64,000 nt of DNA from an uncultured Lachnospiraceae bacterium. Lineage in GTDB: Bacteria; Bacillota; Clostridia; Lachnospirales; Lachnospiraceae. Below are positions 1-64,000 of the stretch, piece after piece. Made by a program: the position numbers and the translations under genes. The stretch is taken from positions 1 through 64,000 of the forward strand of contig CAJOLA010000001.1 in NCBI GenBank assembly GCA_905235275.1, given 5' to 3'. Below the pieces are notes generated by a model. The model had not been told where the DNA came from, searched no databases, and worked only from the letters and a program-made list of their open reading frames with translations. Numbering within the stretch: position 1 is the stretch's first letter; each line of letters begins with the position of its first letter.

Positions 1-1
1 A

Positions 2-130
2 TACAAGAAGTTCTTCCCGGACGGAACACCTGCAAGACGTGTAGTCGGTGTTAAGAAGAACCTTAAGGACGCAATCGTACTTATCGATGCCGTTGTATCT
101 AACGCAGAGGGTACACCTCCAATCGTATAA
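2..130 (+). CDS. RidA/YjgF-like protein, 3' end only
   Basis: The window opens inside a plus-strand reading frame of 42 codons ending in TAA; its start lies to the left. The visible tail (FFPDGTPARRVVGV, then DAIVLIDAVV) resembles the C-terminal strand-helix-strand of RidA/YjgF enamine/imine deaminases, where a 'PAR.....V.....V.IDA' pattern is typical. RidA proteins are small cytosolic trimers that hydrolyse reactive enamine intermediates. The Arg of the PAR motif is present, but the rest of the active site is outside the window. It converges on the polysaccharide genes and shares a bidirectional terminator with them. The family call is tentative because only the tail is seen. Confidence 0.45.
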   Translation, partial: YKKFFPDGTPARRVVGVKKNLKDAIVLIDAVVSNAEGTPPIV

Positions 131-150
131 TGGTTTCTTAAACGCACAAA

Positions 151-180
151 AAAGACTTCGGATTTTTTCCGAAGTCCTTT
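151..180. terminator. Bidirectional Rho-independent terminator
   Basis: The arms aaagacttcgga and tccgaagtcctt form a 12-bp stem with one mismatch and a five-T loop. An A-run lies on the left and a T-run on the right, so the hairpin can stop transcription from both sides. It separates the RidA-like gene (+) from the convergent COG5610-like gene (-), whose stop codon directly follows. Confidence 0.8.
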
Positions 181-1608
181 TTATTTGCGTGGTATTTTGA
201 TTCTTTTTTTGGCGTAAAGCATCCATTTGTAACATGCAAACGACCTGAGGTGAAGATTAATGCTCTTTCTTCCTCTTACCGCACTGCCCTCATACCATGC
301 GCTTTCCTTAACGCGTGCTTTGCTTAAGCCTGTCATGCTTCGTATCTTGTTCCACGGATGGTTGGAACGCAGCTCCTCCTGAGTAAGAAGTGCCGCAGTC
401 TCCTGCTCATTTATATCAAGAACGTCATCCGAAAAAGGAATGCTTCCGTACACATATGCCTCACCGTATGTCGGCTTGCCCATGAATACATTTAACAGCT
501 CGGTTGTGATGTCACGCTCTTTTTGCGTATTAATCATGAAAAGGTTGTCGGGGCCGATCCCCTGTTGCTTTAAGCTGCCGGCCAAGTCTTTAGCATATCT
601 TTCCAGATAATTTTGCGTTTTTAAAATAAACCTTTTGTTATCGCTTCTTACCTGTGCAAAAACCGGTTCGAACTTACCGTCCTTTTCCCTGTAACCAAGT
701 GTCATGCCGTGAGGTGCGGAAAATATGCTCTCGAACAGACAGTTACTGAAATATATCTTTCTCTTAACGCCGCTCTTCTCACTGAAGTAATAGCAATGAT
801 AATTATCGGAATCCACATCCGCAGGCAGCTCATACAGCCCCCAGTAGTATCCGTCCGGCGTAAACGTCGTACTGCTCTTATCTTTTTCATGAATAAAGTT
901 TACGGCAGTTGCAATTACCTTTTGCATGGACCCTACCCAACCGCTGTCCACAAATGAAAACCTCGTATCATCAAGAAGCCCTTCCTGTCGTAAATACCCT
1001 TCCAGAAACGGAAAAGTATCACGGGAATGCTCTTTGGTAAAATTCATGAAGTCTTTGGAAGCTTCAAGCTCTTTTCTGATTCCTTTAAGATCTGCATATG
1101 CAATTAAGTCATCCGGGCGTCTCGATAACTCCTTTAATACCTTTTCCTTCTGCTCTTTACTTAAGCCCGCTCTGTTTAAAATCTTATCCATGGTGACGTC
1201 GATTCCGCCGCGGCAGATATAATCGAGTGCCTCGTTCATGTTAAGATGAAACATGGGGATCCTAACCGAGTATCTGGAGCAGCAAAGATATCTGCAGTCT
1301 ATCGGTATGTTTAACTGTCTGCAGAGAATCTTTGCGGTAAGGTACATGAAGTAGCCGTCTCTTGCAAGGAAATAAAGCCTTTTAACATCCTTTGCAAGCG
1401 CATCCTTTAATACCCACAGCACGTAACCGCATACGGCGGGTCCAAGAACATATGCCGTCGTGTTAAGCATAACGCTTTGTCTGTTTTCGGACATCACTTT
1501 AAGCTTACTGTCTTTTTCAAGAGCGACGGCAGGCTTATAAAAATATTCCGACCTCAACAATATCTTTTTATATCTGTTATTTCTTAGCTCGGTAGAATCA
1601 TGCCACAT
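181..1608 (-). CDS. COG5610-like polysaccharide-cluster protein
   Basis: A 475-residue protein with no signal peptide and no clear membrane helix. The segments RLYFLARDGYFMYL (about residues 77-90) and FSFVDSGWVGSMQ (about 217-229) match what I recall of the C-terminal part of COG5610 proteins. These are annotated as predicted HAD-superfamily hydrolases and are common in capsule and O-antigen loci. The N-terminal HAD domain of the full-length members is not evident here, so this may be the stand-alone C-terminal module. It is the last gene of an operon with the GT2 and GT4 glycosyltransferases, with a 2-nt gap to the GT2 stop. The biochemical role is unknown; a part in surface glycan assembly is inferred from context. 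Confidence 0.5.
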   Translation of the reverse strand: MWHDSTELRNNRYKKILLRSEYFYKPAVALEKDSKLKVMSENRQSVMLNTTAYVLGPAVCGYVLWVLKDALAKDVKRLYFLARDGYFMYLTAKILCRQLNIPIDCRYLCCSRYSVRIPMFHLNMNEALDYICRGGIDVTMDKILNRAGLSKEQKEKVLKELSRRPDDLIAYADLKGIRKELEASKDFMNFTKEHSRDTFPFLEGYLRQEGLLDDTRFSFVDSGWVGSMQKVIATAVNFIHEKDKSSTTFTPDGYYWGLYELPADVDSDNYHCYYFSEKSGVKRKIYFSNCLFESIFSAPHGMTLGYREKDGKFEPVFAQVRSDNKRFILKTQNYLERYAKDLAGSLKQQGIGPDNLFMINTQKERDITTELLNVFMGKPTYGEAYVYGSIPFSDDVLDINEQETAALLTQEELRSNHPWNKIRSMTGLSKARVKESAWYEGSAVRGRKSINLHLRSFACYKWMLYAKKRIKIPRK

Positions 1609-1610
1609 AA

Positions 1611-2414
1611 TTATAAGTCCTCTTTTGCATCCCTTTTTAATATCATTTGCAGTTTTATCGGAATCATGGATATTATAAGCGGCTTTACCACATACCCGAA
1701 GTTAATCGGTGTTCTCATCCCAAGCTTTTTAAATCCGTCATTCCTTACATACGACTCCTCGAGCGCACACCTGAGTGTCCTTCTTTTGTAATTATTCTCA
1801 TCCTCTCTGTAGCCGTATAACTCCGCAGGAATATTACAACCCCTGTATCCCAGTGCGGTCAGTCGCATAAACAACTCATAGTCCTCGGCACGATGCATTG
1901 CCTTGTAGCCTCTGTTTCTTGTCAGTACATCCCTTTTAAACATGACGGAAGAATGAATGTAGGGTGAATAATGCAAAAAATCACACTTCTTCGGTCTTAC
2001 GGGCATATGTCTGCTTCCCCATCTGCCATTATCATTAAACAGAAATGCGTCGGTTCCGCACCATGCTATTTTTTGATGCTTCTTTAAGAAATCAACCTGT
2101 ACTTTTAATCTGTCGGGGTTACATGTATCATCGACATCCATACGCGCTATGTAATCACCCTTCGCTTTTTTTATGCATCTGTTTAAGGATGCGCCAAGCC
2201 CCATGTTCTTATTATTTGTAATCAGCGTTATCCTGTCATCCGAAGCCGCAATCTCCTCCATCATCTTATGATGTATGTTAAAAGAACCGTCATCACAGAT
2301 AATCATCTCCCAATCCGTAAACGTCTGATTCTTAATGGCATTTACGGACCTTAAAAGATAATCCGTGCTGTACGGGTTATATACACTCATGATTACGCTG
2401 ACTTCAGGTTTCAT
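1611..2414 (-). CDS. Glycosyltransferase family 2
   Basis: A 267-residue protein with the classic GT-A fold start (VSVIMSVYNP), the IICDDGS segment for nucleotide binding and the metal-binding MDVDD motif near residue 97. It should transfer a sugar from a nucleotide-sugar donor to a growing lipid-linked surface glycan on the inner face of the membrane. The donor and acceptor cannot be read from the sequence. The C-terminal hydrophobic stretch (FGYVVKPLIISMIPIKL) may associate with the membrane. Its start codon overlaps the stop of the upstream GT4 gene by 4 nt (ATGA), indicating translational coupling. Confidence 0.85.
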   Translation of the reverse strand: MKPEVSVIMSVYNPYSTDYLLRSVNAIKNQTFTDWEMIICDDGSFNIHHKMMEEIAASDDRITLITNNKNMGLGASLNRCIKKAKGDYIARMDVDDTCNPDRLKVQVDFLKKHQKIAWCGTDAFLFNDNGRWGSRHMPVRPKKCDFLHYSPYIHSSVMFKRDVLTRNRGYKAMHRAEDYELFMRLTALGYRGCNIPAELYGYREDENNYKRRTLRCALEESYVRNDGFKKLGMRTPINFGYVVKPLIISMIPIKLQMILKRDAKEDL

Positions 2415-3565
2415 ATGCGTCTGTCCATCTCCTCGTAGATCTTTTGCATCGCAGGTCTGACATTTTTAATGTCAAACTTTTTTGCCGACTTAATGCAATT
2501 TTTTTCCATCTTTTCTTTTTGTTCGTCCGTCATATTTTGTAATTTCAAAATCCCGCGGGCAAATCCGGCAACGTCATTATACTCACTTATAAAGCCGTTA
2601 ATCCCGGGCTTCATATATTCTCTCGTGCCCCTGTTATCGGCGGCAATACACGGAAGTCCGCTCGCCAGAGCTTCGATGGCCGCCATACCGAGTCCTTCGC
2701 GCCTTGAAGGAAATGCAAATGCATCCGCCGCATACAGATAATCCTCGGTATCGGTACAATATCCGTATAAAAAGACACGCTCACCTAAACCCTTCTTTTG
2801 TACCTGTAACTTCAGGGCATCACTTAAGTCTCCCATTCCGCATATTCCGTACTTTACTCTTCTATCTCTAATCGAAGCGACTGCATTAATAACCGTTTCG
2901 TGATTCTTATTGGCGCAAAGCTCTCCAACCGAGAGAACAAAAAAGTCGTCATCCTTTAAACCGAGCTTCTGTCTCATCGCTAAGCGGCGCTTACGCTTTT
3001 TCTCTAAGGTATATTCTTCTGTATCAAGTCCTTCTCCGTTAATCTTATATACCTTACCGCCCGGTCGCATACGAAAGGCTTTCGCATGCCTGTAATCCTC
3101 CCTGTTAATGGTAATGATCGCATCCGTGTATTCGGCAAGCTTTTTTTCAATCATGTAAAATGTTCTGTAATAACCGGGAGCGCCGTTATAAAAATGAAAT
3201 CCGTGCGTCGTATACATAACCTTAGGTCTGCCTCTTCCGCAGGACCTGCCGACGAGTCTTCCGAGCACTCCTCCCATCGGAGTGTGACAATGAATTAAAT
3301 CTGTATCAAGACTTTTCACCAGCTTTTCGAGTTCGTTTTTTGCCTTTTGGTGCTTGAGAAAATCCTTCGGAGACTTTGAAATATCCACATGATGAAATAT
3401 AACCCCGGATTCGGCCTTTACCGATTCATCAATCTCATATCCGGGATTATTCGCATTGGCAGCGTAATGGACCTCGTAGCCCATATCCTGCAAAATCTTT
3501 ACGTTTGAGAGCTCAAACTGATATAAAAACCCACTAACGGTTGTAATAAAAAGCGCCTTTTTCAT
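2411..3565 (-). CDS. Glycosyltransferase family 4 (GT-B)
   Basis: The ORF track begins at 3607, but the protein most likely starts at the internal ATG at 3565 (MKKALFITTVSGF), the usual beginning of this family, giving 384 residues. The N-terminal Rossmann half includes HCHTPMGGVLGRL. The C-terminal half includes VGELCANKNH and the nucleotide-sugar-binding EGLGMAAIEALASGLP segment. It is a retaining glycosyltransferase that probably builds the repeat unit of a capsule or exopolysaccharide in the cytosol. No Shine-Dalgarno lies upstream of the ATG; instead an extended -10 box lies nine bases before it, so the transcript may be leaderless. The 3' end overlaps the GT2 gene. Confidence 0.82.
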   Translation of the reverse strand: MKKALFITTVSGFLYQFELSNVKILQDMGYEVHYAANANNPGYEIDESVKAESGVIFHHVDISKSPKDFLKHQKAKNELEKLVKSLDTDLIHCHTPMGGVLGRLVGRSCGRGRPKVMYTTHGFHFYNGAPGYYRTFYMIEKKLAEYTDAIITINREDYRHAKAFRMRPGGKVYKINGEGLDTEEYTLEKKRKRRLAMRQKLGLKDDDFFVLSVGELCANKNHETVINAVASIRDRRVKYGICGMGDLSDALKLQVQKKGLGERVFLYGYCTDTEDYLYAADAFAFPSRREGLGMAAIEALASGLPCIAADNRGTREYMKPGINGFISEYNDVAGFARGILKLQNMTDEQKEKMEKNCIKSAKKFDIKNVRPAMQKIYEEMDRRI

Positions 3566-3574
3566 AACGCATAA

Positions 3575-3583
3575 ATTATAACA
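3575..3583 (-). promoter_or_regulatory. Extended -10 promoter before the GT4 gene
   Basis: On the minus strand the sequence is TGT-TATAAT, an extended -10 element, just downstream of the terminator of the preceding gene. Only nine bases separate it from the GT4 start codon, so a normal transcription start would fall within about three bases of the ATG. No good -35 box is visible at 17 bp, as is common for extended -10 promoters. Confidence 0.5.
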
Positions 3584-3588
3584 TAACG

Positions 3589-3625
3589 AAAAAATAAAAA
3601 CGAGCAAAACAACAGTGTTTGCCCG
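3589..3625 (-). terminator. Rho-independent terminator of the sugar transferase
   Basis: Immediately after the TAA of the upstream sugar transferase, the minus strand has CGGGCAAAC, a short loop and GTTTTGCTCG, followed by TTTTTATTTTTT. The stem has about nine pairs with one G-U and one bulge. It separates that gene from the glycosyltransferase operon. Confidence 0.75.
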
Positions 3626-5044
3626 TTAATCCGTGGTTTTATCTCTTTGCGGCATAGAGGTTGTACGACCTTGCTCGATACCCTCCGTGCTTTCTTTTAA
3701 GAAGATGGTCTTAATCGTACTGAATACTATTCTTGCATCCTCAGCAAGACTTGGTTTTGATATATACATAAGATCAAGCATAAGCTTGTCCTTCGGTGTC
3801 GTATTATACTTGCCGTGCACCTGAGCATATCCGGTAAGACCCGCCCTTACCTGAAGCCTTAAATCAAAGTCGACCAATTCTTTTCTGTATTCTTCAGCTA
3901 TCTCAGGTCTTTCGGGTCGCGGTCCGACAAATGACATCTCACCCTTTATTATGTTCATCAGCTGAGGCAGCTCATCGATTCTTGTCTTTCGGATAAAATG
4001 CCCGAACTTCGTAACTCTCGGGTCATTATCACCCGTTGATAATCTGGCTACACCGTCCTTTTCGGCATCCATAACCATGCTTCGAAACTTATACATCCAA
4101 AAGCTCTTGCCGTTCTTTGTTAACCTTACCTGTTTGTAGATAACATCTCCGCCGTCAGAAGCCTTTATGATAATCGCCACAACTAAAAACAACGGCGAGA
4201 GCACCACCAGCCCGATAAATGAAAAAATAATATCCAACAGTCTCTTTACAAACAGATACTCAGGCGCAGGACTGTATCTGTTCACCCTTAAAAGGGGAAG
4301 GTTGTAGAGATTTACCCTCTGTGCCCCACTGATCATAAGGTCTCCCGCAAAAGGAATAACATACGCGACCTTATCATTGTAGACGCAATATTTTAAAATC
4401 TTATCTCTGAATTCACTCTCCACACCTTTTAAAAATACGACCTCGTATTCATCCAGGGTTGAGAAATCAGCTCTGATGTCACCGACATTTACAATATCCC
4501 GAACATCAAATCTTACGGCCATATCAGCCGTTTTAAAACGTTTATCAATCTCTCTTGTTGTGGGACCGTGAACAATTATTGTCTTTGGCTGCTTATATCT
4601 TGAAAAATACCACCTGTGGGAAAAATAAGCCCAGGCCGTCGCAAGCGCACCCTGTGCCGCCAGCAAAATAAGAATGGGAACAAAATTCAGGAAGCTTCGC
4701 CCCAGGATACAGATGATAAAGTACATGATAAAATCCGTTATGATACATGCTATCAGCTGAGAATAAACAAGCTCCTGTATTCGCAGGTTATAAATCTGAA
4801 AAACATCATAGGCTCTGGCGCAGAGGCAGTAGATAATAACGAACAGAATAATCATTGCCCAGTTGCCCCAGAAATAAAACGGCAGATAATTCCTTGCATC
4901 GTAGTACACAAACCAGGCCACCAGGAAAGGCAGCGTCATCAGAACAATATTAATAATATTGGCAACACGAAGTAAAATATTATTTTCTAATTCTGTCTTT
5001 TCATACTCATAATGAGGATTTTGCTTTTTTTTATAGCCGTTCAT
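3626..5044 (-). CDS. Undecaprenyl-phosphate sugar phosphotransferase (WcaJ/CpsE type)
   Basis: A 472-residue polyprenyl glycosylphosphotransferase. The N-terminal half carries several hydrophobic helices (about residues 28-135) and a central CoA-binding-like region. The conserved C-terminal catalytic domain starts at FVKRLLDIIFSFIGL (about residue 268) and contains MYKFRSM, RKTRIDELPQ, GEMSFVGPRPE and GLTGYAQVHG, the hallmark motifs. It transfers a sugar-1-phosphate from a nucleotide sugar to undecaprenyl phosphate, the first membrane step of capsule or exopolysaccharide synthesis, and so fits the glycosyltransferases that follow. It has its own candidate promoter upstream and a terminator downstream. 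The exact sugar is unknown. Confidence 0.9.
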   Translation of the reverse strand: MNGYKKKQNPHYEYEKTELENNILLRVANIINIVLMTLPFLVAWFVYYDARNYLPFYFWGNWAMIILFVIIYCLCARAYDVFQIYNLRIQELVYSQLIACIITDFIMYFIICILGRSFLNFVPILILLAAQGALATAWAYFSHRWYFSRYKQPKTIIVHGPTTREIDKRFKTADMAVRFDVRDIVNVGDIRADFSTLDEYEVVFLKGVESEFRDKILKYCVYNDKVAYVIPFAGDLMISGAQRVNLYNLPLLRVNRYSPAPEYLFVKRLLDIIFSFIGLVVLSPLFLVVAIIIKASDGGDVIYKQVRLTKNGKSFWMYKFRSMVMDAEKDGVARLSTGDNDPRVTKFGHFIRKTRIDELPQLMNIIKGEMSFVGPRPERPEIAEEYRKELVDFDLRLQVRAGLTGYAQVHGKYNTTPKDKLMLDLMYISKPSLAEDARIVFSTIKTIFLKESTEGIEQGRTTSMPQRDKTTD

Positions 5045-5076
5045 CGAATTATCTCACCTGTATTTACTATTTACAC

Positions 5077-5105
5077 ATTTTAAACTATATGTGAAAATTG
5101 CACAA
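5077..5105 (-). promoter_or_regulatory. Candidate sigma-A promoter of the sugar transferase
   Basis: On the minus strand TTGTGC (-35), a 17-bp spacer and TAAAAT (-10) lie about 33 bases upstream of the start codon. The spacing is ideal and the boxes are near consensus. Confidence 0.5.
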
Positions 5106-5110
5106 TGTTT

Positions 5111-8100
5111 TTATTCCACGCTTTTGAGGCTCTCAATCATATTTATCTTCTTGAGATTAAAGTGTGTAATAAAGTTTACAATCAACGTAAATCCGACGCT
5201 TATAAGAGATGCAAAAATGAAACTCTGCGGCAATACCCTGTACATAAATCTCGCTTTTTCTATCTCTATCGTACTTACCACCGCACTCGTCATGAAGAAA
5301 CCAAGAATCAGTCCTCCGCCGATACCTATGATTGTAAGAATTACATTTTCCCTTGTTATGTAAGAGTCCACCTCATGATTATAAAATCCGAGCACCTTAA
5401 GTGTTGCAAGTTCTCTCTTTCTCTCGTTTATATTAATGTTGGAGAGGTTATAGAGCACAACGAACGCAAGCATCGCCGCGAGTATTATGAGAATGAATAC
5501 AACCGAATTTAAGGATTGAAGCATATTGTCCGCATTCTCAATAAGCGTCTCCTTATACGTAACGCTAAGAATTGAATCTCTTTTTAGCAGCTCTTCACTG
5601 AGTTGTTCTCTTTCCTCTGTCGTATCCAAATTCGTCGTAAAATATATCAGGTTAGGCTCATACGTCGAATATTCATTAAATGTTTCGTCATCAAGATATA
5701 TGTAATGGTCAAAATAATTCTTTGCTATACCCGATATCGGATATGAATATGTGTTATTGTTAATGTCTTTAACATCAATGGTATCCCCCACCGAGAGCTT
5801 CTTAATCCTTGCAAGCTTTTCGGTAATTACAACCTTTCCGGGCTCAAGGGATAGTCTCTCACCCGTAACACTGTCGGATAAAATAACTATTTCTCCAAGG
5901 TCTTCCTGATTCTCTGCCACCACGAAATAAACATCCGACCCGGAAACATCCGCACTTACCTTTGCGGTGGAAACGGTCTTTACAATCTCAGGCTTTTCAA
6001 GAATAAAATCATTTACGCTGTCATCTTTGTCATCGGTATTAAGAAATGCCATTCCGTCTATGTTATAGATTTCATCAAACTGGGCCGAAGGAATATCCAC
6101 GATTGAATCCTTCATACCGAAGCCTATCAAAATGAGCGCAGTACACCCTGCAATTCCCGCAATCGTCACAAACACTCTTTTCTTATATCTGAAAAGATTC
6201 CTTACGGTAATCTTTCCCGAGAAATTAAGGCGATTCCAAAACAACGGGATTCTTTCAAGTAAAACTCTCTTACCCATTCTCGGTGCTTTCGGACGCATAA
6301 GTGAGGCAGGCTTTTCCTTAAGAACCGCATACGCCGTAAGTATTCCCGATCCCGCAACGCAGGCAACCGTAATTGCCACGCCGATAAGAGTCGTGCCCCA
6401 TCTGGGTGACAGTTCCGGTCCCGGGATATCGAAAAGAATTTTATAAATCCCAAATATCATCTCAGGCAGCACTATAAGACCGGCAATGGCGCCTCCAACC
6501 GCTCCGATCAGAGTCGCAAGAAGTGAAAACATCACATACTTCGAAATAATCTGTCCATTGGAAAATCCGAGCGACTTAAGTGTTCCGATTTCCATTCGGT
6601 CATCTTCCACCATTCTGTTCATGGATATAAGGCTTATGAGAATGGCAACAAGGAAGAACAAAAACGGGAACACCTTTGAAAGATTGGCTATGCTTGAAGC
6701 ATCATCAAGATAGTCCGAATAGGTAAGATAATCCCTTCTGTCATTTATATACCATGACGGTGTTTTAATATCTTTTAATTCATCCTTGGCGTTTTGAATC
6801 TCGTCTCTTGCATCCGCTTCTTTTTCGGTATACTCCTTAAGTCCGTCCTCGTATTTCTTTTCGCCGTCCTCAAGCTCCTTCATACCGTCGTCATACTCGG
6901 CCTGTGCGCTCTCAAGGGACACTACTCCGCTGTTATATTCGGCAAGACCCTGTTCGTATTCGGCTTTGGAAGAATCAAGCTTTGCTCTTGCCGCCTGAAG
7001 TTCACTTCTTCCGGAATCAATCTGTGTCTTTGTATCCGAGAGCTTTTGGAGATTGGTGCGTTTCCCCTGAAGGTCTGTCAGCTGGGCTTCAAGGCCTTTC
7101 TTTTGTGCTTTAAGCTGCTCTACCTGTTCAGGCGGCAATACTCCGGAATTAATACGGGCATCTATATCCGCAATACCTTTTTTAAGACTTTCTATGCCGT
7201 TATCAGCCTCTTTTAAGGCTCCGGCTATGCCGTCCGCGGTCAGTCCCGCACTTTTTAATGCCGCTTCAAATTCGGCTTCGCCTTTTTTGAACTCTTCGTT
7301 TTGGGCATTATAAGAACGCTCTCCCGCATCAAGCTCTGCTTTTGCATTATCAAGCTGCGCTTTGGAGCTGTTTAACTTATCCCTGTTAGAGGTAATCTCT
7401 TTGTCGGCATCTTCAAGCTTGGTTTTGGATTCATCAAGCTCGCTCTTTGCATCGTCTAATTCTTTCTTTGCATCGCCCAGTTCTTTGTCTGCTTTTGCTT
7501 CATTTTCGCTAATCTCATCGTTAGCTTCTTTTATAATTGAGTCACGTCTGGCATTTTGTCTTTCGTCCTTTATTGACTCCAGTTCTTCGGTCATTTTTGC
7601 AATTTTGGATTCGTATACCTGAGATCCCGTTTCGACTTCCTTTGCACCGTTTACCGTAATATAGGCAACGGTATATACATCCATGTCAAAGGCTTCCTTG
7701 GGCATATAAGCATAATAAGCGATAATACCGGTGCCGACACCCGTATTACCGCGGTTTTGCTCAATCTTGACGTTGTTATAATAAAGCGGAGACGATACCG
7801 TTCCGGTAATTATCGCCTCCTTCTTAACAAATCCTTCATCCTCAAAAACTATCGAATCGCCTATAGCCAGCTCTTCCTTGGTCAAAAGATTTTCTTCAAC
7901 TATTATCTCATTATCGGCAACAGGCATGGTACCGGAGGTCAGCTTAATGGCGTTCATATTCTCAGGCAACTGATGCACGCTTATTACATGCTCATTGCTT
8001 CCCGTTAATGCCACTATCTGTTTAAATTTGCTCCCCTCAGTGCTTTCCACGGATTCCAGCTCCGATATGGCATTCAGATCGTCATCGGTCAGTCCCATGT

Positions 8101-8293
8101 CCGATATGACCTGCACGTCATAAACATTATTGGAGTCCAGATATACATCAAGCGTGGAAATCATATCCGGGGCAGTCGCCTGTAAGCCTGCAAATGTAAA
8201 CACACCAAGAGCACTCATTACCAGCAAGGAAATAAATCTTGGGAATGATTTGAAAATATTACGTATGCTGTTGGTAATAATACGATTTTTCAT
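5111..8293 (-). CDS. FtsX-like ABC transporter permease with coiled coil
   Basis: A 1060-residue membrane protein. After one N-terminal transmembrane helix (about residues 18-38) there is a large extracellular region, a long Lys/Glu/Asp-rich coiled coil (about 245-520, with repeats such as ELDDAKSELDESK), a first FtsX core (about 555-680), a second extracellular domain and a second FtsX core (about 925-1055). This is the duplicated FtsX/MacB-type arrangement of Firmicutes efflux or mechanotransmission permeases. It pairs with the ATPase encoded just upstream. Such systems move lipids, peptides or toxic compounds or transmit signals across the membrane, and the substrate here is unknown. The coiled coil suggests it reaches out to an envelope partner. 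Confidence 0.85.
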   Translation of the reverse strand: MKNRIITNSIRNIFKSFPRFISLLVMSALGVFTFAGLQATAPDMISTLDVYLDSNNVYDVQVISDMGLTDDDLNAISELESVESTEGSKFKQIVALTGSNEHVISVHQLPENMNAIKLTSGTMPVADNEIIVEENLLTKEELAIGDSIVFEDEGFVKKEAIITGTVSSPLYYNNVKIEQNRGNTGVGTGIIAYYAYMPKEAFDMDVYTVAYITVNGAKEVETGSQVYESKIAKMTEELESIKDERQNARRDSIIKEANDEISENEAKADKELGDAKKELDDAKSELDESKTKLEDADKEITSNRDKLNSSKAQLDNAKAELDAGERSYNAQNEEFKKGEAEFEAALKSAGLTADGIAGALKEADNGIESLKKGIADIDARINSGVLPPEQVEQLKAQKKGLEAQLTDLQGKRTNLQKLSDTKTQIDSGRSELQAARAKLDSSKAEYEQGLAEYNSGVVSLESAQAEYDDGMKELEDGEKKYEDGLKEYTEKEADARDEIQNAKDELKDIKTPSWYINDRRDYLTYSDYLDDASSIANLSKVFPFLFFLVAILISLISMNRMVEDDRMEIGTLKSLGFSNGQIISKYVMFSLLATLIGAVGGAIAGLIVLPEMIFGIYKILFDIPGPELSPRWGTTLIGVAITVACVAGSGILTAYAVLKEKPASLMRPKAPRMGKRVLLERIPLFWNRLNFSGKITVRNLFRYKKRVFVTIAGIAGCTALILIGFGMKDSIVDIPSAQFDEIYNIDGMAFLNTDDKDDSVNDFILEKPEIVKTVSTAKVSADVSGSDVYFVVAENQEDLGEIVILSDSVTGERLSLEPGKVVITEKLARIKKLSVGDTIDVKDINNNTYSYPISGIAKNYFDHYIYLDDETFNEYSTYEPNLIYFTTNLDTTEEREQLSEELLKRDSILSVTYKETLIENADNMLQSLNSVVFILIILAAMLAFVVLYNLSNININERKRELATLKVLGFYNHEVDSYITRENVILTIIGIGGGLILGFFMTSAVVSTIEIEKARFMYRVLPQSFIFASLISVGFTLIVNFITHFNLKKINMIESLKSVE

Positions 8294-8353
8294 TTCATTT
8301 ACCTCAACACGATTACATTTTCACGCTCTAATAAAAATCTTAAAAATCCGCTT

Positions 8354-9055
8354 TTACCATTCAATGTCATCAATCGGCACGGGATTTTCATTGATTATCA
8401 CTTCCTCAACCATACCGCTCTTAAAACGTATAACCTTGTCAGCCATGGGTGCTATGGCAGTATTGTGAGTGATGATAATTACCGTCATTTTTTCTTTGCG
8501 GCAGGTATCCTCCAGAAGCTTAAGTATCTGCTTTCCGGTTTTATAATCCAAAGCTCCCGTCGGCTCATCGCACAGCAAAAGCTTAGGCTTCTTGGCTATG
8601 GCTCTTGCAATTGATACTCTCTGCTGCTCACCGCCCGAAAGCTGTGACGGGAAATTGTCCATTCTATCTCCAAGCCCCACCTTTTCCATGATATCCTTCG
8701 GTTCAAGATGATCCTTGCAAAGCTGCACCGCAAGCTCCACGTTTTCAAGAGCTGTAAGATTTTGAATCAGATTATAAAATTGGAAAACGAATCCTATGTC
8801 GGTTCTCCTGTATTTTATAAGGTCTCTTCCGTGGAGCGCGGTTATCTCCCTGTCTTCTACCGTCACCTTTCCCGATGTGGCATCGTCCATGCCGCCCAGG
8901 ATATTAAGACATGTCGTCTTTCCCGAACCGGAAGGTCCCAATACGCAGACAAGTTCTCCTTTTTCAATGTTAAAAGAAACATCCTTTAAGGCGTCAATTT
9001 CAACCTCGCCCATTTTATAAATTTTACAAATATCATGAAATTCTATATAAGCCAT
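8354..9055 (-). CDS. ABC transporter ATP-binding protein (LolD/MacB type)
   Basis: A 233-residue nucleotide-binding subunit with Walker [10 protein letters not shown] (about residue 40), the Q-loop FQFYNL, signature LSGGEQQR and Walker [13 protein letters not shown] followed by the H-loop ITHN. The GALD ending and overall length are typical of ATPases that drive FtsX-like permeases. It lies 60 bp upstream of the large permease and 5 bp downstream of the M13 peptidase stop, so the three are very probably one transcript. It powers the permease from the cytosolic side. Confidence 0.9.
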
Positions 9056-9060
9056 ATTCT

Positions 9061-11151
9061 TTACCAGATAATAATCCTGTCCTGTTCGGACGTATACATT
9101 GTTGCACCTTCCGTAATATCAACAGCGTTGAAAAATTCTCCAAACTGTTTTACGGTTGCATTCACCTTAAGGAAGCTTAAAGGTTCTTTGTAATTAAGAC
9201 CTTCAACTTCCATGTGTTTTTCGGTCATTATTTCTTCGTTGACCCGTGCATAATATCTGAATATCTCCTCAAGGTTTAAACCTTCTTTTCCGGCAACACC
9301 AAGCACGGCCTGCATTCCCGCTATCTCCGCACATGCTTCACCTGCAATGCGCTCTCCGTTATATGCCGTATCATTTTTGAAAGGCTTAAATGTGGAATAA
9401 TAATTTGCAAGTCTTTCTTTTGTATTATCATAATTTTTGACGTCATCGGAATTCCACCATGAAAATGTTCGTCCGAATTCATCATAGACAGAGCCTGTCG
9501 GGTCGATGGCATGATTAATCTCATGCGCAATGAGCATCCCCACTCCGGCAAGTTTTTCCTCGCGTGACATATCTTTGCCGTAATAGTCACTGTCCGTAAT
9601 TCCGGCAAAAACATCAATGGTATTCGATGTGGGCCAGTAGGTTACCTTTGCCTGAGTTATGTCAACATCCCATAAATCTTTGTCAGTTTCTTTACCGAGC
9701 TTATTTTGCTGTAACTGCCAATTAAATGCTTCTATCTGAGTCACGGCATCAATCAGGCTTCCGCCTTCGGCCGCCGACTTAATGTTAAGTGATGAGAAAT
9801 CCTCCCACTTGTTCGGATAAAGCGCATGGACATTTAAGGCATCAAGCTTCTTTAGGGCCGTTTCTTTGGCTGTGTCACTCAGTGACGTATTGGCATTAAT
9901 AATATCCTTGTATGATGAAATAATACTCTGACAAAGATTCTCAACGTCCGACTTCATCTCGGCTGATGCGTATCTTTCGGCATACAGCTTTCCGAGAGGC
10001 GTTGTAAGCGTATTCTTAATGTAATTGTCCGCATACTGCTCCGTACTGTCGCCGTCTTCTTTAAATTCAGTGCCATAGCTCTCAAGGAACCCGGCAAAGC
10101 TTTCTTTATCGGAAAGACCCGCATACTTTTGAATAATGCCGACCTTCAGATAATCCTTCATTTTTGAAAGATTGGCTTCGGTATAATTCTCATTCAGGCA
10201 CTTCAGCCAGTCGGGCTCAAGAAGGTAATTCCTTTGTGATTCACTAAGCCCCCAAGTATCCAGAATCTTCCCGAGGGGAAAGCTTCCGGATTCAGTCGCA
10301 AGCTGTGCCGCCGTCCTCTTATGCTTAATGGAGTCAACGTATTCATTAGTGCTCATGAATTCACGTGTCTTCATTGAAGAAGCCAAAGACGTCTCAAGGT
10401 CAATGCATCCGGATAATACCCCGTCCGATTCTTCGGATGTATAACCCATTCTTTCGAGAGTACTCTTCACTCTTTTCTGAAGGCCTTCATACATCATGTC
10501 GCCGTAAGAGGTTCTCGATGAATACTCCGCCGCATCATAGAGACTGAGTGTCGTAGGCACCACCACAAAGCAGTAATACCCGTGGTCTTCATAATCATAA
10601 TCAATATCGAACCCCACGAGATTCACACCCGTAGTCTTACATGAGTCGGACGCCAGATATTCGGACAGGGAATTCAAGTCATTTATGGCATCAATTTCTT
10701 TTACCTTTTCTTCGATAAAATTAATTCCTGCTTTATCTCTGTTATCCCAATCCGTATAAAGATTATAAAGATCTTTAATAAGCTCTCCGTCATTTCCGGA
10801 AAGATTATTATCGGAAATTATCTCGGAAATCCGTTTTCCGGCCTTTTCTTCGGTACCGGCCTTAACTCCGGAAACCTCCGACCCGTTCGGTAATTCTTCC
10901 GACTTAAGATAATCATAATTGACGCTTAGAAACCAGTCATCGCCCTTATCATGTGCGGTATCATCCTTTACCATACCGTAGACCACGGAGCTTACCCATG
11001 GTGAACCGTAGGAGCCCGTCACTCTTCCGGACTCATCGGTCGGCGTCGTCACATTCTCGGATGATTTCATTAAAGATGAACATCCGGTAAGCGCAACACC
11101 TGTGCACGCAACAATAAGGGTCGAAATAACTCCGACCTTAAACTTCTTCAT
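9061..11151 (-). CDS. M13-family (neprilysin-like) metallopeptidase lipoprotein
   Basis: A 696-residue protein with a lipoprotein signal peptide (lipobox ALTGC, Cys about 24), so it is probably anchored on the outside of the membrane. The zinc motif HEINH is present in IAHEINHAIDP, and the second M13 motif appears as GEACAEIAG, where most family members have GENIADxGG. The zinc-binding Glu is kept, but the supporting Asp is a Glu here. The overall length fits M13 endopeptidases, which trim peptides. It sits between a Sel1-repeat protein (13-bp gap) and the ABC ATPase (5-bp gap), suggesting it processes a peptide connected with that transporter. This link is inference. Confidence 0.85.
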   Translation of the reverse strand: MKKFKVGVISTLIVACTGVALTGCSSLMKSSENVTTPTDESGRVTGSYGSPWVSSVVYGMVKDDTAHDKGDDWFLSVNYDYLKSEELPNGSEVSGVKAGTEEKAGKRISEIISDNNLSGNDGELIKDLYNLYTDWDNRDKAGINFIEEKVKEIDAINDLNSLSEYLASDSCKTTGVNLVGFDIDYDYEDHGYYCFVVVPTTLSLYDAAEYSSRTSYGDMMYEGLQKRVKSTLERMGYTSEESDGVLSGCIDLETSLASSMKTREFMSTNEYVDSIKHKRTAAQLATESGSFPLGKILDTWGLSESQRNYLLEPDWLKCLNENYTEANLSKMKDYLKVGIIQKYAGLSDKESFAGFLESYGTEFKEDGDSTEQYADNYIKNTLTTPLGKLYAERYASAEMKSDVENLCQSIISSYKDIINANTSLSDTAKETALKKLDALNVHALYPNKWEDFSSLNIKSAAEGGSLIDAVTQIEAFNWQLQQNKLGKETDKDLWDVDITQAKVTYWPTSNTIDVFAGITDSDYYGKDMSREEKLAGVGMLIAHEINHAIDPTGSVYDEFGRTFSWWNSDDVKNYDNTKERLANYYSTFKPFKNDTAYNGERIAGEACAEIAGMQAVLGVAGKEGLNLEEIFRYYARVNEEIMTEKHMEVEGLNYKEPLSFLKVNATVKQFGEFFNAVDITEGATMYTSEQDRIIIW

Positions 11152-11164
11152 ATTATCCCCTCAA

Positions 11165-11863
11165 TTAATAAAGCTTTCTAAGTTCTTTGTCAGCTTCTTC
11201 ATCGCCCAAAGCGGCAGCTCTCCCAAACCAAAGTCGTGCTTCGTCCTTATCCTTTGGTGTATGCTTTCCCTGGGAATAAATAACTCCAAGGTTATACATC
11301 GCATCGGCACTGCCAAGCGCTGCACCCTTCCTTAATAGTTCGATTGCTTTTGAAGCGTTTTGCTTAACACCGATTCCGTCTTCATACATAATCGCAAGAT
11401 TACAGTATGCATCAATGTCACCGAATTCGATAGCCTTTTCGTAGTTTTGTCTTGCAAAATGAGAATTCTTTATAACGCCGAGACCTTCGTCATAAATAGT
11501 ACCTAAATTACAGGCAGCATCCGCATTTCCAAGTTCTTCGGCTTTCTCGAAAAGCTTTCTTGCTTTCTCATAGTCGACATCCACTCCATAGCCTTCCATG
11601 TAAGCAAGTCCGAGACTGTTCATTGCAGGAGCATACCCCTTTTCCGCAGATCTTTCATAAAGCTCAATCGCCTTCTTGATATTCTGCTTACGACGTCCGA
11701 ATCCTATCGCAGAAGCAGCTGCGGCCGCATATAATGATTCGGCTCTTCCGTAGTTCTCCAGCTCATTTAACTTTGCTTCTACCTTCTCCGTATCGCCTTC
11801 CTGATATGCAACCCTTATATCATCCGGCAAAAGCTCCAAAATTCTGTCTTCGTTATCCTTCAT
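11165..11863 (-). CDS. Sel1-repeat (TPR-like) protein
   Basis: A 232-residue cytosolic protein made of about five Sel1 repeats of roughly 36 residues, each with the pattern A..LG..Y..G.GV..D...A...(y/f)ekA (for example NSLGLAYMEGYGVDVDYEKA). Such solenoids scaffold protein-protein contacts and often regulate envelope or signalling processes. The partner is unknown. A good ribosome site (GGAGG, seven bases before the ATG) and an extended -10 promoter lie upstream, making it the first gene of the Sel1-M13-ABC operon. Confidence 0.85.
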   Translation of the reverse strand: MKDNEDRILELLPDDIRVAYQEGDTEKVEAKLNELENYGRAESLYAAAAASAIGFGRRKQNIKKAIELYERSAEKGYAPAMNSLGLAYMEGYGVDVDYEKARKLFEKAEELGNADAACNLGTIYDEGLGVIKNSHFARQNYEKAIEFGDIDAYCNLAIMYEDGIGVKQNASKAIELLRKGAALGSADAMYNLGVIYSQGKHTPKDKDEARLWFGRAAALGDEEADKELRKLY

Positions 11864-11900
11864 TTCATACCTCCAATTCTAACCCTTTTTATTTACGTTC

Positions 11901-11909
11901 ATTATACCA
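11901..11909 (-). promoter_or_regulatory. Extended -10 promoter of the Sel1-M13-ABC operon
   Basis: The minus strand reads TGG-TATAAT about 37 bases upstream of the Sel1 gene start. There is no strong -35. It is divergent from the signal peptidase promoter a few dozen bases away. Confidence 0.55.
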
Positions 11910-11938
11910 AACTTTCACGGCAAGAACATAAATTATTG

Positions 11939-11967
11939 TTGAAAAATAGCCCTTTTTGCTATATTAT
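11939..11967 (+). promoter_or_regulatory. Sigma-A promoter of the signal peptidase gene
   Basis: TTGAAA (-35), a 17-bp spacer and TATTAT (-10) lie about 50 bases upstream of the ATG. The leader then contains a perfect 7-bp hairpin (tacggaa-gcgg-ttccgta, 11983-12000) and the ribosome site GAGGG. Confidence 0.65.
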
Positions 11968-12017
11968 CTATTAATGATTATATACGGAAGCGGTTCCGTA
12001 ATTATGTGAGGGATTTA

Positions 12018-12646
12018 ATGAGCGACAAAATGACAACCGATGACATTAAAGATACCGTGGATCGTTACGAAAAGTATGACAATTCACCCGAGAAAAAGAA
12101 GAAAAAGACAAAAAAAGAGCTTTTCAGCTATCTTAAAATTATTATAATTGCAGTCGGTGCCGCAATAGTGCTTGTGACCTGCATTATTATTAACGCCAAA
12201 GTCCCGAGCGGTTCCATGAAGGATACCATCAATGAAGGTGACAGACTTATCGGCTTAAGAGTCGCATATCTTTTCGGTTCACCGCAACGCGGCGATATAG
12301 TAATTTTCAAATATCCCGACGCGACGATGAAACCAAAAAATATATTAAGAGGGTTATAGGTCTTCCGGGAGAGACCGTTTCATTCGTTGACGGCGATGTG
12401 TACGTTAACGGAGAGATGCTTGAAGAGCCTTATCTTAAGGAACAGCACGTGACCATATCTCCCAATGCCACTTCTTATACCGTACCCGACGGATGTTACT
12501 TTATGCTCGGTGATAACAGAACCAATTCCAAGGATTCAAGGTACTGGGACGAGCCGTACGTTAAAAAGAACAAGATACTTGCAAAAGCCCTTTTCCGATA
12601 TTTTAACGGTGAAACGGGACGAATACATTTCTCGGGCGTCAAATAA
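12018..12646 (+). pseudogene. lepB: Signal peptidase I, interrupted by a frameshift
   Basis: Two reading frames together make one type I signal peptidase of about 209 residues. Frame one (GTG at 12006 in the track, but ATG at 12018 follows a GAGGG ribosome site) gives a cytosolic Lys-rich start, one membrane helix (about 40-60) and the catalytic-Ser motif PSGSM (Ser about 66). It then runs to TAG at 12357. The adjacent frame supplies the missing middle, including the catalytic-Lys motif YIKRVIGLPGE, and joins the second ORF with GDNRTNSKDSR and the C-terminus. The break is at 12318-12323, where ga-cg-cg-acgat looks like a duplicated CG. A slippery A-AAA-AAT heptamer lies at 12335-12341, in phase for a -1 shift that would restore the frame. 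It may be a real mutation, an assembly error or, less likely, recoding. The enzyme cleaves signal peptides of exported proteins. Confidence 0.88.
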
Positions 12647-12671
12647 AAAAACCGCGTAAGCGGTTTTTTTT
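12645..12671 (+). terminator. Rho-independent terminator after lepB
   Basis: aaaaaaccgc-gtaa-gcggtttttttt immediately after the stop codon gives a strong stem with a T-tract on the plus strand. The A-run on the left allows some activity in the opposite direction. Confidence 0.85.
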
Positions 12672-12700
12672 GTACGCAAGTTTTAATTGCCTAAAAATAT

Positions 12701-12724
12701 AAAAAAGCCGCTTGTGCGGCTTTT
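12701..12724 (-). terminator. Terminator of the cytidylate-kinase-like gene
   Basis: On the minus strand, gccgc-acaa-gcggc is followed by six Ts, 18 bases after the stop codon of the kinase-like gene. Confidence 0.8.
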
Positions 12725-12741
12725 AATGTAACGAAATACAC

Positions 12742-13374
12742 TTATTTACTTAAGTTCTTTTGCTTAGTCTCCACAAAAGCAAGTATCAGATCGATTGCTC
12801 CTTCTATACCGACCGAACTGCTGTCGAGACATAAGTGGTAGCTCTTGGCAGCGCCCCATTTTTTGTCTGAATAGTAATCGTAATAGCTTGCTCTCTTCTT
12901 ATCCGTCTTATTAATGAGGGCTTCGGCTTTCTTATCGTCTATATTGCAACGCTCCATAATTCTCTTAATACGTGCATCCATAGGTGCTGATATGAAAACA
13001 TTAGTTGCGTTAATATTCCCCTCGAGTGCATAATCCGCACATCTTCCGACTATTACGCAGGATTCCTGCTGTGCAAGCTTTTTAATTGCTTCAAACTGTG
13101 CCAGGAAAACTCTTTGATTAATAGGCATCTCCCCGTAGGAATCACTGTATCCGAATGAGTATGTATCCATTACGAGTGAATAAAGCAGACTGCTTGAAGG
13201 CTTTTCATCCTGTTTTGTAAAAATCTCTTCTGCAAGACCGCTGTTTTTTGCTGCGAGTTCAAGGAGCTCTTTGTCGTAGCACTTTACGCCCATACGCTCA
13301 GCAAGCTTAACGCCTATCTCATGACCGCCGCTTCCAAATTGTCTACCGATAGTTATTACAGTTTTGTCATTCAT
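12742..13374 (-). CDS. Cytidylate kinase-like family protein
   Basis: A P-loop protein of 210 residues beginning VITIGRQFGSGGHEIG, the modified Walker A typical of the cytidylate-kinase-2-like family common in Clostridia. This family is distinct from canonical Cmk. It has an Arg-rich lid region (RIKRIMER) and the YYDYYSDKKWG segment often seen in the family. The presumed activity is phosphoryl transfer to a nucleotide or related small molecule, but members are poorly characterised. I chose the ATG at 13374 over the TTG at 13377 because the GGGAGG ribosome site is then eight bases away. It has its own promoter and terminator, so it is a single-gene unit. Confidence 0.8.
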   Translation of the reverse strand: MNDKTVITIGRQFGSGGHEIGVKLAERMGVKCYDKELLELAAKNSGLAEEIFTKQDEKPSSSLLYSLVMDTYSFGYSDSYGEMPINQRVFLAQFEAIKKLAQQESCVIVGRCADYALEGNINATNVFISAPMDARIKRIMERCNIDDKKAEALINKTDKKRASYYDYYSDKKWGAAKSYHLCLDSSSVGIEGAIDLILAFVETKQKNLSK

Positions 13375-13403
13375 CAAATTCGCCTCCCTGTTTTTGTTTA
13401 TAG

Positions 13404-13412
13404 ATTATATCA
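13404..13412 (-). promoter_or_regulatory. Extended -10 promoter of the kinase-like gene
   Basis: TGA-TATAAT on the minus strand, about 30 bases upstream of the ATG, between this gene and the rluD stop. No clear -35 box. Confidence 0.5.
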
Positions 13413-13437
13413 CTTTTTTTTAAATGTAGAAACCTTT

Positions 13438-14352
13438 TTATTGTCGAAGCAGCCTCAATGCACGCTTGAAATCATCAGGCAAATCGGCTTTAAATTCCAT
13501 GTACTCGCCCGTTGTCGGATGCTTAAAACCGAGCACTCCGGCATGCAGCATCTGTCCGTCGGTATTAAAGGGTGCTTTAGCATTGGTATAAATCTTATCA
13601 CCAAGGAGGGGATGCCCTATTGACTTCATATGAACCCTTATCTGGTGGGTTCTTCCCGTCTCAAGCACACATTCGATATGTGCGAAATTTCCGATATTCT
13701 CAAGGACCCTGTAATGCGTTACCGCTTCTTTCCCCTTTGGAGATATGACCATCCTCTTGCGGTCCGAATCACCCCTGGCAATTCTTTTGTTAACGGTCCC
13801 CTCTTTTTCCGTAAAAGAATTATAGCAAATCGCCTCATATCTTCTGGTCATGGTATGGGCTTCAAGCTGCTTAGCCATTGCTTCGTGAGCCTTATTATTT
13901 TTTGTGCATACTATAAGCCCCGTGGTATCGGCATCTATCCTGTGCACGATTCCCGGTCTGTCATCTCCGTTAAGATCGGAGAGCCCGTCCTTATATCTGT
14001 ACAAAAGCGCATTTACCACAGTCCCGCTGTAATGTCCCGGCGCGGGATGAACGACCATGCCTCTCGGCTTATTAATCACCAGCACGTCGTCGTCTTCATA
14101 AACGATATCAAGAGGGATGTCTTCGGGAAGTATCTCTTCACTCACCTTCTCTTCTTCGGAAATGTCGATTTTGTCGCCTTCTTTTAGTTTGGCATTACTC
14201 TTCGTTTCCGCATCGTTTAGAAGAATCTCACCCGCCTCAATCGACTTTTGAACGGATGCTCTCGATCTTCCCGTATATTCTGCAAGAAATGAATCTATTC
14301 TGTTTCCTGCATCATCTGAATTCACAATGTAAACGGTTTTATTTTGTTTCAT
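13438..14352 (-). CDS. rluD: Large-subunit rRNA pseudouridine synthase (RluD type)
   Basis: A 304-residue protein with an N-terminal S4 RNA-binding domain (about residues 12-80) and a catalytic domain. The catalytic-Asp motif reads GIVHRIDADTTGL (the usual form is HRLDkdTSG), followed by TGRTHQIRVH. It converts uridines in 23S rRNA helix 69 or similar sites to pseudouridine. It overlaps lspA by 14 nt and is the last gene of the long mreB-to-rluD run. The lspA-rluD pair is conserved in Firmicutes. The exact target uridines cannot be told from the sequence. Confidence 0.9.
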   Translation of the reverse strand: MKQNKTVYIVNSDDAGNRIDSFLAEYTGRSRASVQKSIEAGEILLNDAETKSNAKLKEGDKIDISEEEKVSEEILPEDIPLDIVYEDDDVLVINKPRGMVVHPAPGHYSGTVVNALLYRYKDGLSDLNGDDRPGIVHRIDADTTGLIVCTKNNKAHEAMAKQLEAHTMTRRYEAICYNSFTEKEGTVNKRIARGDSDRKRMVISPKGKEAVTHYRVLENIGNFAHIECVLETGRTHQIRVHMKSIGHPLLGDKIYTNAKAPFNTDGQMLHAGVLGFKHPTTGEYMEFKADLPDDFKRALRLLRQ

Positions 14353-14848
14353 CTTTTTTCTTTTTCTTTAAAGCCTTATAATCCTTTTCTCTGTAAATGA
14401 ATATAACGAGTATGACAAGCATGATAACGGCAACGGAAACGCACACGTCAGCAACATTAAATACGGGAAATCCGACGCCGTAAAAATCAATGAAATCCCT
14501 TACGTATCTTAAGCCTATTCTGTCTATAAGATTACCCAGTCCCCCGGCAAAAAGGAGCATGGAAAAAATAAGCATCGGAACGTATCTTGACCCTTTAGGA
14601 ATCCGGCTCACAAAATACACCACCAACGCCATGATAACAATGGTAAGAATTATAAAAAATATGCCGGCGCCCTGCATCATACCCCATGCCGCGCCTCTGT
14701 TCTCCAGGTATTTAAATCTTAAAAAACCGTCGATAACGATAAACTGACCGCCGTTCTTTAAAGCAGACGCGGCCGCCACCTTGGTAATCTGATCGACAAA
14801 GACTAAAACTGCAGAGAATATGAAAAACAAAATATAATTTTTTCTCAT
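14339..14848 (-). CDS. lspA: Lipoprotein signal peptidase (signal peptidase II)
   Basis: A 169-residue membrane protein with four transmembrane helices and the conserved motifs ENRGAAWG, GGLGNLIDR and RDFIDFY plus FNVADVCV, which carry the catalytic aspartates. It cleaves the signal peptide of diacylglyceryl-prolipoproteins at the membrane. It would act on the many lipoproteins of this window (solute-binding proteins and the M13 peptidase). The start overlaps the aroB stop by one nucleotide (TAATG), and the 3' end overlaps rluD. The Lys-rich C-terminus is cytosolic. Confidence 0.95.
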   Translation of the reverse strand: MRKNYILFFIFSAVLVFVDQITKVAAASALKNGGQFIVIDGFLRFKYLENRGAAWGMMQGAGIFFIILTIVIMALVVYFVSRIPKGSRYVPMLIFSMLLFAGGLGNLIDRIGLRYVRDFIDFYGVGFPVFNVADVCVSVAVIMLVILVIFIYREKDYKALKKKKKDETK

Positions 14849-15927
14849 TAATTAAGAACCTCATCCAGTGAGTCCAGCAATTCCTCGCGTGTCACGTCTT
14901 TGGATATTACGGCGTTACCGACTCCGTCCAGAAGTATAAACTTAAGAACCCCTGCTTCCATCTTCTTATCGGAACGTGCATATTCAAGTATCTCATCCTT
15001 ATCGTATCCGGAAATCTTCAAATCATATCCGCACTTTTCAAGAAGCGAAATTATCTCCTTCTCATCAGCCTCACCGATCATGCCCCTTTTACGAGATATG
15101 GAAGCTGCGGCAACCATTCCGAGCACTACACATTCGCCGTGAGTCAGACTAAACCCGGCTGCTTTCTCGATGGCATGACCGAGTGTGTGGCCGAAGTTAA
15201 GAAGCGCCCTCTCACCCTTCTCGGTCGGGTCTTTTTTAACGACATCCTTTTTAACGATGCAGGCCTTCTCTATCATGTATGCCAAAGCATCCGAATCAAG
15301 CTTTAATACATCATCAATATTAATCTTTAACCATTCAAAAAGATTCTTATCCTTTATGAGTGCGGCTTTAATAATCTCTCCGAGGCCGGAGAGCACCTGT
15401 CTGTGATCGAGAGTCTTTAAGGTATCCATATTCAGCTTCGGCTGATGAAATGCTCCGACCATGTTTTTGAATTTACTGAAGTCGACGCCCGTCTTACCGC
15501 CGATACTCGAATCGGTCTGCGCAAGCAGGGACGTCGGCACCTGAATGAAATCCACGCCCCTGAGATATGTAGCGGCCGCAAAACCCGTCAGGTCACCAAC
15601 CACTCCTCCTCCGAGAGCAATAAGGATATCACGTCTCTCAATCTTATTCTCAATAAGAAATTCATAGAGATCCTTTACCGTGTCGAGATTCTTATTCTCT
15701 TCACCTGCGGGAAATACATATGTAAAGCATTCATTCCCGTTTGCTTCTATAATGTCTCTAACCTCTTTCTCATAGAGAGGTGCCACATTACTGTCTGATA
15801 CGATAACCGCTTTTCTTTCCATATTCAAAAACGGTTTCAGAAGCTTTGCAAGCTCCTGAAACCCGTTAGAAATACAAATATCGTAATCAGCACATTTACC
15901 GTCATTTACGTTAATTGTTTTTGACAT
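14848..15927 (-). CDS. aroB: 3-dehydroquinate synthase
   Basis: A 359-residue cytosolic enzyme of the shikimate pathway that cyclises DAHP to 3-dehydroquinate using NAD and a divalent metal. The NAD-binding GGGVVGDLTGFAAATYLRG segment (about residues 105-124), the IGGKTGVDF loop and the metal-ligand motif NFGHTLGHAIE are all present. It lies between sepF (18-bp gap) and lspA (1-nt overlap), so it is transcribed with division genes rather than with other aro genes. That placement is unusual in my experience of Firmicutes, but I cannot check how common it is in close relatives. Confidence 0.95.
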   Translation of the reverse strand: MSKTINVNDGKCADYDICISNGFQELAKLLKPFLNMERKAVIVSDSNVAPLYEKEVRDIIEANGNECFTYVFPAGEENKNLDTVKDLYEFLIENKIERRDILIALGGGVVGDLTGFAAATYLRGVDFIQVPTSLLAQTDSSIGGKTGVDFSKFKNMVGAFHQPKLNMDTLKTLDHRQVLSGLGEIIKAALIKDKNLFEWLKINIDDVLKLDSDALAYMIEKACIVKKDVVKKDPTEKGERALLNFGHTLGHAIEKAAGFSLTHGECVVLGMVAAASISRKRGMIGEADEKEIISLLEKCGYDLKISGYDKDEILEYARSDKKMEAGVLKFILLDGVGNAVISKDVTREELLDSLDEVLN

Positions 15928-15945
15928 GTTAATCTCCGATATTTA

Positions 15946-16578
15946 TTAGAATTGATAATTGCTCTGATATGATGTTGAAAAATCAACGTCAGAACCGAGC
16001 ATGTCCTGGAAATCTCCCGATATATCAACACTTGAAGGTGCAACAAGGAAGATGTAATTTGTAATCTTCTGCAGGCTTCCTCTCATTGCATAGCATGAAC
16101 CTGCCGAATAATCGATAATTCTTTGTGCAACATCAGGGCTGATGCCTTCCAGATTCAAAACAACAGCTCTTCCGCTAAGAAGCGTATCGGTTATCTCGTT
16201 ACCGTCTTCCATGGACTTCGGATGTATCACAACAACCTCCATCTTCTTGGAGACTGAAGCTCTGAGCGGAACAATCTTCTCGGAGCCGCCGGATCTCGGT
16301 GAAGCGGTATGTGAAGCAGCTCTTGCGGGAGTACTCCTTACGGGAGTTCTCTCTTCATATGCTTCCTCTTCATATGAAAAGTCATCTTCCTTTACGGTCT
16401 TCTCAGGCTTCCTGAATGAAGAGAACAATCCTCCACTCTTTGAAGTCTTCTCGGAAGCAGTTTCCGTGGCCGCAGGCTCGGAAAAATCTTTATCATCTTC
16501 TTCGTAGCCCTTTTCCAAAACTTCTTCGTCCTCATCAGTCTCTTTAAACAAACTCGTAAGACCTTCAAATACTTTCAT
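15946..16578 (-). CDS. sepF: Cell division protein SepF
   Basis: A 210-residue protein with the expected SepF layout. It has a short amphipathic membrane-binding N-terminus (VFEGLTSLF), an acidic low-complexity linker (about residues 15-110) and a C-terminal SepF domain containing VVLNLEGISPDVAQRIIDYSAG. SepF binds the FtsZ tail, tethers the Z-ring to the membrane and supports septum formation. The linker is longer than in Bacillus SepF, which totals about 150 residues. It sits in the standard ylm neighbourhood, downstream of yggS, but ylmG, ylmH and divIVA are not next to it. Confidence 0.92.
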   Translation of the reverse strand: MKVFEGLTSLFKETDEDEEVLEKGYEEDDKDFSEPAATETASEKTSKSGGLFSSFRKPEKTVKEDDFSYEEEAYEERTPVRSTPARAASHTASPRSGGSEKIVPLRASVSKKMEVVVIHPKSMEDGNEITDTLLSGRAVVLNLEGISPDVAQRIIDYSAGSCYAMRGSLQKITNYIFLVAPSSVDISGDFQDMLGSDVDFSTSYQSNYQF

Positions 16579-16631
16579 TTATATTCCTCCTGTGTGTGTA
16601 GACAAAAACATCCGAATGACAAAAGGAAACC

Positions 16632-17315
16632 TCAACTTCTTGTGCCGAAGATGGCGGTACCCACACGAACATGTGTGGCACCTTCTTCAACTGCCACAAC
16701 ATAATCCGCAGTCATCCCCATTGATAATTTTTTCATTATTACATTATCAATGCTTTTTTTATTAATGTCAACACACAAATCATGTAATTTTCGGAATATT
16801 AGTCGGTTTTCTTCGGGATTTGTGACATATGGAGCACTTGTCATGAGTCCCGTCAGTCGAATTCCGGACATTTCGGAAACCTGAACGGCGAATTCTTCAA
16901 CCTCTTCCGGCGCAAAACCGAACTTATTTTGCTCTTCTCCGACATTAACTTCGGCAAGAATCTCCGTTACAAAACCCTTCTTTAAAGAGAATTCGTTTAT
17001 CTCATTTGCCAGACGAAGTGAATCCACGGAATGAATCATGGCAACCTTTCCCGCCACATATTTTACTTTGTTGCGTTGGAGATGCCCTATCATGTGCCAC
17101 TCAATGTCGGAAGGCAGGTCGTCAATCTTTTCCGTCAGCTCCTGGACGTAGTTTTCGGCAAATATTCTGTGACCGACATTATAAGCTTCCATAATATCTT
17201 CTTTGCTTTTCTTTTTGCTTACCGCAAGAAGAGTCACTTCAGAAGGGTCTCTCCCAACTCTCTCGCAGGCTTTTATAATATTTTCTTTTACCTGATTCAG
17301 ATTCTTAGTTATCAT
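16632..17315 (-). CDS. YggS/PLPBP pyridoxal phosphate homeostasis protein
   Basis: A 227-residue single-domain PLP-binding protein of the YggS/YlmE family. The PLP lysine lies in LLAVSKKKSKEDI near residue 35, and EWHMIGHLQRNK plus GLMTSAPY and LSMGMTADY are characteristic. The family has an alanine-racemase-like barrel but no known catalytic activity, and buffers vitamin B6 levels. It is placed 12 bp after the HlyD-like gene and 53 bp before sepF, as in other Firmicutes. Confidence 0.92.
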   Translation of the reverse strand: MITKNLNQVKENIIKACERVGRDPSEVTLLAVSKKKSKEDIMEAYNVGHRIFAENYVQELTEKIDDLPSDIEWHMIGHLQRNKVKYVAGKVAMIHSVDSLRLANEINEFSLKKGFVTEILAEVNVGEEQNKFGFAPEEVEEFAVQVSEMSGIRLTGLMTSAPYVTNPEENRLIFRKLHDLCVDINKKSIDNVIMKKLSMGMTADYVVAVEEGATHVRVGTAIFGTRS

Positions 17316-17327
17316 CTTCTCACCCGT

Positions 17328-18689
17328 TTAATAAATTACTTCATTCTCTTTGAAATTCTCGGCATCAAGAACAATTCTGTCATAGACCTGAACGCCGGTG
17401 CTTCCCTCGAAGACCACGGCATATTCGTCATTTCTCGTAAGAATCCGCGTCGGACGGAATATCGTATATCCCGTATTAACACAGTATACGCCGTCAATCT
17501 TTTCGGTCTTTCCGACGGTAAAGGTATCGGTTGATTCCGGCTTTATCAGGACATTGCCTTCTTCAAGTTCGTCCAGCTTGACGTAACATATGCCGTCAGA
17601 CTTTGTCGCCACACTGATCGGCGTAAATACAAAAAGATCTCCTTTTTGCACGTTTACTCCCGTCTCGTTGGTATCTCCGCCGACCGTCAGATACTCCTCG
17701 GGAATGGCATACATGTCACGCTTTACTATTGCGGAATTGGGAATCTTTAATCCCATGTTCTCCGATGTTGAAATCTCAACCTCGGCATATCTGTCTCCCG
17801 TATATGCCATTACATATTTATTTACGGTAATCTTACCCATCTTGAGATTATTTTTTCTGACAATCTCAAAGTTACCTCTGATACCGGCATTTACTTTTTT
17901 TAAGTTGACATAAACGGTCTTTGCTTCTTCCAGGTCGTTATTTTTTATCTGATCATCGGTAAGAGGAATATATATGGAATATAATTCGTCGGTTATCATC
18001 TTATAAGCAGGAGTTCCTTCCTTGATCGGCGCTCCCTCTCCTTCTATAACCTTCTTCTCATAGCTGCGTCGGTCCAGAGCTTCCTCGGTGATATCTTCCT
18101 CTTTGAAGCCCTCATATCCGTCAGTGGAATAAGACAGATATCCGGTCGTATCGGAATGAACAACCGTTACGGCATCATTAACTCCCGTCTCTTTACTGAT
18201 GACATCTTTGTTTGACTCAAGCCATGCCGCAGACTGATTCGCCGTCATGGTATTTATGGAATTGCCTATATCATATATCCCCGAAAAACCGGAATAATCA
18301 TAATCCGTCTCGAAATTACGAATCATGGTCGTAAGCTGCTTGAGGTCGTCACTTGAAAAGTCACCCTTATCTTCGGAATGTGCGTCAAGTATCCCCGCAA
18401 GATTTCCCGTCTTATCCAAAACGTAAACGGAATCATTCACCTTGACTTTTACACCTGATAAATTAAAGAATGTAATATTACCGTCAGTCGGAGCATTATA
18501 TACCTTCTCCTCCCTGAGTATCAGTCCGGATGATGAAAGTGACTGCGCAATATCCCCGTGTGTCACTTCATATATCCGCACATCTCTTTTTGTGAGAAAA
18601 AGAATAATAAAGCAAACAAAATATGCAATTATAACCAGGAAAATTATTGTCGCCACTCTCGGCTTTCCCGGACCTTTTGCTTTTGCCAT
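17328..18689 (-). CDS. HlyD-like membrane protein of the division cluster
   Basis: A 453-residue protein with a single N-terminal transmembrane helix (about residues 13-34) and a mostly beta extracellular part. The segment VTHGDIAQSLSSSGLILREEKVYNAPTDG resembles the start of HlyD/RND-adaptor (barrel-sandwich) domains. It is the family commonly annotated as 'HlyD family efflux transporter periplasmic adaptor subunit' next to yggS-sepF in Clostridia. No ABC or RND partner is adjacent, so transport is doubtful. The position between rodA and yggS suggests a role in envelope assembly or division, which is inference. Confidence 0.7.
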   Translation of the reverse strand: MAKAKGPGKPRVATIIFLVIIAYFVCFIILFLTKRDVRIYEVTHGDIAQSLSSSGLILREEKVYNAPTDGNITFFNLSGVKVKVNDSVYVLDKTGNLAGILDAHSEDKGDFSSDDLKQLTTMIRNFETDYDYSGFSGIYDIGNSINTMTANQSAAWLESNKDVISKETGVNDAVTVVHSDTTGYLSYSTDGYEGFKEEDITEEALDRRSYEKKVIEGEGAPIKEGTPAYKMITDELYSIYIPLTDDQIKNNDLEEAKTVYVNLKKVNAGIRGNFEIVRKNNLKMGKITVNKYVMAYTGDRYAEVEISTSENMGLKIPNSAIVKRDMYAIPEEYLTVGGDTNETGVNVQKGDLFVFTPISVATKSDGICYVKLDELEEGNVLIKPESTDTFTVGKTEKIDGVYCVNTGYTIFRPTRILTRNDEYAVVFEGSTGVQVYDRIVLDAENFKENEVIY

Positions 18690-18707
18690 TTTAAAAAATC
18701 TCCGAAT

Positions 18708-19898
18708 TTAAAATTTGACTTTTATTTTATCATGTTTGTCCTTATCGCGGTACTCTTTAACATCCACGAAGTCTTTTGTATACAAATCCTTTTCCTTATA
18801 CGGCTCTCTTTGCAGACTGACATTAAGAAGTATTCCCATTGCGGTAAAAAGCGTAAGAAGGGAACTCAGTCCGTACGTAAAGAACGGAAGCGCAAGACCG
18901 GTATTGGGAAGCAGCTGCGTAACAACTCCGATATTAAAAAGTGTCTGAAGTGCAATATGTGCGGCAAACCCCACACCGATAAGTCTTCCGGCTACATCCT
19001 TGCTTCTTATTGCGATAAGAATACATTCAACAACGATTGCAACAATAAGACCTATTGCCACCATACATCCGACAAATCCAAGCTGCTCTCCGAGAGCCGC
19101 AAAGATAAAGTCGGTATGTGCCTCCGGAATATAATTGGCATTCAACATGGATGTGGGGTCGTCATTATTAAGACCTTTACCTGAAAGTCCTCCCGAACCT
19201 ATGGCCTGAACGGCATTATGCTGCTGATACACACTGTCATCGTACTCTTCAGGGTTTATGAATGCCATTACCCTGTACCACTGATACGGCTTAAGCAGCT
19301 TCTGATCGGGATTTTGTATGTATATAAACAATATAATCGCAATCGGTACCACTATCGCAAGAATTATACCAAGCTTCTTATACGGCATGCCTGCGGCAAA
19401 TACCATTGTAAAAAGAATAAAGAAAATAAGAATTGTCTGGGACAGGTCGGGCTCTATTATGATCAGTCCGAGAGGCACCAGCAAAATAAGTGCAAGGAGC
19501 CCCAGGAACACCCATGAATTCAGTCTGTCTTTTTTCTGACCGAGCAGTGCCGCCAAAAATAATACAAGCAGAACCTTTGAAATCTCGGAAGGCTGGATTC
19601 TGAATCCTCCGATGGCTATCCAACGTTGCGCTCCTCCGGCGGTTGTACCGATAACAAGAACCAACACAAGTATGCCTATGGTAATGGCATAAAGCAGTTT
19701 GTAATACTTTAAAATCTTCTTATAATCAACAAAAGAAAGAAAAATCATCCATGCCGTTGACCCCAAAATACCTGCAGCCTGTCTTATGGTGTATGAGGAA
19801 TCGGCACTGTTTATAATCACAAGTCCGAAAACAGACGTAATTATAACCAGCGCTAACAGTCTGAAATTATAATGTTTTAAACTGTATCTCCTAAACAT
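18708..19898 (-). CDS. rodA: Rod-shape SEDS glycosyltransferase RodA
   Basis: A 396-residue polytopic membrane protein of the SEDS family (RodA/FtsW/SpoVE) with about ten helices. Typical motifs are GGFRIQPSEISKVLLVLFLA, the large-loop region around GSGGLSGKGLNND and PEAHTDFIFAALGEQLGFVG, and NIGVVTQLLPNTGLALPF. It polymerises lipid II into glycan strands with its cognate class B PBP. It lies directly downstream of PBP2 (27-bp gap), the standard pairing, which supports RodA rather than FtsW. Confidence 0.92.
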   Translation of the reverse strand: MFRRYSLKHYNFRLLALVIITSVFGLVIINSADSSYTIRQAAGILGSTAWMIFLSFVDYKKILKYYKLLYAITIGILVLVLVIGTTAGGAQRWIAIGGFRIQPSEISKVLLVLFLAALLGQKKDRLNSWVFLGLLALILLVPLGLIIIEPDLSQTILIFFILFTMVFAAGMPYKKLGIILAIVVPIAIILFIYIQNPDQKLLKPYQWYRVMAFINPEEYDDSVYQQHNAVQAIGSGGLSGKGLNNDDPTSMLNANYIPEAHTDFIFAALGEQLGFVGCMVAIGLIVAIVVECILIAIRSKDVAGRLIGVGFAAHIALQTLFNIGVVTQLLPNTGLALPFFTYGLSSLLTLFTAMGILLNVSLQREPYKEKDLYTKDFVDVKEYRDKDKHDKIKVKF

Positions 19899-19925
19899 TT
19901 TTTACACCTTTAAATCAATTTGCTT

Positions 19926-22755
19926 TTACTGATCCCCGACATCTTCATTCTCAGAAGGGTTTTCATTTTCTTTGCCGGTTTTATATTCGTCAAAATAATA
20001 TTTATAGAAATTTGCGGCAATTTCCGTATTGTAAAGTGACGTATATCCGAACGGTATCTCCACGGACATCGTTATCTCAGGATCGTTATACGGGGCATAA
20101 GAAACATATGTCGCATTATCCGGCTCAAGTACGCTTGGCTGGGACGTACCCGTCTTACATGCAATTCCGTAGTCCTTAATTGAGTTAAGCTCGGGATATG
20201 TGAATGTCGCCATTCTCATACCGGTCTTTACCGTATCCCATGTGCTCCGGTCTATATCACTCATGTTCTCGGCAATTACCGGCTCCGTCTGCCTTATCAC
20301 CGTACCGTCACGCTCGGTAACCTTTAGTACCAGGTTACTGTTGTAGCAGATACCGTCGGAAACTATCGTAGTTACATACCTGGCGATATTCACACAGCTG
20401 TAAGAAGCCGTTCCCTGTCCGATGGCTGTGGAAATCGCACTTGTATCGGAAGGCTGCGGTGAAGATTCTTCTATCTCAATGCCTGACTTGGTCGCAAGGC
20501 CGAGTCTCTCCGCATAAGACCTCAGCATATCCGTTCCGTATTCACTGTCATAGGTGTCGCTTCCTGCTGAAGCAATTCTTGCACCCATGGTGAAAGAAAA
20601 AGTATACGTTACACGAATCCCTGATGGCACCGGGCATATTCTCATATCCATGAGCACCGGGATATATCCAGCATTTCGGGCTCGGGCGAATGTCCGTATA
20701 AAGACCGGAGCAACTGACTCCCGTCTCTGCGGAAGCAACCCCCATGTCAAGTGCCGTTACCGCCGTACAAAGCTTAAAAATCGATCCGGGCGCACACTTA
20801 GCCTGCGTTGCCCAGTTATACATCGGTCTTGATGAATTATACTGAAGCTGCGAATAGTACTTCGTATCCATCGTCCCGGCGATTCTGTTGTTATCATATC
20901 CCGGGTATGACACCATTGCTATGAGCTGCCCGTTATTCGGGTCCGTAACGATGGCGCCTCCCGAACTGGGTTGCAGTCCGAGATCTCCCGGAGTAAGCGT
21001 TTTTGAGCGAAGCGCCTGTGATATGAACTCTCTTGAGGATATTATTCCTTCTTTAAGATTCTCATACAGGTTTCCTTCTTTTTTCAGATAACCCTGTTCG
21101 TAGAGAAGGTTACACATCTGAGCGCCGGTAACCTCTCCCTCCTCTATAAGATTCTTATATACCTCAAGCATGAAATATCTGTCGGTATTTAACTGCTCCG
21201 GTATGTATGTAACAAGAGTCCTGTAAATCTCCTGAAGATCGCTGTAGTCGGAATTACCGAAAGCCGACGAGTCAACCCATCCCCTTTCGATAATGTGTTC
21301 AAGGAGCTGTCTTAAGCTCACGTCCCCGCCTTCATTCCACTTCGTAAGAATCTCATCTTCCGGATCCGCTTCATCAGCCTTAAATATGTCTTCTTCCCTT
21401 AAGAGCGTGAATGCTCTTGCAACATATCCCTGTTTATCCTCTTCAAGCTTTTCAAACGGTGTACCCTTCCCGTTCATCTCATCCGTAAGCCACGCAAGAT
21501 TAGCATCCTTACTCTTGGTAAATACCTCATTTACCGTCTTCTCAAGCTCGGTCGAAGGGTTGTTTAAAGATGTTAAAGAAACGAGGTTATTCCTTATCAG
21601 TGCGTAATATACTTCCGGCATCCTAATGTATATCTCATTTACGGAACCGTCCGTATTAAAGGAATATTTGCCTGAGCCTTCCGTTAAATGCTCGAGGATA
21701 ATCTTGGTTATCTCATCTTCCAGAATGTCATAGAGTCTCTTTTGAATGTCCGAATCAATCGTCAGATAAATATCTTTTCCGGCAACGGCTTTCGTCTCGC
21801 TGATTACCTCGGTGATTCGACCGACCGTATCAAGATAAACCTGTCTCTCTCCTTTCGTGCCGGAGAGCTCGTCTTCAAAAGCAAGCTCGATTCCGCTTTT
21901 TCCGACTATATCATTGTTATCATAATTCTTATCCGGATATTCGACATTCAACTCATCGAGCTGCTCGGGACTGATCGTTCCCGTATATCCGATTATTGCG
22001 GAAAAATATTTCGGATCGTTGTATCTTCTCACGTACTTTTCATCGACCGTTATTCCCACAATCTCATCCGCAGACTCAAGTATCGCAGACATGGTCTCGC
22101 CCGATACCTCATTTGCTATCGTAAAGCTCATATATCTGGAATATGAATTCGCGGTCATGTTCACTCTCAGATATAAAAGTTCGATAAGGTCATCCTTTGA
22201 GACGCCCTCCGTATCTATCTGATATGTCTCAATCATGCTCTGCGCAAGATCGTTTGCAGAAATTGCCTTTTGCTCTTCGGTAAGCTCATCGATGGTTGCA
22301 ACTCCGAAGCAGTCTCTTATGAATCCGGGCTTAGCCGAATCGGAAACGGTATAATACCAACCGATATTATCATTGTATCCGAGGCCGAATTCACCGTAAT
22401 AGGTGTCGCCGTTTTGTCTGATGATATCAAGCGTCTTAAGGATGGAATGGTTAATGGTCTGATTCTTTTCTTTTCTGGTCGAATAAGAACCGCTGTCACT
22501 TACGTTTACGGCGTAAACCAGGTCATCATAAGCCAAAACCTTACCGTTTCGATCGAGAATTCTTCCGCGTGAACCGGGAACGGACATGGTCTTTTCGATG
22601 GACACCTTAAGACCTTCGCTGTATTCAGATCCCTTAATAATCTGCAGGCTGAAGACATGACAGATGATTATGGAAAACAATACCCCGAAGGCAATGCATA
22701 TCCATAATATTCTGAACTTAAATATATATGAAATCCACTCAAAGAATCGTTTCAT
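19926..22755 (-). pseudogene. mrdA: Penicillin-binding protein 2, interrupted by a frameshift
   Basis: Two overlapping ORFs form one class B PBP of about 942 residues. The upstream ORF holds the N-terminal helix, the dimerisation domain, a roughly 250-residue insert rich in acidic helices, the transpeptidase SIFK motif (Ser about 658) and the SCN motif (about 714). It leaves frame just after CNVYFF. The second ORF resumes with TMGARIASAG and carries the KTGTS motif. The break is in the run ctttttctttcacc (20592-20602 on the plus strand), consistent with a one-base insertion in a T-rich stretch. Without correction the KTG motif is lost and the transpeptidase would be inactive. PBP2 cross-links peptidoglycan during elongation together with RodA. 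Because PBP2 is normally needed for rod growth, an assembly error is as likely as a true lesion. Confidence 0.9.
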
Positions 22756-23266
22756 CTATATCCTTAACCTTTCTTTTACGGCTGTCATAAAGCTTATTTA
22801 GCAGCTGCAGAGGCTTGTACAAAATAAGCATTACAATAACCGTATAAACCATCTCCGGCAAAATTACCCTTGTCATAAAGTATCCCAAAATGAGCCTGTT
22901 TTGTAACAGGAAATTACCGATAAATACAAAGAACTCATAAAAGAGAACAGCTCCCGCGGTAAGAAAAATCGGAATTATAAAATTACCCTCTTCGTATCTG
23001 TTACAAAGAAGTCCGCAGAAATATCCTATAAGGGTAAACATCAAAGCGGTAAACCCGAGCAGATCCGTAAAGAACAGATCGTATAATATTCCCGAGCAAA
23101 AGCCGACATACATACCCTCTTTGGGACCGTTAAAATATCCGAACAGGATAGGCAGAATAATCATAAGATTAGGCGCTATCCCCCCTATCGCTATCACTCT
23201 GCAAAGTGATACCTGCATAAGGTAGAAGAATATTATCAGGCCGAGTTCGCATAACTTTCTCTTCAT
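22739..23266 (-). CDS. mreD: Rod shape-determining protein MreD
   Basis: A 175-residue hydrophobic protein with five to six predicted helices, with the weakly conserved MreD pattern (APNLMIILPILFGYFNGPKEG, then GFCSGILYDLFF). MreD is a membrane component of the elongasome linking MreC, MreB and PBP2/RodA. Its 3' end overlaps the PBP2 start by 17 nt, and it is 15 bp downstream of mreC. Sequence conservation in this family is low, so the call rests on size, hydrophobicity and position. Confidence 0.88.
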   Translation of the reverse strand: MKRKLCELGLIIFFYLMQVSLCRVIAIGGIAPNLMIILPILFGYFNGPKEGMYVGFCSGILYDLFFTDLLGFTALMFTLIGYFCGLLCNRYEEGNFIIPIFLTAGAVLFYEFFVFIGNFLLQNRLILGYFMTRVILPEMVYTVIVMLILYKPLQLLNKLYDSRKRKVKDIDETIL

Positions 23267-23281
23267 TATAAATTCCCGTTG

Positions 23282-24133
23282 CTATTCGTTAGTGTTTTGC
23301 TTCTTCTGAGTAATAACCAGAACATTTTGCAAATGATCGAAGTCGACGGCAGGCACCAGATATCCCGATCTGGTCATGCCCGTTTCGTCTTCTTTTATGT
23401 CTTTTGCATATCCGATAAATATCCCCGGAAGGTACTTACTGCTTATTCCGGATGTAACTATCCTGTCGCCGTCTTTTACTTCGGCATTAACCTTAATTCT
23501 CTCAACACGTATAATCCCTGAATCCATCAGCGATATGTCGCCCTTCACGGTACATTGATCCTTGGTTCCCTCATCCATTGCGGTAACGTAGGAATTGTCC
23601 GAAATGACGGTCATAACCTTGGAATAATTCGCATGAACCTCGGTTATTATCCCCACAAGGCCGTCCGAGCTTATGACGTTCATGTCCGTCTCCATCCCGT
23701 GCATTGCGCCTTTATCAATGATAAATGATTCATTCCAGTTCTGGGATGATATCCCGATTATGGTAGCACCGGTCTTGGGATAATCTCCGAGTGACTGATC
23801 CATATCATAGAGCTTCTTTAAGTCTTCCAGCTCTTTGCCGTTTGTTTTTAACTGTTCGTTTTGCGCTTCAAGTGATGCAACCTTTTCTTCAAGCTCGGAT
23901 GAGTAGGACTGCAGCTCTTCTATCGTCTTTTTCTTTTCTTCACCCTTAACGACGCCGATTCCTATACCGTTAACGCCCCTTTGCAAAGGCACGACAATAA
24001 AGGATACGGCTTCGCGAATCGGTGTCACAAGCCTATCCGAAAAATAAGAGACTGCGATAAGGGCAGCACAAAGTATGGAAATTATCGCCAGAATCTTAGC
24101 AGGCGTGAAAAAATTCTTGATTTTATTTTTCAT
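23282..24133 (-). CDS. mreC: Rod shape-determining protein MreC
   Basis: A 283-residue protein with one N-terminal transmembrane helix (about residues 12-30), a coiled coil (about 65-105) and the beta-barrel MreC domain (for example SQNWNESFIIDKGAMHGM and VISDNSYVTAM). It sits outside the membrane and activates the PBP2/RodA synthase. The gene follows mreB after an 18-bp gap and precedes mreD. Confidence 0.93.
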   Translation of the reverse strand: MKNKIKNFFTPAKILAIISILCAALIAVSYFSDRLVTPIREAVSFIVVPLQRGVNGIGIGVVKGEEKKKTIEELQSYSSELEEKVASLEAQNEQLKTNGKELEDLKKLYDMDQSLGDYPKTGATIIGISSQNWNESFIIDKGAMHGMETDMNVISSDGLVGIITEVHANYSKVMTVISDNSYVTAMDEGTKDQCTVKGDISLMDSGIIRVERIKVNAEVKDGDRIVTSGISSKYLPGIFIGYAKDIKEDETGMTRSGYLVPAVDFDHLQNVLVITQKKQNTNE

Positions 24134-24151
24134 TAAATGTCAGCCCTTTAT

Positions 24152-25168
24152 CTACTCAAATAATCTGTCATCAGGGACATAAGCGAGCTCGCTCATTTTA
24201 TTATCCGTCATTATCCTCGAAAGACCCCTGATAATACTTTCCTGGGGATAGTCTACAATTCTTATGTTAACATTGATGCTTCTTCTTAAGAATTCATCAA
24301 GCTTCTTTATGCCGGACGTTCCGCCCGTCATGAAAATACCGTTTCTGATAATATCAACGGCAAGCTCGGGCGGTGTCTGTTCAAGCGCCGAGCGCACCTC
24401 TTCCATTATGACCGTGAGAGGTTCTTTAATCGCTTCATTAATGACCTTATCGGATATCTGACAGCTGATTGGCAGTCCCGATAATACATTCCGTCCGAAT
24501 CCCGTCATGGATTTGGAATTAAAATTCTCACCGGCACAGGAAAGACCTACTTTTAACTTTTCTGCAGTCTTTTTGCCGATGACGAGGTTGTATTCGTTAC
24601 GAACGGCATAAATGATGTTCTCATCCATCTTATCGCCGCCGATCTTAACGGACTTGCTCGTCACGATTCCGCCCATTGAAAGAACGGATATCTCGCAGGT
24701 CTGCGCGCCGATATCGACAACCATTATTCCTTTTGAATTAATTACGTCTATACCGGCTCCCACTGCGTCCGCCACGGGCTTATCAACCTCAAGGATATTG
24801 CGTACCTTAATGCCGGATCTTACAACAAGCTCATAATAAGCTCTCTTTTCAACGTCCGTAACATCCGTGGGTACGGCAATAAAAAAATCGCTTACTCCGG
24901 GATGCTTTTTGGACTGATTAATCTTCTGAAAAAACTTTGAAAGCAGAATCTGCATATTGTAGATATCCGCAATCACCCCACCCTTAACGGGACAGGAAAC
25001 ATCTATATTCTCGGGCACCTTTTCAAACATGTCATAAGCTTCGTCACCGATTCCCACAACTTCTTTTCTGGTTACGGCAATCATATTCTTCTCATTAAGA
25101 ATCTTATCTCTCAGACACATTTTAAAATTGCTGCTTCCGATATCAAGACCGTATTTATTTTGTGGCAT
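24152..25168 (-). CDS. mreB: MreB/Mbl-like bacterial actin
   Basis: A 338-residue actin-fold protein with the phosphate-1 loop YGLDIGSSNFKMC, the second phosphate loop MVVDIGAQTCEISVLSMGG and the adenosine motif FMTGGTSGIKKLDEFL. MreB filaments under the membrane organise lateral wall synthesis. The sequence departs from the canonical (G)IDLGTaNtlv pattern, and the C-terminal tail is longer than in standard MreB. It may therefore be an Mbl/MreBH-type paralogue, but its place before mreCD supports the elongasome role. It is preceded by a clear AAGGGGG ribosome site and an extended -10 promoter, and starts the long operon that runs to rluD. Confidence 0.88.
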   Translation of the reverse strand: MPQNKYGLDIGSSNFKMCLRDKILNEKNMIAVTRKEVVGIGDEAYDMFEKVPENIDVSCPVKGGVIADIYNMQILLSKFFQKINQSKKHPGVSDFFIAVPTDVTDVEKRAYYELVVRSGIKVRNILEVDKPVADAVGAGIDVINSKGIMVVDIGAQTCEISVLSMGGIVTSKSVKIGGDKMDENIIYAVRNEYNLVIGKKTAEKLKVGLSCAGENFNSKSMTGFGRNVLSGLPISCQISDKVINEAIKEPLTVIMEEVRSALEQTPPELAVDIIRNGIFMTGGTSGIKKLDEFLRRSINVNIRIVDYPQESIIRGLSRIMTDNKMSELAYVPDDRLFE

Positions 25169-25244
25169 AATTGCCCCCTTAATTAAACATATATTTTGCG
25201 AAAAATCGGCAAAAAGCCTGTTTTCTCCGCAAAAGTCGGCATAT

Positions 25245-25253
25245 ATTATAGCA
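25245..25253 (-). promoter_or_regulatory. Extended -10 promoter of the mreB operon
   Basis: The minus strand reads TGC-TATAAT about 76 bases upstream of the mreB ATG. The intervening leader contains gccgac..cggag and other short GC runs but no convincing riboswitch. It is divergent from the DUF3783 gene, whose own TGC-TAAAAT lies about 30 bases further on the plus strand. Confidence 0.5.
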
Positions 25254-25329
25254 TAGGCAGGGTGCCGATTCTATAAATATGCTAAAATAAAGTTATGAAA
25301 AATTCTTAAACTTAAAGGAGATACCGATA

Positions 25330-25755
25330 ATGAAAGAACTTCTTCTTGCCGGTTTTAACGATTTCGCGGGCGCAGGTATAGCCGCCAACATATCAAATTC
25401 CATGCAGGCACACGGGATTACAGTTAAAAATATCGATAAACAAAGCTATAATATGCCCATCGGTGCGTTCTTAAGCGACGATGCATTTATCACAAAAAAC
25501 GGAATCGCAGGAAAAATATCCGAGCTTACCGAAACGGCAAAAAAATCAGGACCATATACAGGTCCTGAAATATCCCGCAAAATTATAATTATGTGTGACA
25601 TCGACAGAAATTCCATCGATGAGCTTCTTCACACCTTAACCTCATGCGGCGTAACGAAAGATGACCTTAAAGCGGTGCTTACTCCGATAAATTCCTGCTT
25701 TACGATTCTTCATATTGCGGATGAGCTCTTAAGGGAGCACGAGGCCTTAAACTGA
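25330..25755 (+). CDS. DUF3783 domain protein
   Basis: A 141-residue cytosolic protein. The C-terminal half (VLTPINSCFTILHIADELLREHEAL) matches the pattern of DUF3783, where K.vLTp.N..wt...L..EL..EHe is typical. The domain has no known function and usually occurs in small stand-alone Clostridial proteins. A strong AAAGGAG ribosome site lies nine bases before the ATG. It is one of the few plus-strand genes and converges on ftsY with a 13-bp gap and no visible terminator between them. Confidence 0.7.
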   Translation: MKELLLAGFNDFAGAGIAANISNSMQAHGITVKNIDKQSYNMPIGAFLSDDAFITKNGIAGKISELTETAKKSGPYTGPEISRKIIIMCDIDRNSIDELLHTLTSCGVTKDDLKAVLTPINSCFTILHIADELLREHEALN

Positions 25756-25768
25756 CCTTCACATACTC

Positions 25769-27301
25769 TTATTTTTTTCTGCGGAATAATCCGAATATGC
25801 CTTTCCGCTTCTTAGGCTCTTCTTCAATGTCTTCCGGCTCTTCGTCCGATTCCCCGTACTCAGAATCTTCTTCCGATTCTTTAGCTGCAGGTTCTCCGTA
25901 AATCGGTACCTCAGGAAGCGGTTCTTCATCTGAATCCCAGGCGTCAGGCTCTTCTGCCTCTACCGGTTCCTCTTCAGGCTTTTCGGCTGATGGCTCTTCA
26001 TAAATCGGCACCTCAGGGAGCGGTTCTTCATCTGAATCCCAGGCGTCAGACTTTTCTTCCTCTACCGGTTCCTCATTAAGTCTTCCGGCTGAAGGCTCTT
26101 CATAAATCGGCACCTCAGGCAGAGGCTCTTCTTCACTAACCTCTGCAGCTTCCGGTTCTTCATACTGCGGTACTTCAGCCGGCTCTTCCTCTGTCACAGG
26201 AGCCTCTTTCTGCAAAGCTTCGGCTACATCAACATCTTCATCGTATGCCTCTTTAGCCTGCTGCCTGTCATACTCGTCAGCCTCTCTGTAGATCTTTGGA
26301 ATATCGGATTCATCATAGTTGTCGTCGGCAAATTCTTCTTCATACTCATCCGATACGCTCACATCAATGTCTTCATCCTGTATGGTATCGCCCACATCAA
26401 ATAAAGCATTAACGAACGTGTCTGAATCGAATTTTTGAAGATCTTCAATCTTTTCTCCGACACCGATATATTTAACGGGTATCCCGAATTCAGCCTGAAT
26501 CGCAACGATAATACCGCCTTTGGCCGTTCCGTCCATCTTGGTAAGGATTATTCCCGTGATATCGGTTACTTCCTTAAATTCCTTCAACTGGGAAATGGCA
26601 TTCTGACCGGTAGTTGCATCAAGAACTATCAGGTTCTCACGATATGCTTCCGGATACTCCCTCTCGATGATTCTGTCAATCTTATCGAGCTCGTTCATCA
26701 GATTCTTCTTGTTATGAAGACGACCTGCAGTATCGGCCACAAGCACATCGGCATTTCTTGCTTTGGCAGCCTGTACCGCGTCATATATTACGGCTCCGGG
26801 GTCTGCGCCTTCATTTTGAGCGATAACATCAACTCCCGCGCGCTGTCCCCAAATCTTTAACTGCTCTATGGCTCCCGCTCTGAAGGTATCGGCTGCCGCA
26901 AGAATAACCTTTCGTCCCTTTGACTTAAGGGATGAGGCAATCTTTCCGACGGAAGTGGTTTTTCCCACACCGTTAACGCCTATGATAAGAAGGACTGATT
27001 TTTTCTCCTCGTAATCATAGGCATTTTCGCCGATATTAATCTTCTCTTTTATGATGTCAATGAGAATCTGTCTGCATTCAACAGGGTCCTTAATCTTATC
27101 TTCCTTAACCCTTTCTTTTAATTCTTCCAGAATCTCATCAGTGGCGCGGACTCCCATATCGCCCATTATCATGACTTCTTCCAGCTCGTCATAAAAATCA
27201 TCATTTATGGCTCTGTGTCCGGAAAAAATCGAGTCAAAGCCGGCAACGATATTCTGCCTCGTCTTAGCGAGTCCTTCCTTTAATCTTGAAAAAATACCCA
27301 T
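25769..27301 (-). CDS. ftsY: Signal recognition particle receptor FtsY with C-terminal acidic tail
   Basis: A 510-residue protein. The NG domain (about residues 1-303) has the amphipathic start MGIFSRLKEGL, P-loop GVNGVGKTT (about 108), DTAGR and TKMDGTAKGG. It is the GTPase that docks SRP-ribosome complexes at the membrane. The oddity is a roughly 205-residue, strongly acidic C-terminal tail with three 34-residue repeats (EEPLPEVPIYEEPSA...), ending in the basic, amphipathic KKRKGIFGLFRRKK. In many FtsY proteins the acidic A domain is at the N-terminus; here it seems moved to the C-terminus, with a second possible membrane anchor at the very end. It follows smc by 10 bp, the standard Firmicutes order. 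Confidence 0.95.
   Translation of the reverse strand: MGIFSRLKEGLAKTRQNIVAGFDSIFSGHRAINDDFYDELEEVMIMGDMGVRATDEILEELKERVKEDKIKDPVECRQILIDIIKEKINIGENAYDYEEKKSVLLIIGVNGVGKTTSVGKIASSLKSKGRKVILAAADTFRAGAIEQLKIWGQRAGVDVIAQNEGADPGAVIYDAVQAAKARNADVLVADTAGRLHNKKNLMNELDKIDRIIEREYPEAYRENLIVLDATTGQNAISQLKEFKEVTDITGIILTKMDGTAKGGIIVAIQAEFGIPVKYIGVGEKIEDLQKFDSDTFVNALFDVGDTIQDEDIDVSVSDEYEEEFADDNYDESDIPKIYREADEYDRQQAKEAYDEDVDVAEALQKEAPVTEEEPAEVPQYEEPEAAEVSEEEPLPEVPIYEEPSAGRLNEEPVEEEKSDAWDSDEEPLPEVPIYEEPSAEKPEEEPVEAEEPDAWDSDEEPLPEVPIYGEPAAKESEEDSEYGESDEEPEDIEEEPKKRKGIFGLFRRKK
25890..26140 (-). repeat. 102-bp tandem repeat inside ftsY
   Basis: The motif aaatcgg(t/c)acctcagg recurs with exactly 102-bp spacing (25901, 26003, 26105), encoding two full and one partial 34-residue units in the acidic FtsY tail. 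The first two units are nearly identical at the DNA level, which suggests recent duplication and possible length variation between strains. Confidence 0.85.
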
Positions 27302-27311
27302 AGCTTATTCC

Positions 27312-30300
27312 TTATTTCTTAAGTTCCACGGAAACAAGTGCGGAAACACCCTTTTCCTGCATAGTAATACCGTACAGTCTGTCTGCAACCGCCATCGTTC
27401 CGCGTCTGTGTGTGATAACAATATACTGCGTCTTATCAGCCAGTCTTCCGAGGAATGATGCAAATCTTCCGATATTGGCATCATCAAGCGCCGCCTCAAT
27501 CTCGTCAAGAAGACAAAACGGCGAAGGCTTGAGATTCTGAATTGCAAAAAGAAGCGCGATTGCGGTAAGCGCTCTTTCTCCACCGGAAAGCTGCAGCATG
27601 TTCTGGAGCTTCTTTCCGGGCGGCTGGGCAATTATAGCAACGTCGGCATCAAGAATGTCTTCGCCTTCCTGCAGCTCCACCGCTCCCTTTCCGCCTCCGA
27701 AAAGTTCTTTAAATACCTTTGAAAACTCTTTATTAATGTCTTTGAATTTTTCGACAAACTGCTCTCTCATTCCCTTATCAAGGTCGGATATAACTCCCTT
27801 CAAGGAAGCCGTGGCTTTGATAAGATCATCATGCTGAGTTGAGAGGAATTCATACCTTCCGTTTGTCTCTTTGAATTCTTCTATTGCATTAACGTTGACG
27901 TCACCGAGAGCCCTAATGTCATCCTTTAATTCCTGACAATGTCTCTTTATCTGTGCGAGATCCGTAAGAGTATCGTCCTTGAATTCAACCGCATACGAAT
28001 ATGTCAGCTCATATTCCTGCCACATATACTCTGTAAGGGATTCCAGCGTATTCTCAAGCTTTTCTTTTTTGGCATTCAGACGGAAAAGCTCTTTATCCAG
28101 CTCATTCAAAGTCTCGGCAAGCTTTTCTCTCTTCGCAAAAAACGTCTTGTTCTTCTCATTAAGCTCGCGACGTTCTTCTTTAAGAGCTGCGTCCTTTTTC
28201 TCGCAGTCCTCTATCTCAGTCTTTGCTTTTTCAACTTCCTCTTCAAGATCTGAAATTTCCTTTTTCTTCTCATCAAGAGCTGTTTCAAGGTCCGTGCACT
28301 TAGTGCCCAGCTGTTCAATCTCTCTTTGGAGCTCAAGCTTTTCTTCTTCTATTCTGCTTATCTGCTCGTCAATATATTTATCCTGCTGCAGTGTGGTTGA
28401 AAATGAAAGTCTTAACTCTTCAAGCTTTGCGCCTGCCTCATCAAATGCTTTAAGACTCTCTGCTCCCGCATCACGTCTTTCCTGAAGCTGAACTCTCAAG
28501 GTCTCTTCGTGCGCCTTTATCTCTTCAAGGGCTTTCGTCTCTGATTCGAGATCTGCATTAATATTTTTAAGCTCATCCCCCAGGTTTTTAAGCTTGTCGT
28601 CTTCTGCGGCTTTAGTATTTAAAGCTTCCTGTTCCTGATCTTTTGCATTCTTAAGGTTGATGCCGGCAGTATTTCTGTCGATTCCGGCTTTTACGGCCTC
28701 TTCGTCAGCCTTTTCGAACTTCTCCCTCAGGGCTTCTTTAAGCTTCAGATGCTCATCAACCGTTTTTTCGAGCTTCCCGATATCCGCATCAAGTGCTTTT
28801 ATTTTCTTTTCTGCTTCAGTAATCTTTCTTCTTCTGGATAAGAGATTACCGGCATGCTTATAAGCACCGCCCGTGATGGAGCCTCCGGGATTAAGCATCT
28901 CGCCTTCAAGAGTAACCATCTTAACCGAATAAGACTTCTTTCTTGCAAGCTTTAATGCGTTGTCCATATTATCGACAACAAGAATTCTTCCGAGAAGATA
29001 CATGGCAAGCTCTGAATATTTGTCGTCATTAGAGACAAGCTGAGTTGCTCTGCCGACAACTCCCGGCTCTCCCTTAAAATCATTCTCGTCTATAGGATTC
29101 TTAGCCTTAATGGCATCAAGCGGAAGAAAAGTCGCACGTCCCGCCTTTTTTACTTTAAGATATTCAACAAGCTCCTTTGCCTGCTTCTCCGTCTCCGTTA
29201 CGATATGCTGAAGGGAAGCACCGAGTGCCGTCTCAATTGCAGTTTCGTACTTCGGCTCGGTCTTAAAGATATCGGCAACGACACCGTCCACGCCCTTTTC
29301 GTCCTTGCTTACCTCCATTACCTTTCTGATACTCTCGGAATATCCCTCGTATCTTTCGGTAACGCCTTTAAGAGCTTCAAGGTCTGATACTTCCTTTACT
29401 CTCGTATTCTTCAGGTCATGCAGCTTACCGGAATCCTTTGCCTCTTCCTCGGCATTAATGCGAATCTCTTCTTTTATCTTCTCTTTATTCTCAAGAGATT
29501 CATCTACCGCGCGTGTTGCTTTATCGAACTCTTCCTGCGCTTTCCTTGCAAGCTCGGCTCTTTCTTCACGCAGTCTGCCAAGCGCATCCTCCTGCTCCTC
29601 CTGAGCGGCAATTGCCGCAGTGAGGTTCTGTATCTGGAATTTAAGTTTATCAATGAGAGCGCTTTTCTCGGACTGCTTTCTTACGGCCTCAAGAATGTTC
29701 TCACTTCCTTCGTGTCCTTCCTTTTCAAGACGCTCGCTTTCGGCCTTCGCATTTTGTCTTTCTTCCTCGAGTGCCTGCTGCTTCGTGTTAAACTCATCCA
29801 CGGATACTGCAAGCTCGGCTTTTTTATCCTTTAACTCTTTTATCTGCTCATCCTTCTCGGGGATTCTGCCGGAAAACTTATCCGCTCCGCCTTTTGCCTC
29901 CTCAATGCTCTCGCCCAGAGACCTTATCTGCTCTTCAAGCACGCTTACGCCGGCACTTTTTTCTCTGATTGCCTCATTAAGCTCTGCAGTGCGCTCCTTA
30001 ATCTGCTCTTCCTGATTGGAGAGAGACTCGAGACGCTCTTCCGCCTCGGCATACTGCTGCCTCATACCGTCATAGTCGGTTCTTGCCTTATCGTAATCAC
30101 CGGTCACTATGCCGATATTCTCCTCAAGGCCCTTAAGCTCTTCACCCGACATATCGGACTGCAAAATAAAGGAAGTACAGTCAAATCTCTTTAACTCTTC
30201 CTTTAATTCAAGATATTTCTTTGCCTTCTCGGCCTGATTCTTAAGAGGTCCTACCCTCGTCTCAAGCTCCTGCAAAATGTCATTTACACGGTTAAGATTA

Positions 30301-30857
30301 TCGCTCTCAATGGCAAGCTGCTTTATGGCACGCTCTTTTCTTCTCTTGTATTTAACGATACCTGCAGCCTCGTCGAAAAGCTCACGTCTCTCATCGGCAC
30401 GCCCGCTTAATATCTTATCGATTCTTCCCTGGCCGATAAGTGAATATCCCTCTTTACCGATACCGGTATCATAAAAGAGTTCTTCTATATCACGTAATCT
30501 GCAGACGTTATTGTTAATCTTATATTCACTCTCGCCCGATCTGAAAACCTTTCTGGATACGGTAACTTCATCGTAATCAATATCAAGCTTTCTGTCGGCA
30601 TTATCAAATGTTATCGCAACGGATGCAAATCCGACGGGCTTTCTTGTCTCGGTTCCAGCAAATATAACATCCTCCATCTTACCGCCACGGAGCTGCTTTG
30701 CGCTTTGCTCTCCCAGAACCCACTTTACGGCATCTGATACATTACTTTTGCCCGAACCGTTCGGTCCCACGATACCCGTGATTCCTTTTTGAAAATCAAA
30801 TTCGGTCTTTTCCGCAAACGATTTAAAACCTTGTATTTCCAAGCTTTTTAAAAACAT
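27312..30857 (-). CDS. smc: Chromosome segregation protein SMC
   Basis: An 1181-residue protein with the full SMC layout: Walker A GPNGSGKSN (about residue 32), coiled coil, hinge (about 515-640, including GGAYKHAGNLLSRR after it), returning coiled coil, signature LSGGERALTAIALLFA and Walker B CLLDEIEAALDD. It forms a homodimeric ATPase ring with ScpA/ScpB that organises and segregates the chromosome. The length is normal for bacterial SMC. It starts one base after the rnc stop and is followed by ftsY, as in most Firmicutes. Confidence 0.97.
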   Translation of the reverse strand: MFLKSLEIQGFKSFAEKTEFDFQKGITGIVGPNGSGKSNVSDAVKWVLGEQSAKQLRGGKMEDVIFAGTETRKPVGFASVAITFDNADRKLDIDYDEVTVSRKVFRSGESEYKINNNVCRLRDIEELFYDTGIGKEGYSLIGQGRIDKILSGRADERRELFDEAAGIVKYKRRKERAIKQLAIESDNLNRVNDILQELETRVGPLKNQAEKAKKYLELKEELKRFDCTSFILQSDMSGEELKGLEENIGIVTGDYDKARTDYDGMRQQYAEAEERLESLSNQEEQIKERTAELNEAIREKSAGVSVLEEQIRSLGESIEEAKGGADKFSGRIPEKDEQIKELKDKKAELAVSVDEFNTKQQALEEERQNAKAESERLEKEGHEGSENILEAVRKQSEKSALIDKLKFQIQNLTAAIAAQEEQEDALGRLREERAELARKAQEEFDKATRAVDESLENKEKIKEEIRINAEEEAKDSGKLHDLKNTRVKEVSDLEALKGVTERYEGYSESIRKVMEVSKDEKGVDGVVADIFKTEPKYETAIETALGASLQHIVTETEKQAKELVEYLKVKKAGRATFLPLDAIKAKNPIDENDFKGEPGVVGRATQLVSNDDKYSELAMYLLGRILVVDNMDNALKLARKKSYSVKMVTLEGEMLNPGGSITGGAYKHAGNLLSRRRKITEAEKKIKALDADIGKLEKTVDEHLKLKEALREKFEKADEEAVKAGIDRNTAGINLKNAKDQEQEALNTKAAEDDKLKNLGDELKNINADLESETKALEEIKAHEETLRVQLQERRDAGAESLKAFDEAGAKLEELRLSFSTTLQQDKYIDEQISRIEEEKLELQREIEQLGTKCTDLETALDEKKKEISDLEEEVEKAKTEIEDCEKKDAALKEERRELNEKNKTFFAKREKLAETLNELDKELFRLNAKKEKLENTLESLTEYMWQEYELTYSYAVEFKDDTLTDLAQIKRHCQELKDDIRALGDVNVNAIEEFKETNGRYEFLSTQHDDLIKATASLKGVISDLDKGMREQFVEKFKDINKEFSKVFKELFGGGKGAVELQEGEDILDADVAIIAQPPGKKLQNMLQLSGGERALTAIALLFAIQNLKPSPFCLLDEIEAALDDANIGRFASFLGRLADKTQYIVITHRRGTMAVADRLYGITMQEKGVSALVSVELKK

Positions 30858-30858
30858 G

Positions 30859-31566
30859 TCATTCCTTCTCTTTTAACTTAATTAATGCCTTGTAAGCCGC
30901 GCTTTGCTGCGCGCTTTTTTTGGTATGTCCCGAAGCCCTTATCTTAAACAGACCGTCCGACTCCACTTCCACCGTAAATGTCTTGTCATGCTGGGGACCT
31001 TCTTCGGATATGTCGGTATAGACAACATCCTTACCCATGGACTGTACCAGCTCCTGAAGCGTTGACTTGCTGTCGTAAAACAGCCTTCTTTTCTCTATGT
31101 CATCGAGTATAAACTTCCCGATAAACTCCGTCGCCCTGTCGAATCCGCCGTCAAGGTAAATCGCACCTATCACGGCCTCGAGCGCATCGGAGATAATCGA
31201 ATCCCTGTTACGACCGCCCGTAGCCTCTTCGCCTTTTCCAAGCCTGATGAATCTCTGTAATCCGAACTCCCTGGCACATGAGGCAAGCGTTGGTTCACAA
31301 ACTATGCTTGCGCGATATTTTGACATCTTCCCTTCAGGCATATCGGGATAGTCACTGTAAATATCACTGCTGGTTGCAAGCTCCAGCACGGCATCTCCCA
31401 GAAATTCCAAACGTTCATTATCAGGCGGTCTGTTTTCTTTGTTGGACGAGTTCCTTTGCTCATTGGCGTATGAACTGTGCGTAAGAGCCAGTTCGAGCAA
31501 TCCCTTATCGGCAAATGAATATCCGATTATGGACTGAAACTCTTCTAAGTCATCGTTACCGGTCAT
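30859..31566 (-). CDS. rnc: Ribonuclease III
   Basis: An endonuclease of 235 residues from the chosen start. The ORF track begins at 31581, but the ATG at 31566 (MTGNDDLEEF) has AAAGGA six bases upstream and is more likely. The catalytic signature NERLEFLGDAVLEL lies near residue 42 and the C-terminal dsRNA-binding domain covers about the last 75 residues (STLQELVQSMGKD to the end). It cuts double-stranded RNA in rRNA precursors and some mRNAs. It is part of plsX-acpP-rnc-smc-ftsY. Confidence 0.95.
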   Translation of the reverse strand: MTGNDDLEEFQSIIGYSFADKGLLELALTHSSYANEQRNSSNKENRPPDNERLEFLGDAVLELATSSDIYSDYPDMPEGKMSKYRASIVCEPTLASCAREFGLQRFIRLGKGEEATGGRNRDSIISDALEAVIGAIYLDGGFDRATEFIGKFILDDIEKRRLFYDSKSTLQELVQSMGKDVVYTDISEEGPQHDKTFTVEVESDGLFKIRASGHTKKSAQQSAAYKALIKLKEKE

Positions 31567-31626
31567 TATTTTTCCTTTCATAATTAAAAACAGGACTGTC
31601 TAACGGACAGCCCTCATTCTACGAAA

Positions 31627-31854
31627 TCATATGTTCTCGTTGATAGCATTCATCGCGTCTTCAACCGTAACAATCTGTTCCAGCATTTCTTCAGGTATCT
31701 GTATGTCCAACTCGTCTTCGACATCGGTAACTATCTGAAAAAGATCAAGTGAGTCAGCCCCCAAATCATCAATAAATCTTGATTCCGGTGTAATGGTATC
31801 TGCTTCTATTCCCAATACATCCGCAATAATACGGCTTAATTCTTCAAAATCCAT
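31627..31854 (-). CDS. acpP: Acyl carrier protein
   Basis: A 75-residue acidic protein with the phosphopantetheine-attachment motif GADSLDLFQIV (Ser about 36). It carries acyl intermediates in fatty-acid synthesis. It lies between plsX (49 bp) and rnc (60 bp), the usual setting, and has an AGGAGG ribosome site. Confidence 0.96.
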   Translation of the reverse strand: MDFEELSRIIADVLGIEADTITPESRFIDDLGADSLDLFQIVTDVEDELDIQIPEEMLEQIVTVEDAMNAINENI

Positions 31855-31903
31855 AAAAATTTCTCCTCCTAAAATACGCTTAACGTACTATAGTTTAGTA
31901 AAT

Positions 31904-32914
31904 TTATTCCGCAATGTCTATATTTTCAGCAATATTTGCAACAATATTTTTTCTGACGGTTGTTGCAGTGTGCTCGAGTGCTATCTTAATCTGCTCCGCT
32001 TCGGAATTCCCGTGACCTTTTACAACGGGACTCTTCGTTCCAAGAAGCGTCGCACCGCCGTATTTGGCAGGGTTATATGTGGAAAGTACGCCTTTTAAGC
32101 TTTTCTTTATAAGCATACCGCCGATCTTGGATGCCGTCCCTGACATAATGGCTTTTTTAATCTCGGAAACAAGTGTCTTGGCAACGCCCTCATACATCTT
32201 CAAAACGACATTTCCCACAAAAGCGTCGCAAACCATAACGTCAGCCTGCGATTCCGGAATATCCCTCGCCTCAACACTTCCGATAAAGTTTAAATCCTTC
32301 TCTTCCTTAAGAAGCGCAAAGGTATCCTGAACAAGCTTATTACCCTTTTCTTCTTCGGCACCTATATTAATGATTCCCACTGCAGGCGAATTAATACTGA
32401 ACATCTTCTCCATGTATACGGAGCCCATTATCGCCCACTGACGCAGCCATTCCGCTCTGGCGTCCACATTGGCTCCGCCGTCCACTATAACTGCAGGGCC
32501 TTTAAGCGTGGGGACTATCGGCGCAAGACATGCTCTGTCAACGCCTCTGATTCTTCCTACTATCGTCTGTGCGCCCACAAGCAGGGCTCCGGAATTTCCG
32601 GCAGAAAGCATGGCATCCGCCTCACCGTGCTTTACAAGCTCCAATGCCTTAACCATTGAAGAGTCCTTTTTGGCTCTTATTGCTTTTACGGGATGCTCCG
32701 TCGTCTCTATCACGTCGTCCGCATTATATACGGATAAATTGGAAAGCCCGATGTCATTTTCTTTTAAGATATCGTTTAAAACGTCTTTCTTTCCGACAAG
32801 TATAATATGAGAACCGGGATCCGTACCCGCATACTCCGCCGCACCTTTAACTATCTCTAAGGGGGCATTATCCCCGCCGAAAGCATCAAGTGCTATCGTA
32901 ACTTTGTTTCCCAT
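31904..32914 (-). CDS. plsX: Phosphate acyltransferase PlsX
   Basis: A 336-residue enzyme that makes acyl-phosphate from acyl-ACP for phospholipid synthesis with PlsY. Typical segments are IALDAFGGDNAPLEIVKGA at the start, MLSAGNSGALLVGA and VVDGGANVDARAEWL. It is the first gene of plsX-acpP-rnc-smc-ftsY and has an extended -10 promoter. In most relatives rpmF lies immediately upstream; here about 6.8 kb with a MATE gene and an ABC importer operon separate them. Confidence 0.96.
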   Translation of the reverse strand: MGNKVTIALDAFGGDNAPLEIVKGAAEYAGTDPGSHIILVGKKDVLNDILKENDIGLSNLSVYNADDVIETTEHPVKAIRAKKDSSMVKALELVKHGEADAMLSAGNSGALLVGAQTIVGRIRGVDRACLAPIVPTLKGPAVIVDGGANVDARAEWLRQWAIMGSVYMEKMFSINSPAVGIINIGAEEEKGNKLVQDTFALLKEEKDLNFIGSVEARDIPESQADVMVCDAFVGNVVLKMYEGVAKTLVSEIKKAIMSGTASKIGGMLIKKSLKGVLSTYNPAKYGGATLLGTKSPVVKGHGNSEAEQIKIALEHTATTVRKNIVANIAENIDIAE

Positions 32915-32949
32915 AATTCGCCTCTTCTTCCAGATAAAATTATTTAAAT

Positions 32950-32958
32950 ATTATACCA
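32950..32958 (-). promoter_or_regulatory. Extended -10 promoter of plsX
   Basis: TGG-TATAAT on the minus strand, about 36 bases upstream of plsX, just after the MATE gene stop codon. No strong -35. Confidence 0.5.
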
Positions 32959-32965
32959 ACCGAAC

Positions 32966-34420
32966 TTAAATTTTACCATTATTATTTTCAAGCGTGTCGT
33001 TTTCGTCAATATTTTCAAAGGCGATTTTTTTACTTTTACCTATATCCTTTGAAGCCCGTTTCCAGATTATAAAATACCATATTCCGGCCAATCCCCATGT
33101 CGCGGGATAAATCGCGGCTACGGTGTAGATGCTCAGTGTCCCCGTGACGTTTAATATCACAAGTACGCCGGCTCTTATAACGGCAAAGCATATCACCGAT
33201 ACCAGCATGGCACTTTTGGTCTTCCCCAGACTTCTTGAAGCATTTGAAAAAACCTCGATAAATACATAGAAAAAATAAAACGGCGTCGTAAGCCTGGTTA
33301 TCTGTTTCCCCAGTTCCACGACCTCCTGCTGGGGCGAAAAAATAACATAGAAAATGCCGCAGAAAATAAAAAGCAACACTTCTATTACCGCCACGAAAGG
33401 CAGGGAAATCTTAAGAACCGTTTTTATGGATTCACTGATACGATCATATTTTTGAGCCCCGAGATTCTGACCCACGATGAAAAGAACCGCCTGGCCGAAT
33501 GAAATTATCGGATAATACAAAAACAATTCAATCTTATAATAATCCGTGTATGCGGCTATGGCATCGACGCCCAGTGAATTAATATTTGCCTGAACAAATA
33601 CATTGGACAGGGTAACCATCATATTCTGAATACCAACGGGAAGACCCAGTGCAAATATTGCCTGTACCATACCCCGCATGGATGCCGGAACGTCATAATC
33701 CTCCTTTTTCCAATCGGCAAGATCTCCAAGCTCGCGGTGCGTCATGTAATGCTTCTTTTTTGCATGCAGATAATACAGATATGTTGCAATTGCGGCAAAT
33801 GTCTGCGAAATAACGCTTGCCGCCGCAACACCGAGTATTCCGTCAGGCCATGTACTGATAAAGAGCCAATCCAAAAATACATTAATCGCTCCGCCTATGG
33901 TCTGGAATATCATGGGCGTACGTGAATTACCGGTTGCACGAAGCAGACCTGCCGACATATTAAAAAGTACCATGGGGATTATTCCCAGAAAATAAACACG
34001 TATATATGAGGACGCCATTTCAAGGATATCCTGAGGCGTCTGCATAAGACTGAGTACAGGTGTGGCAAGACAAAGACCGAGAACGGTAAAAATACCCCCG
34101 ACAGAGATTGATAAAATTATCACAAGCTTTCCCAGCTTGTTCTGCGATGCAAAGTCATGCGCACCGTATGCTTTGGAAAAAAGAATTCCCATCCCGACTG
34201 ACAGTCCGCCGAAAAGTCCGATTGCAAGAGTAATAAGCATCGAACTGGCCCCAATGGCAGCTGATGCTTCCTTACCAATATAATTCCCCGAAAATATCAG
34301 GTCCGCCGAGTTATACATCTGCTGAAACAGATATGCAAGCATCAGCGGAATTACAAAACGAATTATCTTTTTTGCAAACGGTCCTTCAGTAAAATCAATT
34401 GTCTTCGGTTTGTTTAGCAT
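32966..34420 (-). CDS. MATE family efflux transporter
   Basis: A 12-helix MATE transporter of about 484 residues. I place the start at the ATG at 34420 (MLNKPKTIDFTEGPFAKK), the usual beginning of the family, rather than the TTG at 34480 used by the track. The segment VIPLMLAYLFQQMYNSADLIF is the typical first helix, and GLPVGIQNMMVTLSN begins the second six-helix repeat. It exports organic cations, drugs or metabolites by Na+ or H+ antiport. It overlaps the end of the importer-1 ATPase by about 25 bases, so it is probably transcribed with that importer. Export of a ligand related to the importer's substrate is possible but unproven. Confidence 0.9.
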   Translation of the reverse strand: MLNKPKTIDFTEGPFAKKIIRFVIPLMLAYLFQQMYNSADLIFSGNYIGKEASAAIGASSMLITLAIGLFGGLSVGMGILFSKAYGAHDFASQNKLGKLVIILSISVGGIFTVLGLCLATPVLSLMQTPQDILEMASSYIRVYFLGIIPMVLFNMSAGLLRATGNSRTPMIFQTIGGAINVFLDWLFISTWPDGILGVAAASVISQTFAAIATYLYYLHAKKKHYMTHRELGDLADWKKEDYDVPASMRGMVQAIFALGLPVGIQNMMVTLSNVFVQANINSLGVDAIAAYTDYYKIELFLYYPIISFGQAVLFIVGQNLGAQKYDRISESIKTVLKISLPFVAVIEVLLFIFCGIFYVIFSPQQEVVELGKQITRLTTPFYFFYVFIEVFSNASRSLGKTKSAMLVSVICFAVIRAGVLVILNVTGTLSIYTVAAIYPATWGLAGIWYFIIWKRASKDIGKSKKIAFENIDENDTLENNNGKI

Positions 34421-35168
34421 TGCCCAAAGATAAAACGGATGAAAGTAATTGTTTGGTATACCCCTCCTTAGGATTGTCAATTACACTCCGTGCTTCTCCT
34501 TCCTCAACACATTTTCCCCTCTTAAATACCATAATGCGATCGCAAAGGCTGCTTGTAAGTGCCAAATCGTGTGACACAAATATCATTGAAATTCCACGTT
34601 TCTTCAAATTATCCAAATGCTTTACTATTACTGCCTGGGCGGATACGTCAAGAGCACTGGTGGCTTCATCGCAAAGAAGTATCTCGGGGTCAACTGCCAT
34701 CGCCCTTACTATGGCCATTCTCTGACACTGACCACCGCTGATATTTCCCGCCTTCTTTTCGAGAAGACTCTCAGGCAGCCCCATATTCCCCATCAGTTCC
34801 TTTATCTTTTGCTCCTTATCACCGTCAGGCATTATGGAATATATCTCTTTAAAAACATCCTTCATTTTTAATCTCGGGTCAAAAGAACCGACAGGATCCT
34901 GAAATACCATCTGCATTTTTCTGCAAAGCTTCTGAGGCTTACTTCCCGTATACTCCTCACCTTTAAAATAAATATTCCCCGAGGTCAGCTTATCAAGGCA
35001 TGCAATATGTCTGAGGATGGTACTTTTCCCGCTACCGCTCTCTCCGACTATGCCGAGAAACTCACCTCTCTTAAGCGTCAGATTCACATCATCCAGCGCC
35101 CTTAATTCTTTTCCGTTTTTTTTGTAAATGCGTACGGCATTCTTTACTTCAAGTAAAATATCTTCCAT
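34395..35168 (-). CDS. Importer 1: ATPase (NikE/DppF type)
   Basis: A 257-residue nucleotide-binding subunit of the peptide/nickel class: Walker A GESGSGKST, Q-loop VFQDPVGSFDPRLKMKD, signature ISGGQCQR (slightly altered from LSGGQ) and Walker B ILLCDEATSALD. It lacks the oligopeptide C-terminal extension and resembles NikE more than OppF in length. It is the fifth gene of the run SBP-permease-permease-ATPase-ATPase and is followed by the MATE gene. The substrate class (peptide, nickel or chelated metal) cannot be decided from an ATPase. Confidence 0.88.
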   Translation of the reverse strand: MEDILLEVKNAVRIYKKNGKELRALDDVNLTLKRGEFLGIVGESGSGKSTILRHIACLDKLTSGNIYFKGEEYTGSKPQKLCRKMQMVFQDPVGSFDPRLKMKDVFKEIYSIMPDGDKEQKIKELMGNMGLPESLLEKKAGNISGGQCQRMAIVRAMAVDPEILLCDEATSALDVSAQAVIVKHLDNLKKRGISMIFVSHDLALTSSLCDRIMVFKRGKCVEEGEARSVIDNPKEGYTKQLLSSVLSLGNAKQTEDN

Positions 35169-35185
35169 AACTTTCTCACTAAATT

Positions 35186-36127
35186 TTAGAAACAGGTTGC
35201 AAAATGATTCTCACTCACCTGCTTTAATTCATAAGGATTATTCGAATATTTACAGCCGCCATCCTTTTCTACAGCGCATCTTTCCTTAAATGCACACTCA
35301 ACCATTTCGGCTCCGTTAATCGGAGGCTGCCCTTCAAGACCCTTCGGGAGTTCAAAGCTGAAATCCGGTATGGCTTTTATAAGCGCTTTTGTATAAGGAT
35401 GCGCAGGTGTGTAGAGTACTTTATCTGTAGCTCCGATTTCAACCAGATGACCCGCATACATAACTCCCACTCTGTCTGCCATCATTGCAGGTATGCCGGG
35501 ATTATGCGTCACCAAAAGAATCGTTGTATTTAATTCTTCCCTGACCTTCATAAGCTCTTCTATAGCCATCTTCTGAGTCGTAACGTCCAGTGCGCTTGTC
35601 GGCTCATCGCAAAGAAGCAACGCCGGATTCAGAATCATCGTCAATGATATTGCTATTCTTTGTATCATGCCTCCGCTCATCTCATACGGACGGCTATTCA
35701 TGATTCTCTCGGCATCGGGCAGATTCATCTTTTCAAAAATAACCCGCACCTGTTCAAAATCATATTCCATGCCGTGGCTCTCAAGCGCCTCCTTAAACTG
35801 GGCTTTAAACGTACGTAGCGGATTAAATGCTCCGCCAAGGTACTGTAAAACCATTCCTATGTCTTTCCCTGCCATTTTACGTATTTCCCGGTCGGAAAAT
35901 GACATTATGTCTTTGCCTTGGAAATATATATTCCCCTCTGTTATGACGGTTGCAAGCTCAGGTATGTTTATTATCGATTTTAAAAGAGTTGATTTCCCAC
36001 AACCGCTTTCCCCCAAAAAGCAGAGAATCTCTCCTCTTTTAACGGAAAAATTAACTCCCGAAATCATATTGTTTTTTCCGTATGAGACGCTTAAGTTTTC
36101 TATGCGAAGTATTTCATCATCTTTCAT
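35186..36127 (-). CDS. Importer 1: ATPase (NikD/DppD type)
   Basis: A 313-residue ATPase with Walker A GESGCGKST, Q-loop LQYLGGAFNPLRT, a modified signature MSGGMIQR and Walker [13 protein letters not shown]. The C-terminal oligo_HPY-type extension carries four cysteines (VECAFKERCA, then GGCKY and ATCF), the spacing associated with an iron-sulfur cluster in DppD/OppD proteins. It pairs with the downstream NikE-like subunit. It overlaps the permease-C stop by 11 nt. Confidence 0.88.
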   Translation of the reverse strand: MKDDEILRIENLSVSYGKNNMISGVNFSVKRGEILCFLGESGCGKSTLLKSIINIPELATVITEGNIYFQGKDIMSFSDREIRKMAGKDIGMVLQYLGGAFNPLRTFKAQFKEALESHGMEYDFEQVRVIFEKMNLPDAERIMNSRPYEMSGGMIQRIAISLTMILNPALLLCDEPTSALDVTTQKMAIEELMKVREELNTTILLVTHNPGIPAMMADRVGVMYAGHLVEIGATDKVLYTPAHPYTKALIKAIPDFSFELPKGLEGQPPINGAEMVECAFKERCAVEKDGGCKYSNNPYELKQVSENHFATCF

Positions 36128-36971
36128 TTCGCACCTCCGTCATATCACGTACGGCATCTCCGAAAAAGTTAAAAATAAGTATCGTAATCAGCATGGCTAT
36201 GGACGGTGCAATAACGGCCCACGGAGTCAGCTGAATATAGCCTCTTGCTTCATTTATCATTGAACCCCATTCCGCCATGGGCGGCGTCACGCCAAGTCCC
36301 AGGAATGAAAGTCCGGAAATATAAATCATGGTCGTGCCAATCTGGGTGCAGGCCGTGGCAAGAAGCGGTCTGAATATGTTCGGGAATATATGTCCGAACA
36401 TAATCCTCCCGTTACTCACACCGTTTAGCTTCAGAGCCTGTATGAACGTTTCGTTTTTCATGCTGTATGTCTGACCTCTTGCGAGTCTCGCATAAAGCGT
36501 CCAACTCGTTATCCCGATGGCGATAAGAGCATTCGTAAGATTACCTCCGAGAACACCGGCAACGGCGATTGCCAGTACCATCTGAGGGAAGGCAAGCAAA
36601 GCATCGGTTATACGCATAAGTATGGCATCAACAATACCTCCGTAAAAACCGCATATCAGCCCTATTATACTTCCTCCAAAGAAAGATACCGCAACCAAAA
36701 ACAGGCTCGAGAAAATAGAGGTAAAGGCTCCTGCCAATACCCTTGAATAAACACAGCGCCCGAGACTGTCCGTACCGAAAATAAATTCGGGACCGGGACC
36801 CTGTCGCATATGCGCCGCATTCGTTGCATAAGGATCATTGGGCTCAATCAAGGGCGCAATAATGCTTATGACAAGAAGCGCTGCCGCAAGTGCCGAAAAT
36901 ATGATTAATCTTATTTTCACACTTTTATATGAAAGCTTTTTTGCTTTTGTTCTTCTTTTGAAACCTTTCAT
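36117..36971 (-). CDS. Importer 1: permease (NikC/DppC type)
   Basis: A 284-residue permease of the BPD/peptide class with an N-terminal helix, then FGTDSLGRCVYSRVLAG (the conserved FGTDxxGRD region, with Cys in place of Asp) and the EAA-type loop around ALKLNGVSNGRIMFGHIFPN. About six transmembrane helices. It forms the channel with the NikB-type permease encoded one base upstream. Confidence 0.9.
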   Translation of the reverse strand: MKGFKRRTKAKKLSYKSVKIRLIIFSALAAALLVISIIAPLIEPNDPYATNAAHMRQGPGPEFIFGTDSLGRCVYSRVLAGAFTSIFSSLFLVAVSFFGGSIIGLICGFYGGIVDAILMRITDALLAFPQMVLAIAVAGVLGGNLTNALIAIGITSWTLYARLARGQTYSMKNETFIQALKLNGVSNGRIMFGHIFPNIFRPLLATACTQIGTTMIYISGLSFLGLGVTPPMAEWGSMINEARGYIQLTPWAVIAPSIAMLITILIFNFFGDAVRDMTEVRNER

Positions 36972-36972
36972 G

Positions 36973-37911
36973 TTACCCCTGTTTCCCGTAATCTATTCTC
37001 GGATCTATAACCCTGTACAAAATATCCGTTACAAGATTAATAAATACATATACAACTGCCATTACCAGCACGACTCCCAAAACTACCGGATAGTCTCTGG
37101 CGGTAATGGAATCCATAACCAGCTTTCCGATTCCCGGCCATCTGAAAATATTCTCTATAACGACACTTCCTCCCATAAGAGTACCTATGGAAAGTCCCGC
37201 TATAGTAATCATCGCGGGCGAGGAATTATGAAGGACATTTCCGAAAACAACCTTGTTTTCCTTTACGCCCCTCGTTCGCAGACCCGTAATATACGACTTA
37301 TCCAGCTGTTCGATGACCTCGCTTCTGAACTGCTTAATAAACCTTGCACACATCGGAATTGCCAGGGACAACGCAGGCAGTACAAGACCCTGAAAAGAAT
37401 TATCGGCAATAACCGGAAAAAGATTTTGTTTTATACATAGGAAATAAATAAGCAAGGTTGCAATTAAAAAATTAGGCAGAGCACATCCGATAAACGAAAA
37501 TATCTGCACAATCACATCCAGCACCGAATTGCGATAAACCGCCGCAAGTATTCCCAACGGCAGGGAAATCGCAAGCGCCACCGCAAGCGATGACAACGCA
37601 AGCGGCAAGGTATACGAAAGCCCCTTTCCTATCTTGCCGGCCACTGAGGTATCATCCGCGTAGGATGTCCCCAAATCGCCCTTACATACACCTCCGAGCC
37701 ACGAAAAATAGCGGACCGCAAAGGGTTCGTTCAAACCCATCTTTTCACGTTCCGCCTCCAATGTCTCAGCATTAATCGGTTCGCCCCTCAGTGTCAGCTT
37801 CCTTTCGGCAGGATCACCGGGAGCTATGTACATAAGGGCAAATGTCATAATACTTACGGCAAAAAGAACAAATATAAGTTGTAAAAGTCTTTTTCCAATG
37901 AATTTGCCCAT
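36973..37911 (-). CDS. Importer 1: permease (NikB/DppB type)
   Basis: A 312-residue permease with the typical start (GKFIGKRLLQLIFVLFAVSIMTF), the conserved APGDPAERKL segment and the final LFRWPGIGKLVMDSITARDYPVV-like motif. Six helices are expected. It lies 35 bp after the solute-binding protein gene and 1 bp before the NikC-type permease, completing the membrane channel. Confidence 0.9.
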   Translation of the reverse strand: MGKFIGKRLLQLIFVLFAVSIMTFALMYIAPGDPAERKLTLRGEPINAETLEAEREKMGLNEPFAVRYFSWLGGVCKGDLGTSYADDTSVAGKIGKGLSYTLPLALSSLAVALAISLPLGILAAVYRNSVLDVIVQIFSFIGCALPNFLIATLLIYFLCIKQNLFPVIADNSFQGLVLPALSLAIPMCARFIKQFRSEVIEQLDKSYITGLRTRGVKENKVVFGNVLHNSSPAMITIAGLSIGTLMGGSVVIENIFRWPGIGKLVMDSITARDYPVVLGVVLVMAVVYVFINLVTDILYRVIDPRIDYGKQG

Positions 37912-37946
37912 AATCCTCTTCTTCTAAAACGATTAATCACCTTAAA

Positions 37947-39506
37947 TTAAAATGATGTTGTTGCGTCAATTCCGTAGAAATCAAACGGAACCTCTGCGCC
38001 AATACCCTTAATTCCCGGTTTACTTACTGTAGTCTTATTAAACAGACCCACATATCCGAAATAGTCATCATCGATTGCAATCTGAATAATCTTATTTGCA
38101 AGGTCTGCTCTCTTATCGGCATCCGTCTCAGTCTTCAACTGATCAATATACTTCTGGCATTCCTCATTCTTGAATCCGCCGGCATTATAGTATGCACCGT
38201 CAGCAAGCGTATTGTTGATGAAGTAATACGGATCTCCGTACTTATCGGTAATCATGCAGTAAAGAGCGATATCATAATCACCTGTCGTAATATATGTTTC
38301 GGTATCTTCTTCTGCTTTAAGTGTTGTATTAATACCGATAGCCTTTAACTGCTCCTGCATAAGAGTTGCAATCTTATCAAGCTCTCTTGCTTCATAATAC
38401 TTAACGGTAAGATTAATCTCTTTTCCGTCTTTCTCATAGTAGCCTTTATCGTTAAGCTTGTATCCGTCCTCTTCGATGAGCTTCTTAGCAGTCTCGGTAT
38501 CCACCAGCTTTGCGGGATTTGCAACTTTTCCGTATGCGGCAGATTCAGGGAAAGGACCGTCGGTAGCTGAAGTTGTTCCTTTAAGATATTCGGCAATCTT
38601 CTCCTTATCAACTGTTGAGTTGATGGCTTTTCTTACCTTTGCACTAACGTTATTCTCATTCAGAATGTAGAACTGACATCTCTCACCCGGGATTGACGTC
38701 AGGGTGTAACGGGAAGGATCCTGAGAGTAGATTGCAATGGCATCAGCACTTACGCTGTTATACCAGTCAATCTCTCCGTTTTGCATAGCCATAAGCTTTG
38801 AACTGTCATCCATCATATAGTAGAAATATGCACTGTCAAGATTAACGTCTCCATCCCAGTACTTCTCATTCTTCTTAACCGATACGTCTCCGCCCGGAAC
38901 AAATTTATCAATTACAAAAGGACCCGTGCAAATCGGCGCTTTATCAAAATCCGTTGTAGCGTCAAGATCCATAATACCAAGCTCAGGTGAAGCAAGCTCG
39001 TTCTTTAAAACAGGATAAGGTTCTTTCGTGTCAATCGTAAGGGTTGTATCATCAACTGCCTTATACTCGAAATCGGCATATACCTTAAATTTCTGGTTCT
39101 CCTTACCCGTTCTCTGGAAGTTCCTGATAACCATATCGGCCGTCAGCTTATTGCCGTTGGAAAATGCGGCCCTTTCATTGAGCTTAATTGTCCATACATT
39201 TCCTTCAGACTCTGCGGACTTAGCAAGAACCGGCTCAAGCTCTGAATCTTCATTAACCTTAAACATACATTCAGACATACCTTCAATAAGTGTATACCAA
39301 CCGTTGTTATCCTTATGTACATCAAGACTTTCATACGCAAATGAAACGGCAGCCTTCATATCCTTCTTTGAGGAATCCGATGTCGCAGCCGTTGTATCTC
39401 CGCCTGCCGTTGTGGGCTCACCTCCGCCACCGGAACAAGCCGCAAGGCTCATTGCTGACATAGCTGCTACGGCAGAAAAAATAATTCCTTTCGACAACTT
39501 CTTCAT
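37947..39506 (-). CDS. Importer 1: solute-binding lipoprotein (family 5, NikA-like)
   Basis: A 519-residue lipoprotein (lipobox LAAC, Cys about 24, then a Gly/Thr-rich linker). The family-5 substrate-binding fold is clear: LEPVLAKSAESEGNVWTIKL, FSNGNKLTADMVIRNF and ICTGPFVID. It captures the substrate outside the cell and delivers it to the permeases. Similarity to NikA/DppA cannot tell nickel, metal chelate or peptide apart. It is the first gene of the operon and lies about 80 bases downstream of a C5NNG6 dyad shared with other operons in the window. Confidence 0.9.
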   Translation of the reverse strand: MKKLSKGIIFSAVAAMSAMSLAACSGGGGEPTTAGGDTTAATSDSSKKDMKAAVSFAYESLDVHKDNNGWYTLIEGMSECMFKVNEDSELEPVLAKSAESEGNVWTIKLNERAAFSNGNKLTADMVIRNFQRTGKENQKFKVYADFEYKAVDDTTLTIDTKEPYPVLKNELASPELGIMDLDATTDFDKAPICTGPFVIDKFVPGGDVSVKKNEKYWDGDVNLDSAYFYYMMDDSSKLMAMQNGEIDWYNSVSADAIAIYSQDPSRYTLTSIPGERCQFYILNENNVSAKVRKAINSTVDKEKIAEYLKGTTSATDGPFPESAAYGKVANPAKLVDTETAKKLIEEDGYKLNDKGYYEKDGKEINLTVKYYEARELDKIATLMQEQLKAIGINTTLKAEEDTETYITTGDYDIALYCMITDKYGDPYYFINNTLADGAYYNAGGFKNEECQKYIDQLKTETDADKRADLANKIIQIAIDDDYFGYVGLFNKTTVSKPGIKGIGAEVPFDFYGIDATTSF

Positions 39507-39558
39507 ATCGCTTTTCTCCTTATAATTTTAAACAAATTTTTTTACTTTTCCTTTGACA

Positions 39559-39602
39559 ATTCTACTCTTTGAGGCGATTTTTTAAAACCCCCTCGGGGGG
39601 TT
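39559..39602 (-). promoter_or_regulatory. Promoter 1 with GC-tract dyad (importer 1)
   Basis: On the plus strand AACCCCCTCGGGGGGTT (39586-39602) is a 7-bp-arm dyad in otherwise AT-rich DNA. On the minus strand it abuts TTTTAA (-35), a 17-bp spacer and TAGAAT (-10). The same design recurs at 41632-41675 and 49871-49915. G/C tracts flanked by A/T resemble operators of CsoR/RcnR-type metal sensors. The regulator itself is not in the window. Confidence 0.55.
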
Positions 39603-39654
39603 CGCCAATACCCTAAAAATCAGTTTTCATTCTATCGATAAATGTTTTAGGCAA

Positions 39655-39682
39655 TAAAAAAACCGGACCGAAATCCGGTTGT
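39655..39682 (-). terminator. Rho-independent terminator of rpmF
   Basis: On the minus strand aaccgga-tttcgg-tccggtt followed by a long T-run, just after the rpmF stop codon. Confidence 0.88.
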
Positions 39683-39689
39683 CAAAAAA

Positions 39690-39881
39690 TCATCCTGCAG
39701 AAGTTGAAACTTCGATGATTTCTTTTTTATTATAGCTACCGCAAGTAAGACAAACTCTGTGAGGTGCCATAAGCGCACCGCATCTGTTACATCTTACAAG
39801 TGTAGGAGCGCTCATCTTCCAGTTCGCTCTTCTCTTGTCTCTTCTTGACTTAGATGATTTATTCTTTGGACATATAGACAT
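39690..39881 (-). CDS. rpmF: 50S ribosomal protein L32
   Basis: A 63-residue ribosomal protein starting at the ATG at 39881, which has GGAGG nine bases upstream; the track start at 39905 is too early. It has the basic SKSRRDKRRANWKM segment and a four-cysteine zinc ribbon (CNRCGALMAPHRVCLTC). It stabilises the peptidyl-transferase region of the large subunit. It has its own consensus promoter and terminator and stands alone inside the transporter region. The usual partner genes (yceD/DUF177 before, plsX after) are absent here. Confidence 0.96.
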   Translation of the reverse strand: MSICPKNKSSKSRRDKRRANWKMSAPTLVRCNRCGALMAPHRVCLTCGSYNKKEIIEVSTSAG

Positions 39882-39916
39882 GCACTTTACACCTCCTTCA
39901 CGCACACATAGGATGT

Positions 39917-39945
39917 ATTATATTAATACATATGCAAATTGTCAA
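39917..39945 (-). promoter_or_regulatory. Consensus sigma-A promoter of rpmF
   Basis: Perfect TTGACA, 17 bp, TATAAT on the minus strand, 36 bases upstream of the L32 start codon. This is the strongest promoter seen in the window, as expected for a ribosomal protein gene. Confidence 0.88.
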
Positions 39946-39968
39946 TACTATTTCAGGAAAAATAACAA

Positions 39969-40721
39969 TTAATGATCATGTCCTTCATGCTCCTTAACTC
40001 TGAAGCAATGTGTGGCCGTATAATGAATCTTGTCATAATCATCGGAATCTCCGTCAAGCACGTATCTTGCAAGGATTACATATACTCCCGGCTCCTCCGG
40101 TGTAATCTTTAAAATACCGTCTGCTCCCGTGGAAAGCTTTGTCTCTTTTTTGTCGGAATCCCCTTTGTATATAAGAGTAATGTCATCACACGCCTGAGGC
40201 TTGCCATCCGTCTTTAATACGAATGTAAGCTCATGACCGACTACAAATTCGGGATTTACAGGCAGTAAGCTTGTAAGAAGCGGTGCATCAAAAACATCGG
40301 TATTATGGCTGTGACCGACAACTATGCAGCCTGTTGCAGACTGAACGTATCTGTCTACGCTTATTGCATCGGGATTATCCTTCTTGGTACCTTTCTTCCA
40401 TTTGTCATTCGGATACTCGGCATAGCAGTTATCATACTGTGTGGAGAATATATATATACCTTCCTGATCCGTCTCTGCCGTAAGATCAAGATATTCTTTA
40501 CCGGTATCCTTTATCTCGACTTCACCGGCCGTACCGTCGGGAGCAAATGCCTTAAAGGTAAGCTCTTCCGTTCTCGGAAGACCGTCACACTCCATATTAT
40601 GACCCCATTTAAGCATTGTCATGATTGAGTCGCCTGCATGATAATGAAAAATATAATCCTCAAGCCATCCCTCATGACCGTAAACAAGTTTATCCGTGGT
40701 ATCTTTAATATTATTGTTCAT
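39969..40721 (-). CDS. DUF4198 (COG5266-like) protein without signal peptide
   Basis: A 250-residue protein. The start GHEGWLEDYIFHYHAGDSIM and the Gly-His pair KWGHNME match the first part of DUF4198, a beta-rich domain usually described as a periplasmic component linked to cobalt/nickel uptake. A second His-rich spot (GHSHN, about residue 136) and the tail HEGHDH could bind metal. Unlike typical members there is no signal peptide or lipobox. The ATG follows an AGGAG ribosome site and an extended -10 promoter, so this start is credible and the protein should be cytosolic. Function is unknown; a role in metal binding is inferred from the domain and neighbours. Confidence 0.65.
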   Translation of the reverse strand: MNNNIKDTTDKLVYGHEGWLEDYIFHYHAGDSIMTMLKWGHNMECDGLPRTEELTFKAFAPDGTAGEVEIKDTGKEYLDLTAETDQEGIYIFSTQYDNCYAEYPNDKWKKGTKKDNPDAISVDRYVQSATGCIVVGHSHNTDVFDAPLLTSLLPVNPEFVVGHELTFVLKTDGKPQACDDITLIYKGDSDKKETKLSTGADGILKITPEEPGVYVILARYVLDGDSDDYDKIHYTATHCFRVKEHEGHDH

Positions 40722-40756
40722 ATCCTTATTCTCCTGATTTCAATAAATTCTTTGAC

Positions 40757-40765
40757 AGTATAACA
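40757..40765 (-). promoter_or_regulatory. Extended -10 promoter of the DUF4198 gene
   Basis: TGT-TATACT on the minus strand, about 36 bases upstream of the ATG and directly after the terminator of the methyltransferase gene. Confidence 0.45.
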
Positions 40766-40793
40766 TAAAAATATGGCAGAAGACCTGCCATAT
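40766..40793 (-). terminator. Terminator of methyltransferase 1
   Basis: A perfect 9-bp stem (atatggcag / ctgccatat, 5-nt loop) followed on the minus strand by TTTT, 28 bases after the methyltransferase stop codon. Confidence 0.75.
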
Positions 40794-40820
40794 AAGTACA
40801 AATAATAATTCCTTTAAAAC

Positions 40821-41585
40821 TTACTTTTTGGCTTCTATCATAAACAGCGGCGTGGTTGAGTAGTTCATCTTATCAACCTTATCCCACACGATATCGGTTA
40901 CATCCGGATTAATGCTTATCTCATCAAATCCAAGCTGGCAAAGTACCTCAAAATCCCAGTCAGGTCTGTCCAGATGAGAACACGGCACACGCATTGCGAT
41001 GCTTTCCATCCATTCCGAGTTAACACCCTTTTGCTTTTCCTTATCGGTAATATTAAGCTCTTTAACCCTCTGCCTTTCGGCATCATGAGCCTTTTTCATG
41101 TCATTATTACAGAGATACCTGTACCAGTTGGCATCAAAATTAAGCATCTTACCGCCCTTTTTAAGAACTCTCTGCCATTCCCTGTAAGCAATTCCCGGAT
41201 ATTCAAGATTCCATGTAAGATTCCTTGATACAATAAGATCAAAGGTATTATCCTCGAATTGAAGCTTCTTGGCATCCATCCTCTCGAAGGTAATGTTACC
41301 CAAAAGATCTCCGGCATTCTTTTTGGCTTTTTCAAGCATCTCCTGCGTATAATCAACGGCATTCACATGATATCCTGCCTCCGCAAGAATAATCGGGAAA
41401 AATCCCGGCCCCGTACCTATATCAAGAATCCTGATATCCTTTTTCTCCTTTTCGGGCATATGCGAGCACATCAAATCCCGCCACATGCCCTTTTTCATGC
41501 TTGCAAGCTCTTCTTTGTTTAAGTCCGAATATCCTTCGGCCCTGTTCGTCCAATAATCCTGAATTTCTCCCAACAATTGACTCAT
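40821..41585 (-). CDS. Class I SAM-dependent methyltransferase 1
   Basis: A 254-residue Rossmann-fold methyltransferase with motif I ILDIGTGPGFFPIILAE (about residues 51-67), the acidic ribose-binding residue in VNAVDYTQEML, and the segment SRNLTWNLEYPGIAYREWQRVLKKGGKMLNFD in place of the usual post-II/III region. It shares the 'NR/SRxLxWxLxxPxxAxxxW' pattern with the two other methyltransferases here, so the three are one family. The acceptor substrate is unknown. It is a single-gene unit with its own terminator. Its promoter carries the same GC-tract dyad as importers 1 and 2, which links it to metal or peptide uptake. Confidence 0.82.
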   Translation of the reverse strand: MSQLLGEIQDYWTNRAEGYSDLNKEELASMKKGMWRDLMCSHMPEKEKKDIRILDIGTGPGFFPIILAEAGYHVNAVDYTQEMLEKAKKNAGDLLGNITFERMDAKKLQFEDNTFDLIVSRNLTWNLEYPGIAYREWQRVLKKGGKMLNFDANWYRYLCNNDMKKAHDAERQRVKELNITDKEKQKGVNSEWMESIAMRVPCSHLDRPDWDFEVLCQLGFDEISINPDVTDIVWDKVDKMNYSTTPLFMIEAKK

Positions 41586-41631
41586 GAAGCACCTCCGAAA
41601 CTTAATTTTAAAGGTTCTTATTACTGTAAAT

Positions 41632-41675
41632 ATTTTAACAGCATCAGAGTTTCAATTAACCCCCCACGGGGGATA
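41632..41675 (-). promoter_or_regulatory. Promoter 2 with GC-tract dyad (methyltransferase 1)
   Basis: Plus strand AACCCCCCACGGGGGAT (41658-41674). On the minus strand it runs into TTAATT (-35), a 16-bp spacer and TAAAAT (-10). The arrangement matches the dyads before importers 1 and 2, including the dyad touching the -35 box. Confidence 0.55.
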
Positions 41676-41699
41676 TAAAACGATTAAAAAAACAATATT

Positions 41700-43400
41700 T
41701 TAAGGGATATTTTCAAAAAATTCTTCAGTTTCTCTTTCTCTGATTCCATCCTTTGTCATCTCGATGATTTTGCCGGCATTTCTAACCGTTGTAAGTCTGT
41801 GCGCAATAACAAAGGTTGTCCTGTTTTTAGCCAATCTGTCCATGGATTCCTGGACTATTCTTTCACTGTCATTATCCAGTGCGCTTGTCGCCTCATCAAA
41901 TATCAGAATGGGAGGATTCTTAAGGAATACCCTGGCTATTGAGAGTCTTTGCTTCTGACCTCCGGAAAGCTTTACGCCTCTTTGTCCGATGTCCGTGTCA
42001 TATCCGTCCGGAAGCGCCATTATGAAGTCATGCGCATTCGCATTTTTGGCGGCTTCTATAACCTCTTCTCTCGTTGCGTCGGGGCGTCCGTAGAGGATAT
42101 TTTCATAAACTGTTCCTATGAACAGATACACATCCTGCTGCACAACACCGATATTATCCCTCAGACTTTTTTGCGTAACGTCCCGAATGTCCTGCCCGTC
42201 AATCCGGATACTGCCGTCGCTTATGTCATAAAATCTCGGTATAAGACTTACCAGCGTGGTTTTTCCTATTCCGGACGGACCCACAATCGCATAGTATGCC
42301 CCGGCCGGCACCTCAAGGTTTACGTTTTCAAAAACCGTCTCTTTGTTCTCGCCGTATTGGAACTCAACATTTTCAAAAGACACGTTCCCCTTTACGTCCT
42401 TTAACTCAACCGCACCCGGCTTATCCTGAATATCGGGAAAGATATCGAGAATCTCGATAAATCTCTCAAATCCCGAATAACCGTTTTGGAACATCTCCGT
42501 AAAATCTATCATGGTCTTAATCGGTTCGGTAAGCACATTTATATAAAGCAGAAATGCCATCATATCGGCAACGTCCAGACTGCCGTGGCTTATCATTATT
42601 CCTCCGACCACCAAAACGAGAACCGTCATCATTGCCGTTATTGCTTTAAGACCGGCATTATATCCTCCCATATATCTGTATGAATCACGCTTTGCCTTCA
42701 GGAACTCTTTGTTCCCCTTTCCGAATTTATTATTTTCGATATCTTCATTTGCAAAGGATTTCACCACCCGGATACCGGAAAGCGAATCTTCCACCTGGGC
42801 ATTAACATCTCCTATGGTCTCACGATTCCTTTTAAAGGCCGCTTTCATTCTTTTGTTATAAAAGTAAGCAAATATAAGCATAACGGGAAGCAGGATAAAT
42901 GCGGCAAGCGTAAGCGGCGGACTTATGATAATCATAATTATAAATGCACCGACAATTCTGATAAATGAAATGACGATATTCTCCGGACCGTGGTGAAGAA
43001 GCTCCGTTATATCAAAAAGGTCCGCCGTAATCCTGGAAAGAAGTCCGCCCGTATTCTGGTTATCATAGAAGGAAAATGAGAGCTTCTGATAATGCTCGAA
43101 TATCTCACTTCGCATGTTATATTCTATCTTCGCTCCCATAACATGTCCCACATATGCTATGTAGTAATTACAAAAATACTGCACCACGATAAGACCGGTA
43201 AGAATAGCTCCTGCAATGCTTACACTGACAACCGCCTCCTGAACCGGACGCTCGGCAATTACATTAACCACATATCTGACCGCAAAAGGAATAACAAGAG
43301 CGATTAATGCGGATATAATGGCACACACCATATCCGTATAGAATTCTTTTTTGTATGGCTTATAGTATGACCCGAGCCTTTTTAAATTCTTCCAAAACAT
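41700..43400 (-). CDS. ABC exporter, fused membrane and ATPase domains
   Basis: A 566-residue half-transporter of the MsbA/LmrA class. Six transmembrane helices occupy about residues 15-300, and the ATPase domain has Walker A GPSGIGKTT (about 375), signature LSGGQKQRLSIARVFLKNPP and Walker B ILIFDEATSALD. It should work as a homodimer, since no partner half-transporter is adjacent, and exports lipids, peptides or small molecules. It has its own candidate promoter and a GAGGA ribosome site. It lies between two methyltransferase genes in the metal/peptide uptake region, so export of a small ligand is conceivable. The substrate is unknown. Confidence 0.9.
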   Translation of the reverse strand: MFWKNLKRLGSYYKPYKKEFYTDMVCAIISALIALVIPFAVRYVVNVIAERPVQEAVVSVSIAGAILTGLIVVQYFCNYYIAYVGHVMGAKIEYNMRSEIFEHYQKLSFSFYDNQNTGGLLSRITADLFDITELLHHGPENIVISFIRIVGAFIIMIIISPPLTLAAFILLPVMLIFAYFYNKRMKAAFKRNRETIGDVNAQVEDSLSGIRVVKSFANEDIENNKFGKGNKEFLKAKRDSYRYMGGYNAGLKAITAMMTVLVLVVGGIMISHGSLDVADMMAFLLYINVLTEPIKTMIDFTEMFQNGYSGFERFIEILDIFPDIQDKPGAVELKDVKGNVSFENVEFQYGENKETVFENVNLEVPAGAYYAIVGPSGIGKTTLVSLIPRFYDISDGSIRIDGQDIRDVTQKSLRDNIGVVQQDVYLFIGTVYENILYGRPDATREEVIEAAKNANAHDFIMALPDGYDTDIGQRGVKLSGGQKQRLSIARVFLKNPPILIFDEATSALDNDSERIVQESMDRLAKNRTTFVIAHRLTTVRNAGKIIEMTKDGIRERETEEFFENIP

Positions 43401-43445
43401 TTTCGTTCCTCTTTTATTTTTCTTTCGCTAAATTTACATTTTATG

Positions 43446-43475
43446 ATTATAACCAACAAAGACTGTCCGGAGCAA
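43446..43475 (-). promoter_or_regulatory. Candidate promoter of the ABC exporter
   Basis: Minus strand TTGCTC, 18 bp, TATAAT about 45 bases upstream of the ATG. The -35 box lies inside the loop and arm of the hairpin described next, so the two functions may interfere. Confidence 0.45.
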
Positions 43476-43490
43476 TTCACCGAACAGTCA
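43458..43490 (-). terminator. Hairpin between methyltransferase 2 and the ABC exporter
   Basis: GACTGTTCGG and CCGGACAGTC form a 10-bp stem with one G-U pair and a 9-nt loop on the minus strand. It is followed by TTTGTTGGTT, a weak U-tract. It probably ends or attenuates the importer-2 transcript before the exporter gene. Confidence 0.5.
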
Positions 43491-43514
43491 AAGTGTGTAG
43501 ACAAATCAAAAATA

Positions 43515-44339
43515 TTATTTCCTGGTTAAAATGTAAGCAAACCTTTTATGCTCTCCGGATGAGAGCCATTCGTCATCCGCAAACAGCTTGCGTTCTATAT
43601 CTTCGACATTAGTGAGTCGGATTATCTGCGCATCGACTCCCTCCCTCTGAATATAGTCTGCAACTTCCTTTTTGCCGGATCTTGACGGAAGATTATCATT
43701 CATTTCCTTGGTATATACACGGCCTCCATGCCCTTTATGTCCATGACCGTGATGACCGTGTCCGTGTTCGTGAGAATGTTCACACCCTTCCTCATGAGAA
43801 TGCCCGTGCTCATGCTCACCCTCATGGCAATGCTCTGCATTATCGCGCTCTTTTGATTTGTTCGCATATGCTTTCCAGTCGCCGTCAATAATGATGACTT
43901 TTCCGCCGGGTTTAACAACCTTAATCCAGCTGTCAATCGCTTCACCCGGATGAGGCAGTGTCCACAGGAGATGTCTGTTAATAACAACATCATATTCATT
44001 CTCCGGCTCGTCCAATTTCTCGGCATCACCTATCGTAAATGAAACCCTCTCTTCCAGTCCCTGCTCTTTTACTTTTCTTTTGGCATCCGCCTGCATACCT
44101 TCGGATATGTCAAGGCCTTTGACCGTGTGCCCCATCTCCGCCAAAAGCAACGTCAGAAAGCCGGTACCGCATCCGACATCAAGTACCTTCGCCCCTTCGG
44201 GAACAATCTCTCTTAATGCCTTTATCCATTCCTGCTTTTCTTCCTCTTCGAACAGACCGTGTCCGGGAGCCGTATCATAATCAACACTTCCGGCATCCCA
44301 ATATTTAACAACCTCTTCCTTAAACTTTTTATCTTCCAT
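43515..44339 (-). CDS. Class I SAM methyltransferase 2 with His-rich insert
   Basis: About 274 residues from the ATG at 44339. This start aligns with that of the paralogue methyltransferase 3 (MEDK..KE.V..YWD), so the track start at 44378 is too long. SAM motif I is VLDVGCGTGFLTLLLAE, with the family segment NRHLLWTLPHPGEAIDSW. Between the core and the C-terminal part lies a stretch of about 30 residues made almost only of His, Gly and Glu (EGEHEHGHSHEEG...). It is absent from methyltransferase 3, so it is an insertion. Such tracts bind Ni, Co or Zn in hydrogenase and urease maturation proteins. The gene follows the importer-2 ATPase by 19 nt and is very likely in that operon. The methyl acceptor is unknown. 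Confidence 0.82.
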   Translation of the reverse strand: MEDKKFKEEVVKYWDAGSVDYDTAPGHGLFEEEEKQEWIKALREIVPEGAKVLDVGCGTGFLTLLLAEMGHTVKGLDISEGMQADAKRKVKEQGLEERVSFTIGDAEKLDEPENEYDVVINRHLLWTLPHPGEAIDSWIKVVKPGGKVIIIDGDWKAYANKSKERDNAEHCHEGEHEHGHSHEEGCEHSHEHGHGHHGHGHKGHGGRVYTKEMNDNLPSRSGKKEVADYIQREGVDAQIIRLTNVEDIERKLFADDEWLSSGEHKRFAYILTRK

Positions 44340-44358
44340 CCTGCAATATTTCTCCTTC

Positions 44359-45237
44359 TTATACTTCTTCCAGGACAAAATGTCCCGGAGTTACTTCAAT
44401 CATTTTTTCTCCCAACTGCCTGTCAGTATCATATTCCAAAAAGGTTTTGTTTCTTTCATATTCCGGATCGGGTATATGAATGGCAGAAAGCAGTGACTTC
44501 GTATAAGGATGAACCGGATTATTAAACAACTCCTCCGTCTCACCCAGCTCCACCAGCCTGCCTCTTAGCATAACCCCCACCCTGTCGCTTATAAATCTTA
44601 CAACCGACAGATCATGGGCTATGAACAAAAACGTAAAATTATTTTCTTTTTGTAAATGTTTAAAAAGATTTATAATCTGCGCCTGTATTGATATATCAAG
44701 AGATGCAACAGGCTCATCCGCCACGACAAGTTTGGGTTCCATCATCAGACTTCTTGCTATGGCAACTCTCTGACGTTGGCCGCCGGATAATTCCTGCGGA
44801 TATTTTGACAGATAACTTGCATCCAGTCCTGATTTTGAAAGTATAAAATCAAGTCTTTCTTTTGTTTTCGCGCTGTTTACGGGTATATGGTTAATCTCCA
44901 ACGGCTCCAATATTATCTTTTGAACCGTCAACTTGGGATTAAGGGCCGCACCGGAATCCTGGAAAATCATCTGCACTTCTTTATGCATTCTGTTGATGGT
45001 GGCTTTCTCCTGTACTGACTCTCCCCTGTACAGGACATCTCCTCCCGTCGGTCTGTACATACCGCAAATAGCCCTTGCAGTCGTCGACTTACCGCATCCT
45101 GTCTCCCCCACGAGACCGAACACTTCACCGTCCTTAATGTCAAGCGATATACCGTCTACGGCTTTAACCGTATAATCCTCGTCTATCTTAAAGTGCAGTT
45201 GCAGATCCTTAACATCTACTATTGTATCTGCTGCCAT
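44359..45237 (-). CDS. Importer 2: ATPase (OppF type)
   Basis: A 292-residue ATPase with Walker A GETGCGKST, Q-loop IFQDSGAALNPKLTVQK, signature LSGGQRQR and Walker B LVVADEPVASLD. A C-terminal oligopeptide-type extension ends it. This is the OppF-like subunit of the second importer. It overlaps the OppD-like gene by 19 nt and is followed by the His-rich methyltransferase. Confidence 0.9.
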   Translation of the reverse strand: MAADTIVDVKDLQLHFKIDEDYTVKAVDGISLDIKDGEVFGLVGETGCGKSTTARAICGMYRPTGGDVLYRGESVQEKATINRMHKEVQMIFQDSGAALNPKLTVQKIILEPLEINHIPVNSAKTKERLDFILSKSGLDASYLSKYPQELSGGQRQRVAIARSLMMEPKLVVADEPVASLDISIQAQIINLFKHLQKENNFTFLFIAHDLSVVRFISDRVGVMLRGRLVELGETEELFNNPVHPYTKSLLSAIHIPDPEYERNKTFLEYDTDRQLGEKMIEVTPGHFVLEEV

Positions 45238-46253
45238 AATGCGCTCCTTTTCCTGAGATTAACAGGCGATACCACCCTTGGCGCCCTTTCATCAAGGAGC
45301 CACGTGGCCGCACTGTGTGTTTCCGAAACAGGAAACATCGGCGGTTCTTTTTCATAATCTATTGCCATTGCATATTTGTTGCGTACGGCAAATGCATCGC
45401 CCGGAGGCGGATCTATGAGAATCGGTGGCATGCCCTGTATGAAATTCAACTCACCGTCCTTTTTGGCAAGCGCGGGAAGTGATGATAACAATCCCCACGT
45501 ATACGGATGCCTCGGGTCGTAATAAATATCCTCGGCAGTACCAATCTCAACAATCTTTCCGGCATACATAACCGCAACCCTGTCGGCAACCTTTGCAACG
45601 GCACCGAGATCATGAGATATGAATATCATTCCTAAGTTTAATTTAGTACGGATATCCAGCAAAAGATTAAGTATCTTTTCCTCCACCGTCACATCAAGCG
45701 CGGTCGTTGCTTCATCCGCAAAAAGTATCTTTGGCTCTGAGGCAAGCGCCACCGCAATGACGCATCTTTGTCTCATACCTCCCGAAAAGAAATGCGGCTG
45801 CAGTTTGAATCGCTCATTGGCATCTCTTATACCGACAAGATCAAGCAGTTCGATTGCCCGCGCTTTTGCCTCTTCATTACTTACCTTTTTATGCTTTTGA
45901 ATGGCTTCGGTTATCTGCTTACCGATCGGTATCGTCGGATTCAAGGTAGTCATGGGATCCTGAAATACCATGGAAAGCTTTCCGCCCCTGAGCTGCCTCA
46001 TCTTTTTCTCGTTGTAGTCCGTAATATCTTCACCGTCAACAATAATGCTACCGCTTTTGATATGTGCATTCTTTGGCAACAGCTTCATTACGGATTTACA
46101 CATTACGGTTTTGCCGCAGCCCGATTCGCCGACTACGCCAAGTATTTCCCCGGGCTTTAGCTGCAGGCTTACATTTCTTACCGCCTGCACTTCCCCTTTC
46201 GGCGTGTCAAAGGATATCGACAAATTATTCAGTTCTAAAAGGTTTCCACTCAT
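45219..46253 (-). CDS. Importer 2: ATPase (OppD/AmiE type)
   Basis: A 344-residue ATPase from the ATG at 46253, which overlaps the stop of the solute-binding protein as ATGA; the track start is an upstream GTG. Walker A is GESGCGKTV, signature FSGGMRQR, Walker B ILFADEATTALD. The C-terminal extension reads GDAFAVRNKYAMAIDYE...ATWLLDERAP. Here all four cysteines found in importers 1, 3 and 4 are replaced, the form I recall from Streptococcus/Bacillus OppD/AmiE. This suggests importer 2 is closer to true oligopeptide systems. Confidence 0.9.
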   Translation of the reverse strand: MSGNLLELNNLSISFDTPKGEVQAVRNVSLQLKPGEILGVVGESGCGKTVMCKSVMKLLPKNAHIKSGSIIVDGEDITDYNEKKMRQLRGGKLSMVFQDPMTTLNPTIPIGKQITEAIQKHKKVSNEEAKARAIELLDLVGIRDANERFKLQPHFFSGGMRQRCVIAVALASEPKILFADEATTALDVTVEEKILNLLLDIRTKLNLGMIFISHDLGAVAKVADRVAVMYAGKIVEIGTAEDIYYDPRHPYTWGLLSSLPALAKKDGELNFIQGMPPILIDPPPGDAFAVRNKYAMAIDYEKEPPMFPVSETHSAATWLLDERAPRVVSPVNLRKRSALWQQIQ

Positions 46254-47857
46254 CTGCTGATAGTCCACTCTTCAATATTCCACATAACACCGACTGCGTG
46301 ATGTCCCAATGTTCTTGTTGTATCAGGTCCCGTAAGTCCCTTTACTCCGACATAGTTACCCTGGAGATAAACTAAGAGGAGTACACCGGGTTTTTGTGCA
46401 TAAGTCTTTTCAAAGTTAGAATACGCCGTTTTTCTTTCAGCTTCAGTCTTAGCGTAACGTCCTTCTTCAAGAATCTTATCAACGTCCGGATTTGAGTAAT
46501 GCATGTTGTTACTGCTTCCGGTTGTTGTGTACTGTCTGTAAATCATATCCGGGTCAAACTCGGTAGCATATCCTGCGAGGAATCCGTTATAACCCTTCTT
46601 CCAATCAAATTTTTGAACGAATACGATTTCCATCTCTACGCCGACCTGCTTAAGCATATTGGATACAACGTTTGCGATATCCACACGCTCCTCTTCCCAC
46701 TCTCTTGTCTGAATGGTGAAGTGGAATTTCTGACCGTTTCTTTCATAGATACCGTCTGAGCCCTTCTTCCATCCGAGTTTTTCCATCTCAGATGCGAACT
46801 TATCTTTGTCATATGAATAGATGTCGGCAGCCTTATCCGTTCCCAAAGGATTTCTCTGAATCGGTGAATAAGCAGTCTCACCCTGACCTACAAGAACGCT
46901 GTCTACGATTGCCTTTTTATCAACCGCATAGTTAAGAACACCGATTGAGTCTGCGTTATCCTTCCAGAAATCAGAGCTCATATCCATTGATGCAGCACGG
47001 TAATCGGCTGTCGTAAATACCCACTGCTTAAAGTTATCATTGCCGTTAAAAGTAGCGGCATATTTTGAATTAAGCCATGCAAGATCGGCTTCGCCCGCCT
47101 GTATCATGGTAGCTTTGGTTGTCTCATCACCTACTGTTTTGTAAACAAGTGTCTCAATGTTTGGAACCTTGTCATAATAGTCTGAATTAGCAGTGAAGGT
47201 AATCATTCCACCGTCGGTATCCCATGATTTAAGCTTATATTTACCGGTACCTACAGGCTTATGGTTATATTCGGTAGTTTCAAGATCCTGTCCCTCGAAG
47301 AGATGCTCCGGAATAATTCCGATTGTAAAATATGTCTCTATGGGAAGCATGAGTTTGCTCAACTTAATCTCAACGGTATAATCATCCTTCTTATTAACCG
47401 AAGAAATGTCTTCATAATCAGTTCTTATTCCATCTGCAAGTGCTTCATCTTCCAGAATTCTCTTATATGTATAAACCACATCATCCGCATTAAAAGGTTC
47501 ACCGTCGTGCCACTTTACGCCCTGACGAAGTTTAAATGTATAAGTAAGCGCTCCTTCATCAAAGCTGTAGCTTTCAGCAAGATCTTCCGTAGGCTTTCCG
47601 TTTGCATCAAGCTTTAAAAGACCTGAGTAAACGATTCTTGTCAGCTCTCCGTGTGTATCAAGGAGCGGATTAATGCTGTCAACCTCTTCGCCTGCATATA
47701 CAAGCGTATTGTCAAGATTTGAGGAAGGCGCCGCCGTTGAAGCGGATTCACCTGATGAAGCCGCGGGGCTTTCGGGTGTTCCTGAAGAACATGCAGCCAT
47801 TGAAGCAGCCATAACACCAACTAATGCAAGTGATGCAAATTTCATTGTTTTTTTCAT
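46250..47857 (-). CDS. Importer 2: solute-binding lipoprotein (family 5)
   Basis: A 535-residue lipoprotein (lipobox MAAC, Cys about 23, Ser/Ala/Pro-rich linker). Family-5 features include DINPLLDTHGELTRIVYSGL-like start, VKWHDGEPFNADDVVYTYKRI and VGTGKYKLKSWD. It resembles AppA/OppA-type binding proteins for peptides more than NikA, but family-5 proteins also bind metal chelates. In this operon it is third, after both permeases, unlike the other three importers where it comes first. Confidence 0.9.
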   Translation of the reverse strand: MKKTMKFASLALVGVMAASMAACSSGTPESPAASSGESASTAAPSSNLDNTLVYAGEEVDSINPLLDTHGELTRIVYSGLLKLDANGKPTEDLAESYSFDEGALTYTFKLRQGVKWHDGEPFNADDVVYTYKRILEDEALADGIRTDYEDISSVNKKDDYTVEIKLSKLMLPIETYFTIGIIPEHLFEGQDLETTEYNHKPVGTGKYKLKSWDTDGGMITFTANSDYYDKVPNIETLVYKTVGDETTKATMIQAGEADLAWLNSKYAATFNGNDNFKQWVFTTADYRAASMDMSSDFWKDNADSIGVLNYAVDKKAIVDSVLVGQGETAYSPIQRNPLGTDKAADIYSYDKDKFASEMEKLGWKKGSDGIYERNGQKFHFTIQTREWEEERVDIANVVSNMLKQVGVEMEIVFVQKFDWKKGYNGFLAGYATEFDPDMIYRQYTTTGSSNNMHYSNPDVDKILEEGRYAKTEAERKTAYSNFEKTYAQKPGVLLLVYLQGNYVGVKGLTGPDTTRTLGHHAVGVMWNIEEWTISR

Positions 47858-47876
47858 TACTGATCTCCTCCGTCAA

Positions 47877-48848
47877 TTATAAATTACTTGGGGTTTTGGT
47901 AGTTTCTTTTCTGTAGAAGTTTGCCATATTGGTTATGCATACAAGAGTTGTTATAACAAAAATACCCGGTACGATAATTACCCACCATGTATTCAAAACC
48001 AAAGCTTTATTGGCCAGGGATAACATGCTACCCCAAGAGATAACATCTACGGGCAATCCAAGGCCAAGGAAACTGAGTGTCGATTCCGTAGTTATCGCCG
48101 TGCCCACTGACGAAACTGCCGCAAACATAATGGCAGCTACAAAATTCGGTATCAGGTGCGTTTTAAATATGTAGAAGAATCTGCCTCCGGCACTCCTTGC
48201 ATATATAACGTAATCGCTGTTCCTGATCTGGCGCACCTCGCTTCGCACGATACGTGCCAGTCCGAACCACGCCGTTATACCTATCACGACCGACAGCGTC
48301 ACAACGTTATTGGAACTAAATACCGCCGTAACAACGAGAATGATAAGTATGGACGGAATACTTCCGCTCATCTCCGTTATTCTCATGAGTATGGAATCAA
48401 CACGCGCCGATGCCGTTCCGCTCAGACTTCCGTAAACGGTACCGATAATCGTCGTAATGGCGGCCCCCAGAAGACCGACTATGATTGACGTTCGACCGCC
48501 GTACCAGATCATGGAATATATGTCTCTTCCAAGCGAATCCGTTCCGAATAAGAATTCGGAATTGGGTGCCTGATTGATATGGTCAAGATAGAACCCGTTG
48601 GGATCGTGATTTGCAAGAATCGGCGCTATTATGCAACCGAATGCTATTGCGCAAAATACGATAAGAGAGGCAATGGGCTTGCCCTTCATCTTCTCTCTGA
48701 ATGTCTGCTTCTTAAACTGCGGAGTGTGGATTTTGTATTCGGGCCCAACAATCCGAAACATGTCTTTATCATTTTCGATCTGTATATCGACGTTCGGTTC
48801 TTCCGCAGACACGGCTTTATTCTTTTCGAAAACTGCGTTTTTCACCAT
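47877..48848 (-). CDS. Importer 2: permease (OppC type)
   Basis: A 323-residue permease with a long N-terminal cytosolic extension of about 60 residues before the first helix, a feature of OppC/AmiD proteins. Conserved FLFGTDSLGRDIYSMIWYGGRTS follows the first helix, and the coupling loop RSAGGRFFYIFKTHLIPN contacts the ATPase. It overlaps permease B by 7 nt and precedes the solute-binding protein by 19 bp. Confidence 0.9.
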   Translation of the reverse strand: MVKNAVFEKNKAVSAEEPNVDIQIENDKDMFRIVGPEYKIHTPQFKKQTFREKMKGKPIASLIVFCAIAFGCIIAPILANHDPNGFYLDHINQAPNSEFLFGTDSLGRDIYSMIWYGGRTSIIVGLLGAAITTIIGTVYGSLSGTASARVDSILMRITEMSGSIPSILIILVVTAVFSSNNVVTLSVVIGITAWFGLARIVRSEVRQIRNSDYVIYARSAGGRFFYIFKTHLIPNFVAAIMFAAVSSVGTAITTESTLSFLGLGLPVDVISWGSMLSLANKALVLNTWWVIIVPGIFVITTLVCITNMANFYRKETTKTPSNL

Positions 48849-49840
48849 CTTATCTCCTTAGTTACTTTCATTCTCGGATCAATCTGTTCGTTGATTGCCT
48901 GAGCCACAAAGCTTGCGAAAAATACAAACGCCCCGGTAAGCAATACGGTTGTCATGAGCATGTTATAGTCGTGTAATTTCGCGCTCTCAACCGCCAGGTT
49001 ACCTATGCCCGGATATCCGAACACGGCTTCCACCACGACCGTTCCCGATATAACGTGCGGTATCGCTATCGCCATAATACTTACTATGGTAGGACCGACA
49101 TTTCTCAGACAATGCTTCCAAACTATCTGTCTTCTCGTAAGACCTTTAGATTTTGCAAGAAGCACATAATCCTTTCGGAATTCGTCCAGGAGCTTGTTTC
49201 TTATCATGTATGCGTAGTACCAGAAATGACTCGCAATCATTACAATCAGAGGCAGAATCATATGCCATATTCTGTTCCCCAGGTCGTTTTGCTTTCCGAC
49301 GTCGTAAGCGCCGCTGCTCGGAAACCATCCGAGGTTAACGCTAAATATCAATACCAGTACAACACCCAGCCAAAACGGAGGAATGTAATAGGTTGCCGTT
49401 CCGACCTTACAGATAATCTTGTCAAGCAAATCGTCTTCATGAAGTGCGGCAACCGTCGCCAAAACTATCGCAAGAACAAATACGACAATATATGCCGTTA
49501 TACCAAGCGCTAACGTATTACCAATCAGAGGACCCATGACATCCTGAACCTTCATCTTATATTTCAGGGATAATCCGAAGTCACCGTGAAGAGCTCCTCC
49601 AAGCCATTTGAAGTATTGAACGAAAAGATTATCATCTAGACCGAGTCTCGCTCTGGCAGCCGCAATCTGCTCATCATTCATGCTGTCCAATGCTTCCCCG
49701 TAAAATGCCTGCAGCGGATCTCCCGGCGCAAGCCTTGCAAGAATGAACACAACTACGGACAGTATGAACATCGCAATTACGAATAAAATTACATACTTAA
49801 TTGTTTTTTTAATTATTTTATTTCTTTTTTTGCTTTTCAT
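48842..49840 (-). CDS. Importer 2: permease (OppB type)
   Basis: A 332-residue permease beginning with a Lys/Arg-rich cytosolic start, then a first helix, the conserved ARLAPGDPLQAFYG motif and the coupling loop SKGLTRRQIVWKHCLRN. It is the first gene of the importer-2 operon, about 60 bases downstream of a GC-tract dyad and a candidate promoter. Confidence 0.9.
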   Translation of the reverse strand: MKSKKRNKIIKKTIKYVILFVIAMFILSVVVFILARLAPGDPLQAFYGEALDSMNDEQIAAARARLGLDDNLFVQYFKWLGGALHGDFGLSLKYKMKVQDVMGPLIGNTLALGITAYIVVFVLAIVLATVAALHEDDLLDKIICKVGTATYYIPPFWLGVVLVLIFSVNLGWFPSSGAYDVGKQNDLGNRIWHMILPLIVMIASHFWYYAYMIRNKLLDEFRKDYVLLAKSKGLTRRQIVWKHCLRNVGPTIVSIMAIAIPHVISGTVVVEAVFGYPGIGNLAVESAKLHDYNMLMTTVLLTGAFVFFASFVAQAINEQIDPRMKVTKEIRW

Positions 49841-49870
49841 TTTTGGAAAACCCCATAAGCATTTTTGATT

Positions 49871-49915
49871 ATTTTATGAATTAATTTTTTTTTCCTTAAG
49901 CCCCCTAGGGGGTTA
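49871..49915 (-). promoter_or_regulatory. Promoter 3 with GC-tract dyad (importer 2)
   Basis: The perfect palindrome CCCCCTAGGGGG (49901-49912) lies directly upstream of minus-strand TTAAGG (-35), a 17-bp spacer and TAAAAT (-10). It is the most symmetrical of the dyads and again adjoins the -35 element. Confidence 0.6.
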
Positions 49916-49989
49916 ATTTTGCCTGTTTTATCAAGTTTTTTAAGATTTTCTTTTTAGGAATATTAAAACGGTTAAAAACTTAAAAAAAT

Positions 49990-50028
49990 AAGGCGACTCC
50001 GTCTTTAAAAACGGAATCGCCTTTTTTT
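49990..50028 (-). terminator. Terminator of the importer-3 operon
   Basis: aggcgactccgt and acggaatcgcct form a 12-bp stem with one mismatch and A/T tracts on both sides. It lies 17 bases after the stop codon of methyltransferase 3. Confidence 0.85.
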
Positions 50029-50044
50029 ATTGAAGACTTATTAA

Positions 50045-50782
50045 TCATCTGTATTGTGGTTTTCTGATTACATATGCTTCTCTTTTGTAATTATCATTGG
50101 AAAGCCAATCATTATCGACATACTTTTTTCTTTCAAGATTGTCGATATCTTTAAGACTTACTATGGTTATTTCATAACCGTCTCTGTCTATGTAATCAAA
50201 AGGCTTACCTTCACCTCTGTGCAACGGAAGGTTTTGTATGAGCTCTTCAGAGTATGAATTATCATCATTTTTGTCTTTATGATCTTCTGCCTTTACTTCT
50301 CTGCTTATACTGTTCCAATCTCCGTCAATAATGATCACACACCCTCCCGGTTTCGTTACACGGATCCATTCATCAACAGCTTCCCTCGGATGAGGCAGCG
50401 TCCATAAAAGATGCCTGTTAATAACGACATCAAATTTGTCATCCTCTTCGCCGGTGTTTTCCGCGTCCGCAATGTCAAAAGTAACGCGGCTCACAAGTCC
50501 TGCTTCGCTTACCTTTCTTTTTGCATCACTTTGCATGCCTTCGGATAAATCTATACCTTTTACGTTATATCCAAGCTCTGCAAGAAGCAGTGTCAAAAAT
50601 CCGGTACCGCATCCGACATCAAGAATGTCCTTTGTATCAACCGGTACAATGTTTTGTAAGAATTTTAACCATGCCTGTTTTTCATCATCACCTTTTAATC
50701 CGTGGCCGTCCTGGGCATCATAATCCTTACATCCGATATCCCAGTATCTTGCCACCTGCTCTTTTATTTCTTTGTCTTCCAA
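50045..50782 (-). CDS. Class I SAM-dependent methyltransferase 3
   Basis: A 245-residue methyltransferase with motif I ILDVGCGTGFLTLLLAE and the family segment NRHLLWTLPHPREAVDEW, close in sequence to methyltransferase 2 but without the His-rich insert. The likely start is a TTG at 50782, two bases after the stop of the importer-3 ATPase, with only a weak ribosome site, so translation probably depends on coupling. It is the last gene of the importer-3 operon, before a strong terminator. The acceptor is unknown. Confidence 0.82.
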   Translation of the reverse strand: MEDKEIKEQVARYWDIGCKDYDAQDGHGLKGDDEKQAWLKFLQNIVPVDTKDILDVGCGTGFLTLLLAELGYNVKGIDLSEGMQSDAKRKVSEAGLVSRVTFDIADAENTGEEDDKFDVVINRHLLWTLPHPREAVDEWIRVTKPGGCVIIIDGDWNSISREVKAEDHKDKNDDNSYSEELIQNLPLHRGEGKPFDYIDRDGYEITIVSLKDIDNLERKKYVDNDWLSNDNYKREAYVIRKPQYR

Positions 50783-50784
50783 TT

Positions 50785-51414
50785 TTACACATCTGCCCTT
50801 TCTATATGATTTAATTCAGGTAGTTCTATTATACTTGTGCATACCCTTTCCGCAAGTGATTTGTTGTGGGTAATGATCATCATCCCCAGCTCCCGCTTCT
50901 TTGCTTCATCAAGAAGGAGATTCCAAATCTGCGCCTGGGTAATGGCATCAAGCATCGTTGTAATCTCATCACATATCAAAAATTTTGTTTTTGGTGAAAG
51001 AACTCTTGCTATACAAAATCTCTGCAGCTCTCCACCCGATAACTCAGACGGCCATCTGGTAAACCATTTTTTCTCAATGCCCATTCGACCGAGAAGGTCG
51101 TCATCCGGCACCCATGCCTCTTCTAAAATATCCTTCATCTTAAGACGCGGGTTAACGGAAAATTCGGGATGCTGATAAATCATCTGAACCGGTGAATATC
51201 CCTTTTTCGGAAGATCGCCCCCGTCAAGAGACACGCTCCCCGCCAAGGGCTTCAAGTATCCTGCAAGGATCTTTGCTAGTGTACTTTTACCGTAACCGGA
51301 TGGTCCAACAACACCAACCCTCTCACCGCTGTTTATGGTTATTGATATATCTTTTAATATCCACGGGCTTTTTTTTGTGTATTTAAAGTTAATATTCTCA
51401 CCCGTCAGCTGCAT
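50785..51414 (-). CDS. Importer 3: short ATPase (NikE/OppF position)
   Basis: A 209-residue ATPase from the ATG at 51414, chosen over the GTG at 51420 because GAGGTG lies five bases upstream. Walker A GPSGYGKST, Q-loop IYQHPEFSVNPRLKMKD, signature LSGGELQR, Walker B FLICDEITTMLD. It lacks any C-terminal peptide-transport extension and is shorter than most OppF/NikE proteins. Its closest relative in the window is the importer-4 copy. It overlaps the upstream ATPase by about 17 nt. Confidence 0.88.
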   Translation of the reverse strand: MQLTGENINFKYTKKSPWILKDISITINSGERVGVVGPSGYGKSTLAKILAGYLKPLAGSVSLDGGDLPKKGYSPVQMIYQHPEFSVNPRLKMKDILEEAWVPDDDLLGRMGIEKKWFTRWPSELSGGELQRFCIARVLSPKTKFLICDEITTMLDAITQAQIWNLLLDEAKKRELGMMIITHNKSLAERVCTSIIELPELNHIERADV

Positions 51415-52318
51415 GTGCACACCTCACCTTTCCCCCTCTGACCTCCGTCATCGGAATATTTCCTGCGCATTTGTCATCTCTTAACCAACATCTCGGAGAA
51501 AACAGACATCCCGACGGCAAATCGCCGGCGTATGGCTGAGTTCCCCTGATGGGCGTGAAATCATTTTGCGGAAGAGCCTTAATAAGCGACTGAGAATACG
51601 GGTGTCTCAGTTTATCGCTGTTATGAACAAAGTCCTCAACCGGTGCAAGCTCCAAAACCGAGCCCGCATAAAAAACGGCAATACGATCGGCAACCCCCAG
51701 CGCCAGATCAATGTCATGTGTTATGAGAAGGATTCCCGTACCGTTATCTGCCAGCTCCCTGAAATCCTTCAGCGCCTCAAGTGCCATCTTAAGATCGAGA
51801 CCCGGCGTCGGCTCATCGGCTATTATTAAATCGGGCCTTCCCATAAGAGCCGATGTTACAAGAATTCTTCTTGACATACCTCCCGAGCACTGGAACGGAT
51901 ATTTTTCTTCCGTGCCCTTGGGCAGATTATATTGTTCAAAAAGCTCTTCCTGTCTCTCCTTGGTTCCGTTAACGCCGATAACCTGATCCCCCACTTTCAT
52001 GACGGGATCAAGGTGATCGACTGACTGGGGGATATAAGCTATATCCTTCCCCAGGTATTTTCTGATTGATTTTTCATCAATATCGTTTCCCTTATAAGTA
52101 ACTTCTCCCGTAACCGTTGCATTTTTCGGAAGCAATCCCAAAACCGCCTCCGCAAGAATACTTTTTCCGGAACCGCTCGATCCCACCACGGCGACTATCT
52201 CACCCTTGTTGATATCGAGCGAGAGCTGATGAATAACCTCCAGCTCATACTTATGGAAACCTTTTTTATACATACTGAAAGAAACCAGCAGATCTTTTAC
52301 TTTTAATAATTCTTCCAT
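51398..52318 (-). CDS. Importer 3: ATPase (NikD/DppD type)
   Basis: A 306-residue ATPase with Walker A GSSGSGKSI, Q-loop IPQSVDHLDPVMKV, an altered signature CSGGMSRR and Walker B LIIADEPTPGLD. The C-terminal extension keeps four cysteines (GCLFSPRC, DDKCA, VRCAH) in the pattern of iron-sulfur-binding DppD tails. It pairs with the short ATPase. The importer-4 copy is nearly the same in every motif. Confidence 0.88.
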   Translation of the reverse strand: MEELLKVKDLLVSFSMYKKGFHKYELEVIHQLSLDINKGEIVAVVGSSGSGKSILAEAVLGLLPKNATVTGEVTYKGNDIDEKSIRKYLGKDIAYIPQSVDHLDPVMKVGDQVIGVNGTKERQEELFEQYNLPKGTEEKYPFQCSGGMSRRILVTSALMGRPDLIIADEPTPGLDLKMALEALKDFRELADNGTGILLITHDIDLALGVADRIAVFYAGSVLELAPVEDFVHNSDKLRHPYSQSLIKALPQNDFTPIRGTQPYAGDLPSGCLFSPRCWLRDDKCAGNIPMTEVRGGKVRCAHAADG

Positions 52319-52332
52319 ACTGACTCCTTTCG

Positions 52333-53178
52333 TTATTCATTACCGGTATTAGGATTAAGAAGATGCTTAAGTCCTTCACCTATCAGATCAAAAAAGATTA
52401 CCGCTATAAGAAGCATCAGACCCGGGAATACCGCCAGCCACCATTTTCCGGTAACTATATGCGTCATGGCTTCCGCAAGAATAACACCGATTGCCGGCAG
52501 CTCTTTTGGAAGTCCGAATCCCAAAAACGTAACTGATGATTCATGCATAATCGCATGCGGAAACAGAAGGGTCACACCGATAAAGTACACCGGCAATATA
52601 TGCGGAATAATGTGCTTTACTGCAACCTGCCATCTGGTTTTTCCCATCTTATAGGCAGCAAGAACGTACTGGGAGCTTCTTACCTGCAATACCTCCTGCC
52701 TGATCATTCGGGTCATGGACGGCCAGTGCGTTACCGCAACGGCAACGGTTATACCGAGTACGCCTTTTCCCATCATGAACGAAATAAGGATTAGAAGTAC
52801 AAGGTGAGGAAGACCCATACAAAGATCGACCGCAAAGTTTACAACCCTGTCAACCCATCCTCCAAATACTGCAGACAATATACCCATTACTATGGCTATT
52901 ACGGAACTGATTGCCACGGCAATAAGTCCTATTACCATACTGATGGATAAACCCTTTACGGATCTAAAGAACATGTCTCGCCCCAGATTATCGGTTCCAA
53001 ACCAATGCTCACCTGAAGGCGGTAAAAATTTGGTATCAAAATTTACCGCGTATGAATCCTCCCCGAGACAGCATCCCCAGATGAATATTCCCAAAAGATA
53101 TATCAGGGCAATAATCATCGTTATAAGGAGTACGACTCTTTGGTTCATAAGCCCGGTCTTTTTATATATTTTATGCAT
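52333..53178 (-). CDS. Importer 3: permease (NikC/DppC type)
   Basis: A 281-residue permease with WFGTDNLGRDMFFRSVKG and the coupling loop AYKMGKTRWQVAVKHIIPH. Six helices are expected. It overlaps the NikB-type permease by 8 nt. The importer-4 copy differs at few positions. Confidence 0.9.
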   Translation of the reverse strand: MHKIYKKTGLMNQRVVLLITMIIALIYLLGIFIWGCCLGEDSYAVNFDTKFLPPSGEHWFGTDNLGRDMFFRSVKGLSISMVIGLIAVAISSVIAIVMGILSAVFGGWVDRVVNFAVDLCMGLPHLVLLILISFMMGKGVLGITVAVAVTHWPSMTRMIRQEVLQVRSSQYVLAAYKMGKTRWQVAVKHIIPHILPVYFIGVTLLFPHAIMHESSVTFLGFGLPKELPAIGVILAEAMTHIVTGKWWLAVFPGLMLLIAVIFFDLIGEGLKHLLNPNTGNE

Positions 53179-54154
53179 TCGCCTTACCCTCCCTTAATCT
53201 CGGATCAAATACTCCGTAGAGGATATCGGCTATCAGATTTCCGGCAAAAACAAATAACGCCGAAATAAGTGATATTCCCAATAGAAGCGGTACGTCTGCA
53301 CTTAGAGCTGCCGCCGTCGTTGCAGTTCCTATTCCCGGATATGAGAATACATTTTCCGCAAGCGCCATTCCTCCGAAAAGCTCACTGAAGGATGCAAACT
53401 GCAACGTGATTGCAGGCAATGCTATATTCCTTAAAATATGACGTCTTGTTATCTGCCTGTCTGTCTCTCCTCTCGTTTTTGCGTATAAAACGTAATCACT
53501 TCTGTTAATCTCGACATATTTTTGCCTGGTATATAGTATTACATCTCCCATGCTTACTATCGTTAAGGTAAAAGCCGGAAGTACCATATGATACAGTCTG
53601 TCCGCGAAAGTTACGTCGGACGATACTTTACCCATCGGCGTCGCCATACCTATCGGGAACCACCCCAGCAGCACACCGAACACTGTCAGGATTATCAGTC
53701 CCAGCCAAAAGGTCGGCGCTGATTTTAATCCCAAAAAAATCGTTTTGATAATGCGGTCAAAAACACTGTTCTCATGCTTTCCGCATGCCATGCCCAGGAA
53801 AAATCCGATAATTCCCGAAAGCGCCCATGAAACCATCATTAACACAAATGACATGGAAAATCTTTCAAAAATAACATCGGCAACCGGTCTTTTATACGTT
53901 ATGGACGTTCCCATATCGCCCTGAAACAAATGCCCCAGCCATGTAAAAAATCTCTGAGGAAGCGGATCGTTGAGCCCCCAATACTGCGCTATCTCCTGCC
54001 TTGCCTCAGGCGAAAGAGTCGACTCCGTTCCGACATAAGTCGTCAGAGGATCTATCGGTGCACTTGTTATGAGAATAAAAGCAAGAAGACTTACGGAAAA
54101 TAACAGAATTACCAGTCTGATTATTTCACTCACAAGGCTTTTCGTCTTGAACAT
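53171..54154 (-). CDS. Importer 3: permease (NikB/DppB type)
   Basis: A 327-residue permease from the ATG at 54154 (MFKTKSLVSEI), which overlaps the stop of the solute-binding protein by one base (TAATG) and matches the start of the importer-4 paralogue; the track start at 54169 is too long. It has the ITSAPIDPLTTYVG and ENVFSYPGIGTATTAAAL segments. The run KTRGETDRQITRRHILRN is the ATPase-coupling loop. Confidence 0.9.
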   Translation of the reverse strand: MFKTKSLVSEIIRLVILLFSVSLLAFILITSAPIDPLTTYVGTESTLSPEARQEIAQYWGLNDPLPQRFFTWLGHLFQGDMGTSITYKRPVADVIFERFSMSFVLMMVSWALSGIIGFFLGMACGKHENSVFDRIIKTIFLGLKSAPTFWLGLIILTVFGVLLGWFPIGMATPMGKVSSDVTFADRLYHMVLPAFTLTIVSMGDVILYTRQKYVEINRSDYVLYAKTRGETDRQITRRHILRNIALPAITLQFASFSELFGGMALAENVFSYPGIGTATTAAALSADVPLLLGISLISALFVFAGNLIADILYGVFDPRLREGKANA

Positions 54155-55809
54155 TATTTCCACTTCCAATCTTTCATGTTACAAATGATTGGACCTCCGT
54201 GTCCGTGAGGATGAGGTATCTGGGTACTCTTTGAAACATTAAGATTGTCATTTATAAAGTAGCAATGCTCTATATTTACAAGATAGAGATATGGGTAATC
54301 TTCCTCAGCGATGTCCTGAGCTTCACGCCATTCTTTTATTGCATCAGGTTCGTTATTCGCATCGATGGCTTTTGTTATTGCTTCATCCACCTTTGGATTA
54401 TTGTATGCTATAACATTCGAATATCCCGTAAGGAAGTTCTTGGAATAGAATAAGTTTTCAATAACCGTCGGACTGTACTGTCCCCAGCCCCATACAAGAG
54501 GCGTTGAATACATAAGACCTTCCGCATCATCCCATGAAGCATTTTTTACATTTATCTTAATTCCAAGGTCCTTTGCATTCTCCGAAAATGCCACGGCAAG
54601 ATTATATCTGTCTTCATCGTTACCCGGTGCGATAACATCAAATTCACAAGCGAGCCCGTCTTTCTTTCTTACGTCACCTTCCAGCTTCCAACCGGCATCG
54701 TCAAGTATCTTTTTCGCCTCATCAAGACGGTTGTCAGACCATGTCTTTGTGGTTGCCCACTGAAGATTATTGGTGAAATGCACGGCAGGCTTTCCTACTC
54801 CGTTAAATGCATTTTGAATTATCTGCTGTCTGTTAATTCCGATGGAAAGAGCTTCTCTTACGGCATGATCGCTGGTAACGTTGTTTCCAACCTTGCGCTC
54901 AATACCGTCCTTATCTTTCATCGTGCCCTCTTCAATCATCGGGAAACTGATCTGACGAACGTCCATGGTTTCAAAACGATCCAATGTCATTCCGGGTGCG
55001 GTTTTATTGGCATGGGTGGATCCGACCATAACGATGTCAAGCTGTCCTGACTGCGCAGCCGCAACCGCCGCATCCTGATCCATGTATACTATCGTAACCT
55101 TATCAATACTCGGGGCACCGTCAAAATGATCTTTATTGGCTTCAAGAATTATCTGCTGGTTAGGTGTATATTCAAGCACCTTCCATGCGCCCGTTCCTAT
55201 CGGCTTCGTATCAAAAGCGGAACTGTTATAAGCATCACTTGGAACTATCTGCAGTCTCGATGCAACATCGACGAAAGGTGAGTACGGTTCTTTAAGCTTA
55301 AACTCAACCGTGTAATCATCCTTAGCCGTTGCGCTTTCAAGGTTAGTCAGGTCTACGTTCTCATTATTAGCCTGATTGTTTTTTACTTCGTTGTATGTAA
55401 ATGTCACATCCTCTGCGGTAAAATCACTGCCGTCCGAGAATTTTATACCTTTTTTAAGAGTAAAAGTATATGTAAGGGCATCATCGCTGATAGTCCATGT
55501 ATCGGCAAGATCGCCAACATATTCGGAATTCGGATTAACCTTTAAAAGTGCATTACAAACAAACGGATAACCGTAAGACATTGATCCTTTTACGGGATCA
55601 AGACTGTTATCAAAAATCGAGGTTCCGAGGAACGCTGTTACATCCCCTGAAGATTTCAGGCTGCCACCGCCGCTGCTTTGAGCCTGCGTGGTAGCTTCGC
55701 CTGTAGTTTCTCCTCCGGTATTGCCTCCGGAACTTCCACATCCTGCAAGTCCGATAGCTCCCACTACCGCAAGTGCAGATAAAGTCATTGGTAAAACTTT
55801 TTTTAACAT
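54154..55809 (-). CDS. Importer 3: solute-binding lipoprotein (family 5)
   Basis: A 551-residue lipoprotein (lipobox LAGC, Cys about 24, Gly/Ser/Thr linker). Family-5 signatures include KGIKFSDGSDFTAEDVTFTYNE and TKPIGTGAWKVLEY. Near the C-terminus lies PHPHGHGG, a His-rich spot that also occurs in the importer-4 protein and could contribute to metal or ligand binding. It is first in the operon, with a candidate TTGACA -35 box and a nested inverted repeat in its leader. Confidence 0.9.
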   Translation of the reverse strand: MLKKVLPMTLSALAVVGAIGLAGCGSSGGNTGGETTGEATTQAQSSGGGSLKSSGDVTAFLGTSIFDNSLDPVKGSMSYGYPFVCNALLKVNPNSEYVGDLADTWTISDDALTYTFTLKKGIKFSDGSDFTAEDVTFTYNEVKNNQANNENVDLTNLESATAKDDYTVEFKLKEPYSPFVDVASRLQIVPSDAYNSSAFDTKPIGTGAWKVLEYTPNQQIILEANKDHFDGAPSIDKVTIVYMDQDAAVAAAQSGQLDIVMVGSTHANKTAPGMTLDRFETMDVRQISFPMIEEGTMKDKDGIERKVGNNVTSDHAVREALSIGINRQQIIQNAFNGVGKPAVHFTNNLQWATTKTWSDNRLDEAKKILDDAGWKLEGDVRKKDGLACEFDVIAPGNDEDRYNLAVAFSENAKDLGIKINVKNASWDDAEGLMYSTPLVWGWGQYSPTVIENLFYSKNFLTGYSNVIAYNNPKVDEAITKAIDANNEPDAIKEWREAQDIAEEDYPYLYLVNIEHCYFINDNLNVSKSTQIPHPHGHGGPIICNMKDWKWK

Positions 55810-55851
55810 ATATTTTTCTCCTTAAAAATTTTTTTGCAATAAACCTTTAAC

Positions 55852-55893
55852 ACAGATGATTTATGCCACATAAATGATAGATGGAACATCTGT
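55852..55893. repeat. Nested inverted repeat in the importer-3 leader
   Basis: acagatg ... catctgt (7 bp) encloses atttatg-cca-cataaat (7 bp), with 11 unpaired bases on one side. It could be a transcribed stem-loop in the leader of the solute-binding protein gene or an operator. It matches no riboswitch I recognise. Confidence 0.5.
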
Positions 55894-55919
55894 CAAAAAT
55901 AAGCCCTGTATGGGGATAT
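55891..55919 (-). promoter_or_regulatory. Weak GC-tract dyad and TTGACA box (importer 3)
   Basis: Plus strand aagCCCtgtatGGGGatat (55901-55919) is a degenerate version of the dyads upstream of importers 1 and 2. On the minus strand a consensus TTGACA (-35) follows five bases later. No good -10 is visible at 16-18 bp (TTATGT is the best). Confidence 0.35.
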
Positions 55920-55991
55920 GTTCTCCTGTAATTTTCTTATGATTTTTAAACCGCCGACATATTTTCAAACAACAGGAATTTGTCCCGAAAC

Positions 55992-56020
55992 AAAAAAACA
56001 GGCTTCAAACGCCTGTTTCA
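55992..56020 (-). terminator. Terminator of the ylmH unit
   Basis: Minus strand aaacaggc-gtttgaa-gcctgttt followed by a run of Ts, 20 bases after the ylmH stop codon. Confidence 0.88.
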
Positions 56021-56039
56021 TAAAACTGCCGACTTAATT

Positions 56040-56789
56040 TCACACATATTTCCTCACCGTAACGGACACGTTCCCCTTTGCGGTTTTTTTACTTTCACCG
56101 TCATATACAAACTTCCCGTGCCCGCGTACCGCCACGACATCTCCCACGGATAATACAAGACTTTCATTCCCGCAGTTTTTGCCGTTTACAAGCACCATTC
56201 CCGATGTGAAAAGCACACGAGACGCAGATCTTGAAAGATTATAGAGCCTGGCAATAATTGCATCTATCCTGGGTGTGGCCACTATCAGACGAAGCTCCTT
56301 TAATTCAGGCTCAAGTCCTTCCGGAATCTCTTTTACCCTCTCACACATGACCGTTGTATTTTTTATGCGGTCAATATTTTCCGTAACAAATCCTGCGATG
56401 CGTTCATTAACGAACACGTAAGCGGTTGATTTATGTTTATCGATCATGATATCGCCTATGGTATCACGCTCAATTCCCAGGCTCATAAGACTCCCCAAAA
56501 AATCCCTGTGCGTTAAGGGCTCGGCATACTTTGAATTAAGAGCCCTTATCCTTATTATCGCTATGGGAAAATCACATTCGTATCCGAGCTCATCCGCATC
56601 TCCGAAGCGCACCATGACTCGTTCGCACTCCTTCGCTCCGCCCCAGGTCTTTATATACTTCCCGTTTGAGACATCAAAACAAAGGGCGGCATCCCCGGGG
56701 GACAAAAATCCCGTAAAACGGTAAACGCCGCCCGATATGGCCTGCCGCTCAAGATCTTCAAATCTTTTTTTTAAAAAATGCTCATCCAT
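56040..56789 (-). CDS. ylmH: YlmH-type S4 RNA-binding protein
   Basis: A 249-residue protein with the YlmH arrangement: an N-terminal helical region, a middle domain with ALNSKYAEPLTHRDFLGSLMSLGIERD, IGDI and YVFVNERIAGFV, and a C-terminal S4 domain (about residues 170-235, PRIDAIIARLYNLSRSASRVLF). YlmH in other Firmicutes binds RNA/ribosomes (quality control) and is normally encoded next to sepF and divIVA. Here it is about 40 kb away from sepF, downstream of a 5'-nucleotidase, between two importer operons. Confidence 0.88.
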   Translation of the reverse strand: MDEHFLKKRFEDLERQAISGGVYRFTGFLSPGDAALCFDVSNGKYIKTWGGAKECERVMVRFGDADELGYECDFPIAIIRIRALNSKYAEPLTHRDFLGSLMSLGIERDTIGDIMIDKHKSTAYVFVNERIAGFVTENIDRIKNTTVMCERVKEIPEGLEPELKELRLIVATPRIDAIIARLYNLSRSASRVLFTSGMVLVNGKNCGNESLVLSVGDVVAVRGHGKFVYDGESKKTAKGNVSVTVRKYV

Positions 56790-56838
56790 AACAGGTGTTA
56801 AATTAAACTTTCAAATTCTGTTCCTTTTATTCTCCGAC

Positions 56839-59166
56839 TTACGGAAGGAAGTTTATTCTTCCCTGTCCGTCGGGATCGGAGTATTCGGAAGGAATCTCTC
56901 CTCCGAGATATTTAAGATATTCCTCAAGCGACTCCACGTCAGTTATCATTCTTCCCATATCCATGCGCTCACCGGTAAACATATTGTAACCGTTTCCGTC
57001 GTTTATAAGAATGTAGTCGATTGACGTGCATTTATATAATCGGTTCGGATCAAGAGGCTCTCCGTTCACTTTAATATTGCTGACCCTTCGCGGACCGTCC
57101 ACGGATACGAATTCATCTAATTCATTGACTTTAACGGATGACTCTATGGAAGTATCAACGTCAAACGTGATACCTGATACCTGAAGAAATCCTCCGAACA
57201 TATCAGGGAATGAATGAACACTGAATTCCAGGGCGTCAGCAATCTCACTTCCCTTCACTTTACTTAAAGCAAGCTGATTGACAAACGGATTTACATTAAG
57301 AAGGTCTCCGCGCTTTATCTCTCCGGGGGTGATATTCGCCCTCACACCGCCACCGTTAACAAATGCTATCTCTGCTCCCGCAGAGTATCTGTATGCATCC
57401 GCAACGAAATCACCGAGGTTCGTTTCATTATTTCTGACAAGCCATCCGGCATCGTCTTTTGCAACAAGCCCGAAATCAGTCTTACCAACCTTTTGCTCAG
57501 TTATCTTTGCGAGCATTTCTTTTTCTTCATTTATGACTTTGGTCGTCTCCGCATCAGACTTTGTATAATCACCGATAAGTTCGGTCTTCATATTCCCTGC
57601 CGGGTCAATGGTAAGCTTTCCTATGGAAGGCAGCTGATAGCCGTCCTGGGTAAGCAGCACATCCTTACCTTCGGAATTTTTAACCTTCTCCATCTCCACT
57701 ATACTGTGGGAATGTCCGTCCAAAACGACATCTATTCCTTTTGTATTTGCTATCACATCATTAGATGTGTAAGGAGTATCCGAAGCATTTATTCCCAAAT
57801 GCGACAAGAGAATGCAGTAATCGGCTCCCTCATTTCTTGCATCATCCACTGCTTTCTGAACTGCGTCATAAAGATTGCGTCCGTTATTTCCCTCACGGAA
57901 TCCGTATATGAAATTTCCGTTTTCATCCTGGAAAAATTTCGGAGTTGATTCCGTCGGAGTCGTAGGCGTGGTCACTCCCACAAAAGCTATTTGCTTTCCT
58001 CCGGCATCCATTATCGTGTACGGTTCAAATACAAGCTCTCCGGTCCTTAAGTCGGTGAAATTACAGGACACATAAGGATAATTGGCACTTCCCGTCAAAT
58101 CCATAAATCTGTCCATTCCGTAATCATAATCATGGTTTCCGGGAGTAGCCACGTCATAGCCGACAATATTCATTATGTTTCGTATCGCCCCACCCTGTGT
58201 GAGTGTTCCAAGCGCCGCCCCCTGGAATTCATCCCCGCTGTCAACAAGGAATACGATGTTGTTTGGATCTGCTTCAAGCTCTTTTTTGTATGAGGCAAGA
58301 GCGGAATAACCGATATTATTATCTACGCCGCAGTGAACGTCATTGGTATAGAGAACGATTATATTCTTATTGTCATCATCCCCTTTGTTCAAATATGTAA
58401 TGTTTGAAGGCTTTGCATAAATCTCAAATTCAGCCCCCGATACCGCACTGCCTTCTTCATCCGTCTTATTTATACAAAATCCTTCGGGCTCATCCGCATT
58501 AACCTGATACGATCCGGCAAAGCCTGCAGCGCCCAAGGCTCCCGCGCAAATAAATACGATAAGAGAACCGAACCTTTTCTTTTTTATCAGAATTGCACCG
58601 ACAACCGTTAATGCGGCTCCCGCGGCAATGCCGACCCAAAGCGATAAATGATTTTTATCTCCCGTATCCGGCGTACCTGTGACATGCTCTCCCGCACCCG
58701 TGTAATCCGTCGGCAAGTTATCATCGGCGGGCGTTACTTCCGCCTTACGGTTTATTATATTCACGCTGCCTTTGCTTAAATCCGCACTGACAGACCTCTC
58801 ATCCGCCGTATACCCTTTAGGAATAACGGATTCATATATCCTTATCTCTCCGTCCGTCCCGTAACCGGTAAGATTAATCTTTCCCCGATCATCAGTTTTA
58901 TATGTCCCCAGGAGCTTTTCATTTTCAAAAAGCTCTGCAAACTCATCGTAAGTCACATATTCGCTTTTCAATCCGTCCGGCCAACCGACGGCATACAAAT
59001 CATAATCTTTAGGAACATCATCAATTGACGCAGGAGCAGGCCCGGAATATGTTACGGAACCGCTCCCGTAGTCTGCCGCTTCTACTGAATATGCACTTAA
59101 AACAGCAGCCCCCGACAGGACTGCCGCCCCCAAAATAACACCTGCCATTTTCTTTGCGTTTTTCAT
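56839..59166 (-). CDS. Membrane-hairpin 5'-nucleotidase with SpaA-like N-terminus
   Basis: A 775-residue surface protein. Signal peptide (cleavage near residue 30), then a SpaA/Cna-B-like region (about 35-142, including GTYKTDDRGKI and IPKGYT). A sortase-like motif TPDTGD (165-170) precedes a helix (174-194), KKKR and a second helix (201-219). A short SpaA-like strand (KTDEEGSAVSGAEFEIYA, about 233-250) follows. The rest is a metallophosphoesterase/5'-nucleotidase with TNDVHCG, DSGDEFQG, PGNHDYDYG, GHSHS, then the C-terminal domain (VNGGGVRANITPGEI). It should release nucleosides or phosphate outside the cell. The sorting-like signal in the middle rather than at the end is odd: both domains would face outward, held by a helical hairpin. 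No C-terminal anchor is present. Confidence 0.87.
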   Translation of the reverse strand: MKNAKKMAGVILGAAVLSGAAVLSAYSVEAADYGSGSVTYSGPAPASIDDVPKDYDLYAVGWPDGLKSEYVTYDEFAELFENEKLLGTYKTDDRGKINLTGYGTDGEIRIYESVIPKGYTADERSVSADLSKGSVNIINRKAEVTPADDNLPTDYTGAGEHVTGTPDTGDKNHLSLWVGIAAGAALTVVGAILIKKKRFGSLIVFICAGALGAAGFAGSYQVNADEPEGFCINKTDEEGSAVSGAEFEIYAKPSNITYLNKGDDDNKNIIVLYTNDVHCGVDNNIGYSALASYKKELEADPNNIVFLVDSGDEFQGAALGTLTQGGAIRNIMNIVGYDVATPGNHDYDYGMDRFMDLTGSANYPYVSCNFTDLRTGELVFEPYTIMDAGGKQIAFVGVTTPTTPTESTPKFFQDENGNFIYGFREGNNGRNLYDAVQKAVDDARNEGADYCILLSHLGINASDTPYTSNDVIANTKGIDVVLDGHSHSIVEMEKVKNSEGKDVLLTQDGYQLPSIGKLTIDPAGNMKTELIGDYTKSDAETTKVINEEKEMLAKITEQKVGKTDFGLVAKDDAGWLVRNNETNLGDFVADAYRYSAGAEIAFVNGGGVRANITPGEIKRGDLLNVNPFVNQLALSKVKGSEIADALEFSVHSFPDMFGGFLQVSGITFDVDTSIESSVKVNELDEFVSVDGPRRVSNIKVNGEPLDPNRLYKCTSIDYILINDGNGYNMFTGERMDMGRMITDVESLEEYLKYLGGEIPSEYSDPDGQGRINFLP

Positions 59167-59224
59167 CGAACTCCTCCCTTCCCATATCTGTTACACTTGT
59201 TTACATTTTATCACAATAAAATGC

Positions 59225-59258
59225 AATAAGACACGGGAAGTTATTCCCGTGTCTTATT
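59225..59258 (-). terminator. Perfect 15-bp hairpin after importer 4
   Basis: aataagacacgggaa-gtta-ttcccgtgtcttatt is a perfect inverted repeat that begins at the importer-4 ATPase stop codon. The T-run on the minus strand after it is weak, but the stem is strong, and it separates importer 4 from the 5'-nucleotidase. Confidence 0.75.
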
Positions 59259-59887
59259 TAAACATCCGCTCTTTCTATGTTATTCAGTTTCGGCAATTCA
59301 ATGATTCTTGTGCATACCCTCTCGGCCAGAGAGCTGTTGTGAGTGATAATCATCATGCCGAGATTTCTTTTATCGGCTTCTTCAAGAAGAAGGTTCCAAA
59401 TCTGTGCCTGGGTAATGGCATCAAGCATCGTCGTTATCTCATCACATACAAGAAACTTTGTCTCGGGTGCAAGTACCCTCGCTATACAAAATCTCTGTAA
59501 TTCTCCACCGGACAATTCGGACGGCCATCTGGAAAACCATTTTTTCTCGATACCCATACGGGCGAGCAGGTCGTCGTCAGGCTCCCAAGCCTCCTGCAGA
59601 ATGTCTTTCATCTTCAGGCGGGGATTTACGGAAAACTCGGGATGCTGGTAAATCATCTGTATCGGTGAATAGCCTTTCTTCGGTAAGTCGTTACCGTCGA
59701 GTGTAACCTTTCCCGTTAGCGGTTTCACGTAACCGGATAAAATCTTGGCCAGGGTGCTTTTGCCGTAACCGGAAGGTCCGACAACGCCGACTCTCTCTCC
59801 GCTTTCAATGGATATGGATACATCACGTAACACCCACGGATTCTTATTGTTATATCTGAAGCTTATATTATCACCCGTCAGCTGCAT
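59258..59887 (-). CDS. Importer 4: short ATPase (paralogue of importer 3)
   Basis: A 209-residue ATPase from the ATG at 59887 (AGGTG five bases upstream; the track uses an earlier GTG). Walker A GPSGYGKST, signature LSGGELQR, Walker B FLVCDEITTMLD. It is nearly identical in layout and length to the importer-3 copy, including the IIELP.LN.IERADV end. Unlike the importer-3 copy, no methyltransferase follows; the hairpin terminator comes directly. Confidence 0.88.
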   Translation of the reverse strand: MQLTGDNISFRYNNKNPWVLRDVSISIESGERVGVVGPSGYGKSTLAKILSGYVKPLTGKVTLDGNDLPKKGYSPIQMIYQHPEFSVNPRLKMKDILQEAWEPDDDLLARMGIEKKWFSRWPSELSGGELQRFCIARVLAPETKFLVCDEITTMLDAITQAQIWNLLLEEADKRNLGMMIITHNSSLAERVCTRIIELPKLNNIERADV

Positions 59888-60788
59888 GTACACACCTAAC
59901 CTTTCCGCCCCTTACATCCGCCATCGGAACATCGCAGGCGCATTTATCATCGCGCTTATGACAGCGCGGTGCAAAAAGGCAGCCTGAGAAAAGGTCGCCG
60001 GCATACGGCTGTGTTCCTTTTATGGGCTCAAAATTATTCTGCGGTAAAGCATTGATCAGTGCCTGAGAATAAGGATGTCTTAATCTTTCACTGTGCTCCA
60101 CAAAATCATCCACCGGCGCAATCTCCAGGATTGAACCGGCATAAAATACCGCAATCCTGTCTGCCACACCGAGTGCCAAATCAATATCATGGGTAATGAG
60201 AAGTATGCCCGTACCCCTGTCAGCAAGCTCCCTAAAATCCTTCAGAGCTTCAAGTGCCATCTTAAGATCAAGGCCCGGAGTCGGCTCATCAGCTATAATC
60301 AGGTCAGGCTTACCCATAAGCGCAGACGTTACGAGAACCCTTCGCGCCATACCTCCAGAGCACTGAAACGGATATTTTTTCTCGGTGCCTTCCGGAAGGT
60401 TGTATTGCTTAAAGAGCTCCTTTTGTCGCTCTTTTGTTCCGTGCACTCCGACAACCTGCTCTCCCACTTTCATGACGGGATCGAGGTGATCTACGGACTG
60501 CGGAATATAGGCGATGTCCGTGCCCATATATTTGCGTATGGATTTCTTATCTACTTTGTTACCCTTGTAGAATATTTCCCCATGCATATGTGAGTTTTTC
60601 GGAAGCAGTCCCAGAACGGCCTCGGCAAGAATACTTTTTCCCGAACCGCTGGAGCCCACTACCGCAACAATCTCACCGGAATTGACATTAAGAGAAAGCT
60701 GATGAATTACTTCGAGTTCGTATTTTCGAAATCCTTTTTTATACATGCTGAAAGCCACTAAGAGCTCTTTAACATTTAAAAGTTCCAT
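59871..60788 (-). CDS. Importer 4: ATPase (NikD/DppD type)
   Basis: A 305-residue ATPase from the ATG at 60788, which has AGGAGG five bases upstream. Walker A GSSGSGKSI, signature CSGGMARR, Walker B LIIADEPTPGLD, and a four-cysteine tail (GCLFAPRC, DDKCA, VRCVH). It aligns with the importer-3 protein along its whole length. Confidence 0.88.
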   Translation of the reverse strand: MELLNVKELLVAFSMYKKGFRKYELEVIHQLSLNVNSGEIVAVVGSSGSGKSILAEAVLGLLPKNSHMHGEIFYKGNKVDKKSIRKYMGTDIAYIPQSVDHLDPVMKVGEQVVGVHGTKERQKELFKQYNLPEGTEKKYPFQCSGGMARRVLVTSALMGKPDLIIADEPTPGLDLKMALEALKDFRELADRGTGILLITHDIDLALGVADRIAVFYAGSILEIAPVDDFVEHSERLRHPYSQALINALPQNNFEPIKGTQPYAGDLFSGCLFAPRCHKRDDKCACDVPMADVRGGKVRCVHAADG

Positions 60789-60802
60789 CACAACCTCCTC
60801 TC

Positions 60803-61648
60803 TTATTCGTTACCCGTTTGAGGGTTAAGCAGGTTCTTAAGTCCCTCACCTATCAGGTCAAAAAAGATAACCGCGATAAGAAGCATCAACCCCGGGAATA
60901 CGGCAAGCCACCATTTTCCCGTAACTATATGTGTCATGGCCTCGGACAAAATTACACCGATTGCCGGGAGCTCCTTCGGGAGTCCGAATCCCAGGAAGGT
61001 TACAGCCGATTCATGCATGATACAATGCGGGAAAAGAAGCGTTGCGCCGATAAAATATACCGGCAGAATGTGCGGAATAATATGCTTTACCGCAACCTGC
61101 CAACGGCTTCTTCCCATCTTGTAGGCCGCAAGTACATACTGCGAATTCCTAACCTGTAGCACTTCCTGTCTGATCATCCTCGTCATGGACGGCCAGTGGG
61201 TAACTGCCGCCGCAATCGTTATACCCATCACGCCTTTCCCCATCATGAATGAAATCAGGATAAGAAGCACCAGATGAGGAAGCCCCATGCAAAGGTCAAT
61301 CGCAAAATTTACGACTTTATCTACCCATCCGCCAAATACTGCAGAAAGTATGCCCATCACAATCGCAATCACCGAGCTTATCCCAACTGAGATAAGTCCG
61401 ATAATCATACTGATGGAAAGTCCTTTTATGGACCGAAAGAACATGTCCCGTCCAAGATTATCGGTTCCAAACCAATGCTCGGGTGAAGGCGCCAAAAACT
61501 TTTCGTTAAAATTAATGCCGTAGGCATCTTCGCTTAAACAACATCCCCAGATGAATACTCCCACAAGATAAACTGCGGCAATAATCATCGTAATAAGAAG
61601 TACGACTCTTCTGTTTAAGAGTCTGCTTTTTTTATGATATTTATGCAT
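60803..61648 (-). CDS. Importer 4: permease (NikC/DppC type)
   Basis: A 281-residue permease, the same length as the importer-3 protein, with WFGTDNLGRDMFFRSIKG and AYKMGRSRWQVAVKHIIPH. It overlaps the NikB-type permease by 8 nt, exactly as in importer 3, so gene junctions were preserved after duplication. Confidence 0.9.
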   Translation of the reverse strand: MHKYHKKSRLLNRRVVLLITMIIAAVYLVGVFIWGCCLSEDAYGINFNEKFLAPSPEHWFGTDNLGRDMFFRSIKGLSISMIIGLISVGISSVIAIVMGILSAVFGGWVDKVVNFAIDLCMGLPHLVLLILISFMMGKGVMGITIAAAVTHWPSMTRMIRQEVLQVRNSQYVLAAYKMGRSRWQVAVKHIIPHILPVYFIGATLLFPHCIMHESAVTFLGFGLPKELPAIGVILSEAMTHIVTGKWWLAVFPGLMLLIAVIFFDLIGEGLKNLLNPQTGNE

Positions 61649-62624
61649 GTGCTTTACCCTCCCTTATCCTGGGGTCAAACACACCATAAAGGATGTTGGC
61701 TATAAGGTTCCCCGAAAATACAAATATGGCAGAAACCAGGGATATTCCAAGAAGCAACGGAACATCCGCATTTAAGGCAGCCGCCGTCGTGGCAGTACCT
61801 ATTCCGGGGTATGAAAAGACGTTTTCCGCCAATGCCATACCGCCGAAAAGTTCGCTGAATGATGCGAACTGTAATGTTATGGCAGGGAGTGCTATATTTC
61901 TTAAAATGTGACGTTTTGTAATCTGCCTGTCGGTCTCTCCTCTTGTCTTGGCATACAAAACGTAGTCACTTTTCGCTATGTCAATATATTTTTGCCTTGT
62001 GTAGAGTATTACGTCACCCATACTCACAATGGTCAGTGTGAATGCGGGCAAAATCAAATGATATATTCTGTCGGCTATCGTTACGTCCTCTGCCGCCTTA
62101 CCTATAGGCGATGCCATACCTATCGGGAACCATCCCAAAAGTACCGCAAAGACAGTAAGAATAATCAGCCCCAGCCAATATGTCGGGGCTGACTTTAATC
62201 CTAAGAATATGGTTTTTATAATACGATCAAAAACTGAGTTCTCATGTTTGCCGCATGCCATGCCAAGTAAAAATCCGATTATTCCTGAAAGTACCCAGGC
62301 TATAAGCATAAGCACGATTGACATTGAAAAACGCTCTCCGATAACCTGTGCCACGGGCTTTTTGTAGGTTATGGACATTCCCATATCTCCCTGAAAGAGA
62401 TTTCCCAGCCATGTAAAAAACCTCTGCGGCAACGGGTCGTTTAGTCCCCAATGACTCGCTATCTCCTGCCTTGCTTCGGGCGAGAGTGTTGACTCCGTTC
62501 CGATGTAGGATGTCAGAGGATCTATCGGTGCGCTCGTTATGAGAATAAAGGCAAGAAGACTGACGGCAAATAACAGAATAACTAATCTGATTATTTCAGC
62601 GACAAGACTTTTTGTCCTAAACAT
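61641..62624 (-). CDS. Importer 4: permease (NikB/DppB type)
   Basis: A 327-residue permease starting MFRTKSLVAEI, one base after the solute-binding protein stop. It carries ITSAPIDPLTSYIG and ENVFSYPGIGTATTAAAL and is very similar to the importer-3 copy. It forms the membrane channel with the NikC-type protein. Confidence 0.9.
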   Translation of the reverse strand: MFRTKSLVAEIIRLVILLFAVSLLAFILITSAPIDPLTSYIGTESTLSPEARQEIASHWGLNDPLPQRFFTWLGNLFQGDMGMSITYKKPVAQVIGERFSMSIVLMLIAWVLSGIIGFLLGMACGKHENSVFDRIIKTIFLGLKSAPTYWLGLIILTVFAVLLGWFPIGMASPIGKAAEDVTIADRIYHLILPAFTLTIVSMGDVILYTRQKYIDIAKSDYVLYAKTRGETDRQITKRHILRNIALPAITLQFASFSELFGGMALAENVFSYPGIGTATTAAALNADVPLLLGISLVSAIFVFSGNLIANILYGVFDPRIREGKAHA

Positions 62625-64000
62625 TTATTTCCAGCTCCAGTCAGAGAGGTTACATAAAACCGGTGCCCCGTGACCGTGCGGGTGCATAATCTGTGTTGAC
62701 GGAGAGATGTCAAGATTATCATTCACAAAGAAGCTGTGCTCAATATTTACAATGTAGAGGTAAGGATAATCTCCCTCTGCTTTTTCCTGTACGGCTTTCC
62801 AATTCTTAACCGCCTCTTCATTAGATGAAGCTCTGAGGGCATCCTGAATTGCTTTGTCTACTTCGGGATTCTTGTATCCTACAACATCGTTGTAATCTCC
62901 CGTAAGGAACTTCTCAGATCCGAGAAGCTGATCGAGAAGAACCGGATTATACTGACCCCATCCCCAGATGATAGGTGTCGTATTCGTAAGTGCTCCCGCT
63001 TCATCCCATGAAAGGTTTGAAACATTTATCTTGATACCGAAGTTTTTAGCCTCCTGGGCAAGAGCCACACAGATGTTATATCTGTCCGTATCATTTCCCG
63101 GCGCAATAAGGTCAAACTCGCACTTCAAGCCGTCTTTTTCAACGATTCCGTCTCCGTCAGAGTCAGTCCAGCCTGCATCTTCAAGAATCTTTTTCGCATT
63201 ATCAACAAGACCGTCCTCATACTTCTCATCGAGGGACCATGAAAGATTTACAAAGCTTTCTGCCGGTTTACCTATGCCGTTTAAGCTGTTGTTGATGATA
63301 TTTTGTCTGTTAATACCTATGGAAAGGGCTTCTCTTACTGCCGCATCGCAGGTAACATTGTTACCGACTTTACGATCCTTGCCCTGTGCGTCTTTTTCGG
63401 TGGATTCAGGTATTACCGGAAGACTTATGTGGCGAACGTCCATGGTAGTAAATTTCTCAACGGACATTCCCGCTATCTTCTCATCCGCATAATTCGGACT
63501 TACCATAACCACGTCAATCTGACCTGAATTAGCTGCAGCAATAGCCGCATCACTGTCCATATATACAAGAGTTACTTTTTCGATGCTCGGCTTGCCGCTG
63601 AAGCAGTTCTCATTCGCCTCGAGAATTATCTGCTGATTCGTTGAGTACTCGGCAACCTTATACGCACCCGTACCGATAGGCTTGGTATCAAATGTCGTAC
63701 TGTCATATGCATCGCTCGGTACAATCTGGAGCATAGCCACGGTATCAAAGAACGGTGAATATGCTTCATTTAATGTAAATTCTACCGTGTAATCATCCTT
63801 TGCCTGAACTGACTTAAGGGACGTAAGATCCACGTTCTCATTATTTGCCTGATTATCCTTTACCTGCTGATATGTAAATACAACGTCTTCAGCGGTAAAG
63901 TCGCTTCCATCACTGAATTTAATGCCTTCTTTTAACTTGAAAGTATATGTAAGAGCGTCAGCGCTGATCTCCCATGAATCAGCCAGATCGCCCTTATACT
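62625..64000 (-). CDS. Importer 4: solute-binding protein, 5' end outside window
   Basis: The frame is open to the window edge; the track start at 63833 is only an internal Met. Reading on gives KGDLADSWEISADALTYTF and KEGIKFSDGSDFTAEDVVF, matching the importer-3 binding protein. About 458 residues are visible, and the lipoprotein signal lies to the right. The C-terminus keeps the MHPHGHG spot seen in importer 3. Promoter and regulation cannot be seen. Confidence 0.88.
   Translation of the reverse strand, partial: YKGDLADSWEISADALTYTFKLKEGIKFSDGSDFTAEDVVFTYQQVKDNQANNENVDLTSLKSVQAKDDYTVEFTLNEAYSPFFDTVAMLQIVPSDAYDSTTFDTKPIGTGAYKVAEYSTNQQIILEANENCFSGKPSIEKVTLVYMDSDAAIAAANSGQIDVVMVSPNYADEKIAGMSVEKFTTMDVRHISLPVIPESTEKDAQGKDRKVGNNVTCDAAVREALSIGINRQNIINNSLNGIGKPAESFVNLSWSLDEKYEDGLVDNAKKILEDAGWTDSDGDGIVEKDGLKCEFDLIAPGNDTDRYNICVALAQEAKNFGIKINVSNLSWDEAGALTNTTPIIWGWGQYNPVLLDQLLGSEKFLTGDYNDVVGYKNPEVDKAIQDALRASSNEEAVKNWKAVQEKAEGDYPYLYIVNIEHSFFVNDNLDISPSTQIMHPHGHGAPVLCNLSDWSWK

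Follow-up and report, generated by a model that had tools for sequence, protein, structure and literature searches.

What would a dense histidine tract do inside a SAM-dependent methyltransferase? Chaperones, GTPases and a prolyl isomerase are known to have histidine-rich segments for nickel, and the literature searched contained no report of one within a SAM methyltransferase from an importer operon. The question is raised by a 64,000-nucleotide stretch (hereafter, the window; contig CAJOLA010000001.1, positions 1 to 64,000) from an uncultured Lachnospiraceae bacterium, in which a sequence-only reading had noticed a His-, Gly- and Glu-rich run in the product of the gene at 43515-44339 and had suggested metal-dependent activity or sensing.

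The histidine-rich loop and its conservation

The gene (minus strand, ATG at 44339) was delineated from its ORF and translation and encodes a 274-aa class I SAM-dependent methyltransferase, with a Rossmann core, the GxGxG motif (DVGCGTGFL from residue 54) and a Pfam match to Methyltransf_11 (1.2e-22). No NCBIfam equivalog scores above its cut-off for this protein. The best NCBIfam match of the core is the corrinoid protein-associated methyltransferase CpaM (NF043040), at 82.3 bits, short of the cut-off of 180; no corrinoid protein is found among the annotated neighbours. A fold search with the core returned 1,650 PDB matches at E <= 0.001, which place it among generic methyltransferases and offer no pointer to a substrate.

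The tract occupies residues 169-207 (43719..43835, minus strand; EHCHEGEHEHGHSHEEGCEHSHEHGHGHHGHGHKGHGGR), of which 15 are His, 10 Gly and 8 Glu. The run reported between the SAM core and the C-terminal part is thus real and, at 39 residues, slightly longer than the approximately 30 originally claimed. Its His density is unique in the window (15 in 39 residues; the runner-up among ORFs of at least 100 aa has 5), with a binomial probability of ~9e-17 at the local His frequency. The His codons are mixed (10 CAT and 5 CAC), Gly is encoded by four codons, and a tandem-repeat scan of the whole window found no array at the tract; given these features and the conservation at saturated synonymous divergence described below, we rejected repeat slippage or a sporadic repeat as its origin. 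Elsewhere in the window, a 102-bp tandem repeat (25884-26131, 2.4 copies) lies inside the ORF 25769-27301. In an AlphaFold2 model of the protein (shallow alignment, mean pLDDT 68), most of the core exceeds a pLDDT of 90 and residues 169-224, located between beta-5/alpha-E and beta-6, fall below 50; this segment is predicted to be disordered.

Orthologues of the protein were found in 3 of the 11 genomes of the genus, namely, that of the window, G303 (83% identity) and G302 (76%), all encoding 274 aa; these are the only tract-bearing orthologues known, and the genomes are draft or metagenome-assembled. The three tracts contain 15, 17 and 15 His, respectively. Synonymous divergence among the orthologues is saturated (pS 0.72-1.0), and pN is higher in the tract (0.16-0.25) than in the rest of the gene (0.08-0.14), yet far below pS. 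Nevertheless, 12 columns hold His in every one of the three proteins, several of them with CAT/CAC exchanges, whereas simulated neutral drift of the tract DNA over distances of 0.5-1.5 left a mean of 2-5 His and never 15. Because the invariant columns persist at saturated pS and drift alone loses the His, the tract is under selection for composition and, over the C-terminal half (HSHxHGHGHHxHGH-KGHGG), for sequence as well. Dense in His and conserved among orthologues, it resembles in this respect the UreE/HypB/SlyD-type segments of nickel chaperones, which bind several Ni(II) per monomer.

It could still be argued that low-complexity sequence merely fills a disordered loop tolerant of length change. 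The first half of the tract varies among the orthologues, and the equivalent loop varies greatly among paralogues, from short charged linkers to a ~45-residue D/K/S-rich version in L051. However, sporadic low-complexity sequence, the outcome that would have undone the original claim, is not what the homologues display: both other orthologues keep the tract, with its length conserved and the 12 His columns intact, and the neutral simulation does not preserve them. This explanation is already largely refuted, and we regard it as scarcely credible.

The same family variation changes how the tract relates to the fold. The paralogous methyltransferase encoded at 50045..50782 (minus strand), recognised by alignment to the protein, lacks the tract and is 62% identical over residues 1-169 and 35% identical over residues 205-272, so that the good alignment claimed for both sides stands for the N-terminal side and is moderate for the C-terminal one. 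A discrete insertion is accordingly seen relative to this paralogue, but the loop varies in length and composition across the family, and the tract is a special occupant of a loop that tolerates change, not a segment cut into a fixed structure. As originally supposed, such a tract is unusual in a methyltransferase, being present in 3 of the 76 family members collected. In the tree, the three tract-bearers cluster together inside a clade specific to the genus, which is most simply explained by a single origin of the tract. A distant clade of the family, mostly composed of AstE/AspA-fused proteins or second members of tandem pairs, has a conserved NHAH/NHTH/N[C/I/L]AH motif in the same loop, and the two kinds of loop might be functionally akin. 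A scan of the genome contigs found L037, an orthologue, and L038, a distant member of the family; its other matches were unrelated UbiG/PrmC-like proteins.

Importers surrounding the methyltransferase gene

The window contains four importers of the nickel/peptide type, all on the minus strand, whose substrate-binding proteins (SBPs) have relatives in three structurally solved classes of nickel binders. The His-tract gene begins 19 bp downstream of importer b (44359..49840), which comprises two permeases, an SBP_bac_5 SBP (46250-47857) and two ATPases. The best PDB matches of this SBP are 8efz (5e-103), the name of which carries no metal, and 4oet (2.5e-68), which is titled a peptide-binding protein and which we take to be CjNikZ. 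All three share an LGHH motif near the C-terminus, the His pair of which presumably provides a nickel ligand in CjNikZ. The order of importer b and the His-tract gene is kept in G302 and G303; a P0002-type gene lies directly upstream in G302, and another importer and further genes intervene in G303.

The remaining importers flank this unit. Importer a (34395..39506) is NikA-like, with 3t66 (SaNikA) and 4ofj as the solved relatives of its SBP. At higher coordinates come a DUF4198 protein (PF10670; 39969..40721, minus strand) and a third, more distantly related member of the methyltransferase family, recognised by sequence comparison and tree (40821..41585, minus strand); in the tree, the latter groups with the Lachnospiraceae clade that contains the first methyltransferase of MT-M14-MT fusions, in which two SAM methyltransferases flank an AstE/AspA-type domain. 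On the other side, importer c (50785..55809) is YpYntA-like, its SBP matching 4ofl (1.5e-77), and importer d (59258..64000), with an SBP that runs beyond the window end, is a duplicate of importer c (83-87% identity for ATPases and permeases, 61% for the SBP). No riboswitch or other Rfam RNA was matched in the window.

The SBPs of importers a, b and c are thus each near a different class of solved nickel-binding SBP (3t66/4ofj, 4oet and 4ofl, respectively), and the genome encodes urease. On these resemblances, nickel is a well-supported candidate for the importer cargo, and the His-tract gene probably belongs to a nickel-uptake operon. Because the SBPs tested score below the NCBIfam cut-offs for NikA equivalogs (best 134-302 bits against 393 and 600), peptide transport has to be weighed: the importers would carry peptides instead of nickel, and the methyltransferases, together with the AstE/AspA-like hydrolase present in relatives, would process them. 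SBP_bac_5 does include peptide binders, and AstE/AspA-type M14 proteins belong to a family of amide hydrolases, but the closest named solved relatives of the SBPs bind nickel, and peptide import does not predict the co-occurrence with urease reported below. We assign this alternative a small probability.

The association with importers extends well beyond the genus. Among 39 family loci outside it (40 from the Lachnospiraceae sample plus L038, minus two without a called member; L038 and L159 are on the same contig, so that one locus is entered twice), an SBP_bac_5 importer lies within two genes at 30 and directly adjoins the methyltransferase gene at 20. The suggestion that the tract might track with nickel importers was not borne out, inasmuch as tract-less relatives adjoin the same kind of importer. 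An AstE/AspA-type M14 gene is present at 17 of the 39 loci, and several are fused as MT-M14 or MT-M14-MT; no description of this arrangement of methyltransferase, AstE/AspA-type protein and importer was found in the literature searched. The MT-M14-MT fusions at the Lachnospiraceae loci L151, L169, L170 and L172 are ~820-856 aa long and are encoded beside nickel/peptide-type importers, and shorter M14-MT fusions occur elsewhere. At L048, L055 and L056, two methyltransferase domains of the family reside in one protein of ~500-550 aa.

Downstream of the His-tract gene, at a distance of 114 bp, lies a gene for an ABC exporter-type protein (41700..43400, minus strand; TMD and NBD, Pfam ABC_membrane and ABC_tran), which has the same position in L037/G303. 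The beta-5/beta-6 region often forms the substrate pocket in class I methyltransferases. The loop could be imagined as a metal switch, in which bound metal opens or closes the substrate pocket such that methylation answers to cellular metal, the substrate being, for example, a metallophore that the exporter would secrete. The position of the loop on the expected substrate side, the nearby exporter and the NHAH/NHTH or N[C/I/L]AH motif in the same loop of the related clade are consistent with such a switch. However, the closest paralogues, with a charged loop and no His run, are presumably active, no metallophore synthase was recognised among the annotated neighbours, and the exporter gene is absent from this position in G302. 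On balance, a switch seems unlikely.

Urease and other metal-handling proteins

Urease is encoded by all three tract-bearing genomes, in line with the nickel setting proposed for the tract, as are the importers of nickel-SBP class in the window. Across the 11 genomes of the genus, urease alpha was found in 5 of the 7 that encode the methyltransferase family and in none of the 4 that do not; the two family-positive, urease-negative genomes are 70% and 88% complete. We also compared 299 Lachnospiraceae genomes, almost every one representing a different genus: 15 of the 21 urease-positive genomes encode the family, compared with 26 of the 278 others (Fisher p = 2.7e-10, in a test that ignores the kinship of genera). 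The urease-positive genomes are those with a match at E < 1e-40; because the family was sought with P0001 at E <= 1e-20, some of its members may have escaped detection. The co-occurrence with urease is a property of the methyltransferase family, not of the tract.

For HypA, the distribution within the genus is reversed (0 of 7 family-positive versus 4 of 4 family-negative genomes), and in the 299 genomes its link to the family is weak (17/81 versus 24/218, p = 0.02-0.04). As regards hydrogenase, the parallel originally drawn with hydrogenase and urease maturation proteins falls, HypA not being found in the tract-bearing genomes; a link to hydrogenase maturation is not supported for this lineage, none of the 7 family-positive genomes of the genus having a HypA match, and LarA had no match in them either. 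Prismane/CODH proteins are patchy and offer no guidance, PF03063 also covering hybrid-cluster protein. The nickel setting is better supported than the sequence-only reading had means to tell, and the likely nickel user is urease rather than hydrogenase. No genome of the genus encodes both HypA and the methyltransferase family (4 versus 7 genomes), as if the genus were split into hydrogenase-type and urease-type nickel users.

The urease operon of the window genome (G000:C5) has three structural genes and, after them, genes arranged as would be expected for ureE, ureF, ureG and ureD (UreE and the UreG-type GTPase confirmed by Pfam, the other accessory genes by position and resemblance). Its UreE, like that of G303, ends in SSVNSHTH and has no His-rich tail. 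In G300 (L201:1-2834, G300:C19), a gene for an AstE/AspA-type hydrolase adjoins the urease genes.

Other His-rich proteins of the window genome were sought with a DNA pattern for HxHxHxHxH, which occurs at three loci only: the His-tract gene, a COG0523/CobW GTPase and a repressor of the metal-sensing CsoR/RcnR type. The GTPase (L146:4150-5559, G000:C24) has ~150 residues of HD/HE repeats, after which the frame appears to shift, perhaps through an error of the MAG assembly; the repressor (L147:4192-4698, G000:C44; PF02583) has a His-rich segment before its domain and relatives in G302 and G303. The company of the tract is thus metal-handling families, not specifically nickel ones, and these His-run proteins could equally point to zinc. 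Conceivably, the tract would then be a buffer for zinc, or for divalent metals in general, unrelated to nickel or urease. The longest His tract of the genome is that of the COG0523 GTPase, whose family includes a zinc-linked subset (PMC2770081), and a cation efflux protein is encoded on the same contig. Set against this are the CjNikZ-like importer as operon partner and the co-occurrence of the family with urease, and we consider a general buffer of this kind quite unlikely.

A putative nickel relay and its significance

The reading that we prefer, with a probability of about 0.5, is that the His loop, on a methyltransferase associated with nickel import, captures nickel in the cytosol and feeds urease. 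The protein would be a cytosolic SAM-dependent methyltransferase of a nickel-acquisition island, with the loop as a putative metal-binding segment, most likely for Ni(II). The loop might catch or buffer the nickel delivered by the neighbouring CjNikZ-like importer and hold it ready for urease maturation; the UreE of this lineage has no His-rich tail. Because the loop lies in the beta-5/beta-6 substrate-pocket region, it may also hold metal beside an imported chelator that the enzyme would methylate. Since it is a lineage-specific elaboration and tract-less family members share the same setting, the tract is more plausibly an extra nickel buffer or relay than something that the methyltransferase reaction requires; the tract-less paralogues likewise imply that it is dispensable for the core role of the family.

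The closest parallels are the His-rich tails of UreE, HypB and SlyD, which are also flexible His-rich segments on a folded protein of nickel handling, and in SlyD the domain bearing the tail is an enzyme. Here, however, the putative metal binder is a loop within a SAM methyltransferase rather than a tail at one end, and the UreE of the lineage itself is without one. Similarly, COG0523/UreG GTPases have His stretches in some family members only, and these have been proposed to compensate for a missing UreE (PMC2770081); in our case, the domain is a methyltransferase instead of a G3E GTPase, and UreE is present. Opine-like zincophore clusters include extra methyltransferases, but a His tract is not reported in those (PMC7438024), and no CntL/CntM-type genes were recognised among the annotated neighbours in the window.

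More tentatively, and as a possibility that we hold with low confidence, the loci may represent a nickel-acquisition system not yet described, based on one or two SAM methyltransferases that are frequently accompanied by an AstE/AspA-type hydrolase and sometimes fused with it as MT-M14-MT. The methyltransferases would chemically alter a nickel chelate once it has been imported into the cytosol, and the His-loop enzyme would receive the released nickel and pass it to urease. The methyltransferase, AstE/AspA-type protein and importer set, linked statistically to urease, is a candidate for determining the fate of nickel chelates after uptake. The larger find is the methyltransferase family that accompanies urease across Lachnospiraceae, here in a rumen-type gut bacterium. 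Urease-positive bacteria of the rumen and gut set ammonia free from urea, and their supply of nickel thus matters for nitrogen cycling in the gut.
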